Source: Steromphala cineraria
Lineage: Eukaryota > Mollusca > Gastropoda > Trochida > Trochidae
Length of the DNA stretch: 64,000 nt
NCBI GenBank assembly: GCA_916613615.1
Contig: OU744721.1
Span: forward strand, 84,139,060-84,203,059
Direction: 5' to 3'
The stretch's first letter is position 1. Each line of letters starts with the position of its first letter. The notes beneath the pieces were generated by a model. The model made no database searches, was not told the DNA's origin, and worked only from the letters and a program-made list of their open reading frames with translations. This document shows, piece after piece, positions 1-64,000 of the stretch. The translations under genes were made by a program, and so were the position numbers.

Positions 1-157
1 AACTGAGTTATTATGAAGATTTTGTTCAGATCATGCTAAATGTTGTATGTTAAGTGTAGTGTGATTTTTTGTTTTAAGTAATTTTTGGAAAGATGTGTGA
101 CAAGTTAAAATCAAGACATTTGATGAATGTATTTCAAAGGGCTTATGGGCAATTACC

Positions 158-163
158 TTTATT
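158..163 (-). terminator. AATAAA poly(A) signal downstream of the stem-loop (copy 1)
   Basis: AATAAA on the transcript strand, about 166 nt after the stop and about 95 nt after the hairpin. It sits at the same offset, within CCAAAATAAAGG, in the units I checked. Histone genes of several animals carry such a distal signal, used when cells leave the cycle or when U7 processing fails. Here that use is inferred. Confidence 0.45.
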
Positions 164-256
164 TTGGGGGAGGGGTGGAATTTGGTGTGCCTTTTGCAGG
201 TGCGAGTTTTAGTGATGTAGTGGCATTGATTCAAGTCATCTTTTGTGATATTTGTA

Positions 257-272
257 AGCTCTGAGAAGAGCT
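257..272 (-). terminator. Histone-type mRNA 3' stem-loop of copy 1
   Basis: On the transcript strand the sequence is AGCTCT-TCTC-AGAGCT, a perfect 6-bp stem and 4-nt loop. The known metazoan histone element is GGYYYU-UHUH-ARRRCC. Stem positions 2-6 and all loop positions fit. Position 1 is A-U instead of G-C, changed on both sides so that pairing is kept. The flank 5' to the stem is A-rich (ACTAAAC). After the stem comes TACAAATATCACAAAAGATGA, whose AAAAGATGA begins about 11 nt downstream, where the U7-binding downstream element is expected. The same hairpin is present in all copies except 8 and 12, which lost it by deletion, and is altered by one base in copy 2. Confidence 0.72.
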
Positions 273-328
273 GTTTAGTGTTGAAAACACTAGTTTGGAA
301 GAACTGCATGTTGCATGTTCTTGAGTAT

Positions 329-640
329 CTAGTATTCCATCTCTTCACTGTCATACTCCTCAGAGTCCGACTGGCTGTTGACAGACACATAGTATCTGAG
401 TTCGGCAATCTTCTCAGCCTTTTCACAAGCATACTCGTAGTATGCATTGCGGACACCTTCAACTGTTGCCATTCTAAGTCGTAGGTTGTATCTGAATGAA
501 CGGTGGTTTTCGTTGCGAGCTTTGTCATAACGTTTCTGCAGACCTTCCAAGCGGTCGTTGAGGAGGACGACCTGTTCACATGCCTTCTTGAAGCGAGTCT
601 CGGTCTCGTAGAGTTGAGCGTACAGGTGAAACTTCTCCAT
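329..640 (-). CDS. Array gene copy 1: 103-residue coiled-coil protein with acidic tail, family unknown
   Basis: I do not recognise this protein. It is intronless and 103 residues long. Residues about 3-88 are rich in Leu, Glu, Lys, Arg and Tyr with heptad-like spacing, suggesting a helical or coiled-coil body with a basic stretch around residues 40-57 (KAR.ENHRSFRYNLRLR). Residues 89-103 form a tail of Ser, Asp, Glu and Tyr with several casein-kinase-2-like sites. There is no signal peptide or membrane segment. The start was chosen because it lies in ACCATGG and 60 bp below a TATA box (700-706) with a CCAAT box at 769-775. A histone-type stem-loop lies 56 nt after the stop codon (257-272). 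The architecture resembles a replication-dependent histone gene, but the protein shows no histone fold or similarity that I can see. This copy has Glu73, as only copy 4 also does. Confidence 0.75.
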   Translation of the reverse strand: MEKFHLYAQLYETETRFKKACEQVVLLNDRLEGLQKRYDKARNENHRSFRYNLRLRMATVEGVRNAYYEYACEKAEKIAELRYYVSVNSQSDSEEYDSEEMEY

Positions 641-699
641 GGTATTGATAGTAGAAGCGATTCAGAAGATCTGATGCCAAATCCATCAGGCCACGGCCA

Positions 700-706
700 T
701 TTTATA
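700..706 (-). promoter_or_regulatory. TATA box of copy 1
   Basis: TATAAAA on the minus strand, 60 bp above the ATG. Initiation about 30-34 nt downstream would fall at the CATCAG around 671-676 and leave a 5' UTR of about 32-36 nt, short as in histone genes. It sits in GGCCAGTGTATAAAATGGCC. The box is conserved at the same offset in every copy (positions in the copy entries). Confidence 0.75.
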
Positions 707-768
707 CACTGGCCATGACACGCCCTCTGTTGATGGGTGTCAAAACCTTCTCAAATGTGCAGTTGCAC

Positions 769-775
769 TGATTGG
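769..775 (-). promoter_or_regulatory. CCAAT box of copy 1
   Basis: CCAATCA on the minus strand, 63 bp above the TATA box, the usual place for an NF-Y site. The adjacent GTGCAACTGCAC (758-769) is an inverted repeat with 5-bp arms. Both lie at the same offset in the other units with a full promoter. Confidence 0.6.
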
Positions 776-842
776 CCTGGAATCCAACGCTAGGTCCTGC
801 CTCTGGATATGTCAATTACAAGGCAATCAACATTCACTTAAC

Positions 843-882
843 TGTGTACACATGGATGACAAATATCAACCTTGCTAGCAAG
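843..882. promoter_or_regulatory. Conserved palindromes upstream of the array promoter (unit 1)
   Basis: Two perfect palindromes, TGTGTACACA (843-852) and CTTGCTAGCAAG (871-882), lie 203-242 bp above the ATG and recur in the units. They could bind dimeric factors, but no factor is identified. The TTAA just before the first one (838-841) is the site used by the DNA transposon in unit 4. Confidence 0.35.
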
Positions 883-1560
883 CATACCTTTTCCCATTTT
901 TGTTGATTATTCTTTTTAATTCACTGACGGATAACTTTGCGTACTTTGAGGTAGAATGTCTGAACTTATGATAGTTACAGTAGATTGTACAAACAAACTA
1001 CTCAGAGATAATCTTGACCAAATTTGAAAATGCACATGTCAGATACCTCTTGAGTTGTACTGATTGAGTCAGACTATGTTTGTTTAACTGTCATTGTTTA
1101 ACTAGAAAAAATACAGTAATATTTTTTCTCAGTGTCTGGAGAAGAAATTATTGAGTTATTAGATTTTTATCTTGGCTATGTGGTTGACTTTGAATTACAA
1201 ATGAGTGTAACTGTATGAATTATATTTTGTGTTGAATTTTCATTAGCATTCAAATATTTCTGTCGAGGACTATTTCATTGACACTAAAAAATGTGTGTCT
1301 GAAGCCTTCTGTTTAAATACAAAGAGGGAAAACAGAGAAATCACAGGAATTTCAAGTCTCCAGAAAAGAAGACTTGTCTTCCGCTTTGTGTATTTAACAA
1401 TTATTAGCCTTATCACAAAGAAATCTTCATACAATAGCAGTGATCTGAGAAGCCAGCGCTTGGAACTGATGTATGGGCCGAACATAAAATTTTCAAATGC
1501 TGATTTTTTTGTTAAAGCGATTGTTACTTCCAAGATACTTTTTATTATGTTTAAAAAATT
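883..1560. other. Intergenic spacer of the array unit
   Basis: About 680 bp of AT-rich sequence between the upstream promoter region of copy 1 and the 3' flank of copy 2. I see no tRNA, snRNA or rRNA gene. Short reading frames on both strands here lack any promoter or protein signature and change length between units. One TGAGTCA (AP-1-like) match at 1065-1071 may be chance. The equivalent spacer in other units holds the same. Confidence 0.6.
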
Positions 1561-1889
1561 GAACTGAGTTATTATGAAGATTTTGTTCAGATCATGCTAA
1601 ATGTTGTATGTTAAGTGTAGTGTGATGTTTTGTTTTAACAAATTTTTGGAAAGATGTGTGACAAGTTAAAATCAAGACATTTGATGAATGTATTTCAAAG
1701 GGCTTATGGGCAATTACCTTTATTTTGGGGGAGGGGTGGAAGTTGGTGTGCCTTTTGCAGGTGCGAGTTTTAGTGATGTAGTGGCATTGATTCAAGTCAT
1801 CTTTTGTGATATTTGTAAGCTCCGAGAAGAGCTGTTTAGTGTTGAAAACACTAGTTTGGAAGAACTGCATGTTGCATGTTCTTGAGTAT

Positions 1890-2201
1890 CTAGTATTCCA
1901 TCTCTTCACTGTCATACTCCTCAGAGTCCGACTAGCTGTTGACAGACACATAGTATCTGAGTTCGGCAATCTTCTCAGCCTTTCCACAAGCATACTCGTA
2001 GTATGCATTGCGGACACCTTCAACTGTTGCCATTCTAAGTCGTAGGTTGTATCTGAATGAACGGTGGTTTTCGTTGCGAGCTTTGTCATAACGTTTCTGC
2101 AGACCTTCCAAGCGGTCGTTGAGGAGGACGACCTGTTCACATGCCTTCTTGAAGCGAGTCTCGGTCTCGTAGAGTTGAGCGTACAGGTGAAACTTCTCCA
2201 T
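1890..2201 (-). pseudogene. Array gene copy 2, nonsense at codon 90
   Basis: Full-length frame with CAG changed to TAG at codon 90 (1932-1934), so translation would end after residue 89 and lose only the acidic tail. The product may still fold, so calling it dead is tentative. The stem-loop (1818-1833) carries one change that turns the loop-closing U-A pair into U-G. TATA is at 2261-2267. The spacer above the promoter is joined directly to the 3' flank of copy 3 at about 2497/2498. Confidence 0.7.
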
Positions 2202-2729
2202 GGTATTGATAGTAGAAGCGATTCAGAAGATCTGATGCCAAATCCATCAGGCAACGGCCATTTTATACACTGGCCATGACACGCCCTCTGTTGATGCGTG
2301 TCAAAACCTTCTCAAATGTGCAGTTGCACTGATTGGCCTGGAATCCAACGCTAGGTCCTGCCACTGGATATGTCAATTACAAGGCAATCAACATTCACTT
2401 AACTGTGTACACATGGATGACAAATATCAACCTTGCTAGCAAGCATACCTTTTCCCATTTTTGTTGATTATTCTTTTTAATTCACTGACGGATAACTGTG
2501 ACAAGTTAAAATCAAGACATTTGATGAATGTATTTCAAAGGGCTTATGGGCAATTACCTTTATTTTGGGGGAGGGTTAGAATTTGGTGTGCCTTTTGCAG
2601 GTGCGAGTTTTAGTGATGTAGTGGCATTGATTCAAGTCATCTTTTGTGATATTTGTAAGCTCTGAGAAGAGCTGTTTAGTGTTGAAAACACTAGTTTGGA
2701 AGAACTGCATGTTGCATGTTCTTGAGTAT

Positions 2730-3041
2730 CTAGTATTCCATCTCTTCACTGTCATACTCCTCAGAGTCCGACTGGCTGTTGACAGACACATAGTATCTGA
2801 GTTCGGCAATCTTCTCAGCCTTTCCACAAGCATACTCGTAGTATGCATTGCGGACACCTTCAACTGTTGCCATTCTAAGTCGTAGGTTGTATCTGAATGA
2901 ACGGTGGTTTTCGTTGCGAGCTTTGTCATAACGTTTCTGCAGACCTTCCAAGCGGTCGTTGAGGAGGACGACCTGTTCACATGCCTTCTTGAAGCGAGTC
3001 TCGGTCTCGTAGAGTTGAGCGTACAGGTGAAACTTCTCCAT
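2730..3041 (-). CDS. Array gene copy 3: 103-residue coiled-coil/acidic-tail protein
   Basis: Intact, and used here as the reference sequence for the other copies (Asn43, Gly73, Glu94). Stem-loop 2658-2673, TATA 3101-3107. Its distal 3' flank is shortened by the deletion shared with copy 2's spacer, but the hairpin and the AATAAA remain. Confidence 0.75.
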   Translation of the reverse strand: MEKFHLYAQLYETETRFKKACEQVVLLNDRLEGLQKRYDKARNENHRSFRYNLRLRMATVEGVRNAYYEYACGKAEKIAELRYYVSVNSQSDSEEYDSEEMEY

Positions 3042-4291
3042 GGTATTGATAGTAGAAGCGATTCAGAAGATCTGATGCCAAATCCATCAGGCCACGGCCA
3101 TTTTATACACTGGCCATGACACGCCCTCTGTTGATGGGTGTCAAAACCTTCTCAAATGTGCAGTTGCACTGATTGGCCTGGAATCCAACGCTAGGTCCTG
3201 CCTCTGGATATGTCAATTACAAGGCAATCAACATTCACTTAACTGTGTACACATGGATGACAAATATCAACCTTGCTAGCAAGCATACCTTTTCTCATTT
3301 TTGTTGATTATTCTTTTTAATTCACTGACGGATAACTTTGCGTACTTTGAGTTAGAATGTCTGAACTTATGATAGTTACAGTAGATTGTACAAACAAACT
3401 ACTCAGAGATAATCTTGGCAAAATTTGAAAATGCACATGTCAGATACCTCTTGAGTTGTACTGATTGAGTCAGACTATGTTTGTTTAACTGTCATTGTTT
3501 AACTAGAAAAAATACAGTAATATTTTTTCTCAGTGTCTGGAGAAGAAATTATTGAGTTATTAGATTTTTATCTTGGCTATGTGGTTGACTTTGAATTACA
3601 AATGGGTGTAACTGTATGAATTATATTTTGTGTTGAATTTTCATTAGCATTCAAATATTTCTGTCGAGGACTATTTCATTGACACTAAAAAATGTGTGTC
3701 TGAAGCCTTCTGTTTAAATACAAAGAGGGAAAACAGAGAAATCACAGGAATTTCAAGTCTCCAGAAAAGAAGACTTGTCTTCCGCGTTGAGTATTTAACA
3801 ATTATTAGCCTTATCACAAAGAAATCTTCATACAATAGCAGTGATCTGAGAAGCCAGCGCTTGGAACTGATGTATGGGCCGAACATAAAATTTTCAAATG
3901 CTGATTTTTTTTGTTAAAGCGATTATTACTTCCAAAATACTTTTTATTATGTTTAAAAAATTGAACTGAGTTATTATGAAGATTTTGTTCAGATCATGCT
4001 AAATGTTGTATGTTAAGTGTAGTGTGATGTTTTGTTTTAAGTAATTTTTGGAAAGATGTGTGACAAGTTAAAATCAAGACATTTGATGAATGTATTTCAA
4101 AGGGCTTATGGGCAATTACCTTTATTTTGGGGGAGGGGTGGAATTTGGTGTGCCTTTTGCAGGTGCGAGTTTTAGTGATGTAGTGGCATTGATTCAAGTC
4201 ATCTTTTGTGATATTTGTAAGCTCTGAGAAGAGCTGTTTAGTGTTGAAAACACTAGTTTGGAAGAACTGCATGTTGCATGTTCTTGAGTAT

Positions 4292-4603
4292 CTAGTATTC
4301 CATCTCTTCACTGTCATACTCCTCAGAGTCCGACTGGCTGTTGACAGACACATAGTATCTGAGTTCGGCAATCTTCTCAGCCTTTTCACAAGCATACTCG
4401 TAGTATGCATTGCGGACACCTTCAACTGTTGCCATTCTAAGTCGTAGGTTGTATCTGAATGAACGGTGGTTTTCGTTGCGAGCTTTGTCATAACGTTTCT
4501 GCAGACCTTCCAAGCGGTCGTTGAGGAGGACGACCTGTTCACATGCCTTCTTGAAGCGAGTCTCGGTCTCGTAGAGTTGAGCGTAAAGGTGAAACTTCTC
4601 CAT
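4292..4603 (-). CDS. Array gene copy 4: 103-residue coiled-coil/acidic-tail protein
   Basis: Intact with Glu73. Stem-loop 4220-4235, TATA 4663-4669, CCAAT 4732-4738. A DNA transposon sits 198 bp above the start codon, beyond the CCAAT box. It separates the core promoter from the two upstream palindromes. Confidence 0.75.
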   Translation of the reverse strand: MEKFHLYAQLYETETRFKKACEQVVLLNDRLEGLQKRYDKARNENHRSFRYNLRLRMATVEGVRNAYYEYACEKAEKIAELRYYVSVNSQSDSEEYDSEEMEY

Positions 4604-4804
4604 GGTATTGATAGTAGAAGCGATTCAGAAGATCTGATGCCAAATCCATCAGGCCACGGCCATTTTATACACTGGCCATGACACGCCCTCTGTTGATGCG
4701 TGTCAAAACCTTCTCAAATGTGCAGTTGCACTGATTGGCCTGGAATCCAACGCTAGGTCCTGCCTCTGGATATGTCAATTACAAGGCAATCAACGTTCAC
4801 TTAA

Positions 4805-4829
4805 GAGGCCGATCGAGCCTCTTTCTGAG
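4805..4829 (+). repeat. Left terminal inverted repeat of the TTAA element
   Basis: GAGGCCGATCGAGCCTCTTT and following bases. It matches the reverse complement of the right end (6242-6268) with a few mismatches and a 1-2 nt offset. Confidence 0.65.
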
Positions 4830-5062
4830 AAATAAGCTTTAGATCGGGAACAAGGCTGTTTTCGAATAGCGCGTCATAGTTTTTAGATCTATAAATAGCA
4901 CGAGAAAAGCCCCTTCCCATAATGCAACGCTATATGTAAACAACATGGCTCGTTTGTGTCAGGGTGTCAAATGAATTTTGGCATTTATTTATTTATTTCT
5001 ATGTCTTGCTCATTCCAATTATTACGACTTGGGGGTATACGAAAAAACTACAACATAAATTG

Positions 5063-5140
5063 TAATATCAAAATATTTCAATATTATAAATGACATAATT
5101 ATTTATATAAATTTCCATTTATAGATTTCTTGCTTATCTC
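5063..5140 (+). repeat. Internal direct repeat A of the TTAA element
   Basis: AT-rich block beginning TAATATCAAAATATTTCAAT and ending in ATTTCTTGCTTATCTC. A diverged second copy lies at 5210-5292. Confidence 0.6.
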
Positions 5141-5209
5141 TGATGTAAACAAAGTATTTTGTTTGGATAATTATTTGTGAAATTTCTTTTCCATTTTAAT
5201 GCAATATTT

Positions 5210-5292
5210 AATATCACAATATTTCAATATTAATTAGAAATGAAAATTATTTACATATATATTTATCAATTTATGGATTTCTTGCTAATCTC
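5210..5292 (+). repeat. Internal direct repeat B of the TTAA element
   Basis: Diverged copy of 5063-5140, beginning TAATATCACAATATTTCAAT and ending in ATTTCTTGCTAATCTC. It suggests an old internal duplication in the element. Confidence 0.6.
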
Positions 5293-6241
5293 AACCCGAC
5301 TCATAGTAAAACATTTTTTCTTCCAAAATATATCTTAGTCACTTAAATCACATGAAGTTTTTATGTTCGAAAAAGTGCAACACGGACTGTGTATATTTCG
5401 GAGTGCGACAGCGCTGACGATTTTTTTTATATTCGATGCGAATCAACTATTCTTCTCAGTGTCACATTGATTGAGTGTCATATGTAGATTTCAATAAACA
5501 ATCTGTTTGTCTGTCAATTTTCTTATGCAAACATTATTAACAAATTTCCTACAAATTAAACATCCAAGTAACTACAACACCGACCAAACAATCAGCTGAC
5601 AATAATCCTAGTGGTCGCCATGATCAAGGCTTCGAGTTCGATCGGCTTTCCTCCGCCATTTTGAATTGTTTGCATTGCGAGAAAACAAATGTACTGTATC
5701 ATGCTAATTCATTGAGTAAATCAAGAAAAAATAAGTGATTGATAGAAGAGGGACATGTTTACACGTGATGCATAATAAAAGTTATCAGTTAAGACAGTAT
5801 TTTGTTGCAGTAAATGCCAGTAATGCATCTCACGCTCGTAGCTCCGATGATTGGCTTCATTTCACGATGTTTTTCTTTTTGGGGGGCGATACACTTAATT
5901 CTTTATCAAATTGTTAAATCATGAACAACTTGAATGATAACCTCATTAACATTTTGAATTTTTTAAAATTAAGTGTGAAATAATCATGTAAAAATCGTAT
6001 TTATTAGTTAACAGGAATGTCCTCCGTGAATTTCGTTTCCACAAACAAACAAAATCACCGCTCGATGTGCTTGTCAGTGGCTTTATTTATTTTCGCAATT
6101 TTTTTGTTTTGAAGGGCGGATTAGAACAAATTACCAAATATGACATAGTTATTAACATAAAAAAAATAGTAAACAAAGTCGAATATATAAAATTTGACGT
6201 GTCGTGTGCAAAAGGGAATTCCCTCCCGAATATTTGTGGAA

Positions 6242-6268
6242 CAGAAAATAGCCGCTCGATCTGGCCCT
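6242..6268 (-). repeat. Right terminal inverted repeat of the TTAA element
   Basis: Read inwards on the minus strand it is AGGGCCAGATCGAGCGGC and following bases, partner to the left end. Confidence 0.65.
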
Positions 6269-7322
6269 TTAACTGTGTACACATGGATGACAAATATCAA
6301 CCTTGCTAGCAAGCATACCTTTTCCCATTTTTGTTGATTATTCTTTTTAATTCACTGACGGATAACTTTGCGTACTTTGAGTTAGAATGTCTGAACTTAT
6401 GATAGTTACAGTAGATTGTACAAACAAACAACTCAGAGATAATCTTGGCCAAATTTGAAAATGCACATGTCAGATACCTCTTGAGTTGTACTGATTGAGT
6501 CAGACTATGTTTGTTTAACTGTCATTGTTTAACTAGAAAAAATAAAGTAATATTTTTTCTCAGTGTCTGGAGAAGAAATTATTGAGTTATTAGATTTTTA
6601 TCTTGGCTATGTGGTTGACTTTGAATTACAAATGGGTGTAACTGTATGAATTATATTTTGTGTTGAATTTTCATTAGCATTCAAATATTTCTGTCGAGGA
6701 CTATTTCATTGACACTAAAAAATGTGTGTCTGAAGCCTTCTGTTTAAATACAAAGAGGGAAAACAGAGAAATCACAGGAATTTCAAGTCTCCAGAAAAGA
6801 AGACTTGTCTTCCGCGTTGTGTATTTAACAATTATTAGCCTTATCACAAAGAAATCTTCATACAATAGCAGTGATCTGAGAAGCCAGCGCTTGGAACTGA
6901 TGTATAGCCCGAACATAAAATTTTCAAATGCTGATTTTTTTTTGTTAAAGCGATTGTTACTTCCAAGATACTTTTTATTATGTTTAAAAAATTGAACTGA
7001 GTTATTATGAAGATTTTGTTCAGATCATGCTAAATGTTGTATGTTAAGTGTAGTGTGATGTTTTGTTTTAAGTAATTTTTGGAAAGATGTGTGACAAGTT
7101 AAAATCAAGACATTTGATGAATGTATTTCAAAGGGCTTATGGGCAATTACCTTTATTTTGGGGGAGGGGTGGAATTTGGTGTGCCTTTTGCAGGTGCGAG
7201 TTTTAGTGATGTAGTGGCTTTGATTCAAGTCATCTTTTGTGATATTTGTAAGCTCTGAGAAGAGCTGTTTAGTGTTGAAAACACTAGTTTGGAAGAACTG
7301 CATGTTGCATGTTCTTGAGTAT

Positions 7323-7634
7323 CTAGTATTCCATCTCTTCACTGTCATACTCCACAGAGTCCGACTGGCTGTTGACAGACACATAGTATCTGAGTTCGGC
7401 AATCTTCTCAGCCTTTCCACAAGCATACTCGTAGTATGCATTGCGGACACCTTCAACTGTTGCCATTCTAAGTCGTAGGTTGTATCTGAATGAACGGTGG
7501 TTTTCGTTGCGAGCTTTGTCATAACGTTTCTGCAGACCTTCCAAGCGGTCGTTGAGGAGGACGACCTGTTCACATGCCTTCTTGAAGCGAGTCTCGGTCT
7601 CGTAGAGTTGAGCGTACAGGTGAAACTTCTCCAT
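7323..7634 (-). CDS. Array gene copy 5: 103-residue coiled-coil/acidic-tail protein
   Basis: Intact. First copy with Val94 in place of Glu in the acidic tail. Stem-loop 7251-7266, TATA 7694-7700, CCAAT 7763-7769. Confidence 0.75.
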   Translation of the reverse strand: MEKFHLYAQLYETETRFKKACEQVVLLNDRLEGLQKRYDKARNENHRSFRYNLRLRMATVEGVRNAYYEYACGKAEKIAELRYYVSVNSQSDSVEYDSEEMEY

Positions 7635-8884
7635 GGTATTGATAGTAGAAGCGATTCAGAAGATCTGATGCCAAATCCATCAGGCCACGGCCATTTTATA
7701 CACTGGGCATGACACGCCCTCTGTTGATGGGTGTCCAAACCTTCTCAAATGTGCAGTTGCACTGATTGGCCTGGAATCCAACGCTAGGTCCTGCCACTGG
7801 ATATGTCAATTACAAGGCAATCAACATTCACTTAACTGTGTACACATGGATGACAAATATCAACCTTGCTAGCAAGCATACCTTTTCCCATTTTTGTTGA
7901 TTATTCTTTTTAATTCACTGACGGATAACTTTGCGTACTTTGAGTTAGAATGTCTGAACTTATGATAGTTACAGTAGATTGTACAAACAAACTACTCAGA
8001 GATAATCTTGGCCAAATTTGAAAATGCACATGTCAGATACCTCTTGAGTTGTACTGATTGAGTCAGACTATGTTTGTTTAACTGTCATTGTTTAACTAGA
8101 AAAAATACAGTAATATTTTTTCTCAGTGTCTTGAGAAGAAATTATTGAGTTATTAGATTTTTATCTTGGCTATGTGGTTGACTTTGAATTACAAATGGGT
8201 GTAACTGTATGAATTATATTTTGTGTTGAATTTTCATTAGCATTCAAATATTTCTGTCGAGGACTATTTCATTGACACTAAAAAATGTGTGTCTGAAGCC
8301 TTCTGTTTAAATACAAAGAGGGAAAACAGAGAAATCACAGGAATTTCAAGTCTCCAGAAAAGAAGACTTGTCTTCCGCGTTGTGTATTTAACAATTATTA
8401 GCCTTATCACAAAGAAATCTTCATACAATAGCAGTGATCTGAGAAGCCAGCGCTTGGAACTGATGTATGGGCCGAACATAAAATTTTCAAATGCTGATTT
8501 TTTTTGTTAAAGCGATTGTTGCTTCCAAGATACTTTTTATTATGTTTAAAAAATTGAACTGAGTTATTATGAAGATTTTGTTCAGATCATGCTAAATGTT
8601 GTATGTTAAGTGTAGTGTGATGTTTTGTTTTAAGTAATTTTTGGAAAGATGTGTGACAAGTTAAAATCAAGACATTTGATGAATGTATTTCAAAGGGCTT
8701 ATGGGCAATTACCTTTATTTTGGGGGAGGGGTGGAATTTGGTGTGCCTTTTGCAGGTGCGAGTTTTAGTGATGTAGTGGCATTGATTCAAGTCATCTTTT
8801 GTGATATTTGTAAGCTCTGAGAAGAGCTGTTTAGTGTTGAAAACACTAGTTTGGAAGAACTGCATGTTGCATGTTCTTGAGTAT

Positions 8885-9195
8885 CTAGTATTCCATCTCT
8901 TCACTGTCATACTCCACAGAGTCCGACTGGCTGTTGACAGACACATAGTATCTGAGTTCGGCAATCTTCTCAGCCTTTCCACAAGCATACTCGTAGTATG
9001 CATTGCGGACACCTTCAACTGTTGCCATTCTAAGTCGTAGGTTGTATCTGAATGAACGGTGGTTTTCTTGGCGAGCTTTGTCATAATGTTCTGCAGACCT
9101 TCCAAGCGGTCGTTGAGGAGGACGACCTGTTCACATGCCTTCTTGAAGCGAGTCTCGGTCTCGTAGAGTTGAGCGTACAGGTGAAACTTCTCCAT
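8885..9195 (-). pseudogene. Array gene copy 6, frameshifted
   Basis: One base is missing near codon 36: the plus strand reads CATAATGTTCTGC where others have CATAACGTTTCTGC. After residue 35 translation enters another frame that stays open to 8587, giving a 202-residue chimera with an unrelated tail. Stem-loop 8813-8828, TATA 9255-9261. Just 5' of the shift the DNA carries the right-block marker CTTGGCGAG (a Gln43 codon), unlike its intact neighbours. Confidence 0.75.
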
Positions 9196-10445
9196 GGTAT
9201 TGATAGTAGAAGCGATTCAGAAGATCTGATGCCAAATCCATCAGGCCACGGCCATTTTATACACTGGCCATGACACGCCCTCTGTTGATGGGTGTCAAAA
9301 CCTTCTCAAATGTGCAGTTGCACTGATTGGCCTGGAATCCAACGCTAGGTCCTGCCACTGGATATGTCAATTACAAGGCAATCAACATTCACTTAACTGT
9401 GTACACATGGATGACAAATATCAACCTTGCTAGCAAGCATACCTTTTCCCATTTTTGTTGATTATTCTTTTTAATTCACTGACGGATAACTTTGCGTACT
9501 TTGAGTTAGAATGTCTGAACTTATGATAGTTACAGTAGATTGTACAAACAAACTACTCAGAGATAATCTTGGCCAAATTTGAAAATGCACATGTCAGATA
9601 CCTCTTGAGTTGTACTGATTGAGTCAGACTATGTTTGTTTAACTGTCATTGTTTAACTAGAAAAAATACAGTAATATTTTTTCTCAGTGTCTTGAGAAGA
9701 AATTATTGAGTTATTAGATTTTTATCTTGGCTATGTGGTTGACTTTGAATTACAAATGGGTGTAACTGTATGAATTATATTTTGTGTTGAATTTTCATTA
9801 GCATTCAAATATTTCTGTCGAGGACTATTTCATTGACACTAAAAAATGTGTGTCTGAAGCCTTCTGTTTAAATACAAAGAGGGAAAACAGAGAAATCACA
9901 GGAATTTCAAGTCTCCAGAAAAGAAGACTTGTCTTCCGCGTTGTGTATTTAACAATTATTAGCCTTATCACAAAGAAATCTTCATACAATAGCAGTGATC
10001 TGAGAAGCCAGCGCTTGGAACTGATGTATGGGCCGAACATAAAATTTTCAAATGCTGATTTTTTTTGTTAAAGCGATTGTTACTTCCAAGATACTTTTTA
10101 TTATGTTTAAAAAATTGAACTGAGTTATTATGAAGATTTTGTTCAGATCATGCTAAATGTTGTATGTTAAGTGTAGTGTGATGTTTTGTTTTAAGTAATT
10201 TTTGGAAAGATGTGTGACAAGTTAAAATCAAGACATTTGATGAATGTATTTCAAAGGGCTTATGGGCAATTACCTTTATTTTGGGGGAGGGGTGGAATTT
10301 GGTGTGCCTTTTGCAGGTGCGAGTTTTAGTGATGTAGTGGCATTGATTCAAGTCATCTTTTGTGATATTTGTAAGCTCTGAGAAGAGCTGTTTAGTGTTG
10401 AAAACACTAGTTTGGAAGAACTGCATGTTGCATGTTCTTGAGTAT

Positions 10446-10757
10446 CTAGTATTCCATCTCTTCACTGTCATACTCCACAGAGTCCGACTGGCTGTTGACA
10501 GACACATAGTATCTGAGTTCGGCAATCTTCTCAGCCTTTCCACAAGCATACTCGTAGTATGCATTGCGGACACCTTCAACTGTTGCCATTCTAAGTCGTA
10601 GGTTGTATCTGAATGAACGGTGGTTTTCGTTGCGAGCTTTGTCATAACGTTTCTGCAGACCTTCCAAGCGGTCGTTGAGGAGGACGACCTGTTCACATGC
10701 CTTCTTGAAGCGAGTCTCGGTCTCGTAGAGTTGAGCGTACAGGTGAAACTTCTCCAT
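10446..10757 (-). CDS. Array gene copy 7: 103-residue coiled-coil/acidic-tail protein
   Basis: Intact, Val94. Stem-loop 10374-10389, TATA 10817-10823. Its upstream spacer runs directly into the truncated copy 8. Confidence 0.75.
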   Translation of the reverse strand: MEKFHLYAQLYETETRFKKACEQVVLLNDRLEGLQKRYDKARNENHRSFRYNLRLRMATVEGVRNAYYEYACGKAEKIAELRYYVSVNSQSDSVEYDSEEMEY

Positions 10758-11529
10758 GGTATTGATAGTAGAAGCGATTCAGAAGATCTGATGCCAAATC
10801 CATCAGGCCACGGCCATTTTATACACTGGGCATGACACGCCCTCTGTTGATGGGTGTCAAAACCTTCTCAAATGTGCAGTTGCACTGATTGGCCTGGAAT
10901 CCAACGCTAGGTCCTGCCACTGGATATGTCAATTACAAGGCAATCAACATTCACTTAACTGTGTACACATGGATGACAAATATCAACCTTGCTAGCAAGC
11001 ATACCTTTTCCCATTTTTGTTGATTATTCTTTTTAATTCACTGACGGATAACTTTGCGTACTTTGAGTTAGAATGTCTGAACTTATGATAGTTACAGTAG
11101 ATTGTACAAACAAACTACTCAGAGATAATCTTGGCCAAATTTGAAAATGCACATGTCAGATACCTCTTGAGTTGTACTGATTGAGTCAGACTGTGTTTGT
11201 TTAACTGTCATTGTTTAACTAGAAAAAATACAGTAATATTTTTTCTCAGTGTCTTGAGAAGAAATTATTGAGTTATTAGATTTTTATCTTGGCTATGTGG
11301 TTGACTTTGAATTACAAATGGGTGTAACTGTATGAATTATATTTTGTGTTGAATTTTCATTAGCATTCAAATATTTCTGTCGAGGACTATTTCATTGACA
11401 CTAAAAAATGTGTGTCTGAAGCCTTCTGTTTAAATACAAAGAGGGAAAACAGAGAAATCACAGGAATTTCAAGTCTCCAGAAAAGAAGACTTGTCTTCCG
11501 CGTTGTGTATTTAACAATTATTAGCCTTA

Positions 11530-11751
11530 TCACAAAGAAATCTTCATACAATAGCAGTGATCTGAGAAGCCAGCGCTTGGAACTGATGTATGGGCCGAAC
11601 ATAAAATTGAACGGTGGTTTTCTTGGCGAGCTTTGTCATAACGTTTCTGCAGACCTTCCAAGCGGTCGTTGAGGAGGACGACCTGTTCACATGCCTTCTT
11701 GAAGCGAGTCTCGGTCTCGTAGAGTTGAGCGTACAGGTGAAACTTCTCCAT
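11530..11751 (-). pseudogene. Array gene copy 8, 3'-truncated by deletion
   Basis: The first 48 codons are kept, then a junction at 11608/11609 joins codon 48 to the spacer of the preceding unit. This removes 568 bp, including the C-terminal half, stop codon, stem-loop and AATAAA. A chimeric 73-residue frame results. Promoter intact (TATA 11811-11817). The same junction occurs in copy 12. Confidence 0.8.
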
Positions 11752-13001
11752 GGTATTGATAGTAGAAGCGATTCAGAAGATCTGATGCCAAATCCATCAG
11801 GCCACGGCCATTTTATACACTGGGCATGACACGCCCTCTGTTGATGGGTGTCAAAACCTTCTCAAATGTGCAGTTGCACTGATTGGCCTGGAATCCAACG
11901 CTAGGTCCTGCCACTGGATATGTCAATTACAAGGCAATCAACATTCACTTAACTGTGTACACATGGATGACAAATATCAACCTTGCTAGCAAGCATACCT
12001 TTTCCCATTTTTGTTGATTATTCTTGTTAATTCACTGACGGATAACTTTGCGTACTTTGAGTTAGAATGTCTGAACTTATGATAGTTACAGTAGATTGTA
12101 CAAACAAACTACTCAGAGATAATCTTGGCCAAATTTGAAAATGCACATGTCAGATACCTCTTGAGTTGTACTGATTGAGTCAGACTATGTTTGTTTAACT
12201 GTCATTGTTTAACTAGAAAAAATACAGTAATATTTTTTCTCAGTGTCTGGAGAAGAAATTATTGAGTTATTAGATTTTTATCTTGGCTATGTGGTTGACT
12301 TTGAATTACAAATGGGTGTAACTGTATGAATTATATTTTGTGTTGAATTTTCATTAGCATTCAAATATTTCTGTCGAGGACTATTTCATTGACACTAAAA
12401 AATGTGTGTCTGAAGCCTTCTGTTTAAATACAAAGAGGGAAAACAGAGAAATCACAGGAATTTCAAGTCTCCAGAAAAGAAGACTTGTCTTCCGCGTTGT
12501 GTATTTAACAATTATTAGCCTTATCACAAAGAAATCTTCATACAATAGCAGTGATCTGAGAAGCCAGCGCTTGGAACTGATGTATGGGCCGAACATAAAA
12601 TTTTCAAATGCTGATTTTTTTTGTTAAAGCGATTGTTACTTCCAAGATACTTTTTATTATGTTTAAAAAATTGAACTGAGTTATTATGAAGATTTTGTTC
12701 AGATCATGCTAAATGTTGTATGTTAAGTGTAGTGTGATGTTTTGTTTTAAGTAATTTTTGGAAAGATGTGTGACAAGTTAAAATCAAGACATTTGATGAA
12801 TGTATTTCAAAGGGCTTATGGGCAATTACCTTTATTTTGGGGGAGGGGTGGAATTTGGTGTGCCTTTTGCAGGTGCGAGTTTTAGTGATGTAGTGGCATT
12901 GATTCAAGTCATCTTTTGTGATATTTGTAAGCTCTGAGAAGAGCTGTTTAGTGTTGAAAACACTAGTTTGGAAGAACTGCATGTTGCATGTTCTTGAGTA
13001 T

Positions 13002-13313
13002 CTAGTATTCCATCTCTTCACTGTCATACTCCACAGAGTCCGACTGGCTGTTGACAGACACATAGTATCTGAGTTCGGCAATCTTCTCAGCCTTTCCACA
13101 AGCATACTCGTAGTATGCATTGCGGACACCTTCAACTGTTGCCATTCTAAGTCGTAGGTTGTATCTGAATGAACGGTGGTTTTCGTTGCGAGCTTTGTCA
13201 TAACGTTTCTGCAGACCTTCCAAGCGGTCGTTGAGGAGGACGACCTGTTCACATGCCTTCTTGAAGCGAGTCTCGGTCTCGTAGAGTTGAGCGTACAGGT
13301 GAAACTTCTCCAT
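13002..13313 (-). CDS. Array gene copy 9: 103-residue coiled-coil/acidic-tail protein
   Basis: Intact, Val94. Stem-loop 12930-12945, TATA 13373-13379. Confidence 0.75.
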   Translation of the reverse strand: MEKFHLYAQLYETETRFKKACEQVVLLNDRLEGLQKRYDKARNENHRSFRYNLRLRMATVEGVRNAYYEYACGKAEKIAELRYYVSVNSQSDSVEYDSEEMEY

Positions 13314-14563
13314 GGTATTGATAGTAGAAGCGATTCAGAAGATCTGATGCCAAATCCATCAGGCCACGGCCATTTTATACACTGGGCATGACACGCCCTC
13401 TGTTGATGGGTGTCAAAACCTTCTCAAATGTGCAGTTGCACTGATTGGCCTGGAATCCAACGCTAGGTCCTGCCACTGGATATGTCAATTACAAGGCAAT
13501 CAACATTCACTTAACTGTGTACACATGGATGACAAATATCAACCTTGCTAGCAAGCATACCTTTTCCCATTTTTGTTGATTATTCTTTTTAATTCACTGA
13601 CGGATAACTTTGCGTACTTTGAGTTAGAATGTCTGAACTTATGATAGTTACAGTAGATTGTACAAACAAACTACTCAGAGATAATCTTGGCCAAATTTGA
13701 AAATGCACATGTCAGATACCTCTTGAGTTGTACTGATTGAGTCAGACAATGTTTGTTTAACTGTCATTGTTTAACTAGAAAAAATACAGTAATATTTTTT
13801 CTCAGTGTCTTGAGAAGAAATTATTGAGTTATTAGATTTTTATCTTGGCTATGTGGTTGACTTTGAATTACAAATGGGTGTAACTGTATGAATTATATTT
13901 TGTGTTGAATTTTCATTAGCATTCAAATATTTCTGTCGAGGACTATTTCATTGACACTAAAAAATGTGTGTCTGAAGCCTTCTGTTTAAATACAAAGAGG
14001 GAAAACAGAGAAATCACAGGAATTTCAAGTCTCCAGAAAAGAAGACTTGTCTTCCGCGTTGTGTATTTAACAATTATTAGCCTTATCACAAAGAAATCTT
14101 CATACAATAGCAGTGATCTGAGAAGCCAGCGCTTGGAACTGATGTATGGGCCGAACATAAAATTTTCAAATGCTGATTTTTTTTGTTAAAGCGATTGTTA
14201 CTTCCAAGATACTTTTTATTATGTTTAAAAAATTGAACTGAGTTATTATGAAGATTTTGTTCAGATCATGCTAAATGTTGTATGTTAAGTGTAGTGTGAT
14301 GTTTTGTTTTAAGTAATTTTTGGAAAGATGTGTGACAAGTTAAAATCAAGACATTTGATGAATGTATTTCAAAGGGCTTATGGGCAATTACCTTTATTTT
14401 GGGGGAGGGGTGGAATTTGGTGTGCCTTTTGCAGGTGCGAGTTTTAGTGATGTAGTGGCATTGATTCAAGTCATCTTTTGTGATATTTGTAAGCTCTGAG
14501 AAGAGCTGTTTAGTGTTGAAAACACTAGTTTGGAAGAACTGCATGTTGCATGTTCTTGAGTAT

Positions 14564-14875
14564 CTAGTATTCCATCTCTTCACTGTCATACTCCACAGAG
14601 TCCGACTGGCTGTTGACAGACACATAGTATCTGAGTTCGGCAATCTTCTCAGCCTTTCCACAAGCATACTCGTAGTATGCATTGCGGACACCTTCAACTG
14701 TTGCCATTCTAAGTCGTAGGTTGTATCTGAATGAACGGTGGTTTTCGTTGCGAGCTTTGTCATAACGTTTCTGCAGACCTTCCAAGCGGTCGTTGAGGAG
14801 GACGACCTGTTCACATGCCTTCTTGAAGCGAGTCTCGGTCTCGTAGAGTTGAGCGTACAGGTGAAACTTCTCCAT
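14564..14875 (-). CDS. Array gene copy 10: 103-residue coiled-coil/acidic-tail protein
   Basis: Intact, Val94. Stem-loop 14492-14507, TATA 14935-14941. Confidence 0.75.
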   Translation of the reverse strand: MEKFHLYAQLYETETRFKKACEQVVLLNDRLEGLQKRYDKARNENHRSFRYNLRLRMATVEGVRNAYYEYACGKAEKIAELRYYVSVNSQSDSVEYDSEEMEY

Positions 14876-16124
14876 GGTATTGATAGTAGAAGCGATTCAG
14901 AAGATCTGATGCCAAATCCATCAGGCCACGGCCATTTTATACACTGGGCATGACACGCCCTCTGTTGATGGGTGTCAAAACCTTCTCAAATGTGCAGTTG
15001 CACTGATTGGCCTGGAATCCAACGCTAGGTCCTGCCACTGGATATGTCAATTACAAGGCAATCAACATTCACTTAACTGTGTACACATGGATGACAAATA
15101 TCAACCTTGCTAGCAAGCATACCTTTTCCCATTTTTGTTGATTATTCTTTTTAATTCACTGACGGATAACTTTGCGTACTTTGAGTTAGAATGTCTGAAC
15201 TTATGATAGTTACAGTAGATTGTACAAACAAACTACTCAGAGATAATCTTGGCCAAATTTGAAAATGCACATGTCAGATACCTCTTGAGTTGTACTGATT
15301 GAGTCAGACTATGTTTGTTTAACTGTCATTGTTTAACTAGAAAAAATACAGTAATATTTTTTCTCAGTGTCTGGAGAAGAAATTATTGAGTTATTAGATT
15401 TTTATCTTGGCTATGTGGTTGACTTTGAATTACAAATGGGTGTAACTGTATGAATTATATTTTGTGTTGAATTTTCATTAGCATTCAAATATTTCTGTCG
15501 AGGACTATTTCATTGACACTAAAAAATGTGTGTCTGAAGCCTTCTGTTTAAATACAAAGAGGGAAAACAGAGAAATCACAGGAATTTCAAGTCTCCAGAA
15601 AAGAAGACTTGTCTTCCGCGTTGTGTATTTAACAATTATTAGCCTTATCACAAAGAAATCTTCATACAATAGCAGTGATCTGAGAAGCCAGCGCTTGGAA
15701 CTGATGTATGGGCCGAACATAAAATTTTCAAATGCTGATTTTTTTTGTTAAAGCGATTGTTACTTCCAAGATACTTTTTATTATGTTTAAAAAATTGAAC
15801 TGAGTTATTATGAAGATTTTGTTCAGATCATGCTAAATGTTGTATGTTAAGTGTAGTGTGATGTTTTGTTTTAAGTAATTTTTGGAAAGATGTGTGACAA
15901 GTTAAAATCAAGACATTTGATGAATGTATTTCAAAGGGCTTATGGGCAATTACCTTTATTTTGGGGGAGGGTGGAATTTGGTGTGCCTTTTGCAGGTGCG
16001 AGTTTTAGTGATGTAGTGGCATTGATTCAAGTCATCTTTTGTGATATTTGTAAGCTCTGAGAAGAGCTGTTTAGTGTTGAAAACACTAGTTTGGAAGAAC
16101 TGCATGTTGCATGTTCTTGAGTAT

Positions 16125-16436
16125 CTAGTATTCCATCTCTTCACTGTCATACTCCACAGAGTCCGACTGGCTGTTGACAGACACATAGTATCTGAGTTCG
16201 GCAATCTTCTCAGCCTTTCCACAAGCATACTCGTAGTATGCATTGCGGACACCTTCAACTGTTGCCATTCTAAGTCGTAGGTTGTATCTGAATGAACGGT
16301 GGTTTTCGTTGCGAGCTTTGTCATAACGTTTCTGCAGACCTTCCAAGCGGTCGTTGAGGAGGACGACCTGTTCACATGCCTTCTTGAAGCGAGTCTCGGT
16401 CTCGTAGAGTTGAGCGTACAGGTGAAACTTCTCCAT
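16125..16436 (-). CDS. Array gene copy 11: 103-residue coiled-coil/acidic-tail protein
   Basis: Intact, Val94. Stem-loop 16053-16068, TATA 16496-16502. The 3' flank has one G fewer in the G-rich run near 15963-15970, a marker shared with copies 13 and 15. Confidence 0.75.
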   Translation of the reverse strand: MEKFHLYAQLYETETRFKKACEQVVLLNDRLEGLQKRYDKARNENHRSFRYNLRLRMATVEGVRNAYYEYACGKAEKIAELRYYVSVNSQSDSVEYDSEEMEY

Positions 16437-17208
16437 GGTATTGATAGTAGAAGCGATTCAGAAGATCTGATGCCAAATCCATCAGGCCACGGCCATTTTA
16501 TACACTGGGCATGACACGCCCTCTGTTGATGGGTGTCAAAACCTTCTCAAATGTGCAGTTGCACTGATTGGCCTGGAATCCAACGCTAGGTCCTGCCACT
16601 GGATATGTCAATTACAAGGCAATCAACATTCACTTAACTGTGTACACATGGATGACAAATATCAACCTTGCTAGCAAGCATACCTTTTCCCATTTTTGTT
16701 GATTATTCTTTTTAATTCACTGACGGATAACTTTGCGTACTTTGAGTTAGAATGTCTGAACTTATGATAGTTACAGTAGATTGTACAAACAAACTACTCA
16801 GAGATAATCTTGGCCAAATTTGAAAATGCACATGTCAGATACCTCTTGAGTTGTACTGATTGAGTCAGACTATGTTTGTTTAACTGTCATTGTTTAACTA
16901 GAAAAAATACAGTAATATTTTTTCTCAGTGTCTTGAGAAGAAATTATTGAGTTATTAGATTTTTATCTTGGCTATGTGGTTGACTTTGAATTACAAATGG
17001 GTGTAACTGTATGAATTATATTTTGTGTTGAATTTTCATTAGCATTCAAATATTTCTGTCGAGGACTATTTCATTGACACTAAAAAATGTGTGTCTGAAG
17101 CCTTCTGTTTAAATACAAAGAGGGAAAACAGAGAAATCACAGGAATTTCAAGTCTCCAGAAAAGAAGACTTGTCTTCCGCGTTGTGTATTTAACAATTAT
17201 TAGCCTTA

Positions 17209-17430
17209 TCACAAAGAAATCTTCATACAATAGCAGTGATCTGAGAAGCCAGCGCTTGGAACTGATGTATGGGCCGAACATAAAATTGAACGGTGGTTTT
17301 CTTGGCGAGCTTTGTCATAACGTTTCTGCAGACCTTCCAAGCGGTCGTTGAGGAGGACGACCTGTTCACATGCCTTCTTGAAGCGAGTCTCGGTCTCGTA
17401 GAGTTGAGCGTACAGGTGAAACTTCTCCAT
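17209..17430 (-). pseudogene. Array gene copy 12, 3'-truncated by the same deletion as copy 8
   Basis: The junction at 17287/17288 has the same bases as in copy 8, so both descend from one deleted unit. Codons 1-48 remain, with no stem-loop or poly(A) signal. TATA 17490-17496. It lies 5679 bp from copy 8, exactly four units of this local pattern. Confidence 0.8.
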
Positions 17431-18679
17431 GGTATTGATAGTAGAAGCGATTCAGAAGATCTGATGCCAAATCCATCAGGCCACGGCCATTTTATACACT
17501 GGCCATGACACGCCCTCTGTTGATGGGTGTCCAAACCTTCTCAAATGTGCAGTTGCACTGATTGGCCTGGAATCCAACGCTAGGTCCTGCCACTGGATAT
17601 GTCAATTACAAGGCAATCAACATTCACTTAACTGTGTACACATGGATGACAAATATCAACCTTGCTAGCAAGCATACCTTTTCCCATTTTTGTTGATTAT
17701 TCTTTTTAATTCACTGACGGATAACTTTGCGTACTGTGAGTTAGAATGTCTGAACTTATGATAGTTACAGTAGATTGTACAAACAAACTACTCAGAGATA
17801 ATCTTGGCCAAATTTGAAAATGCACATGTCAGATACCTCTTGAGTTGTACTGATTGAGTCAGACTATGTTTGTTTAACTGTCATTGTTTAACTAGAAAAA
17901 ATACAGTAATATTTTTTCTCAGTGTCTGGAGAAGAAATTATTGAGTTATTAGATTTTTATCTTGGCTATGTGGTTGACTTTGAATTACAAATGGGTGTAA
18001 CTGTATGAATTATATTTTGTGTTGAATTTTCATTAGCATTCAAATATTTCTGTCGAGGACTATTTCATTGACACTAAAAAATGTGTGTCTGAAGCCTTCT
18101 GTTTAAATACAAAGAGGGAAAACAGAGAAATCACAGGAATTTCAAGTCTCCAGAAAAGAAGACTTGTCTTCCGCGTTGTGTATTTAACAATTATTAGCCT
18201 TATCACAAAGAAATCTTCATACAATAGCAGTGATCTGAGAAGCCAGCGCTTGGAACTGATGTATGGGCCGAACATAAAATTTTAAAATGCTGATTTTTTT
18301 TGTTAAAGCGATTGTTACTTCCAAGATACTTTTTATTATGTTTAAAAAATTGAACTGAGTTATTATGAAGATTTTGTTCAGATCATGCTAAATGTTGTAT
18401 GTTAAGTGTAGTGTGATGTTTTGTTTTAAGTAATTTTTGGAAAGATGTGTGACAAGTTAAAATCAAGACATTTGATGAATGTATTTCAAAGGGCTTATGG
18501 GCAATTACCTTTATTTTGGGGGAGGGTGGAATTTGGTGTGCCTTTTGCAGGTGCGAGTTTTAGTGATGTAGTGGCATTGATTCAAGTCATCTTTTGTGAT
18601 ATTTGTAAGCTCTGAGAAGAGCTGTTTAGTGTTGAAAACACTAGTTTGGAAGAACTGCATGTTGCATGTTCTTGAGTAT

Positions 18680-18991
18680 CTAGTATTCCATCTCTTCACT
18701 GTCATACTCCACAGAGTCCGACTGGCTGTTGACAGACACATAGTATCTGAGTTCGGCAATCTTCTCAGCCTTTCCACAAGCATACTCGTAGTATGCATTG
18801 CGGACACCTTCAACTGTTGCCATTCTAAGTCGTAGGTTGTATCTGAATGAACGGTGGTTTTCGTTGCGAGCTTTGTCATAACGTTTCTGCAGACCTTCCA
18901 AGCGGTCGTTGAGGAGGACGACCTGTTCACATGCCTTCTTGAAGCGAGTCTCGGTCTCGTAGAGTTGAGCGTACAGGTGAAACTTCTCCAT
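18680..18991 (-). CDS. Array gene copy 13: 103-residue coiled-coil/acidic-tail protein
   Basis: Intact, Val94. Stem-loop 18608-18623, TATA 19051-19057. Confidence 0.75.
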   Translation of the reverse strand: MEKFHLYAQLYETETRFKKACEQVVLLNDRLEGLQKRYDKARNENHRSFRYNLRLRMATVEGVRNAYYEYACGKAEKIAELRYYVSVNSQSDSVEYDSEEMEY

Positions 18992-20241
18992 GGTATTGAT
19001 AGTAGAAGCGATTCAGAAGATCTGATGCCAAATCCATCAGGCCACGGCCATTTTATACACTGGCCATGACACGCCCTCTGTTGATGGGTGTCAAAACCTT
19101 CTCAAATGTGCAGTTGCACTGATTGGCCTGGAATCCAACGCTAGGTCCTGCCACTGGATATGTCAATTACAAGGCAATCAACATTCACTTAACTGTGTAC
19201 ACATGGATGACAAATATCAACCTTGCTAGCAAGCATACCTTTTCCCATTTTTGTTGATTATTCTTTTTAATTCACTGACGGATAACTTTGCGTACTTTGA
19301 GTTAGAATGTCTGAACTTATGATAGTTACAGTAGATTGTACAAACAAACTACTCAGAGATAATCTTGGCCAAATTTGAAAATGCACATGTCAGATACCTC
19401 TTGAGTTGTACTGATTGAGTCAGACAATGTTTGTTTAACTGTCATTGTTTAACTAGAAAAAATACAGTAATATTTTTTCTCAGTGTCTTGAGAAGAAATT
19501 ATTGAGTTATTAGATTTTTATCTTGGCTATGTGGTTGACTTTGAATTACAAATGGGTGTAACTGTATGAATTATATTTTGTGTTGAATTTTCATTAGCAT
19601 TCAAATATTTCTGTCGAGGACTATTTCATTGACACTAAAAACTGTGTGTCTGAAGCCTTCTGTTTAAATACAAAGAGGGAAAACAGAGAAATCACAGGAA
19701 TTTCAAGTCTCCAGAAAAGAAGACTTGTCTTCCGCGTTGTGTATTTAACAATTATTAGCCTTATCACAAAGAAATCTTCATACAATAGCAGTGATCTGAG
19801 AAGCCAGCGCTTGGAACTGATGTATGGGCCGAACATAAAATTTTCAAATGCTGATTTTTTTTGTTAAAGCGATTGTTACTTCCAAGATACTTTTTATTAT
19901 GTTTAAAAAATTGAACTGAGTTATTATGAAGATTTTGTTCAGATCATGCTAAATGTTGTATGTTAAGTGTAGTGTGATGTTTTGTTTTAAGTAATTTTTG
20001 GAAAGATGTGTGACAAGTTAAAATCAAGACATTTGATGAATGTATTTCAAAGGGCTTATGGGCAATTACCTTTATTTTGGGGGAGGGGTGGAATTTGGTG
20101 TGCCTTTTGCAGGTGCGAGTTTTAGTGATGTAGTGGCATTGATTCAAGTCATCTTTTGTGATATTTGTAAGCTCTGAGAAGAGCTGTTTAGTGTTGAAAA
20201 CACTAGTTTGGAAGAACTGCATGTTGCATGTTCTTGAGTAT

Positions 20242-20553
20242 CTAGTATTCCATCTCTTCACTGTCATACTCCACAGAGTCCGACTGGCTGTTGACAGACA
20301 CATAGTATCTGAGTTCGGCAATCTTCTCAGCCTTTCCACAAGCATACTCGTAGTATGCATTGCGGACACCTTCAACTGTTGCCATTCTAAGTCGTAGGTT
20401 GTATCTGAATGAACGGTGGTTTTCGTTGCGAGCTTTGTCATAACGTTTCTGCAGACCTTCCAAGCGGTCGTTGAGGAGGACGACCTGTTCACATGCCTTC
20501 TTGAAGCGAGTCTCGGTCTCGTAGAGTTGAGCGTACAGGTGAAACTTCTCCAT
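20242..20553 (-). CDS. Array gene copy 14: 103-residue coiled-coil/acidic-tail protein
   Basis: Intact, Val94. Stem-loop 20170-20185, TATA 20613-20619. Confidence 0.75.
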   Translation of the reverse strand: MEKFHLYAQLYETETRFKKACEQVVLLNDRLEGLQKRYDKARNENHRSFRYNLRLRMATVEGVRNAYYEYACGKAEKIAELRYYVSVNSQSDSVEYDSEEMEY

Positions 20554-21802
20554 GGTATTGATAGTAGAAGCGATTCAGAAGATCTGATGCCAAATCCATC
20601 AGGCCACGGCCATTTTATACACTGGGCATGACACGCCCTCTGTTGATGGGTGTCAAAACCTTCTCAAATGTGCAGTTGCACTGATTGGCCTGGAATCCAA
20701 CGCTAGGTCCTGCCACTGGATATGTCAATTACAAGGCAATCAACATTCACTTAACTGTGTACACATGGATGACAAATATCAACCTTGCTAGCAAGCATAC
20801 CTTTTCCCATTTTTGTTGATTATTCTTTTTAATTCACTGACGGATAACTTTGCGTACTGTGAGTTAGAATGTCTGAACTTATGATAGTTACAGTAGATTG
20901 TACAAACAAACTACTCAGAGATAATCTTGGCCAAATTTGAAAATGCACATGTCAGATACCTCTTGAGTTGTACTGATTGAGTCAGACTATGTTTGTTTAA
21001 CTGTCATTGTTTAACTAGAAAAAATACAGTAATATTTTTTCTCAGTGTCTGGAGAAGAAATTATTGAGTTATTAGATTTTTATCTTGGCTATGTGGTTGA
21101 CTTTGAATTACAAATGGGTGTAACTGTATGAATTATATTTTGTGTTGAATTTTCATTAGCATTCAAATATTTCTGTCGAGGACTATTTCATTGACACTAA
21201 AAAATGTGTGTCTGAAGCCTTCTGTTTAAATACAAAGAGGGAAAACAGAGAAATCACAGGAATTTCAAGTCTCCAGAAAAGAAGACTTGTCTTCCGCGTT
21301 GTGTATTTAACAATTATTAGCCTTATCACAAAGAAATCTTCATACAATAGCAGTGATCTGAGAAGCCAGCGCTTGGAACTGATGTATGGGCCGAACATAA
21401 AATTTTAAAATGCTGATTTTTTTTGTTAAAGCGATTGTTACTTCCAAGATACTTTTTATTATGTTTAAAAAATTGAACTGAGTTATTATGAAGATTTTGT
21501 TCAGATCATGCTAAATGTTGTATGTTAAGTGTAGTGTGATGTTTTGTTTTAAGTAATTTTTGGAAAGATGTGTGACAAGTTAAAATCAAGACATTTGATG
21601 AATGTATTTCAAAGGGCTTATGGGCAATTACCTTTATTTTGGGGGAGGGTGGAATTTGGTGTGCCTTTTGCAGGTGCGAGTTTTAGTGATGTAGTGGCAT
21701 TGATTCAAGTCATCTTTTGTGATATTTGTAAGCTCTGAGAAGAGCTGTTTAGTGTTGAAAACACTAGTTTGGAAGAACTGCATGTTGCATGTTCTTGAGT
21801 AT

Positions 21803-22114
21803 CTAGTATTCCATCTCTTCACTGTCATACTCCACAGAGTCCGACTGGCTGTTGACAGACACATAGTATCTGAGTTCGGCAATCTTCTCAGCCTTTCCAC
21901 AAGCATACTCGTAGTATGCATTGCGGACACCTTCAACTGTTGCCATTCTAAGTCGTAGGTTGTATCTGAATGAACGGTGGTTTTCGTTGCGAGCTTTGTC
22001 ATAACGTTTCTGCAGACCTTCCAAGCGGTCGTTGAGGAGGACGACCTGTTCACATGCCTTCTTGAAGCGAGTCTCGGTCTCGTAGAGTTGAGCGTACAGG
22101 TGAAACTTCTCCAT
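21803..22114 (-). CDS. Array gene copy 15: 103-residue coiled-coil/acidic-tail protein
   Basis: Intact and the last copy with Val94. Stem-loop 21731-21746, TATA 22174-22180. Confidence 0.75.
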   Translation of the reverse strand: MEKFHLYAQLYETETRFKKACEQVVLLNDRLEGLQKRYDKARNENHRSFRYNLRLRMATVEGVRNAYYEYACGKAEKIAELRYYVSVNSQSDSVEYDSEEMEY

Positions 22115-23361
22115 GGTATTGATAGTAGAAGCGATTCAGAAGATCTGATGCCAAATCCATCAGGCCACGGCCATTTTATACACTGGGCATGACACGCCCT
22201 CTGTTGATGCGTGTCAAAACCTTCTCAAATGTGCAGTTGCACTGATTGGCCTGGAATCCAACGCTAGGTCCTGCCACTGGATATGTCAATTACAAGGCAA
22301 TCAACATTCACTTAACTGTGTACACATGGATGACAAATATCAACCTTGCTAGCAAGCATACCTTTTCCCATTTTTGTTGATTATTCTTTTTAATTCACTG
22401 ACGGATAACTTTGCGTACTTTGAGTTAGAATGTCTGAACTTATGATAGTTACAGTAGATTGTACAAACAAACTACTCAGAGATAATCTTGGCCAAATTTG
22501 AAAATGCACATGTCAGATACCTCTTGAGTTGTACTGATTGAGTCAGACTATGTTTGTTTAACTGTCATTGTTTAACTAGAAAAAATACAGTAATATTTTT
22601 TCTCAGTGTCTGGAGAAGAAATTATTGAGTTATTAGATTTTTATCTTGGCTATGTGGTTGACTTTGAATTACAAATGGGTGTAACTGTATGAATTATATT
22701 TTGTGTTGAATTTTCATTAGCATTCAAATATTTCTGTCGAGGACTATTTCATTGACACTAAAAAATGTGTGTCTGAAGCCTTCTGTTTAAATACAAAGAG
22801 GGAAAACAGAGAAATCACAGGAATTTCAAGTCTCCAGAAAAGAAGACTTGTCTTCCGCGTTGTGTATTTAACAATTATTAGCCTTATCACAAAGAAATCT
22901 TCATACAATAGCAGTGATCTGAGAAGCCAGCGCTTGGAACTGATGTATGGGCCGAACATAACATTTTCAAATGCTGATTTTTGTTAAAGCGATTGTTACT
23001 TCCAAGATACTTTTTATTATGTTTAAAAAATTGAACTGAGTTATTATGAAGATTTTGTTCAGATCATGCTAAATTTTGTATGTTAAGTGTAGTGTGATTT
23101 TTTGGTTTAAGTAATTTTTGGAAAGATGTGTGACAAGTTAAAATCAAGACATTTGATGAATGTATTTCAAAGGGCTTATGGGCAATTACCTTTATTTTGG
23201 GGGAGGGGTGGAAGTTGGTGTGCCTTTTGCAGGTGCGAGTTTTAGTGATGTAGTGGCATTGATTCAAGTCATCTTTTGTGATATTTGTAAGCTCTGAGAA
23301 GAGCTGTTTAGTGTTGAAAACACTAGTTTGGAAGAACTGCATGTTGCATGTTCTTGAGTAT

Positions 23362-23673
23362 CTAGTATTCCATCTCTTCACTGTCATACTCCTCAGAGTC
23401 CGACTGGCTGTTGACAGACACATAGTATCTGAGTTCGGCAATCTTCTCAGCCTTTCCACAAGCATACTCGTAGTATGCATTGCGGACACCTTCAACTGTT
23501 GCCATTCTAAGTCGTAGGTTGTATCTGAATGAACGGTGGTTTTCGTTGCAAGCTTTGTCATAACGTTTCTACAGACCTTCCAAGCGGTCGTTGAGGAGGA
23601 CGACCTGTTCACATGCCTTCTTGAAGCGAGTCTCGGTCTCGTAGAGTTGAGCGTACAGGTGAAACTTCTCCAT
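23362..23673 (-). pseudogene. Array gene copy 16, nonsense at codon 35
   Basis: CAG changed to TAG at codon 35 (23569-23571), plus Arg42 to Cys, so the copy is probably dead. Stem-loop 23290-23305, TATA 23733-23739. The unit is a mosaic: it keeps left-type Asn43 and a TGCAG-related codon, but its 3' flank carries right-block markers such as TTTTTTGGTTTAAG. Confidence 0.75.
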
Positions 23674-24919
23674 GGTATTGATAGTAGAAGCGATTCAGAA
23701 GATCTGATGCCAAATCCATCAGGCCACGGCCATTTTATACACTGGCCATGGCACGCCCTCTGTTGATGCGTGTCAAAACCTTCTCAAATGTGCAGTTGCA
23801 CTGATTGGCCTGGAATCCAACGCTAGGTCCTGCCACTGGATATGTCAATTACAAGGCAATCAACATTCACTTAACTGTGTACACATGGATGACAAATATC
23901 AACCTTGCTAGCAAGCATACCTTTTCCCATTTTTGTTGATTATTCTTTTTAATTCACTGACGGATAACTTTGCGTACTTTGAGTTAGAATGTCTGAACTT
24001 ATGATAGTTACAGTAGATTGTACAGACAAACTACTCAGAGATAATCTTGGCCAAATTTGAAAATGCACATGTCAGATACCTCTTGAGTTGTACTGATTGA
24101 GTCAGACAATGTTTGTTTAACTGTCATTGTTTAACTAGAAAAAATACAGTAATAGTTTTCTCAGTGTCTGGAGAAGAAATTATTGAGTTATTAGATTTTT
24201 GTCATGGCTATGTGGTTGACTTTGAATTACAAATGGGTGTAACTGTATGAATTATATTTTGTGTTGAATTTTCATTAGCATTCAAATATTTCTGTCGAGG
24301 ACTATTTCATTGACACTAAAAAATGAATGTCTGAAGCCTTCTGTTTAAATACAAAGAGGGAAAACAGAGAAATCACAGGAATTTCAAGTCTCCAGAAAAG
24401 AAGACTTGTCTTCCGCGTTGTGTATTTAACAATTATTAGCCTTATCACAAAAAAATCTTCACACAATAGCAGTGATCTGAGAAGCCAGCGCTTGGAAATG
24501 CTGTATGGGCCGAACATAACATTTTCAAATGCTGATTTTTGTTAAAGCGATTGTTGCTTCCAAGATACTTTTTATTATGTTTAAAAAATTGAACTGAGTT
24601 ATTATGAAGATTTTGTTCAGATCATGCTAAATTGTGTATGTTAAGTGTAGTGTGATTTTTTGGTTTAAGTAATTTTTGGAAAGATGTGTGACAAGTTAAA
24701 ATCAAGACATTTGATGAATGTATTTCAAAGGGCTTATGGGCAATTACCTTTATTTTGGGGGAGGGGTGGAAGTTGGTGTGCCTTTTGCAGGTGCGAGTTT
24801 TAGTGATGTAGTGGCATTGATTCAAGTCATCTTTTGTGATATTTGTAAGCTCTGAGAAGAGCTGTTTAGTGTTGAAAACACTAGTTTGGAAGAACTGCAT
24901 GTTGCATGTTCTTGAGTAT

Positions 24920-25231
24920 CTAGTATTCCATCTCTTCACTGTCATACTCCTCAGAGTCCGCCTGGCTGTTGACAGACACATAGTATCTGAGTTCGGCAAT
25001 CTTCTCAGCCTTTCCACAAGCATACTCGTAGTATGCATTGCGGACACCTTCAACTGTTGCCATTCTAAGTCGTAGGTTGTATCTGAATGAACGGTGGTTT
25101 TCTTGGCGAGCTTTGTCATAACGTTTCTGAAGACCTTCCAAGCGGTCGTTGAGGAGGACGACCTGTTCACATGCCTTCTTGAAGCGAGTCTCGGTCTCGT
25201 AGAGTTGAGCATACAGGTGAAACTTCTCCAT
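24920..25231 (-). CDS. Array gene copy 17: 103-residue coiled-coil/acidic-tail protein
   Basis: Intact, Gln43 and Ala91. Stem-loop 24848-24863, TATA 25291-25297. The BEL retrotransposon begins 484 bp above its start codon and leaves the proximal promoter in place. Confidence 0.75.
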   Translation of the reverse strand: MEKFHLYAQLYETETRFKKACEQVVLLNDRLEGLQKRYDKARQENHRSFRYNLRLRMATVEGVRNAYYEYACGKAEKIAELRYYVSVNSQADSEEYDSEEMEY

Positions 25232-25714
25232 GGTATTGATAGTAGAAGCGATTCAGAAGATCTGATGCCAAATCCATCAGGCCACGGCCATTTTATACAC
25301 TGGGCATGACACGCCCTCTGTTGATGCGTGTCAAAACCTTCTCAAATGTGCAGTTGCACTGATTGGCCTGGAATCCAACGCTAGGTCCTGCCACTGGATA
25401 TGTCAATTACAAGGCAATCAACATTCACTTTACTGTGTACACATGGATGACAAATATCAACCTTGCTAGCAAGTATACCTTTACCCATTTTTGTTGATTA
25501 TTCTTTTTAATTCACTGACGGATAACTTTGCGTACTTTGAGTTAGAATGTCTGAACTTATGATAGTTACAGTAGATTGTACAAACAAACTACTCAGAGAT
25601 AATCTTGGCCAAATTTGAAAATGCACATGTCAGATATCTCTTGAGTTGTACTGATTGAGTCAGACAATGTTTGTTTAACTGTCATTGTTTAACTAGAAAA
25701 AATACAGTAATAGT

Positions 25715-26373
25715 TGTAGCGGAAAAAATAATTAGCCTCTTGTTGATTTTCTTTACTCAGTTTATTCCTGATCTTGGCTTGTTGTGAAATACTTGCTTCA
25801 CAATTAAATACATCCATTTGTTTAACTTGCTTGATGTTGTCCCTTAGGATTCAACAGGAAGTCAACAGGTACAAGCTGTACAAAGAAAAAAGAAGCTTGT
25901 TATAATTTAACCTGTCTAATAATAATGTTCTATCTCAAAAAACATATAAACGTTTACTTGTTACACTTTAGACTTGTTTACATTATTCAAATATGAAATA
26001 ATTACAGAATATACAAAAAACAGATTTTTCCGGATTTTAAACCAGCAACACAACATGTGCTTTTGACATAAACCTCAAATTGACTCAAAATTCTTAATTT
26101 ATCATAATGCAATTAAATTACAAATATTCTTGAGGATATATGGCAATGAAATATATGTACTTACAAAATTGTGCGGGGCTTATTCCCTACATATTTGCTT
26201 AAACATTGAAAATCAATCATGCTACCGCAGCAGCGGAACTACATCGAAGTTTACTTTTTGATTGGGCCTCGAGCGCCGATGCGCTGCGCTAATAGCTTGT
26301 CAACCCGGATCACTAACCGGGACTGATCACAAAAATAGCACATTAAATATTTGAAACTATGAATTATGTTACA
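25715..26373 (-). repeat. 3' LTR of the BEL/Pao element
   Basis: 659 bp, starting TGTAGCGG and ending GTTACA on the plus strand. AATAAA on the element strand (25761-25766), 46 bp from the LTR's outer end, is a plausible poly(A) signal. A GC-rich patch around 26268-26321 contains an inverted repeat with CCCGG/CCGGG arms in otherwise AT-rich sequence. Confidence 0.93.
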
Positions 26374-26387
26374 TTTCCCGGCCCCTT
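26374..26387 (-). other. Polypurine tract of the BEL/Pao element
   Basis: AAGGGGCCGGGAAA on the element strand, directly against the 3' LTR. This is the expected position for the plus-strand primer, although two C residues interrupt the purines. Confidence 0.6.
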
Positions 26388-26568
26388 AAATGGAAACATT
26401 TAACAATAACAACCTTCAAATAATAACATCAAAAGAAATATCTAATTGATATAATGAACATTGAAAGAAATACTCAAAGTTTGATTTTCAATAAACCACC
26501 TGCCAGTGAATAAATAAATTATCACTGATACAAAAACCTAGAATTCAGGTCACAGATTCAAGGAGACA
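26388..26568 (-). other. Untranslated stretch between gag-pol stop and polypurine tract
   Basis: About 180 bp of AT-rich sequence without a recognisable feature, the internal 3' untranslated part of the retrotransposon. Confidence 0.6.
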
Positions 26569-29500
26569 CTACTTGTGTATCGGTCTCTTCAGAACAGAGT
26601 ATTGCGTCTTCACTTCGACACACCGAACGAGTCCATCGTTTCCTGGAAATGTCCTAATGATGCGTCCTAAAGGCCATGAAAGTCTTGGAGATTGCTCGTC
26701 CATCAACAATACGATATCTCCGACTGAGATATTTATCTCAGGTGTTGTCCATTTTTGTCTCGCTTGTAGACTTGGCAAATATTCTCGGGTCCAGCGTCTC
26801 CAAAATTGGTCGGCGAGAAACTGTACATGTTTCCAACGCTTCCTGTACACGTCATGTACAGTAAACTCTCCTGGGGGTAACGATTCACTTTCACGTAACA
26901 TCAAAATGTGATTTGGTGTTAGTGCCTCCATATCTCTTGGACTGTCTGAATTGACTGTAATTGGCCTGCTATTTACAATGCTTTCAATTTCACAAAATAA
27001 GGTATTTAGTCCTTCATCTCTGAGACTTTGTGGTTCACACAACAGTGAATTCAGCACCTTCCGCACTGTTCTAATTTGGCGCTCCCACACACCTCCCATG
27101 TGTGAAGCTGACGGGGGATTAAAGGTCCACTGGATATTCTTCTGTTGCATGAAAGCCTGAATTTTAACTTTAATCCATGATTTGATAGCCAATTTTAATT
27201 CTTTATGAGCTCCCTTGAAGTTTGTGCCATTGTCGGATCTCACGAGTATTGGTTTACCTCTGCGTGCAATGAACCTCCTAAGTCCATTGATAAAAGAGTC
27301 TGTGTCCATGTTGTCCAATTTTTCTAAATGAATTGCTCTAGTGCACAAGCAGGTAAACATGCAGCCGTAACGCTTTACTTGACTCCGTCCTTGCTTGATA
27401 TAAAAAGGCCCAAAGCAATCAACCCCAACATGACTGAATGGTGGTAAGTTTTGAGTCACCCTGTCAGCTGGGAGGTCAGCCATCTTTTGACCTGACAGTT
27501 TTGCTGTAGTTTTCTTACATGTGATGCACTTTGTGAGAACTTTCTTCACAGCCTGTCTTCCACTTATTATCCAAAATTGCTCACGGATAACGGATAGCAC
27601 ATGCTCTTTACCTGAATGTCCAAGGTTTTCATGTGTCGATCGCACGACAAGAGTCACAATATGGTGTTTCTTTGGAAGAATCACTTGATGTTTATTTGAC
27701 TCAAGTATTGGGGCATTCTTAAGCCTTCCACCCACACACAAAATGTCTTCTGAATTAAGGAAAGGATCTAGCGCTTGAAGAGAACTTGACCTCTTAAGTG
27801 GTTTTCTTTGGAGAAGACAGTCTGTTTCGTCTGGAAATTCTTGAAGCTGAACATACCTGATTACAGCTTTCTCCGCTTGTTTGAGTTCCTGTACTTTGAG
27901 AGGTTCTGTTGAGATAACAGCAGATTTGTCTCCCTTGGCTCTCATTTGAAGACATTCCTTTAGTTTGAGTATCCATGCTACAATACTTCTCAACTTATGC
28001 CATGAAGAGTAGTTTTCTATCAGTCTGTCTGTGCAACTGTCTCTGGATTTAGTGTCAATCAGATTAACCGTTGTCTTCTTCAATTCTAGACTGTCACTGG
28101 GGATGTCAAATAACTCTGGTACTTTCGGCCAAAATTCTTCACTTTGCCAGAGGAAGTTTGGTCCATGTATCCACGTATCTCTCGAGGAAATCTGATCCGC
28201 ATCAACTCCACGGGAGGCATCGTCTGCCGGGTTAAGTTCTGATGGCACATGACGCCAATCTTCTGGGGAGGAAGAATTGCAGATCTGAAAAACCCTGTTT
28301 GCAACAAAAGTCTGATATCTTTGAGCAGAATTCTTGACATAATGCAGTACAATCATGCTATCGGTCCAAAATGTAGACTTCTCGATAGGTAATTTCAGCT
28401 CTGTTTGAATCATATTGTCTAACTTCACACACAGGACAGCTGCTGATAGTTCAAGTCTAGGAATTGTAATACTCTTGATTGGAGCAAGTCTAGATTTTCC
28501 TGCAAGAAAGGAAACATGTACTCTTCCTGATGCATTCACAAGTTTTAAATATGCTACAGCCCCATAACCTTTTGTTGAAGCATCCCCAAAGTGATGCAAA
28601 CTGTAGGATCTCACTTCTCCGAAATTGTCTGGCACAATGCATCGTGGCACTGAAAAACTCTCAATCGCTGGCAAGTTGTCAAGCCAAAACCTCCATTTTA
28701 CTGAATTTTCACTGGTCAAGGTAGAATCCCAGTCCTTTTTAAGCCTACACTCGTCCTGAAAAATTATCTTAGCTTGCAGTACAACCGGGCTAAGAAATCC
28801 TAGAGGGTCATACAATGAGCTGAGCACACTAATTACCCCTCTTCTTGTCACAGGCTTGTCCTTAGGTGTAAACTTGAAGACTAGTTCATCACTGTCTGTG
28901 TTCCATCTGACCCCTAGAGCCTTGTCTTCAGGTAGCTGATTACAACTGAGATCCAAATCCTTCAGATTCTTTGCTCTTTCCTGGATCGGTATTGATTCTA
29001 TGACCTCACGACTGTTACTAAGCCATTTCGTCAACTTGAAACCTCCTCTTTGTAGCAACTGACCCAGATCCTGGACTAAGTGAATTGCTTGGTCATTGGT
29101 TGGAACAGATTTTAGGCAGTCATCCACATAAAAGTTATCAGTCACAGTGTTGATCACGTCTTGATCAAAATCTTCAAGGTTGTCTAGAGCAGTCCTTCGG
29201 AGCGCATAGTTGGCACAGCTTGAACTCCATATACCTCCGAACAAGTGCGATGTCATTCTGTAAATTTCTGGTCTGCCAAATATCTCAACATTATTCCACC
29301 AAAGAAAGCGCAATGCATCCCGATGTTCTTCTGCGACTTTTACCTGGTGAAACATGGCTTCAGTATCGCTCGTAATGGCAATTTTCTCTTCTCTAAAACG
29401 CAGAAGTACTCCCAACAAAGAGCTTGTTAAGTCCGGGCCTTGAAACACCTGTGTATTCAAACTTTCCTGGCGGTACTTTGCAGAACAATCAAAAACAATA

Positions 29501-32241
29501 CGGAACTTTCCTGGTTTCTTCTCACTCGTCACAGAGTGATGTGGTAAGTACCAAGTGCGTCCCTCACTGCCTTGAATATCTAGATCTGGAACCTTCTCTG
29601 CGTAGCCCTTGTCCATTAGGTCCTGTATCCCTGCCTTGTAACTGGAAAACATGTCATCATTCTTAGTGAGCTTCCTACCTAGTGATTCTAAGCGAGATTC
29701 TGCTACACAATAGTTGTTCATCAGATTAGGCGGATCATCTTTGAAAGGGATAGGTAAATGGTAATGACCATTCTCTTTCTTCAGTGTCCTATCCCACAAC
29801 TCAACAACATTCTTATCCTGTGGGGACATCTGTAGCCCTTCATCAACTTCATGGTCCATTTCCCAAAACTTTTCCACCTGTGCTTGTAAAGAGCTGTCTG
29901 CTTGCACAAAGTTGGATACTATCTCTTGCTGAACACCCTGTCTCAACGGCCCATTAATAGCCCATCCAAAAATTGTCCTTGTTGCATAGGGTTCATTTGG
30001 TCCACCAAACCTGACGTCATTAGATGCAAGAGCTAGCGGGTTGTCCTGTCCGATAAGCAGCGAAACCTTCCCATCAACATCTGGCAATGTTATCCCCTCA
30101 AAATGTTCCCACTTATCAATATCCTTTTGAGTAACAAAGCTATCCTTTAATGAAGGCATCTCTGGAAGAATGAACACATTTGACATCTTCAATGAATATT
30201 GTTTGCTTGTATCATAGACTGTGAATGATGTCATCTTTGTCTTGGTTTGAACACTGTCTGTCAGTGTATTGATAGATAACAAAGTAGTATTTCCGTCGAC
30301 ATCCAAACGCTCAGCCAAATCTTTCGAACAGAAAGTGTTGGTACTGCCTGGATCTAGTAAGGCATGTGTCTTGATGTCACCCTGGCTTGACCTCACATAA
30401 ACTTGCACAATCGGGAGAGCAATACGACCAGAGACTCCACCGGCCCCGTGCATTCCACACACAGAGTTATGAGTTAACATAGTATCATCTGTTTGAGTAG
30501 ACATAGCAGAGCTTTTCTTAATCTTATTCTTACCATTACCACTTACCCTAGAATGGTCATGCAACAATGATGAATGCATTCTAACACAACCCCCAACTCC
30601 ACACATGCTTTGTTTGGTACAACTATATGACATATGGTTACCTGCCAAACAATTAAAACACAACCTATGCCTCATGACAAAGTCTAGTCTTTTCTGTAAT
30701 GTTTGCTGTCTCAAACTATTACAGCGATTGAGGGTATGATGCCCTGAACAGTATCTACACACACAGTCCCTTTGCTGAACAGCGTCATCCCTTCGGAGAC
30801 TCCTGTCCGGCTGCGGCCCCCCTCCTTCCTGGATGTTGAAGTTGGTTGCCGTCTTTCTGAAGCTGCTTCCATGTATAGGAGGTTTTCTTCTTGGTTCGCG
30901 CTCAAATGAATTTCCAACACCAAACACAGGATCATCTAATTCATCTGCAACAGCCTCGATAAAGCGAGCAAGGCTTTCTATTCCGGGATAATGTCCACTG
31001 TCTTTGCGATAACCAACAGCCGTTTTCCTCCATCTTGCTTGTACATGAACTGGCAACTTCTCCACTATTTTCCTCATGCGTACTTGATTGTCAATCTCAC
31101 TAATTCGACCCATGGCAGTCAGTGACACAACACAACTGCGCACCGCATCAGCATACTTTCTCATCTCAGTACCATCATTGCCTCTAAGTGCAGGACCCTC
31201 CGTCACTTTGTCAATCCAGCTCTTCGAAATAACATATTCATCTCCAAACCTCTCATGAAGAAGTCTTCTTGCTCGACTGTAGCCAAGCTCTGGATCCATC
31301 ACCACACAACAGTTGATAACCTCCAAGGCCTGTCCTGTGCAATACTGTAGTAATCTGTTGAGTTTGGCACTGTTGCTTATAGATGAATTACCAACATTAT
31401 TGTCGAAAGACCTCATAAAGTTCCAATAAGAAAGGGGATTACCATCAAAAGTGGGAAGTTCAGTCTTTGGGAGTTGCATCAATTGCAACATCTCGAGCTG
31501 AAGGTTAACTGGATCCTGAGTTTTCATTTGAGCTGTCGGAATCCACTCTGATCTGTTCGGGTCGAGGCGGAAGTTGGTATGAGGAACAGGAATGGTAGAG
31601 TCGTGTCTCGGTGTAGGTCTAGTTCCTTGATATTGTTGAGTATAAACCATGGGCTTAGTCTGGTTATCTTCGACTTCGAATCTTCGATTCTTGGCTGGTT
31701 CATCATTGTCCTTCAGCACCTTTTCTTCTGCTTCGGTTGCAGCTATTTCAACTTTCAAGTTCAGGGCCTCTTCTTGCATCTCAAGCTGTAATTGTTTCAT
31801 TTTCAGTTCTTGTTTTTCTTTCAGAGCTTCTGACTTGACGAGTAAAGCAGCTTTCTTTGCTGCAACCTTTGACCTACTTGACCTATTTGATTGTCTACTG
31901 GATGTCTGACTGGTAGAGTCTTTGGCATGCACTTGGTCACATCGCCAAAACTCAATGTCGTTCTTGAGAAGTCTCATCTTCTCTTGTACATCTTTAAGAT
32001 AATTGTCCAAGTGTTCTAACTCTAGGGCATCTTGTATCTTACACTGGATTTCAGAAACTTTCTTGACTAACTTGTCATGAGTAGAACACATTGCTTCATC
32101 TATCTCTTCAAATGTACTTCCTCTCGCTTGTAAATAATGTCTTATTCTATTTTCTGTTCTTGTGAAAGCTGACTGTAAAGCGGTTCTCTCACGCTTCAGT
32201 TGAGGAACATCCTTTTCTTCTCTCTCTTCTGATTCAGCCAT
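26569..32241 (-). CDS. gag-pol: BEL/Pao Gag-Pol polyprotein
   Basis: 1890 residues in one uninterrupted frame. In order: a charged coiled-coil N-terminus (about 1-180); a DUF1759-type Gag region (about 255-410); Cys/His zinc knuckles (about 493-560); an aspartic protease of DUF1758 type with LDPGST at 629-634; reverse transcriptase (about 905-1045) with catalytic Asp959 and YVDD at 1038-1041; a Pao/RNase H-like region with Asp1220, Glu1264 and Asp1294; integrase with an HHCC zinc-binding segment (about 1526-1576) and DDE residues Asp1608, Asp1670 and Glu1720; and a C-terminal DUF5641-like domain. The order and the LDPGST/YVDD motifs are those of BEL/Pao. All catalytic residues looked for are present, so the protein may be active. 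The start follows the 5' LTR by only about 42 bp. Confidence 0.95.
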   Translation of the reverse strand: MAESEEREEKDVPQLKRERTALQSAFTRTENRIRHYLQARGSTFEEIDEAMCSTHDKLVKKVSEIQCKIQDALELEHLDNYLKDVQEKMRLLKNDIEFWRCDQVHAKDSTSQTSSRQSNRSSRSKVAAKKAALLVKSEALKEKQELKMKQLQLEMQEEALNLKVEIAATEAEEKVLKDNDEPAKNRRFEVEDNQTKPMVYTQQYQGTRPTPRHDSTIPVPHTNFRLDPNRSEWIPTAQMKTQDPVNLQLEMLQLMQLPKTELPTFDGNPLSYWNFMRSFDNNVGNSSISNSAKLNRLLQYCTGQALEVINCCVVMDPELGYSRARRLLHERFGDEYVISKSWIDKVTEGPALRGNDGTEMRKYADAVRSCVVSLTAMGRISEIDNQVRMRKIVEKLPVHVQARWRKTAVGYRKDSGHYPGIESLARFIEAVADELDDPVFGVGNSFEREPRRKPPIHGSSFRKTATNFNIQEGGGPQPDRSLRRDDAVQQRDCVCRYCSGHHTLNRCNSLRQQTLQKRLDFVMRHRLCFNCLAGNHMSYSCTKQSMCGVGGCVRMHSSLLHDHSRVSGNGKNKIKKSSAMSTQTDDTMLTHNSVCGMHGAGGVSGRIALPIVQVYVRSSQGDIKTHALLDPGSTNTFCSKDLAERLDVDGNTTLLSINTLTDSVQTKTKMTSFTVYDTSKQYSLKMSNVFILPEMPSLKDSFVTQKDIDKWEHFEGITLPDVDGKVSLLIGQDNPLALASNDVRFGGPNEPYATRTIFGWAINGPLRQGVQQEIVSNFVQADSSLQAQVEKFWEMDHEVDEGLQMSPQDKNVVELWDRTLKKENGHYHLPIPFKDDPPNLMNNYCVAESRLESLGRKLTKNDDMFSSYKAGIQDLMDKGYAEKVPDLDIQGSEGRTWYLPHHSVTSEKKPGKFRIVFDCSAKYRQESLNTQVFQGPDLTSSLLGVLLRFREEKIAITSDTEAMFHQVKVAEEHRDALRFLWWNNVEIFGRPEIYRMTSHLFGGIWSSSCANYALRRTALDNLEDFDQDVINTVTDNFYVDDCLKSVPTNDQAIHLVQDLGQLLQRGGFKLTKWLSNSREVIESIPIQERAKNLKDLDLSCNQLPEDKALGVRWNTDSDELVFKFTPKDKPVTRRGVISVLSSLYDPLGFLSPVVLQAKIIFQDECRLKKDWDSTLTSENSVKWRFWLDNLPAIESFSVPRCIVPDNFGEVRSYSLHHFGDASTKGYGAVAYLKLVNASGRVHVSFLAGKSRLAPIKSITIPRLELSAAVLCVKLDNMIQTELKLPIEKSTFWTDSMIVLHYVKNSAQRYQTFVANRVFQICNSSSPEDWRHVPSELNPADDASRGVDADQISSRDTWIHGPNFLWQSEEFWPKVPELFDIPSDSLELKKTTVNLIDTKSRDSCTDRLIENYSSWHKLRSIVAWILKLKECLQMRAKGDKSAVISTEPLKVQELKQAEKAVIRYVQLQEFPDETDCLLQRKPLKRSSSLQALDPFLNSEDILCVGGRLKNAPILESNKHQVILPKKHHIVTLVVRSTHENLGHSGKEHVLSVIREQFWIISGRQAVKKVLTKCITCKKTTAKLSGQKMADLPADRVTQNLPPFSHVGVDCFGPFYIKQGRSQVKRYGCMFTCLCTRAIHLEKLDNMDTDSFINGLRRFIARRGKPILVRSDNGTNFKGAHKELKLAIKSWIKVKIQAFMQQKNIQWTFNPPSASHMGGVWERQIRTVRKVLNSLLCEPQSLRDEGLNTLFCEIESIVNSRPITVNSDSPRDMEALTPNHILMLRESESLPPGEFTVHDVYRKRWKHVQFLADQFWRRWTREYLPSLQARQKWTTPEINISVGDIVLLMDEQSPRLSWPLGRIIRTFPGNDGLVRCVEVKTQYSVLKRPIHK

Positions 32242-32283
32242 CTTGATATTATTTAATATAGTTCCTCAATTTCTTGTACTTTA
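32242..32283 (-). other. Short leader between 5' LTR and gag start
   Basis: 42 bp, AT-rich. The bases next to the LTR read TAAAGTACAAG on the element strand, so the usual TGG complementary to a tRNA CCA end is absent. Either the primer is internal or non-canonical, or the site has mutated. Confidence 0.5.
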
Positions 32284-32942
32284 TGTAGCGGAAAAAATAA
32301 TTAGCCTCTTATTGATTTTCTTTACTCAGTTTATTCCTGATCTTGGCTTGTTGTGAAATACTTGCTTCACAATTAAATACATCCATTTAATTAACTTGCT
32401 TGATATTGTCCCTTAGGATTCAACAGGAAGTCAACAGGTACAAGCTGTACAAAGAAAAAAGAAGCTTGTTATAATTTAACCTGTCTAATAATAATGTTCT
32501 ATCTCAAAAAACATATAAACCTTTACTTGTTACACTTTAGACTTGTTTACATTATTCAAATATGAAATAATTACAGAATATACAAAAAACAGATTTTTCC
32601 GGATTTTAAACCAGCAACACAACATGTGCTTTTGACATAAACCTCAAATTGACTCAAAATTCTTAATTTATCATAATGCAATTAAATTACAAATATTCTT
32701 GAGGATATATGGCAATGAAATATATGTACTTACAAAATTGTGCGGGGCTTATTCCCTACATATTTGCTTAAACATTGAAAATCAATCACGCTACCGCAGC
32801 AGCGGAACTACATCGAAGTTTACTTTTTGACTGGGCCTCGAGCGCCGATGCGCTGCGCTAATAGCTTGTCAACCCGGATCACTAACCGGGACTGTTCACA
32901 AAAATAGCACATTAAATATTTGAAACTATGAATTATGTTACA
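32284..32942 (-). repeat. 5' LTR of the BEL/Pao element
   Basis: 659 bp, the same length as its partner. Differences include CTTATTG for CTTGTTG, TTTAATTAAC for TTTGTTTAAC, and GACTGTTCAC for GACTGATCAC. Confidence 0.93.
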
Positions 32943-33712
32943 ATAGTTTTTCTCAGTGTCTGGAGAAGAAATTATTGAGTTATTAGATTTTTGTCATGGC
33001 TATGTGGTTGACTTTGAATTACAAATGGGTGTAACTGTATGAATTATATTTTGTGTTGAATTTTCATTAGCATTCAAATATTTCTGTCGAGGACTATTTC
33101 ATTGACACTAAAAAATGAATGTCTGAAGCCTTCTGTTTAAATACAAAGAGGGAAAACAGAGAAATCACAGGAATTTCAAGTCTCCAGAAATGAAGACTTG
33201 TCTTCCGCGTTGTGTATTTAACAATTATTAGCCTTATCACAAAGAAATCTTCACACAATAGCAGTGATCTGAGAAGCCAGCGCTTGGAAATGCTGTATGG
33301 GCCGAACATAAAATTTTCAAATGCTGATTTTTGTTAAAGCGATTGTTGCTTCCAAGATACTTTTTATTATGTTTAAAAAATTGAACTGAGTTATTATGAA
33401 GATTTTGTTCAGATCATGCTAAATTTTGTATGTTAAGTGTAGTGTGATTTTTTGGTTTAAGTAATTTTTTGGAAAGATGTGTGACAAGTTAAAATCAAGA
33501 CATTTGATAAATGTATTTCAAAGGGCTTATTGGCAATTACCTTTATTTTGGGGGAGGGGTGGAAGTTGGTGTGCCTTTTGCAGGTGCGAGTTTTAGTGAT
33601 GTAGTGGCATTGATTCAAGTCATCTTTTGTGATATTTGTAAGCTCTGAGAAGAGCTGTTTAGTGTTGAAAACACTAGTTTGGAAGAACTGCATGTTGCAT
33701 GTTCTTGAGTAT

Positions 33713-34024
33713 CTAGTATTTCATCTCTTCACTGTCATACTCCTCAGAGTCCGACTGGCTGTTGACAGACACATAGAATCTGAGTTCGGCAATCTTCTCA
33801 GCCTTTCCACAAGCATACTCGTAGTATGCATTGCGGACACCTTCAACTGTTGCCATTCAAAGTCGTAGGTTGTATCTGAATGAACGGTGGTTTTCTTGGC
33901 GAGCTTTGTCATAACGTTTCTGAAGACCTTCCAAGCGGTCGTTGAGGAGGACGACCTGTTCACATGCCTTCTTGAAGCGAGTCTCGGTCTCGTAGAGTTG
34001 AGCGTACAGGTGAAACTTCTCCAT
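33713..34024 (-). pseudogene. Array gene copy 18, nonsense at codon 56
   Basis: AGA changed to TGA at Arg56 (33857-33859), with further changes Tyr83 to Phe and Glu102 to Lys. Three non-silent changes in one copy fit relaxed constraint. Stem-loop 33641-33656, TATA 34084-34090. It lies just left of the BEL target duplication on the transcript side, but its own promoter is intact. Confidence 0.78.
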
Positions 34025-35271
34025 GGTATTGATAGTAGAAGCGATTCAGAAGATCTGATGCCAAATCCAATAGGCCACGGCCATTTTATACACTGGGCAT
34101 GACACGCCCTCTGTTGATGCGTGTCAAAACCTTCTCAAATGTGCAGTTGCACTGATTGGCCTGGAATCCAACGCTAGGTCCTGCCACTGGATATGTCAAT
34201 TACAAGGCAATCAACATTCACTTAACTGTGTACACATGGATGACAAATATCAACCTTGCTAGCAAGCATACCTTTTCCCATTTTTGTTGATTATTCTTTT
34301 TAATTCACTGACGGATAACTTTGCGTACTTTGAGTTAGAATGTCTGAACTTATGATAGTTACAGTAGATTGTACAGACAAACTACTCAGAGATAATCTTG
34401 GCCAAATTTGAAAATGCACATGTCAGATATCTCTTGAGTTGTACTGATTGAGTCAGACAATGTTTGTTTAACTGTCATTGTTTAACTAGAAAAAATACAG
34501 TAATAGTTTTTCTCAGTGTCTGGAGAAGAAATTATTGAGTTATTAGATTTTTGTCATGGCTATGTGGTTGACTTTGAATTACAAATGGGTGTAACTGTAT
34601 GAATTATATTTTGTGTTGAATTTTCATTAGCATTCAAATATTTCTGTCGAGGACTATTTCATTGACACTAAAAAATGAATGTCTGAAGCCTTCTGTTTAA
34701 ATACAAAGAGGGAAAACAGAGAAATCACAGGAATTTCAAGTCTCCAGAAATGAAGACTTGTCTTCCGCGTTGTGTATTTAACAATTATTAGCCTTATCAC
34801 AAAGAAATCTTCACACAATAGCAGTGATCTGAGAAGCCAGCGCTTGGAAATGCTGTATGGGCCGAACATAAAATTTTCAAATGCTGATTTTTGTTAAAGC
34901 GATTGTTGCTTCCAAGATACGTTTTATTATGTTTAAAAAATTGAACTGAGTTATTATGAAGATTTTGTTCAGATCATGCTAAATTTTGGATGTTAAGTGT
35001 AGTGTGATTTTTTGGTTTAAGTAATTTTTGGAAAGATGTGTGACAAGTTAAAATCAAGACATTTGATGAATGTATTTCAAAGGGCTTATGGGCAATTACC
35101 TTTATTTTGGGGGAGGGGTGGAAGTTGGTGTGCCTTTTGCAGGTGCGAGTTTTAGTGATGTAGTGGCATTGATTCAAGTCATCTTTTGTGATATTTGTAA
35201 GCTCTGAGAAGAGCTGTTTAGTGTTGAAAACACTAGTTTGGAAGAACTGCATGTTGCATGTTCTTGAGTAT

Positions 35272-35583
35272 CTAGTATTCCATCTCTTCACTGTCATACT
35301 CCTCAGAGTCCGACTGGCTGTTGACAGACACATAGTATCTGAGTTCGGCAATCTTCTCAGCCTTTCCACAAGCATACTCGTAGTATGCATTGCGGACACC
35401 TTCAACTGTTGCCATTCTAAGTCGTAGGTTGTATCTGAATGAACGGTGGTTTTTTTGGCGAGCTTTGTCATAACGTTTCTGAAGACCTTCCAAGCAGTCG
35501 TTGAGGAGGACGACCTGTTCACATGCCTTCTTGAAGCGAGTCTCGGTCTCGTAGAGTTGAGCGTACAGGTGAAACTTCTCCAT
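35272..35583 (-). CDS. Array gene copy 19: 103-residue coiled-coil/acidic-tail protein
   Basis: Intact, with Gln43 plus private changes Arg30 to Cys and Glu44 to Lys. Stem-loop 35200-35215, TATA 35643-35649. Confidence 0.72.
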   Translation of the reverse strand: MEKFHLYAQLYETETRFKKACEQVVLLNDCLEGLQKRYDKARQKNHRSFRYNLRLRMATVEGVRNAYYEYACGKAEKIAELRYYVSVNSQSDSEEYDSEEMEY

Positions 35584-36830
35584 GGTATTGATAGTAGAAG
35601 CGATTCAGAAGATCTGATGCCAAATCCATCAGGCCACGGCCATTTTATACACTGGCCATGACACGCCCTCTGTTGATGCGTGTCCAAACCTTCTCAAATT
35701 TGCAGTTGCACTGATTGGCCTGGAATCCAACGCTAGGTCCTGCCACTGGATATGTCAATTACAAGGCAATCAACATTCACTTAACTGTGTACACATGGAT
35801 GACAAATATCAACCTTGCTAGCAAGCATACCTTTTCCCATTTTTGTTGATTATTCTTTTTAATTCACTGACGGATAACTTTGCGTACTTTGAGTTAGAAT
35901 GTCTGAACTTATGATAGTTACAGTAGATTGTACAGACAAACTACTCAGAGATAATCTTGGCCAAATTTGAAAATGCACATGTCAGATATCTCTTGAGTTG
36001 TACTGATTGAGTCAGACAATGTTTGTTTAACTGTCATTGTTTAACTAGAAAAAATACAGTAATAGTTTTTCTCAGTGTCTGGAGAAGAAATTATTGAGTT
36101 ATTAGATTTTTGTCATGGCTATGTGGTTGACTTTGAATTACAAATGGGTGTAACTGTATGAATTATATTTTGTGTTAAATTTTCATTAGCATTCAAATAT
36201 TTCTGTCGAGGACTATTTCATTGACACTAAAAAATGAATGTCTGAAGCCTTCTGTTTAAATACAAAGAGGGAAAACAGAGAAATCACAGGAATTTCAAGT
36301 CTCCAGAAATGAAGACTTGTCTTCCGCGTTGTGTATTTAACAATTATTAGCCTTATCACAAAGAAATCTTCACACAATAGCAGTGATCTGAGAAGCCAGC
36401 GCTTGGAAATGCTGTATGGGCCGAACATAAAATTTTCAAATGCTGATTTTTGTTAAAGCGATTGTTGCTTCCAAGATACTTTTTATTATGTTTAAAAAAT
36501 TGAACTGAGTTATTATGAAGATTTTGTTCAGATCATGCTAAATTTTGTATGTTAAGTGTAGTGTGATTTTTTGGTTTAAGTAATTTTTGGAAAGATGTGT
36601 GACAAGTTAAAATCAAGACATTTGATGAATGTATTTCAAAGGGCTTATGGGCAATTACCTTTATTTTGGGGGAGGGGTGGAAGTTGGTGTGCCTTTTGCA
36701 GGTGCGAGTTTTAGTGATGTAGTGGCATTGATTCAAGTCATCTTTTGTTATATTTGTAAGCTCTGAGAAGAGCTGTTTAGTGTTGAAAACACTAGTTTGG
36801 AAGAACTGCATGTTGCATGTTCTTGAGTAT

Positions 36831-37142
36831 CTAGTATTCCATCTCTTCACTGTCATACTCCTCAGAGTCCGACTGGCTGTTGACAGACACATAGTATCTG
36901 AGTTCGGCAATCTTCTCAGCCTTTCCACAAGCATACTCGTAGTATGCATTGCGGACACCTTCAACTGTTGCCATTCTAAGTCGTAGGTTGTATCTGAATG
37001 AACGGTGGTTTTCTTGGCGAGCTTTGTCATAACGTTTCTGAAGACCTTCCAAGCGGTCGTTGAGGAGGACGACCTGTTCACATGCCTTCTTGAAGCGAGT
37101 CTCGGTCTCGTAGAGTTGAGCGTACAGGTGAAACTTCTCCAT
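36831..37142 (-). CDS. Array gene copy 20: 103-residue coiled-coil/acidic-tail protein
   Basis: Intact, Gln43. Stem-loop 36759-36774, TATA 37202-37208. One base differs in the spacer between hairpin and purine tract (GTTATATTT on the plus strand). Confidence 0.75.
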   Translation of the reverse strand: MEKFHLYAQLYETETRFKKACEQVVLLNDRLEGLQKRYDKARQENHRSFRYNLRLRMATVEGVRNAYYEYACGKAEKIAELRYYVSVNSQSDSEEYDSEEMEY

Positions 37143-38388
37143 GGTATTGATAGTAGAAGCGATTCAGAAGATCTGATGCCAAATCCATCAGGCCACGGCC
37201 ATTTTATACACTGGGCATGACACGCCCTCTGTTGATGGGTGTCAAAACCTTCTCAAATGTGCAGTTGCACTGATTGGCCTGGAATCCAACGCTAGGTCCT
37301 GCCACTGGATATGTCAATTACAAGGCAATCAACATTCACTTAACTGTGTACACATGGATGACAAATATCAACCTTGCTAGCAAGCATACCTTTTCCCATT
37401 TTTGTTGATTATTCTTTTTAATTCACTGACGGATAACTTTGCGTACTTTGAGTTAGAATGTCTGAACTTATGATAGTTACAGTAGATTGTACAGACAAAC
37501 TACTCAGAGATAATCTTGGCCAAATTTGAAAATGCACATGTCAGATATCTCTTGAGTTGTACTGATTGAGTCAGACAATGTTTGTTTAACTGTCATTGTT
37601 TAACTAGAAAAAATACAGTAATAGTTTTTCTCAGTGTCTGGAGAAGAAATTATTGAGTTATTAGATTTTTGTCATGGCTATGTGGTTGACTTTGAATTAC
37701 AAATGGGTGTAACTGTATGAATTATATTTTGTGTTGAATTTTCATTAGCATTCAAATATTTCTGTCGAGGACTATTCATTGACACTAAAAAATGAATGTC
37801 TGAAGCCTTCTGTTTAAATACAAAGAGGTAAAACAGAGAAATCACAGGAATTTCAAATCTCCAGAAATGAAGACTTGTCTTCCGCGTTGTGTATTTAACA
37901 ATTATTAGCTTTATCACAAAGAAATCTTCACACAATAGCAGTGATCTGAGAAGCCAGCGCTTGGAAATGCTGTATGGGCCGAACATAAAATTTTCAAATG
38001 CTGATTTTTGTTAAAGCGATTGTTGCTTCCAAGATACTTTTTATTATGTTTAAAAAATTGAACTGAGTTATTATGAAGATTTTGTTCAGATCATGCTAAA
38101 TTTTGTATGTTAAGTGTAGTGTGATTTTTTGGTTTAAGTAATTTTTGGAAAGATGTGTGACAAGTTAAAATCAAAACATTTGATGAATGTATTTCAAAGG
38201 GCTTATGGGCAATTACCTTTATTTTGGGGGAGGGGTGGAAGTTGGTGTGCCTTTTGCAGGTGCGAGTTTTAGTGATGTAGTGGCATTGATTCAAGTCATC
38301 TTTTGTGATATTTGTAAGCTCTGAGAAGAGCTGTTTAGTGTTGAAAACACTAGTTTGGAAGAACTGCATGTTGCATGTTCTTGAGTAT

Positions 38389-38700
38389 CTAGTATTCCAT
38401 CTCTTCACTGTCATACTCCTCAGAGTCCGACTGGCTGTTGACAGACACATAGTATCTGAGTTCGGCAATCTTCTCAGCCTTTCCACAAGCATACTCGTAG
38501 TATGCATTGCGGACATCTTCAACTGTTGCCATTCTAAGTCGTAGGTTGTATCTGAATGAACGGTGGTTTTCTTGGCGAGCTTTGTCATAACGTTTCTGAA
38601 GACCTTCCAAGCGGTCGTTGAGGAGGACGACCTGTTCACATGCCTTCTTGAAGCGAGTCTCGGTCTCGTAGAGTTGAGCGTACAGGTGAAACTTCTCCAT
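38389..38700 (-). CDS. Array gene copy 21: 103-residue coiled-coil/acidic-tail protein
   Basis: Intact, Gln43 with private Gly62 to Asp. Stem-loop 38317-38332, TATA 38760-38766. Confidence 0.74.
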   Translation of the reverse strand: MEKFHLYAQLYETETRFKKACEQVVLLNDRLEGLQKRYDKARQENHRSFRYNLRLRMATVEDVRNAYYEYACGKAEKIAELRYYVSVNSQSDSEEYDSEEMEY

Positions 38701-39947
38701 GGTATTGATAGTAGAAGCGATTCAGAAGATCTGATGCCAAATCCATCAGGCCACGGCCATTTTATACACTGGCCATGACACGCCCTCTGTTGATGGGTGT
38801 CAAAACCTTCTCAAATGTGCAGTTGCACTGATTGGCCTGGAATCCAACGCTAGGTCCTGCCACTGGATATGTCAATTACAAGGCAATCAACATTCACTTA
38901 ACTGTGTACACATGGATGGCAAATATCAACCTTGCTAGCAAGCATACCTTTTCCCATTTTTGTTGATTATTCTTTTTAATTCACTGACGGATAACTTTGC
39001 GTACTTTGAGTTAGAATGTCTGAACTTATGATAGTTACAGTAGATTGTACAGACAAACTACTCAGAGATAATCTTGGCCAAATTTGAAAATGCACATGTC
39101 AGATATCTCTTGAGTTGTACTGATTGAGTCAGACAGTGTTTGTTTAACTGTCATTGTTTAACTAGAAAAAATACAGTAATAGTTTTTCTCAGTGTCTGGA
39201 GAAGAAATTATTGAGTTATTAGATTTTTGTCATGGCTATGTGGTTGACTTTGAATTACAAATGGGTGTAACTGTATGAATTATATTTTGTGTTGAATTTT
39301 CATTAGCATTCAAATATTTCTGTCGAGGACTATTTCATTGACACTAAAAAATGAATGTCTGAAGCCTTCTGTTTAAATACAAAGAGGGAAAACAGAGAAA
39401 TCACAGGAATTTCAAGTCTCCAGAAATGAAGACTTGTCTTCCGCGTTGTGTATTTAACAATTATTAGCCTTATCACAAAGAAATCTTCACACAATAGCAG
39501 TGATCTGAGAAGCCAGCGCTTGGAAATGCTGTATGGGCCGAACATAAAATTTTCAAATGCTGATTTTTGTTAAAGCGATTGTTGCTTCCAAGATACTTTT
39601 TATTATGTTTAAAAAATTGAACTGAGTTATTATGAAGATTTTGTTCAGATCATGCTAAATTTTGGATGTTAAGTGTAGTGTGATTTTTTGGTTTAAGTAA
39701 TTTTTGGAAAGATGTGTGACAAGTTAAAATCAAGACATTTGATGAATGTATTTCAAAGGGCTTATGGGCAATTACCTTTATTTTGGGGGAGGGGTGGAAG
39801 TTGGTGTGCCTTTTGCAGGTGCGAGTTTTAGTGATGTAGTGGCATTGATTCAAGTCATCTTTTGTGATATTTGTAAGCTCTGAGAAGAGCTGTTTAGTGT
39901 TGAAAACACTAGTTTGGAAGAACTGCATGTTGCATGTTCTTGAGTAT

Positions 39948-40259
39948 CTAGTATTCCATCTCTTCACTGTCATACTCCTCAGAGTCCGACTGGCTGTTGA
40001 CAGACACATAGTATCTGAGTTCGGCAATCTTCTCAGCCTTTCCACAAGCATACTCGTAGTATGCATTGCGGACACCTTCAACTGTTGCCATTCTAAGTCG
40101 TAGGTTGTATCTGAATGAACGGTGGTTTTCTTGGCGAGCTTTGTCATAACGTTTCTGAAGACCTTCCAAGCGGTCGTTGAGGAGGACGACCTGTTCACAT
40201 GCCTTCTTGAAGCGAGTCTCGGTCTCGTAGAGTTGAGCGTACAGGTGAAACTTCTCCAT
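39948..40259 (-). CDS. Array gene copy 22: 103-residue coiled-coil/acidic-tail protein
   Basis: Intact, the common right-block type (Gln43). Stem-loop 39876-39891, TATA 40319-40325. Confidence 0.75.
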   Translation of the reverse strand: MEKFHLYAQLYETETRFKKACEQVVLLNDRLEGLQKRYDKARQENHRSFRYNLRLRMATVEGVRNAYYEYACGKAEKIAELRYYVSVNSQSDSEEYDSEEMEY

Positions 40260-41506
40260 GGTATTGATAGTAGAAGCGATTCAGAAGATCTGATGCCAAA
40301 TCCATCAGGCCACGGCCATTTTATACACTGGCCATGACACGCCCTCTGTTGATGGGTGTCAAAACCTTCTCAAATGTGCAGTTGCACTGATTGGCCTGGA
40401 ATCCAACGCTAGGTCCTGCCACTGGATATGTCAATTACAAGGCAATCAACATTCACTTAACTGTGTACACATGGATGACAAATATCAACCTTGCTAGCAA
40501 GCATACCTTTTCCCATTTTTGTTGATTATTCTTTTTAATTCACTGACGGATAACTTTGCGTACTTTGAGTTAGAATGTCTGAACTTATGATAGTTACAGT
40601 AGATTGTACAGACAAACTACTCAGAGATAATCTTGGCCAAATTTGAAAATGCACATGTCAGATATCTCTTGAGTTGTACTGATTGAGTCAGACAATGTTT
40701 GTTTAACTGTCATTGTTTAACTAGAAAAAATACAGTAATAGTTTTTCTCAGTGTCTGGAGAAGAAATGATTGAGTTATTAGATTTTTGTCATGGCTATGT
40801 GGTTGACTTTGAATTACAAATGGGTGTAACTGTATGAATTATATTTTGTGTTGAATTTTCATTAGCATTCAAATATTTCTGTCGAGGACTATTTCATTGA
40901 CACTAAAAAATGAATGTCTGAAGCCTTCTGTTTAAATACAAAGAGGGAAAACAGAGAAATCACAGGAATTTCAAGTCTCCAGAAATGAAGACTTGTCTTC
41001 CGCGTTGTGTATTTAACAATTATTAGCCTTATCACAAAGAAATCTTCACACAATAGCAGTGATCTGAGAAGCCAGCGCTTGGAAATGCTGTATGGGCCGA
41101 ACATAAAATTTTCAAATGCTGATTTTTGTTAAAGCGATTGTTGCTTCCAAGATACTTTTTATTATGTTTAAAAAATTGAACTGAGTTATTATGAAGATTT
41201 TGTTCAGATCATGCTAAATTTTGTATGTTAAGTGTAGTGTGATTTTTTGGTTTAAGTAATTTTTGGAAAGATGTGTGACAAGTTAAAATCAAGACATTTG
41301 ATGAATGTATTTCAAAGGGCTTATGGGCAATTACCTTTATTTTGGGGGAGGGGTGGAAGTTGGTGTGCCTTTTGCAGGTGCGAGTTTTAGTGATGTAGTG
41401 GCATTGATTCAAGTCATCTTTTGTGATATTTGTAAGCTCTGAGAAGAGCTGTTTAGTGTTGAAAACACTAGATTGGAAGAACTGCATGTTGCATGTTCTT
41501 GAGTAT

Positions 41507-41818
41507 CTAGTATTCCATCTCTTCACTGTCATACTCCTCAGAGTCCGACTGGCTGTTGACAGACACATAGTATCTGAGTTCGGCAATCTTCTCAGCCTTT
41601 CCACAAGCATACTCGTAGTATGCATTGCGGACACCTTCAACTGTTGCCATTCTAAGTCGTAAGTTGTATCTGAATGAACGGTGGTTTTCTTGGCGAGCTT
41701 TGTCATAACGTTTCTGAAGACCTTCCAAGCGGTCGTTGAGGAGGACGACCTGTTCACATGCCTTCTTGAAGCGAGTCTCGGTCTCGTAGAGTTGAGCGTA
41801 CAGGTGAAACTTCTCCAT
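41507..41818 (-). CDS. Array gene copy 23: 103-residue coiled-coil/acidic-tail protein
   Basis: Intact, Gln43, with the synonymous marker GTCGTAAGTTG that recurs in copies 24, 25, 27, 30, 33 and 36. Stem-loop 41435-41450, TATA 41878-41884. Confidence 0.75.
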   Translation of the reverse strand: MEKFHLYAQLYETETRFKKACEQVVLLNDRLEGLQKRYDKARQENHRSFRYNLRLRMATVEGVRNAYYEYACGKAEKIAELRYYVSVNSQSDSEEYDSEEMEY

Positions 41819-43065
41819 GGTATTGATAGTAGAAGCGATTCAGAAGATCTGATGCCAAATCCATCAGGCCACGGCCATTTTATACACTGGCCATGACACG
41901 CCCTCTGTTGATGCGTGTCAAAACCTTCTCAAATGTGCAGTTGCACTGATTGGCCTGGAATCCAACGCTAGGTCCTGCCACTGGATATGTCAATTACAAG
42001 GCAATCAACATTCACTTAACTGTGTACACATGGATGACAAATATCAACCTTGCTAGCAAGCATACCTTTTCCCATTTTTGTTGATTATTCTTTTTAATTC
42101 ACTGACGGATAACTTTGCGTACTTTGAGTTAGAATGTCTGAACTTATGATAGTTACAGTAGATTGTACAAACAAACTACTCAGAGATAATCTTGCCCAAA
42201 TTTGAAAATGCACATGTCAGATATCTCTTGAGTTGTACTGATTGAGTCAGACAATGTTTGTTTAACTGTCATTGTTTAACTAGAAAAAATACAGTAATAG
42301 TTTTTCTCAGTGTCTGGAGAAGAAATTATTGAGTTATTAGATTTTTGTCATGGCTACGTGGTTGACTTTGAATTACAAATGGGTGTAACTGTATGAATTA
42401 TATTTTGTGTTGAATTTTCATTAGCATTCAAATATTTCTGTTGAGGACTATTTCATTGACACTAAAAAATGAATGTCTGAAGCCTTCTGTTTAAATACAA
42501 AGAGGGAAAACAGAGAAATCACAGGAATTTCAAGTTTCCAGAAATGAAGACTTGTCTTCCGCGTTGTGTATTTAACAATTATTAGCCTTATCACAAAGAA
42601 ATCTTCACACAATAGCAGTGATCTGAGAAGCCAGCGCTTGGAAATGCTGTATGGGCCGAACATAAAATTTTCAAATGCTGATTTTTGTTAAAGCGATTGT
42701 TGCTTCCAAGATACTTTTTATTATGTTTAAAAAATTGAACTGAGTTATTATGAAGATTTTGTTCAGATCATGCTAAATTTTGGATGTTAAGTGTAGTGTG
42801 ATTTTTTGGTTTAAGTAATTTTTGGAAAGATGTGTGACAAGTTAAAATCAAGACATTTGATGAATGTATTTCAAAGGGCTTATGGGCAATTACCTTTATT
42901 TTGGGGGAGGGGTGGAAGTTGGTGTGCCTTTTGCAGGTGCGAGTTTTAGTGATGTAGTGGCATTGATTCAAGTCATCTTTTGTGATATTTGTAAGCTCTG
43001 AGAAGAGCTGTTTAGTGTTGAAAACACTAGTTTGGAAGAACTGCATGTTGCATGTTCTTGAGTAT

Positions 43066-43377
43066 CTAGTATTCCATCTCTTCACTGTCATACTCCTCAG
43101 AGTCCGACTGGCTGTTGACAGACACATAGTATCTGAGTTCGGCAATCTTCTCAGCCTTTCCACAAGCATACTCGTAGTATGCATTGCGGACACCTTCAAC
43201 TGTTGCCATTCTAAGTCGTAAGTTGTATCTGAATGAACGGTGGTTTTCTTGGCGAGCTTTGTCATAACGTTTCTGAAGACCTTCCAAGCGGTCGTTGAGG
43301 AGGACGACCTGTTCACATGCCTTCTTGAAGCGAGTCTCGGTCTCGTAGAGTTGAGCGTACAGGTGAAACTTCTTCAT
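43066..43377 (-). CDS. Array gene copy 24: 103-residue coiled-coil/acidic-tail protein
   Basis: Intact, Gln43 with Glu2 to Lys, which also weakens the Kozak +4 position from G to A. Stem-loop 42994-43009, TATA 43437-43443. Confidence 0.73.
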   Translation of the reverse strand: MKKFHLYAQLYETETRFKKACEQVVLLNDRLEGLQKRYDKARQENHRSFRYNLRLRMATVEGVRNAYYEYACGKAEKIAELRYYVSVNSQSDSEEYDSEEMEY

Positions 43378-44624
43378 GGTATTGATAGTAGAAGCGATTC
43401 AGAAGATCATATGCCAAATCCATCAGGCCACGGCCATTTTATACACTGGGCATGACACGCCCTCTGTTGATGCGTGTCAAAACCTTCTCAAATGTGCAGT
43501 TGCACTGATTGGCCTGGAATCCAACGCTAGGTCCTGCCACTGGATATGTCATTTACAAGGCAATCAACATTCACTTAACTGTGTACACATGGATGACAAA
43601 TATCAACCTTGCTAGCAAGCATACCTTTTCCCATTTTTGTTGATTATTCTTTTTAATTCACTGACGGATAACTTTGCGTACTTTGAGTTAGAATGTCTGA
43701 ACTTATGATAGTTACAGTAGATTGTACAAACAAACTACTCAGAGATAATCTTGCCCAAATTTGAAAATGCACATGTCAGATATCTCTTGAGTTGTACTGA
43801 TTGAGTCAGACAATGTTTGTTTAACTGTCATTGTTTAACTAAAAAAAATACAGTAATAGTTTTTCTCAGTGTCTGGAGAAGAAATTATTGAGTTATTAGA
43901 TTTTTGTCATGGCTATGTGGTTGACTTTGAATTACAAATGGGTGTAACTGTATGAATTATATTTTGTGTTGAATTTTCATTAGCATTCAAATATTTCTGT
44001 CGAGGACTATTTCATTGACACTAAAAAATGAATGTCTGAAGCCTTCTGTTTAAATACAAAGAGGGAAAACAGAGAAATCACAGGAATTTCAAGTCTCTAG
44101 AAATGAAGACTTGTCTTCCGCGTTGTGTATTTAACAATTATTAGCCTTATCACAAAGAAATCTTCACACAATAGCAGTGATCTGAGAAGCCAGCGCTTGG
44201 AAATGCTGTATGGGCCGAACATAAAATTTTCAAATGCTGATTTTTGTTAAAGCGATTGTTGCTTCCAAGATACGTTTTATTATGTTTAAAAAATTGAACT
44301 GAGTTATTATGAAGATTTTGTTCAGATCATGCTAAATTTTGGATGTTAAGTGTAGTGTGATTTTTTGGTTTAAGTAATTTTTGGAAAGATGTGTGACAAG
44401 TTAAAATCAAGACATTTGATGAATGTATTTCAAAGGGCTTATGGGCAATTACCTTTATTTTGGGGGAGGGGTGGAAGTTGGTGTGCCTTTTGCAGGTGCG
44501 AGTTTTAGTGATGTAGTGGCATTGATTCAAGTCATCTTTTGTGATATTTGTAAGCTCTGAGAAGAGCTGTTTAGTGTTGAAAACACTAGTTTGGAAGAAC
44601 TGCATGTTGCATGTTCTTGAGTAT

Positions 44625-44936
44625 CTAGTATTCCATCTCTTCACTGTCATACTCCTCAGAGTCCGACTGGCTGTTGACAGACACATAGTATCTGAGTTCG
44701 GCAATCTTCTCAGCCTTTCCACAAGCATACTCGTAGTATCCATTGCGGACACCTTCAACTGTTGCCATTCTAAGTCGTAAGTTGTATCTGAATGAACGGT
44801 GGTTTTCTTGGCGAGCTTTGTCATAACGTTTCTGAAGACCTTCCAAGCGGTCGTTGAGGAGGACGACCTGTTCACATGCCTTCTTGAAGCGAGTCTCGGT
44901 CTCGTAGAGTTGAGCGTACAGGTGAAACTTCTCCAT
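44625..44936 (-). CDS. Array gene copy 25: 103-residue coiled-coil/acidic-tail protein
   Basis: Intact, Gln43 with Ala66 to Gly, a change shared with the broken copy 27. Stem-loop 44553-44568, TATA 44996-45002. Confidence 0.74.
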   Translation of the reverse strand: MEKFHLYAQLYETETRFKKACEQVVLLNDRLEGLQKRYDKARQENHRSFRYNLRLRMATVEGVRNGYYEYACGKAEKIAELRYYVSVNSQSDSEEYDSEEMEY

Positions 44937-46183
44937 GGTATTGATAGTAGAAGCGATTCAGAAGATCTGATGCCAAATCCATCAGGCCACGGCCATTTTA
45001 TACACTGGCCATGACACGCCCTCTGTTGATGCGTGTCAAAACCTTCTCAAATGTGCAGTTGCACTGATTGGCCTGGAATCCAACGCTAGGTCCTGCCACT
45101 GGATATGTCAATTACAAGGCAATCAACATTCACTTAACTGTGTACACATGGATGACAAATATCAACCTTGCTAGCAAGCATACCTTTTCCCATTTTTGTT
45201 GATTATTCTTTTTAATTCACTGACGGATAACTTTGCGTACTTTGAGTTAGAATGTCTGAACTTATGATAGTTACAGTAGATTGTACAAACAAACTACTCA
45301 CAGATAATCTTGCCCAAATTTGAAAATGCACATGTCAGATATCTCTTGAGTTGTACTGATTGAGTCAGACAATGTTTGTTTAACTGTCATTGTTTAACTA
45401 GAAAAAATACAGTAATAGTTTTTCTCAGTGTCTGGAGAAGAAATTATTGAGTTATTAGATTTTTGTCATGGCTACGTGGTTGACTTTGAATTACAAATGG
45501 GTGTAACTGTATGAATTATATTTTGTGTTGAATTTTCATTAGCATTCAAATATTTCTGTTGAGGACTATTTCATTGACACTAAAAAATGAATGTCTGAAG
45601 CCTTCTGTTTAAATACAAAGAGGGAAAACAGAGAAATCACAGGAATTTCAAGTTTCCAGAAATGAAGACTTGTCTTCCGCGTTGTGTATTTAACAATTAT
45701 TAGCCTTATCACAAAGAAATCTTCACACAATAGCAGTGATCTGAGAAGCCAGCGCTTGGAAATGCTGTATGGGCCGAACATAAAATTTTCAAATGCTGAT
45801 TTTTGTTAAAGCGATTGTTGCTTCCAAGATACTGTTTATTATGTTTAAAAAATTGAACTGAGTTATTATGAAGATTTTGTTCAGATCATGCTAAATTTTG
45901 GATGTTAAGTGTAGTGTGATTTTTTGGTTTAAGTAATTTTTGGAAAGATGTGTGACAAGTTAAAATCAAGACATTTGATGAATGTATTTCAAAGGGCTTA
46001 TGGGCAATTACCTTTATTTTGGGGGAGGGGTGGAAGTTGGTGTGCCTTTTGCAGGTGCGAGTTTTAGTGATGTAGTGGCATTGATTCAAGTCATCTTTTG
46101 TGATATTTGTAAGCTCTGAGAAGAGCTGTTTAGTGTTGAAAACACTAGTTTGGAAGAACTGCATGTTGCATGTTCTTGAGTAT

Positions 46184-46294
46184 CTAGTATTCCATCTCTT
46201 CACTGTCATACTCCTCAGAGTCCGACTGGCTGTTGACAGACACATAGTATCTGAGTTCGGCAATCTTCTCAGCCTTTCCACAAGCATACTCGTA
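46184..46294 (-). pseudogene. Array gene copy 26, 5' two-thirds deleted
   Basis: Only the last 36 codons and the stop remain, joined at about 46294 to the promoter region by a deletion of about 247 bp. No start codon is left in this frame. The stem-loop (46112-46127) is intact. The junction carries an added TTTTATAC, so two TATAAAA boxes (46295-46301 and 46308-46314, minus strand) now lie 13 bp apart directly above the remnant. Confidence 0.8.
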
Positions 46295-46314
46295 TTTTAT
46301 ACGGCCATTTTATA
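46295..46314 (-). promoter_or_regulatory. Duplicated TATA box at deletion junction
   Basis: Two copies of the TATAAAA motif separated by GGCCG on the minus strand. Other units have one. The extra copy looks like a templated insertion made during repair of the copy 26 deletion. Confidence 0.6.
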
Positions 46315-47495
46315 CACTGGGCATGACACGCCCTCTGTTGATGCGTGTCAAAACCTTCTCAAATGTGCAGTTGCACTGATTGGCCTGGAATCCAACGCTA
46401 GGTCCTGCCACTGGATATGTCATTTACAAGGCAATCAACATTCACTTAACTGTGTACACATGGATGACAAATATCAACCTTGCTAGCAAGCATACCTTTT
46501 CCCATTTTTGTTGATTATTCTTTTTAATTCACTGACGGATAACTTTGCGTACTTTGAGTTAGAATGTCTGAACTTATGATAGTTACAGTAGATTGTACAA
46601 ACAAACTACTCAGAGATAATCTTGCCCAAATTTGAAAATGCACATGTCAGATATCTCTTGAGTTGTACTGATTGAGTCAGACAATGTTTGTTTAACTGTC
46701 ATTGTTTAACTAAAAAAAATACAGTAATAGTTTTTCTCAGTGTCTGGAGAAGAAATTATTGAGTTATTAGATTTTTGTCATGGCTATGTGGTTGACTTTG
46801 AATTACAAATGGGTGTAACTGTATGAATTATATTTTGTGTTGAATTTTCATTAGCATTCAAATATTTCTGTCGAGGACTATTTCATTGACACTAAAAAAT
46901 GAATGTCTGAAGCCTTCTGTTTAAATACAAAGAGGGAAAACAGAGAAATCACAGGAATTTCAAGTCTCTAGAAATGAAGACTTGTCTTCCGCGTTGTGTA
47001 TTTAACAATTATTAGCCTTATCACAAAGAAATCTTCACACAATAGCAGTGATCTGAGAAGCCAGCGCTTGGAAATGCTGTATGGGCCGAACATAAAATTT
47101 TCAAATGCTGATTTTTGTTAAAGCGATTGTTGCTTCCAAGATACGTTTTATTATGTTTAAAAAATTGAACTGAGTTATTATGAAGATTTTGTTCAGATCA
47201 TGCTAAATTTTGGATGTTAAGTGTAGTGTGATTTTTTGGTTTAAGTAATTTTTGGAAAGATGTGTGACAAGTTAAAATCAAGACATTTGATGAATGTATT
47301 TCAAAGGGCTTATGGGCAATTACCTTTATTTTGGGGGAGGGGTGGAAGTTGGTGTGCCTTTTGCAGGTGCGAGTTTTAGTGATGTAGTGGCATTGATTCA
47401 AGTCATCTTTTGTGATATTTGTAAGCTCTGAGAAGAGCTGTTTAGTGTTGAAAACACTAGTTTGGAAGAACTGCATGTTGCATGTTCTTGAGTAT

Positions 47496-47807
47496 CTAGT
47501 ATTCCATCTCTTCACTGTCATACTCCTCAGAGTCCGACTGGCTGTTGACAGACACATAGTATCTGAGTTCGGCAATCTTCTCAGCCTTTCCACAAGCATA
47601 CTCGTATTATCCATTGCGGACACCTTCAACTGTTGCCATTCTAAGTCGTAAGTTGTATCTGAATGAACGGTGGTTTTCTTGGCGAGCTTTGTCATAACGT
47701 TTCTGAAGACCTTCCAAGCGGTCGTTGAGGAGGACGACCTGTTCACATGCCTTCTTGAAGCGAGTCTCGGTCTCGTAGAGTTGAGCGTACAGGTGAAACT
47801 TCTCCAT
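47496..47807 (-). pseudogene. Array gene copy 27, nonsense at codon 67
   Basis: TAC changed to TAA at Tyr67, next to the Ala66 to Gly change shared with copy 25. Translation would stop after residue 66. Stem-loop 47424-47439, TATA 47867-47873. It belongs to a two-unit duplicate of the region around copies 24-25. Confidence 0.76.
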
Positions 47808-49053
47808 GGTATTGATAGTAGAAGCGATTCAGAAGATCTGATGCCAAATCCATCAGGCCACGGCCATTTTATACACTGGCCATGACACGCCCTCTGTTGA
47901 TGCGTGTCAAAACCTTCTCAAATGTGCAGTTGCACTGATTGGCCTGGAATCCAACGCTAGGTCCTGCCACTGGATATGTCAATTACAAGGCAATCAACAT
48001 TCACTTAACTGTGTACACATGGATGACAAATATCAACCTTGCTAGCAAGCATACCTTTTCCCATTTTTGTTGATTATTCTTTTTAATTCACTGACGGATA
48101 ACTTTGCGTACTTTGAGTTAGAATGTCTGAACTTATGATAGTTACAGTAGATTGTACAAACAAACTACTCAGAGATAATCTTGGCCAAATTTGAAAATGC
48201 ACATGTCAGATATCTCTTGAGTTGTACTGATTGAGTCAGACAATGTTTGTTTAACTGTCATTGTTTAACTAGAAAAAATACAGTAATAGTTTTCTCAGTG
48301 TCTGGAGAAGAAATTATTGAGTTATTAGATTTTTGTCATGGCTATGTGGTTGACTTTGAATTACAAATGGGTGTAACTGTATGAATTATATTTTGTGTTG
48401 AATTTTCATTAGCATTCAAATATTTCTGTCGAGGACTATTTCATTGACACTAAAAAATGAATGTCTGAAGCCTTCTGTTTAAATACAAAGAGGGAAAACA
48501 GAGAAATCACAGGAATTTCAAGTCTCCAGAAATGAAGACTTGTCTTCCGCGTTGTGTATTTAACAATTATTAGCCTTATCACAAAGAAATCTTCACACAA
48601 TAGCAGTGATCTGAGAAGCCAGCGCTTGGAAATGCTGTATGGGCCGAACATAAAATTTTCAAATGCTGATTTTTGTTAAAGCGATTGTTGCTTCCAAGAT
48701 ACTTTTTATTATGTTTAAAAAATTGAACTGAGTTATTATGAAGATTTTGTTCAGATCATGCTAAATTTTGGATGTTAAGTGTAGTGTGATTTTTTGGTTT
48801 AAGTAATTTTTGGAAAGATGTGTGACAAGTTAAAATCAAGACATTTGATGAATGTATTTCAAAGGGCTTATGGGCAATTACCTTTATTTTGGGGGAGGGG
48901 TGGAAGTTGGTGTGCCTTTTGCAGGTGCGAGTTTTAGTGATGTAGTGGCATTGATTCAAGTCATCTTTTGTGATATTTGTAAGCTCTGAGAAGAGCTGTT
49001 TAGTGTTGAAAACACTAGTTTGGAAGAACTGCATGTTGCATGTTCTTGAGTAT

Positions 49054-49365
49054 CTAGTATTCCATCTCTTCACTGTCATACTCCTCAGAGTCCGACTGGC
49101 TGTTGACAGACACATAGTATCTGAGTTCGGCAATCTTCTCAGCCTTTCCACAAGCATACTCGTAGTATGCATTGCGGACACCTTCAACTGTTGCCATTCT
49201 AAGTCGTAGGTTGTATCTGAATGAACGGTGGTTTTCTTGGCGAGCTTTGTCATAACGTTTCTGAAGACCTTCCAAGCGGTCGTTGAGGAGGACGACCTGT
49301 TCACATGCCTTCTTGAAGCGAGTCTCGGTCTCGTAGAGTTGAGCGTACAGGTGAAACTTCTCCAT
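49054..49365 (-). CDS. Array gene copy 28: 103-residue coiled-coil/acidic-tail protein
   Basis: Intact, Gln43. Stem-loop 48982-48997, TATA 49425-49431. Confidence 0.75.
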   Translation of the reverse strand: MEKFHLYAQLYETETRFKKACEQVVLLNDRLEGLQKRYDKARQENHRSFRYNLRLRMATVEGVRNAYYEYACGKAEKIAELRYYVSVNSQSDSEEYDSEEMEY

Positions 49366-50611
49366 GGTATTGATAGTAGAAGCGATTCAGAAGATCTGAT
49401 GCCAAATCCATCAGGCCACGGCCATTTTATACACTGGCCATGACACGCCCTCTGTTGATGCGTGTCAAAACCTTTTCAAATGTGCAGTTGCACTGATTGG
49501 CCTGGAATCCAACGCTAGGTCCTGCCACTGGATATGTCAATTACAAGGCAATCAACATTCACTTAACTGTGTACACATGGATGACAAATATCAACCTTGC
49601 TAGCAAGCATACCTTTTCCCATTTTTGTTGATTATTCTTTTTAATTCACTGACGGATAACTTTGCGTACTTTGAGTTAGAATGTCTGAACTTATGATAGT
49701 TACAGTAGATTGTACAAACAAACTACTCAGAGATAATCTTGGCCAAATTTGAAAATGCACATGTCAGATATCTCTTGAGTTGTACTGATTGAGTCAGACA
49801 ATGTTTGTTTAACTGTCATTGTTTAACTAGAAAAAATACAGTAATAGTTTTCTCAGTGTCTGGAGAAGAAATTATTGAGTTATTAGATTTTTGTCATGGC
49901 TATGTGGTTGACTTTGAATTACAAATGGGTGTAACTGTATGAATTATATTTTGTGTTGAATTTTCATTAGCATTCAAATATTTCTGTCGAGGACTATTTC
50001 ATTGACACTAAAAAATGAATGTCTGAAGCCTTCTGTTTAAATAAAAAGAGGGAAAACAGAGAAATCACAGGAATTTCAAGTCTCCAGAAATGAAGACTTG
50101 TCTTCCGCGTTGTGTATTTAACAATTATTAGCCTTATCACAAAGAAATCTTCACACAATAGCAGTGATCTGAGAAGCCAGCGCTTGGAAATGCTGTATGG
50201 GCCGAACATAAAATTTTCAAATGCTGATTTTTGTTAAAGCGATTGTTGCTTCCAAGATACTTTTTATTATGTTTAAAAAATTGAACTGAGTTATTATGAA
50301 GATTTTGTTCAGATCATGCTAAATTTTGTATGTTAAGTGTAGTGTGATTTTTTGGTTTAAGTAATTTTTGGAAAGATGTGTGACAAGTTAAAATCAAGAC
50401 ATTTGATGAATGTATTTCAAAGGGCTTATGGGCAATTACCTTTATTTTGGGGGAGGGGTGGAAGTTGGTGTGCCTTTTGCAGGTGCGAGTTTTAGTGATG
50501 TAGTGGCTTTGATTCAAGTCATCTTTTGTGATATTTGTAAGCTCTGAGAAGAGCTGTTTAGTGTTGAAAACACTAGTTTGGAAGAACTGCATGTTGCATG
50601 TTCTTGAGTAT

Positions 50612-50923
50612 CTAGTATTCCATCTCTTCACTGTCATACTCCTCAGAGTCCGACTGGCTGTTGACAGACACATAGTATCTGAGTTCGGCAATCTTCTCAG
50701 CCTTTCCACAAGCATACTCGTAGTATGCATTGCGGACACCTTCAACTGTTGCCATTCTAAGTCGTAGGTTGTATCTGAATGAACGGTGGTTTTCTTGGCG
50801 AGCTTTGTCATAACGTTTCTGAAGACCTTCCAAGCGGTCGTTGAGGAGGACGACCTGTTCACATGCCTTCTTGAAGCGAGTCTCGGTCTCGTAGAGTTGA
50901 GCGTACAGGTGAAACTTCTCCAT
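50612..50923 (-). CDS. Array gene copy 29: 103-residue coiled-coil/acidic-tail protein
   Basis: Intact, Gln43. Stem-loop 50540-50555, TATA 50983-50989. Its unit is a member of the three-unit repeat, matching copy 32 at 4674 bp. Confidence 0.75.
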   Translation of the reverse strand: MEKFHLYAQLYETETRFKKACEQVVLLNDRLEGLQKRYDKARQENHRSFRYNLRLRMATVEGVRNAYYEYACGKAEKIAELRYYVSVNSQSDSEEYDSEEMEY

Positions 50924-52169
50924 GGTATTGATAGTAGAAGCGATTCAGAAGATCTGATGCCAAATCCATCAGGCCACGGCCATTTTATACACTGGCCATG
51001 ACACGCCCTCTGTTGATGCGTGTCAAAACCTTCTCAAATGTGCAGTTGCACTGATTGGCCTGGAATCCAACGCTAGGTCCTGCCACTGGATATGTCAATT
51101 ACAAGGCAATCAACATTCACTTAACTGTGTACACATGGATGACAAATATCAACCTTGCTAGCAAGCATACCTTTTCCCATTTTTGTTGATTATTCTTTTT
51201 AATTCACTGACGGATAACTTTGCGTACTTTGAGTTAGAATGTCTGAACTTATGATAGTTACAGTAGATTGTACAAACAAACTACTCAGAGATAATCTTGG
51301 CCAAATTTGAAAATGCACATGTCAGATATCTCTTGAGTTGTACTGATTGAGTCAGACAATGTTTGTTTAACTGTCATTGTTTAACTAGAAAAAATACAGT
51401 AATAGTTTTCTCAGTGTCTGGAGAAGAAATTATTGAGTTATTAGATTTTTGTCATGGCTATGTGGTTGACTTTGAATTACAAATGGGTGTAACTGTATGA
51501 ATTATATTTTGTGTTGAATTTTCATTAGCATTCAAATATTTCTGTCGAGGACTATTTCATTGACACTAAAAAATGAATGTCTGAAGCCTTCTGTTTAAAT
51601 AAAAAGAGGGAAAACACAGAAATCACAGGAATTTCAAGTCTCCAGAAATGAAGACTTGTCTTCCGCGTTGTGTATTTAACAATTATTAGCCTTATCACAA
51701 AGAAATCTTCACACAATAGCAGTGATCTGAGAAGCCAGCGCTTGGAAATGCTGTATGGGCCGAACATAAAATTTTCAAATGCTGATTTTTGTTAAAGCGA
51801 TTGTTGCTTCCAAGATACTTTTTATTATGTTTAAAAAATTGAACTGAGTTATTATGAAGATTTTGTTCAGATCATGCTAAATTTTGTATGTTAAGTGTAG
51901 TGTGATTTTTTGGTTTAAGTAATTTTTGGAAAGATGTGTGACAAGTTAAAATCAAGACATTTGATGAATGTATTTCAAAGGGCTTATGGGCAATTACCTT
52001 TATTTTGGGGGAGGGGTGGAAGTTGGTGTGCCTTTTGCAGGTGCGAGTTTTAGTGATGTAGTGGCTTTGATTCAAGTCATCTTTTGTGATATTTGTAAGC
52101 TCTGAGAAGAGCTGTTTAGTGTTGAAAACACTAGTTTGGAAGAACTGCATGTTGCATGTTCTTGAGTAT

Positions 52170-52481
52170 CTAGTATTCCATCTCTTCACTGTCATACTCC
52201 TCAGAGTCCGACTGGCTGTTGACAGACACATAGTATCTGAGTTCGGCAATCTTCTCAGCCTTTCCACAAGCATACTCGTAGTATGCATTGCGGACACCTT
52301 CAACTGTTGCCATTCTAAGTCGTAAGTTGTATCTGAATGAACGGTGGTTTTCTTGGCGAGCTTTGTCATAACGTTTCTGAAGACCTTCCAAGCGGTCGTT
52401 GAGGAGGACGACCTGTTCACATGCCTTCTTGAAGCGAGTCTCGGTCTCGTAGAGTTGAGCGTACAGGTGAAACTTCTCCAT
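52170..52481 (-). CDS. Array gene copy 30: 103-residue coiled-coil/acidic-tail protein
   Basis: Intact, Gln43, with the GTCGTAAGTTG marker. Stem-loop 52098-52113, TATA 52541-52547. Matches copy 33 at 4674 bp. Confidence 0.75.
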   Translation of the reverse strand: MEKFHLYAQLYETETRFKKACEQVVLLNDRLEGLQKRYDKARQENHRSFRYNLRLRMATVEGVRNAYYEYACGKAEKIAELRYYVSVNSQSDSEEYDSEEMEY

Positions 52482-53727
52482 GGTATTGATAGTAGAAGCG
52501 ATTCAGAAGATCTGATGCCAAATCCATCAGGCCACGGCCATTTTATACACTGGCCATGACACGCCCTCTGTTGATGCGTGTCAAAACCTTTTCAAATGTG
52601 CAGTTGCACTGATTGGCCTGGAATCCAACGCTAGGTCCTGCCACTGGATATGTCAATTACAAGGCAATCAACATTCACTTAACTGTGTACACATGGATGA
52701 CAAATATCAACCTTGCTAGCAAGCATACCTTTTCCCATTTTTGTTGATTATTCTTTTTAATTCACTGACGGATAACTTTGCGTACTTTGAGTTAGAATGT
52801 CTGAACTTATGATAGTTACAGTAGATTGTACAAACAAACTACTCAGAGATAATCTTGGCCAAATTTGAAAATGCACATGTCAGATATCTCTTGAGTTGTA
52901 CTGATTGAGTCAGACAATGTTTGTTTAACTGTCATTGTTTAACTAGAAAAAATACAGTAATAGTTTTCTCAGTGTCTGGAGAAGAAATTATTGAGTTATT
53001 AGATTTTTGTCATGGCTATGTGGTTGACTTTGAATTACAAATGGGTGTAACTGTATGAATTATATTTTGTGTTGAATTTTCATTAGCATTCAAATATTTC
53101 TGTCGAGGATTATTTCATTGACACTAAAAAATGAATGTCTGAAGCCTTCTGTTTAAATACAAAGAGGGAAAACAGAGAAATCACAGGAATTTCAAGTCTC
53201 CAGAAATGAAGACTTGTCTTCCGTGTTGTGTATTTAACAATTATTAGCCTTATCACAAAGAAATCTTCACACAATAACAGTGATCTGAGAAGCCAGCGCT
53301 TGCAAATGCTGTATGGGCCGAACATAAAATTTTCAAATGCTGATTTTTGTTAAAGCGATTGTTGCTTCCAAGATACTTTTTATTATGTTTATAAAATTGA
53401 ACTGAGTTATTATGAAGATTTTGTTCAGATCATGCTAAATTTTGTATGTTAAGTGTAGTGTGATTTTTTGGTTTAAGTAATTTTTGGAAAGATGTGTGAC
53501 AAGTTAAAATCAAGACATTTGATGAATGTATTTCAAAGGGCTTATGGGCAATTACCTTTATTTTGGGGGAGGGGTGGAAGTTGGTGTGCCTTTTGCAGGT
53601 GCGAGTTTTAGTGATGTAGTGGCATTGATTCAAGTCATCTTTTGTGATATTTGTAAGCTCTGAGAAGAGCTGTTTAGTGTTGAAAACACTAGTTTGGAAG
53701 AACTGCATGTTGCATGTTCTTGAGTAT

Positions 53728-54039
53728 CTAGTATTCCATCTCTTCACTGTCATACTCCTCAGAGTCCGACTGGCTGTTGACAGACACATAGTATCTGAGT
53801 TCGGCAATCTTCTCAGCCTTTCCACAAGCATACTCGTAGTATGCATTGCGGACACCTTCAACTGTTGCCATTCTAAGTCGTAGGTTGTATCTGAATGAAC
53901 GGTGGTTTTCTTGGCGAGCTTTGTCATAACGTTTCTGAAGACCTTCCAAGCGGTCGTTGAGGAGGACGACCTGTTCACATGCCTTCTTGAAGCGAGTCTC
54001 GGTCTCGTAGAGTTGAGCGTACAGGTGAAACTTCTCCAT
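53728..54039 (-). CDS. Array gene copy 31: 103-residue coiled-coil/acidic-tail protein
   Basis: Intact, Gln43. Stem-loop 53656-53671, TATA 54099-54105. Its 3' flanking spacer carries the markers GAGGATTATTTC, CCGTGTTG and ACAATAACAG, repeated at copies 34 and 37. Confidence 0.75.
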   Translation of the reverse strand: MEKFHLYAQLYETETRFKKACEQVVLLNDRLEGLQKRYDKARQENHRSFRYNLRLRMATVEGVRNAYYEYACGKAEKIAELRYYVSVNSQSDSEEYDSEEMEY

Positions 54040-55285
54040 GGTATTGATAGTAGAAGCGATTCAGAAGATCTGATGCCAAATCCATCAGGCCACGGCCATT
54101 TTATACACTGGCCATGACACGCCCTCTGTTGATGCGTGTCAAAACCTTTTCAAATGTGCAGTTGCACTGATTGGCCTGGAATCCAACGCTAGGTCCTGCC
54201 ACTGGATATGTCAATTACAAGGCAATCAACATTCACTTAACTGTGTACACATGGATGACAAATATCAACCTTGCTAGCAAGCATACCTTTTCCCATTTTT
54301 GTTGATTATTCTTTTTAATTCACTGACGGATAACTTTGCGTACTTTGAGTTAGAATGTCTGAACTTATGATAGTTACAGTAGATTGTACAAACAAACTAC
54401 TCAGAGATAATCTTGGCCAAATTTGAAAATGCACATGTCAGATATCTCTTGAGTTGTACTGATTGAGTCAGACAATGTTTGTTTAACTGTCATTGTTTAA
54501 CTAGAAAAAATACAGTAATAGTTTTCTCAGTGTCTGGAGAAGAAATTATTGAGTTATTAGATTTTTGTCATGGCTATGTGGTTGACTTTGAATTACAAAT
54601 GGGTGTAACTGTATGAATTATATTTTGTGTTGAATTTTCATTAGCATTCAAATATTTCTGTCGAGGACTATTTCATTGACACTAAAAAATGAATGTCTGA
54701 AGCCTTCTGTTTAAATAAAAAGAGGGAAAACAGAGAAATCACAGGAATTTCAAGTCTCCAGAAATGAAGACTTGTCTTCCGCGTTGTGTATTTAACAATT
54801 ATTAGCCTTATCACAAAGAAATCTTCACACAATAGCAGTGATCTGAGAAGCCAGCGCTTGGAAATGCTGTATGGGCCGAACATAAAATTTTCAAATGCTG
54901 ATTTTTGTTAAAGCGATTGTTGCTTCCAAGATACTTTTTATTATGTTTAAAAAATTGAACTGAGTTATTATGAAGATTTTGTTCAGATCATGCTAAATTT
55001 TGTATGTTAAGTGTAGTGTGATTTTTTGGTTTAAGTAATTTTTGGAAAGATGTGTGACAAGTTAAAATCAAGACATTTGATGAATGTATTTCAAAGGGCT
55101 TATGGGCAATTACCTTTATTTTGGGGGAGGGGTGGAAGTTGGTGTGCCTTTTGCAGGTGCGAGTTTTAGTGATGTAGTGGCTTTGATTCAAGTCATCTTT
55201 TGTGATATTTGTAAGCTCTGAGAAGAGCTGTTTAGTGTTGAAAACACTAGTTTGGAAGAACTGCATGTTGCATGTTCTTGAGTAT

Positions 55286-55597
55286 CTAGTATTCCATCTC
55301 TTCACTGTCATACTCCTCAGAGTCCGACTGGCTGTTGACAGACACATAGTATCTGAGTTCGGCAATCTTCTCAGCCTTTCCACAAGCATACTCGTAGTAT
55401 GCATTGCGGACACCTTCAACTGTTGCCATTCTAAGTCGTAGGTTGTATCTGAATGAACGGTGGTTTTCTTGGCGAGCTTTGTCATAACGTTTCTGAAGAC
55501 CTTCCAAGCGGTCGTTGAGGAGGACGACCTGTTCACATGCCTTCTTGAAGCGAGTCTCGGTCTCGTAGAGTTGAGCGTACAGGTGAAATTTCTCCAT
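55286..55597 (-). CDS. Array gene copy 32: 103-residue coiled-coil/acidic-tail protein
   Basis: Intact, Gln43, with a silent Phe4 codon change. Stem-loop 55214-55229, TATA 55657-55663. Confidence 0.75.
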   Translation of the reverse strand: MEKFHLYAQLYETETRFKKACEQVVLLNDRLEGLQKRYDKARQENHRSFRYNLRLRMATVEGVRNAYYEYACGKAEKIAELRYYVSVNSQSDSEEYDSEEMEY

Positions 55598-56843
55598 GGT
55601 ATTGATAGTAGAAGCGATTCAGAAGATCAGATGCCAAATCCATCAGGCCACGGCCATTTTATACACTGGCCATGACACGCCCTCTGTTGATGCGTGTCAA
55701 AACCTTCTCAAATGTGCAGTTGCACTGATTGGCCTGGAATCCAACGCTAGGTCCTGCCACTGGATATGTCAATTACAAGGCAATCAACATTCACTTAACT
55801 GTGTACACATGGATGACAAATATCAACCTTGCTAGCAAGTATACCTTTTCCCATTTTTGTTGATTATTCTTTTTAATTCACTGACGGATAACTTTGCGTA
55901 CTTTGAGTTAGAATGTCTGAACTTATGATAGTTACAGTAGATTGTACAAACAAACTACTCAGAGATAATCTTGGCCAAATTTGAAAATGCACATGTCAGA
56001 TATCTCTTGAGTTGTACTGATTGAGTCAGACAATGTTTGTTTAACTGTCATTGTTTAACTAGAAAAAATACAGTAATAGTTTTCTCAGTGTCTGGAGAAG
56101 AAATTATTGAGTTATTAGATTTTTGTCATGGCTATGTGGTTGACTTTGAATTACAAATGGGTGTAACTGTATGAATTATATTTTGTGTTGAATTTTCATT
56201 AGCATTCAAATATTTCTGTCGAGGACTATTTCATTGACACTAAAAAATGAATGTCTGAAGCCTTCTGTTTAAATAAAAAGAGGGAAAACACAGAAATCAC
56301 AGGAATTTCAAGTCTCCAGAAATGAAGACTTGTCTTCCGCGTTGTGTATTTAACAATTATTAGCCTTATCACAAAGAAATCTTCACACAATAGCAGTGAT
56401 CTGAGAAGCCAGCGCTTGGAAATGCTGTATGGGCCGAACATAAAATTTTCAAATGCTGATTTTTGTTAAAGCGATTGTTGCTTCCAAGATACTTTTTATT
56501 ATGTTTAAAAAATTGAACTGAGTTATTATGAAGATTTTGTTCAGATCATGCTAAATTTTGTATGTTAAGTGTAGTGTGATTTTTTGGTTTAAGTAATTTT
56601 TGGAAAGATGTGTGACAAGTTAAAATCAAGACATTTGATGAATGTATTTCAAAGGGCTTATGGGCAATTACCTTTATTTTGGGGGAGGGGTGGAAGTTGG
56701 TGTGCCTTTTGCAGGTGCGAGTTTTAGTGATGTAGTGGCTTTGATTCAAGTCATCTTTTGTGATATTTGTAAGCTCTGAGAAGAGCTGTTTAGTGTTGAA
56801 AACACTAGTTTGGAAGAACTGCATGTTGCATGTTCTTGAGTAT

Positions 56844-57155
56844 CTAGTATTCCATCTCTTCACTGTCATACTCCTCAGAGTCCGACTGGCTGTTGACAGA
56901 CACATAGTATCTGAGTTCGGCAATCTTCTCAGCCTTTCCACAAGCATACTCGTAGTATGCATTGCGGACACCTTCAACTGTTGCCATTCTAAGTCGTAAG
57001 TTGTATCTGAATGAACGGTGGTTTTCTTGGCGAGCTTTGTCATAACGTTTCTGAAGACCTTCCAAGCGGTCGTTGAGGAGGACGACCTGTTCACATGCCT
57101 TCTTGAAGCGAGTCTCGGTCTCGTAGAGTTGAGCGTACAGGTGAAACTTCTCCAT
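56844..57155 (-). CDS. Array gene copy 33: 103-residue coiled-coil/acidic-tail protein
   Basis: Intact, Gln43. Stem-loop 56772-56787, TATA 57215-57221. Confidence 0.75.
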   Translation of the reverse strand: MEKFHLYAQLYETETRFKKACEQVVLLNDRLEGLQKRYDKARQENHRSFRYNLRLRMATVEGVRNAYYEYACGKAEKIAELRYYVSVNSQSDSEEYDSEEMEY

Positions 57156-58401
57156 GGTATTGATAGTAGAAGCGATTCAGAAGATCTGATGCCAAATCCA
57201 TCAGGCCACGGCCATTTTATACACTGGCCATGACACGCCCTCTGTTGATGCGTGTCAAAACCTTTTCAAATGTGCAGTTGCACTGATTGGCCTGGAATCC
57301 AACGCTAGGTCCTGCCACTGGATATGTCAATTACAAGGCAATCAACATTCACTTAACTGTGTACACATGGATGACAAATATCAACCTTGCTAGCAAGCAT
57401 ACCTTTTCCCATTTTTGTTGATTATTCTTTTTAATTCACTGACGGATAACTTTGCGTACTTTGAGTTAGAATGTCTGAACTTATGATAGTTACAGTAGAT
57501 TGTACAAACAAACTACTCAGAGATAATCTTGGCCAAATTTGAAAATGCACATGTCAGATATCTCTTGAGTTGTACTGATTGAGTCAGACAATGTTTGTTT
57601 AACTGTCATTGTTTAACTAGAAAAAATACAGTAATAGTTTTCTCAGTGTCTGGAGAAGAAATTATTGAGTTATTAGATTTTTGTCATGGCTATGTGGTTG
57701 ACTTTGAATTACAAATGGGTGTAACTGTATGAATTATATTTTGTGTTGAATTTTCATTAGCATTCAAATATTTCTGTCGAGGATTATTTCATTGACACTA
57801 AAAAATGAATGTCTGAAGCCTTCTGTTTAAATACAAAGAGGGAAAACAGAGAAATCACAGGAATTTCAAGTCTCCAGAAATGAAGACTTGTCTTCCGTGT
57901 TGTGTATTTAACAATTATTAGCCTTATCACAAAGAAATCTTCACACAATAACAGTGATCTGAGAAGCCAGCGCTTGCAAATGCTGTATGGGCCGAACATA
58001 AAATTTTCAAATGCTGATTTTTGTTAAAGCGATTGTTGCTTCCAAGATACTTTTTATTATGTTTATAAAATTGAACTGAGTTATTATGAAGATTTTGTTC
58101 AGATCATGCTAAATTTTGTATGTTAAGTGTAGTGTGATTTTTTGGTTTAAGTAATTTTTGGAAAGATGTGTGACAAGTTAAAATCAAGACATTTGATGAA
58201 TGTATTTCAAAGGGCTTATGGGCAATTACCTTTATTTTGGGGGAGGGGTGGAAGTTGGTGTGCCTTTTGCAGGTGCGAGTTTTAGTGATGTAGTGGCATT
58301 GATTCAAGTCATCTTTTGTGATATTTGTAAGCTCTGAGAAGAGCTGTTTAGTGTTGAAAACACTAGTTTGGAAGAACTGCATGTTGCATGTTCTTGAGTA
58401 T

Positions 58402-58713
58402 CTAGTATTCCATCTCTTCACTGTCATACTCCTCAGAGTCCGACTGGCTGTTGACAGACACATAGTATCTGAGTTCGGCAATCTTCTCAGCCTTTCCACA
58501 AGCATACTCGTAGTATGCATTGCGGACACCTTCAACTGTTGCCATTCTAAGTCGTAGGTTGTATCTGAATGAACGGTGGTTTTCTTGGCGAGCTTTGTCA
58601 TAACGTTTCTGAAGACCTTCCAAGCGGTCGTTGAGGAGGACGACCTGTTCACATGCCTTCTTGAAGCGAGTCTCGGTCTCGTAGAGTTGAGCGTACAGGT
58701 GAAACTTCTCCAT
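58402..58713 (-). CDS. Array gene copy 34: 103-residue coiled-coil/acidic-tail protein
   Basis: Intact, Gln43. Stem-loop 58330-58345, TATA 58773-58779. Confidence 0.75.
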   Translation of the reverse strand: MEKFHLYAQLYETETRFKKACEQVVLLNDRLEGLQKRYDKARQENHRSFRYNLRLRMATVEGVRNAYYEYACGKAEKIAELRYYVSVNSQSDSEEYDSEEMEY

Positions 58714-59958
58714 GGTATTGATAGTAGAAGCGATTCAGAAGATCTGATGCCAAATCCATCAGGCCACGGCCATTTTATACACTGGCCATGACACGCCCTC
58801 TGTTGATGCGTGTCAAAACCTTTTCAAATGTGCAGTTGCACTGATTGGCCTGGAATCCAACGCTAGGTCCTGCCACTGGATATGTCAATTACAAGGCAAT
58901 CAACATTCACTTAACTGTGTACACATGGATGACAAATATCAACCTTGCTAGCAAGCATACCTTTTCCCATTTTTGTTGATTATTCTTTTTAATTCACTGA
59001 CGGATAACTTTGCGTACTTTGAGTTAGAATGTCTGAACTTATGATAGTTACAGTAGATTGTACAAACAAACTACTCAGAGATAATCTTGGCCAAATTTGA
59101 AAATGCACATGTCAGATATCTCTTGAGTTGTACTGATTGAGTCAGACAATGTTTGTTTAACTGTCATTGTTTAACTAGAAAAAAATACAGTAATAGTTTT
59201 CTCTGTCTGGAGAAGAAATTATTGAGTTATTAGATTTTTGTCATGGCTATGTGGTTGACTTTGAATTACAAATGGGTGTAACTGTATGAATTATATTTTG
59301 TGTTGAATTTTCATTAGCATTCAAATATTTCTGTCGAGGACTATTTCATTGACACTAAAAAATGAATGTCTGAAGCCTTCTGTTTAAATACAAAGAGGGA
59401 AAACAGAGAAATCACAGGAATTTCAAGTCTCCAGAAATGAAGACTTGTCTTCCGCGTTGTGTATTTAACAATTATTAGCCTTATCACAAAGAAATCTTCA
59501 CACAATAACAGTGATCTGAGAAGCCAGCGCTTACAAATGCTGTATGGGCCGAACATAAAATTTTCAAATGCTGATTTTTGTTAAAGCGATTGTTGCTTCC
59601 AAGATACTTTTTATTATGTTTAAAAAATTGAACTGAGTTATTATGAAGATTTTGTTCAGATCATGCTAAATTTTGTATGTTAAGTGTAGTGTGATTTTTT
59701 GGTTTAAGTAATTTTTGGAAAGATGTGTGACAAGTTAAAATCAAGACATTTGATGAATGTATTTCAAAGGGCTTATGGGCAATTACCTTTATTTTGGGGG
59801 AGGGGTGGAAGTTGGTGTGCCTTTTGCAGGTGCGAGTTTTAGTGATGTAGTGGCATTGATTCAAGTCATCTTTTGTGATATTTGTAAGCTCTGAGAAGAG
59901 CTGTTTAGTGTTGAAAACACTAGTTTGGAAGAACTGCATGTTGCATGTTCTTGAGTAT

Positions 59959-60270
59959 CTAGTATTCCATCTCTTCACTGTCATACTCCTCAGAGTCCGA
60001 CTGGCTGTTGACAGACACATAGTATCTGAGTTCGGCAATCTTCTCAGCCTTTCCACAAGCATACTCGTAGTATGCATTGCGGACACCTTCAACTGTTGCC
60101 ATTCTAAGTCGTAGGTTGTATCTGAATGAACGGTGGTTTTCTTGGCGAGCTTTGGCATAACGTTTCTGAAGACCTTCCAAGCGGTCGTTGAGGAGGACGA
60201 CCTGTTGACATGCCTTCTTGAAGCGAGTCTCGGTCTCGTAGAGTTGAGCGTACAGGTGAAACTTCTCCAT
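59959..60270 (-). CDS. Array gene copy 35: 103-residue coiled-coil/acidic-tail protein
   Basis: Intact, Gln43, with private changes Glu22 to Gln and Asp39 to Ala. Stem-loop 59887-59902, TATA 60330-60336. Its unit also has several private promoter and spacer changes. Confidence 0.73.
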   Translation of the reverse strand: MEKFHLYAQLYETETRFKKACQQVVLLNDRLEGLQKRYAKARQENHRSFRYNLRLRMATVEGVRNAYYEYACGKAEKIAELRYYVSVNSQSDSEEYDSEEMEY

Positions 60271-61517
60271 GGTATTGATAGTAGAAGCGATTCAGAAGAT
60301 CTGATGCCAAATCCATCAGGCCACGGCCATTTTATACACTGGCCATGACACGCCCTCTGTTGATGCTTGTCAAAACTTTCTCAAATATGCAGTTGCACTG
60401 ATTGGCCTGGAATCCAACGCTAGGTCCTGCCACTGGATATGTCAATTACAAGGCAATCAACATTCACTTAACTGTGTACACATGGATGACAAATATCAAC
60501 CTTGCTAGCAAGCATACCTTTTCCCATTTTTGTTGATTATTCTTTTTAATTCACTGACGGATAACTTTGCGTACTTTGAGTTAGAATGTCTGAACTTATG
60601 ATAGTTACAGTAGATTGTACAAACAAACTACTCAGAGATAATCTTGGCCAAATTTGAAAATGCACATGTCAGATATCTCTTGAGTTGTACTGATTGAGTC
60701 AGACAATGTTTGTTTAACTGTCATTGTTTAACTAGAACAAATACAGTAATAGTTTTTCTCAGTGTCTGGAGAAGAAATTATTGAGTTATTAGATATTTGT
60801 CATGGCTATGTGGTTGACTTTGAAGTACAAATGGGTGTAACTGTATGAATTATATTTTGTGTTGAATTTTCATTAGCATTCAAATATTTCTGTGGAGGAC
60901 TATTTCATTGACACTAAAAAATGAATGTCTGAAGCCTTCTGTTTAAATACAAAGAGGGAAAACAGAGAAATCACAGGAATTTCAAGTCTCCAGAAATGAA
61001 GACTTGTCTTCCGCGTTGTGTATTTAACAATTATTAGCCTTATCACAAAGAAATCTTCACACAATAGCAGTGATCTGAGAAGCCAGCGCTTGGAAATGCT
61101 GTATGGGCCGAACATAAAATTTTCAAATGCTGATTTTTGTTAAAGCGATTGTTGCTTCCAAGATACTTTTTATTATGTTTAAAAAATTGAACTGAGTTAT
61201 TATGAAGATTTTGTTCAGATCATGCTAAATTTTGTATGTTAAGTGTAGTGTGATTTTTTGGTTTAAGTAATTTTTGGAAAGATGTGTGACAAGTTAAAAT
61301 CAAGACATTTGATGAATGTATTTCAAAGGGCTTATGGGCAATTACCTTTATTTTGGGGGAGGGGTGGAAGTTGGTGTGCCTTTTGCAGGTGCGAGTTTTA
61401 GTGATGTAGTGGCTTTGATTCAAGTCATCTTTTGTGATATTTGTAAGCTCTGAGAAGAGCTGTTTAGTGTTGAAAACACTAGTTTGGAAGAACTGCATGT
61501 TGCATGTTCTTGAGTAT

Positions 61518-61829
61518 CTAGTATTCCATCTCTTCACTGTCATACTCCTCAGAGTCCGACTGGCTGTTGACAGACACATAGTATCTGAGTTCGGCAATCT
61601 TCTCAGCCTTTCCACAAGCATACTCGTAGTATGCATTGCGGACACCTTCAACTGTTGCCATTCTAAGTCGTAAGTTGTATCTGAATGAACGGTGGTTTTC
61701 TTGGCGAGCTTTGTCATAACGTTTCTGAAGACCTTCCAAGCGGTCGTTGAGGAGGACGACCTGTTCACATGCCTTCTTGAAGCGAGTCTCGGTCTCGTAG
61801 AGTTGAGCGTACAGGTGAAACTTCTCCAT
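61518..61829 (-). CDS. Array gene copy 36: 103-residue coiled-coil/acidic-tail protein
   Basis: Intact, Gln43, with the GTCGTAAGTTG marker. Stem-loop 61446-61461, TATA 61889-61895. Confidence 0.75.
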   Translation of the reverse strand: MEKFHLYAQLYETETRFKKACEQVVLLNDRLEGLQKRYDKARQENHRSFRYNLRLRMATVEGVRNAYYEYACGKAEKIAELRYYVSVNSQSDSEEYDSEEMEY

Positions 61830-63075
61830 GGTATTGATAGTAGAAGCGATTCAGAAGATCTGATGCCAAATCCATCAGGCCACGGCCATTTTATACACTG
61901 GCCATGACACGCCCTCTGTTGATGCGTGTCAAAACCTTTTCAAATGTGCAGTTGCACTGATTGGCCTGGAATCCAACGCTAGGTCCTGCCACTGGATATG
62001 TCAATTACAAGGCAATCAACATTCACTTAACTGTGTACACATGGATGACAAATATCAACCTTGCTAGCAAGCATACCTTTTCCCATTTTTGTTGATTATT
62101 CTTTTTAATTCACTGACGGATAACTTTGCGTACTTTGAGTTAGAATGTCTGAACTTATGATAGTTACAGTAGATTGTACAAACAAACTACTCAGAGATAA
62201 TCTTGGCCAAATTTGAAAATGCACATGTCAGATATCTCTTGAGTTGTACTGATTGAGTCAGACAATGTTTGTTTAACTGTCATTGTTTAACTAGAAAAAA
62301 TACAGTAATAGTTTTCTCAGTGTCTGGAGAAGAAATTATTGAGTTATTAGATTTTTGTCATGGCTATGTGGTTGACTTTGAATTACAAATGGGTGTAACT
62401 GTATGAATTATATTTTGTGTTGAATTTTCATTAGCATTCAAATATTTCTGTCGAGGATTATTTCATTGACACTAAAAAATGAATGTCTGAAGCCTTCTGT
62501 TTAAATACAAAGAGGGAAAACAGAGAAATCACAGGAATTTCAAGTCTCCAGAAATGAAGACTTGTCTTCCGTGTTGTGTATTTAACAATTATTAGCCTTA
62601 TCACAAAGAAATCTTCACACAATAACAGTGATCTGAGAAGCCAGCGCTTGCAAATGCTGTATGGGCCGAACATAAAATTTTCAAATGCTGATTTTTGTTA
62701 AAGCGATTGTTGCTTCCAAGATACTTTTTATTATGTTTATAAAATTGAACTGAGTTATTATGAAGATTTTGTTCAGATCATGCTAAATTTTGTATGTTAA
62801 GTGTAGTGTGATTTTTTGGTTTAAGTAATTTTTGGAAAGATGTGTGACAAGTTAAAATCAAGACATTTGATGAATGTATTTCAAAGGGCTTATGGGCAAT
62901 TACCTTTATTTTGGGGGAGGGGTGGAAGTTGGTGTGCCTTTTGCAGGTGCGAGTTTTAGTGATGTAGTGGCATTGATTCAAGTCATCTTTTGTGATATTT
63001 GTAAGCTCTGAGAAGAGCTGTTTAGTGTTGAAAACACTAGTTTGGAAGAACTGCATGTTGCATGTTCTTGAGTAT

Positions 63076-63387
63076 CTAGTATTCCATCTCTTCACTGTCA
63101 TACTCCTCAGAGTCCGACTGGCTGTTGACAGACACATAGTATCTGAGTTCGGCAATCTTCTCAGCCTTTCCACAAGCATACTCGTAGTATGCATTGCGGA
63201 CACCTTCAACTGTTGCCATTCTAAGTCGTAGGTTGTATCTGAATGAACGGTGGTTTTCTTGGCGAGCTTTGTCATAACGTTTCTGAAGACCTTCCAAGCG
63301 GTCGTTGAGGAGGACGACCTGTTCACATGCCTTCTTGAAGCGAGTCTCGGTCTCGTAGAGTTGAGCGTACAGGTGAAACTTCTCCAT
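63076..63387 (-). CDS. Array gene copy 37: 103-residue coiled-coil/acidic-tail protein
   Basis: Intact, Gln43. Stem-loop 63004-63019, TATA 63447-63453. Last copy in the window; the spacer above it runs to the window edge. Confidence 0.75.
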   Translation of the reverse strand: MEKFHLYAQLYETETRFKKACEQVVLLNDRLEGLQKRYDKARQENHRSFRYNLRLRMATVEGVRNAYYEYACGKAEKIAELRYYVSVNSQSDSEEYDSEEMEY

Positions 63388-64000
63388 GGTATTGATAGTA
63401 GAAGCGATTCAGAAGATCTGATGCCAAATCCATCAGGCCACGGCCATTTTATACACTGGCCATGACACGCCCTCTGTTGATGCGTGTCAAAACCTTTTCA
63501 AATGTGCAGTTGCACTGATTGGCCTGGAATCCAACGCTAGGTCCTGCCACTGGATATGTCAATTACAAGGCAATCAACATTCACTTAACTGTGTACACAT
63601 GGATGACAAATATCAACCTTGCTAGCAAGCATACCTTTTCCCATTTTTGTTGATTATTCTTTTTAATTCACTGACGGATAACTTTGCGTACTTTGAGTTA
63701 GAATGTCTGAACTTATGATAGTTACAGTAGATTGTACAAACAAACTACTCAGAGATAATCTTGGCCAAATTTGAAAATGCACATGTCAGATATCTCTTGA
63801 GTTGTACTGATTGAGTCAGACAATGTTTGTTTAACTGTCATTGTTTAACTAGAAAAAATACAGTAATAGTTTTCTCTGTCTGGAGAAGAAATTATTGAGT
63901 TATTAGATTTTTGTCATGGCTATGTGGTTGACTTTGAATTACAAATGGGTGTAACTGTATGAATTATATTTTGTGTTGAATTTTCATTAGCATTCAAATA

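Follow-up and report, generated by a model that had tools for sequence, protein, structure and literature searches.

The window analyzed here, a 64,000-nucleotide stretch of contig OU744721.1 from the gastropod Steromphala cineraria, holds a minus-strand tandem array of 37 recognisable units (38 BLAST rows in the self-comparison). The units lie head to tail and are homogenised, with a spacing typically of 1557–1562 bp that deletions and insertions have made shorter or longer in a few places. Each full unit carries a single intronless gene encoding 103 amino acids, together with CCAAT and TATA elements, a 56-nt 3' UTR, a 16-nt hairpin and a purine-rich stretch. This combination had been claimed in the initial annotation, and unit 1 confirms every element of it (Table 1). 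The promoters of replication-dependent histone genes likewise contain CCAAT and TATA elements.

Table 1. Features of the array and of the gene cassette in unit 1, in window coordinates.
Feature	Position	Strand	Basis
Tandem array of ~1.56-kb units with gene cassette	232..63607	-	Self-comparison; 37 CCAAT and 37 TATA elements
CCAAT element GGCCAATCAG	768..777	-	Unit 1 sequence
TATA box TATAAAATGG	697..706	-	Unit 1 sequence
103-aa ORF without intron (predicted helical hairpin plus acidic tail)	329..640	-	ORF, homologues, predicted structure
Stop codon TAG	331..329	-	Unit 1
56-nt 3' UTR before hairpin	273..328	-	Unit 1
Second hairpin, not histone-type (DNA: TAGTGTTTTCAACACTA)	276..292	-	RNA fold; 35 copies
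Histone-type stem-loop AGCUCU-UCUC-AGAGCU (DNA: AGCTCTTCTCAGAGCT), A-U first pair	257..272	-	Rfam, fold, pattern
Purine-rich AAAAGAUGA (AAAAGATGA at 244..236), candidate histone downstream element	236..244	-	Sequence; similar element implied in P0103 and P0127
AATAAA ~94 nt past hairpin, possible back-up poly(A) signal	158..163	-	Sequence
Extra unit lacking most of the gene	46087..46468		
BEL/Pao LTR retroelement inside the array	25715..32942		One 1890-aa ORF between two 659-bp repeats
~1.47-kb insertion between two TTAA sites	about 4801..6272		Similar inverted ends

A gene start is present in 36 copies, of which 29 are intact (encoding 103 aa) and seven are broken, four by premature stops, one by a frameshift and two by truncations that removed the hairpin. 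The extra unit has lost most of its gene and kept the hairpin. Only five of the 25 distinct coding changes between array copies are synonymous, and the random expectation is 20%. The copies therefore look unconstrained, drifting freely at present with no sign of selection on any single one.

The hairpin consists of a 6-bp stem and a UCUC loop (UHUH), with AAAC on the 5' side of the stem. It occurs 35 times in the window, 34 times in identical form and once with an A-to-G change at the loop-closing pair (1818..1833). In all 35 cases TAG and AAAC lie at a constant distance upstream and AAAAGATGA lies downstream, and the purine-rich AAAAGAUGA, whose pairing with U7 is putative, is likewise found in all 35 hairpin units. 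The consensus of histone stem-loops is GGYYYUUHUHARRRCC, with a 6-bp stem and a 4-nt UHUH loop. All positions of the hairpin fit this consensus except the first pair, which is A-U in place of G-C; the hairpin sequence thus bears out the earlier reading of an SLBP-consensus-type hairpin in which that pair is altered on both sides. A second stable hairpin, with a 7-bp stem (UAGUGUU/AACACUA, minus strand), lies just upstream of the histone-type one in 35 copies.

To put a number on this likeness, we used the pattern R-G-YYY-UUHUH-ARRR-C-Y with six pairs, its first pair having been relaxed after inspection of the sequence. Over 3000 dinucleotide shuffles, with both strands counted, its expectation is 0.0013 per unit, and the unit tested contains it once; inside the 150 nt 3' of the stop, on the gene strand, the expectation is 6e-5. 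The 107 nt 3' of the stop fold with a z-score of -3.22 relative to dinucleotide shuffles (one of 200 was equally good), and the hairpin is present in both the MFE and the centroid structures of this segment.

Comparison with Rfam gave a divided answer. In a cmscan of 9 kb against 4227 families, the histone stem-loop family RF00032 scored 19.1 bits (E=0.24, or roughly 6e-5 for that family alone by our own arithmetic from these two figures). A scan of the entire window, with E allowed up to 10, yielded 34 RF00032 matches, every one at a hairpin (33 at 19.1 bits and one at 20.8), and the copy with the A-to-G change fell below the E 10 limit. At the Rfam gathering score of 34 bits, RF00032 had 0 matches in the window, the best reaching 20.8 bits. 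One outcome that the initial annotation had named as refuting, the absence of a significant Rfam hit, thus holds at the gathering score, but the sub-threshold matches fall at the hairpins and nowhere else. A plausible cause of the low score is the A-U first pair together with the downstream bases. By the curated cut-off the hairpin is not a member of RF00032; judged from the sequence, the likeness would concern its way of working.

The encoded protein is basic over its first 86 residues (pI 9.1) and acidic over its last 17. The acidic tail described in the initial annotation is therefore present, although restricted to about these last 17 residues, and the description of the product as a non-histone protein holds, since nothing matched by sequence in Pfam, NCBIfam or PDB identifies it as a histone. 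The sole Pfam match at E<=1 was IQ_SEC7_PH, not a histone family, whose 18.3 bits fall short of its cut-off of 27, NCBIfam returned no match, and there was no histone among the seven rows of the PDB sequence search. A PDB profile search gave five rows, of which the best was BAP31 (E 0.039); the histone-fold protein CENP-S appeared at E 0.34. The histone fold has three helices, the middle one long. It was considered for this protein and rejected, as the AlphaFold2 model, built on 82 aligned sequences, has instead two long helices (residues 3-43 and 47-99; mean pLDDT 90, pTM 0.72). The predicted fold would be a common helical hairpin with no telling structural match.

A protein search recovered 81 relatives that are 43-95% identical to the window protein, and the residues E61-G62-V63-R64-N65 are invariant in the 82 aligned sequences, although some later matches read EGAR or EGSR. 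This range of identity and the five invariant residues indicate that the protein has been constrained over the long term. In a profile search, 7985 candidates were scored and 362 had E<=1, of which the listing covered 120. Among the 81 relatives and these 120, all eight that carry an organism name are molluscs, and the gene family is therefore probably molluscan. They belong to Patella caerulea (SNE40_012698, SNE40_014619, SNE40_022570 and SNE40_011378), Mya arenaria (MAR_007173, MAR_017287 and MAR_017281) and Nucella lapillus (ACOMHN_051719), and share with the window protein the motifs EGVRN and FRY-N/S-L/I-RL. All are listed as hypothetical or uncharacterised.

The family also looks multi-copy outside the window. 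The larger clusters among the relatives hold 135, 102, 47, 41, 35 and 27 member sequences, to which several samples may contribute. In Mya arenaria, two gene models join copies head to tail, three (one of them partial) in P0082 and two in P0083, and such fused copies are the output expected of a gene predictor run on a tandem array. For 39 of the 81 relatives the longest contig measures 1.2-1.8 kb, which would fit collapsed arrays and hints at them weakly, short metagenomic contigs being common anyway. A tree, in which few columns were available and deep forks are weakly supported, resolves window-like, limpet, Mya-containing and long-tailed groups, the last with Patella and Nucella. Short and long-tailed forms are both present in Patella. 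The long-tailed subgroup comprises P0067, P0071 (Patella), P0072, P0097 and P0130 (Nucella), with tails that are strongly acidic in the first four and less so in P0130; the short array genes could have arisen from a single-copy ancestor of this kind.

Some database proteins of the family run on, or are frame-shifted, into the 3' UTR, and from these the stem-loops of relatives were deduced through codons rather than read from DNA. The translated 3' tails of five relatives (P0079, P0103, P0113, P0116 and P0127) all accommodate the stem-loop pattern at 0 mismatches; among 2000 residue-shuffled versions of each tail, 11, 26, 4, 71 and 44, respectively, were equally good, counts that are uncorrected for the choice of tails after inspection and that refer to a pattern without a pairing demand, its first pair relaxed post hoc. 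P0079, P0103, P0113 and P0131 were chosen by a regular expression over 131 proteins, and P0116 and P0127, which are frame-shifted copies and close relatives of each other, by eye among proteins over 112 aa. P0131 has a fitting tail too, equalled by 76 of 2000 shuffles, but is a near copy of the window. The two controls, P0097 and P0130, whose long tails are probably genuine, gave three and one mismatches, with 1965 and 931 of 2000 shuffles as good.

In the tails that continue from a normal C-terminus the hairpin starts after 35 (P0103), 42 (P0113) and 55 nt (P0079), compared with 59 nt from the first base of the stop codon in the window. The codons force A1/T16 (A1/U16 in RNA) in P0079, as in the window, and G1/C16 in P0113, P0116 and P0127; the first pair has thus changed on both sides, co-varying within the family. 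Against the signal stands a C4·A13 mid-stem mismatch, implied in three of the five relatives, strictly in P0127 and in the fitting reading in P0113 and P0116. Following the hairpin, P0103 and P0127 encode Q-I-S-R-K-K, which is compatible with CAAAUAUCAAGAAAGAAA, a sequence close both to its window counterpart, CAAAUAUCACAAAAGAUGA, and to the CAAGAAAGA element of sea urchin histone genes.

The array, the cassette, the hairpin, the compatible signal in five relatives, the protein family and the predicted fold are sequence-level observations of this work. From them, we consider it likely that the array belongs to a multi-copy, intronless molluscan family of non-histone genes whose mRNAs are processed at the 3' end like those of replication-dependent histone genes. 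By analogy with those mRNAs, we infer the use of SLBP and U7, the absence of poly(A) and the timing of expression; any connection with chromatin is inferred as well. In this scheme the stem-loop would be recognised by SLBP and the purine-rich element would base-pair with the U7 snRNP, and cleavage of the pre-mRNA would follow a few nucleotides 3' of the stem-loop, with no polyadenylation. The helical-hairpin protein would then be made in bulk while SLBP is present, that is, in S phase, oogenesis and early cleavage. A bolder version would see here an ancient second class of replication-dependent genes in molluscs, an amplified non-histone protein with a stem-loop-ended mRNA scaled to DNA synthesis. 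The protein would then perhaps act in handling histones or in chromatin architecture, in oocytes and cleaving embryos that require large amounts of it; we offer this version tentatively, thinking it on the whole rather unlikely.

Other explanations can be set against histone-type processing. That the hairpin is a chance palindrome lacking any histone-type function draws some strength from the sub-threshold Rfam score and from the near identity of the units, which makes the 35 copies a single event. We disfavor this as highly improbable, given how rarely the pattern is expected in the 150 nt 3' of the stop on that strand and given the signal in five relatives with its forced two-sided change of the first pair. 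The same two-sided change bears on the idea that most of the mRNA acquires a poly(A) tail at the downstream AATAAA, the stem-loop being used rarely or at a single stage, since a disused element would not be required to change in this way. In unit 1 an AATAAA does follow the hairpin at a distance of ~94 nt, but the motif occurs 77 times on the array's strand across the window, about twice per unit, and we judge main use of this signal improbable.

Equally improbable, in our estimate, is a satellite-like or selfish nature of the array, in which case an amplified sequence would have picked up a histone 3' end in the past and most copies would be silent. Homogenised head-to-tail units of ~1.56 kb, seven broken copies among 36 and coding changes that look neutral are all features that such a sequence might show. 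Recent neutral variants are, however, also the expectation for members of a large homogenised array, most copies (29 of 36) are intact, and the long-term conservation seen in 81 relatives at 43-95% identity, with five residues invariant in 82 sequences, argues for a constrained protein.

The case for a histone-type cassette on a non-histone gene family is strong at the level of sequence, and the family resembles replication-dependent histone genes in its 16-nt stem-loop with a UHUH loop and its purine-rich candidate downstream element. It differs from them in that the product is not a histone, the first stem pair is A-U, each unit holds one gene and the stem-loop scores below the curated Rfam cut-off. 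The short intronless gene, short 3' UTR and tandem multi-copy array are further likenesses to replication-dependent histone genes, as represented by RF00032 and by the bivalve Lucina pectinata (PMC6210712), whose histone mRNAs have a stem-loop and, in some cases, purine-rich elements. In a paper on Hydractinia, histone genes are given the same hallmarks, a 16-bp stem-loop plus a purine-rich downstream element (PMC5011920). For mammalian cells, replication-dependent histone mRNAs have been described as unique among cellular mRNAs in lacking polyadenylation (PMC12177063). SLBP CLIP in human cells picked up one non-histone RNA, PPP1R5B (as written there), with a histone stem-loop-like structure (PMC6451120). 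The window genes share with it a structure of this kind on a non-histone RNA; that case is one CLIP cluster, whereas here an entire tandem gene family has the stem-loop, placed 56 nt beyond the stop codon.

Among the open-licence PMC papers listed for non-histone stem-loop genes and for tandem multicopy mollusc genes, a description of the family was not found. What appears new here, and is well supported at the level of sequence, is the presence of histone-type 3' ends, within a full cassette, on a tandemly repeated non-histone gene family. If a conserved, high-copy non-histone family does use a histone ending, genes other than those of histones can adopt SLBP/U7 processing and the stem-loop/SLBP/U7 system is not exclusive to histones. 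The family would then indicate that molluscs require a protein in amounts that scale with DNA replication, and it would offer a natural test of whether the 3' end or the product ties a gene to S phase.

The array is interrupted by two insertions. One is a BEL/Pao LTR retroelement, whose single ORF contains Pao peptidase, integrase H2C2, DUF1759 and DUF5641 domains and whose repeats are 98.8% alike, so that its insertion is probably recent. The other, flanked by TTAA, is piggyBac- or MITE-like, with similar inverted ends that begin TTAAGAGGCC and TTAAAGGGCC. Two sub-arrays can be distinguished, with gene starts up to 23673 and from 25231 on, the switch lying near the retroelement. The left one mostly encodes RNENH at a spacing of 1559-1562 bp, its two truncated copies reading RQENH, and the right one mostly encodes RQENH or a close variant at a spacing of 1557-1559 bp. 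The truncated units, with gene starts at 17430 and 11751, have an identical translated break and a 994-bp spacing, have lost the gene end and the hairpin, and were perhaps duplicated together with their neighbors.
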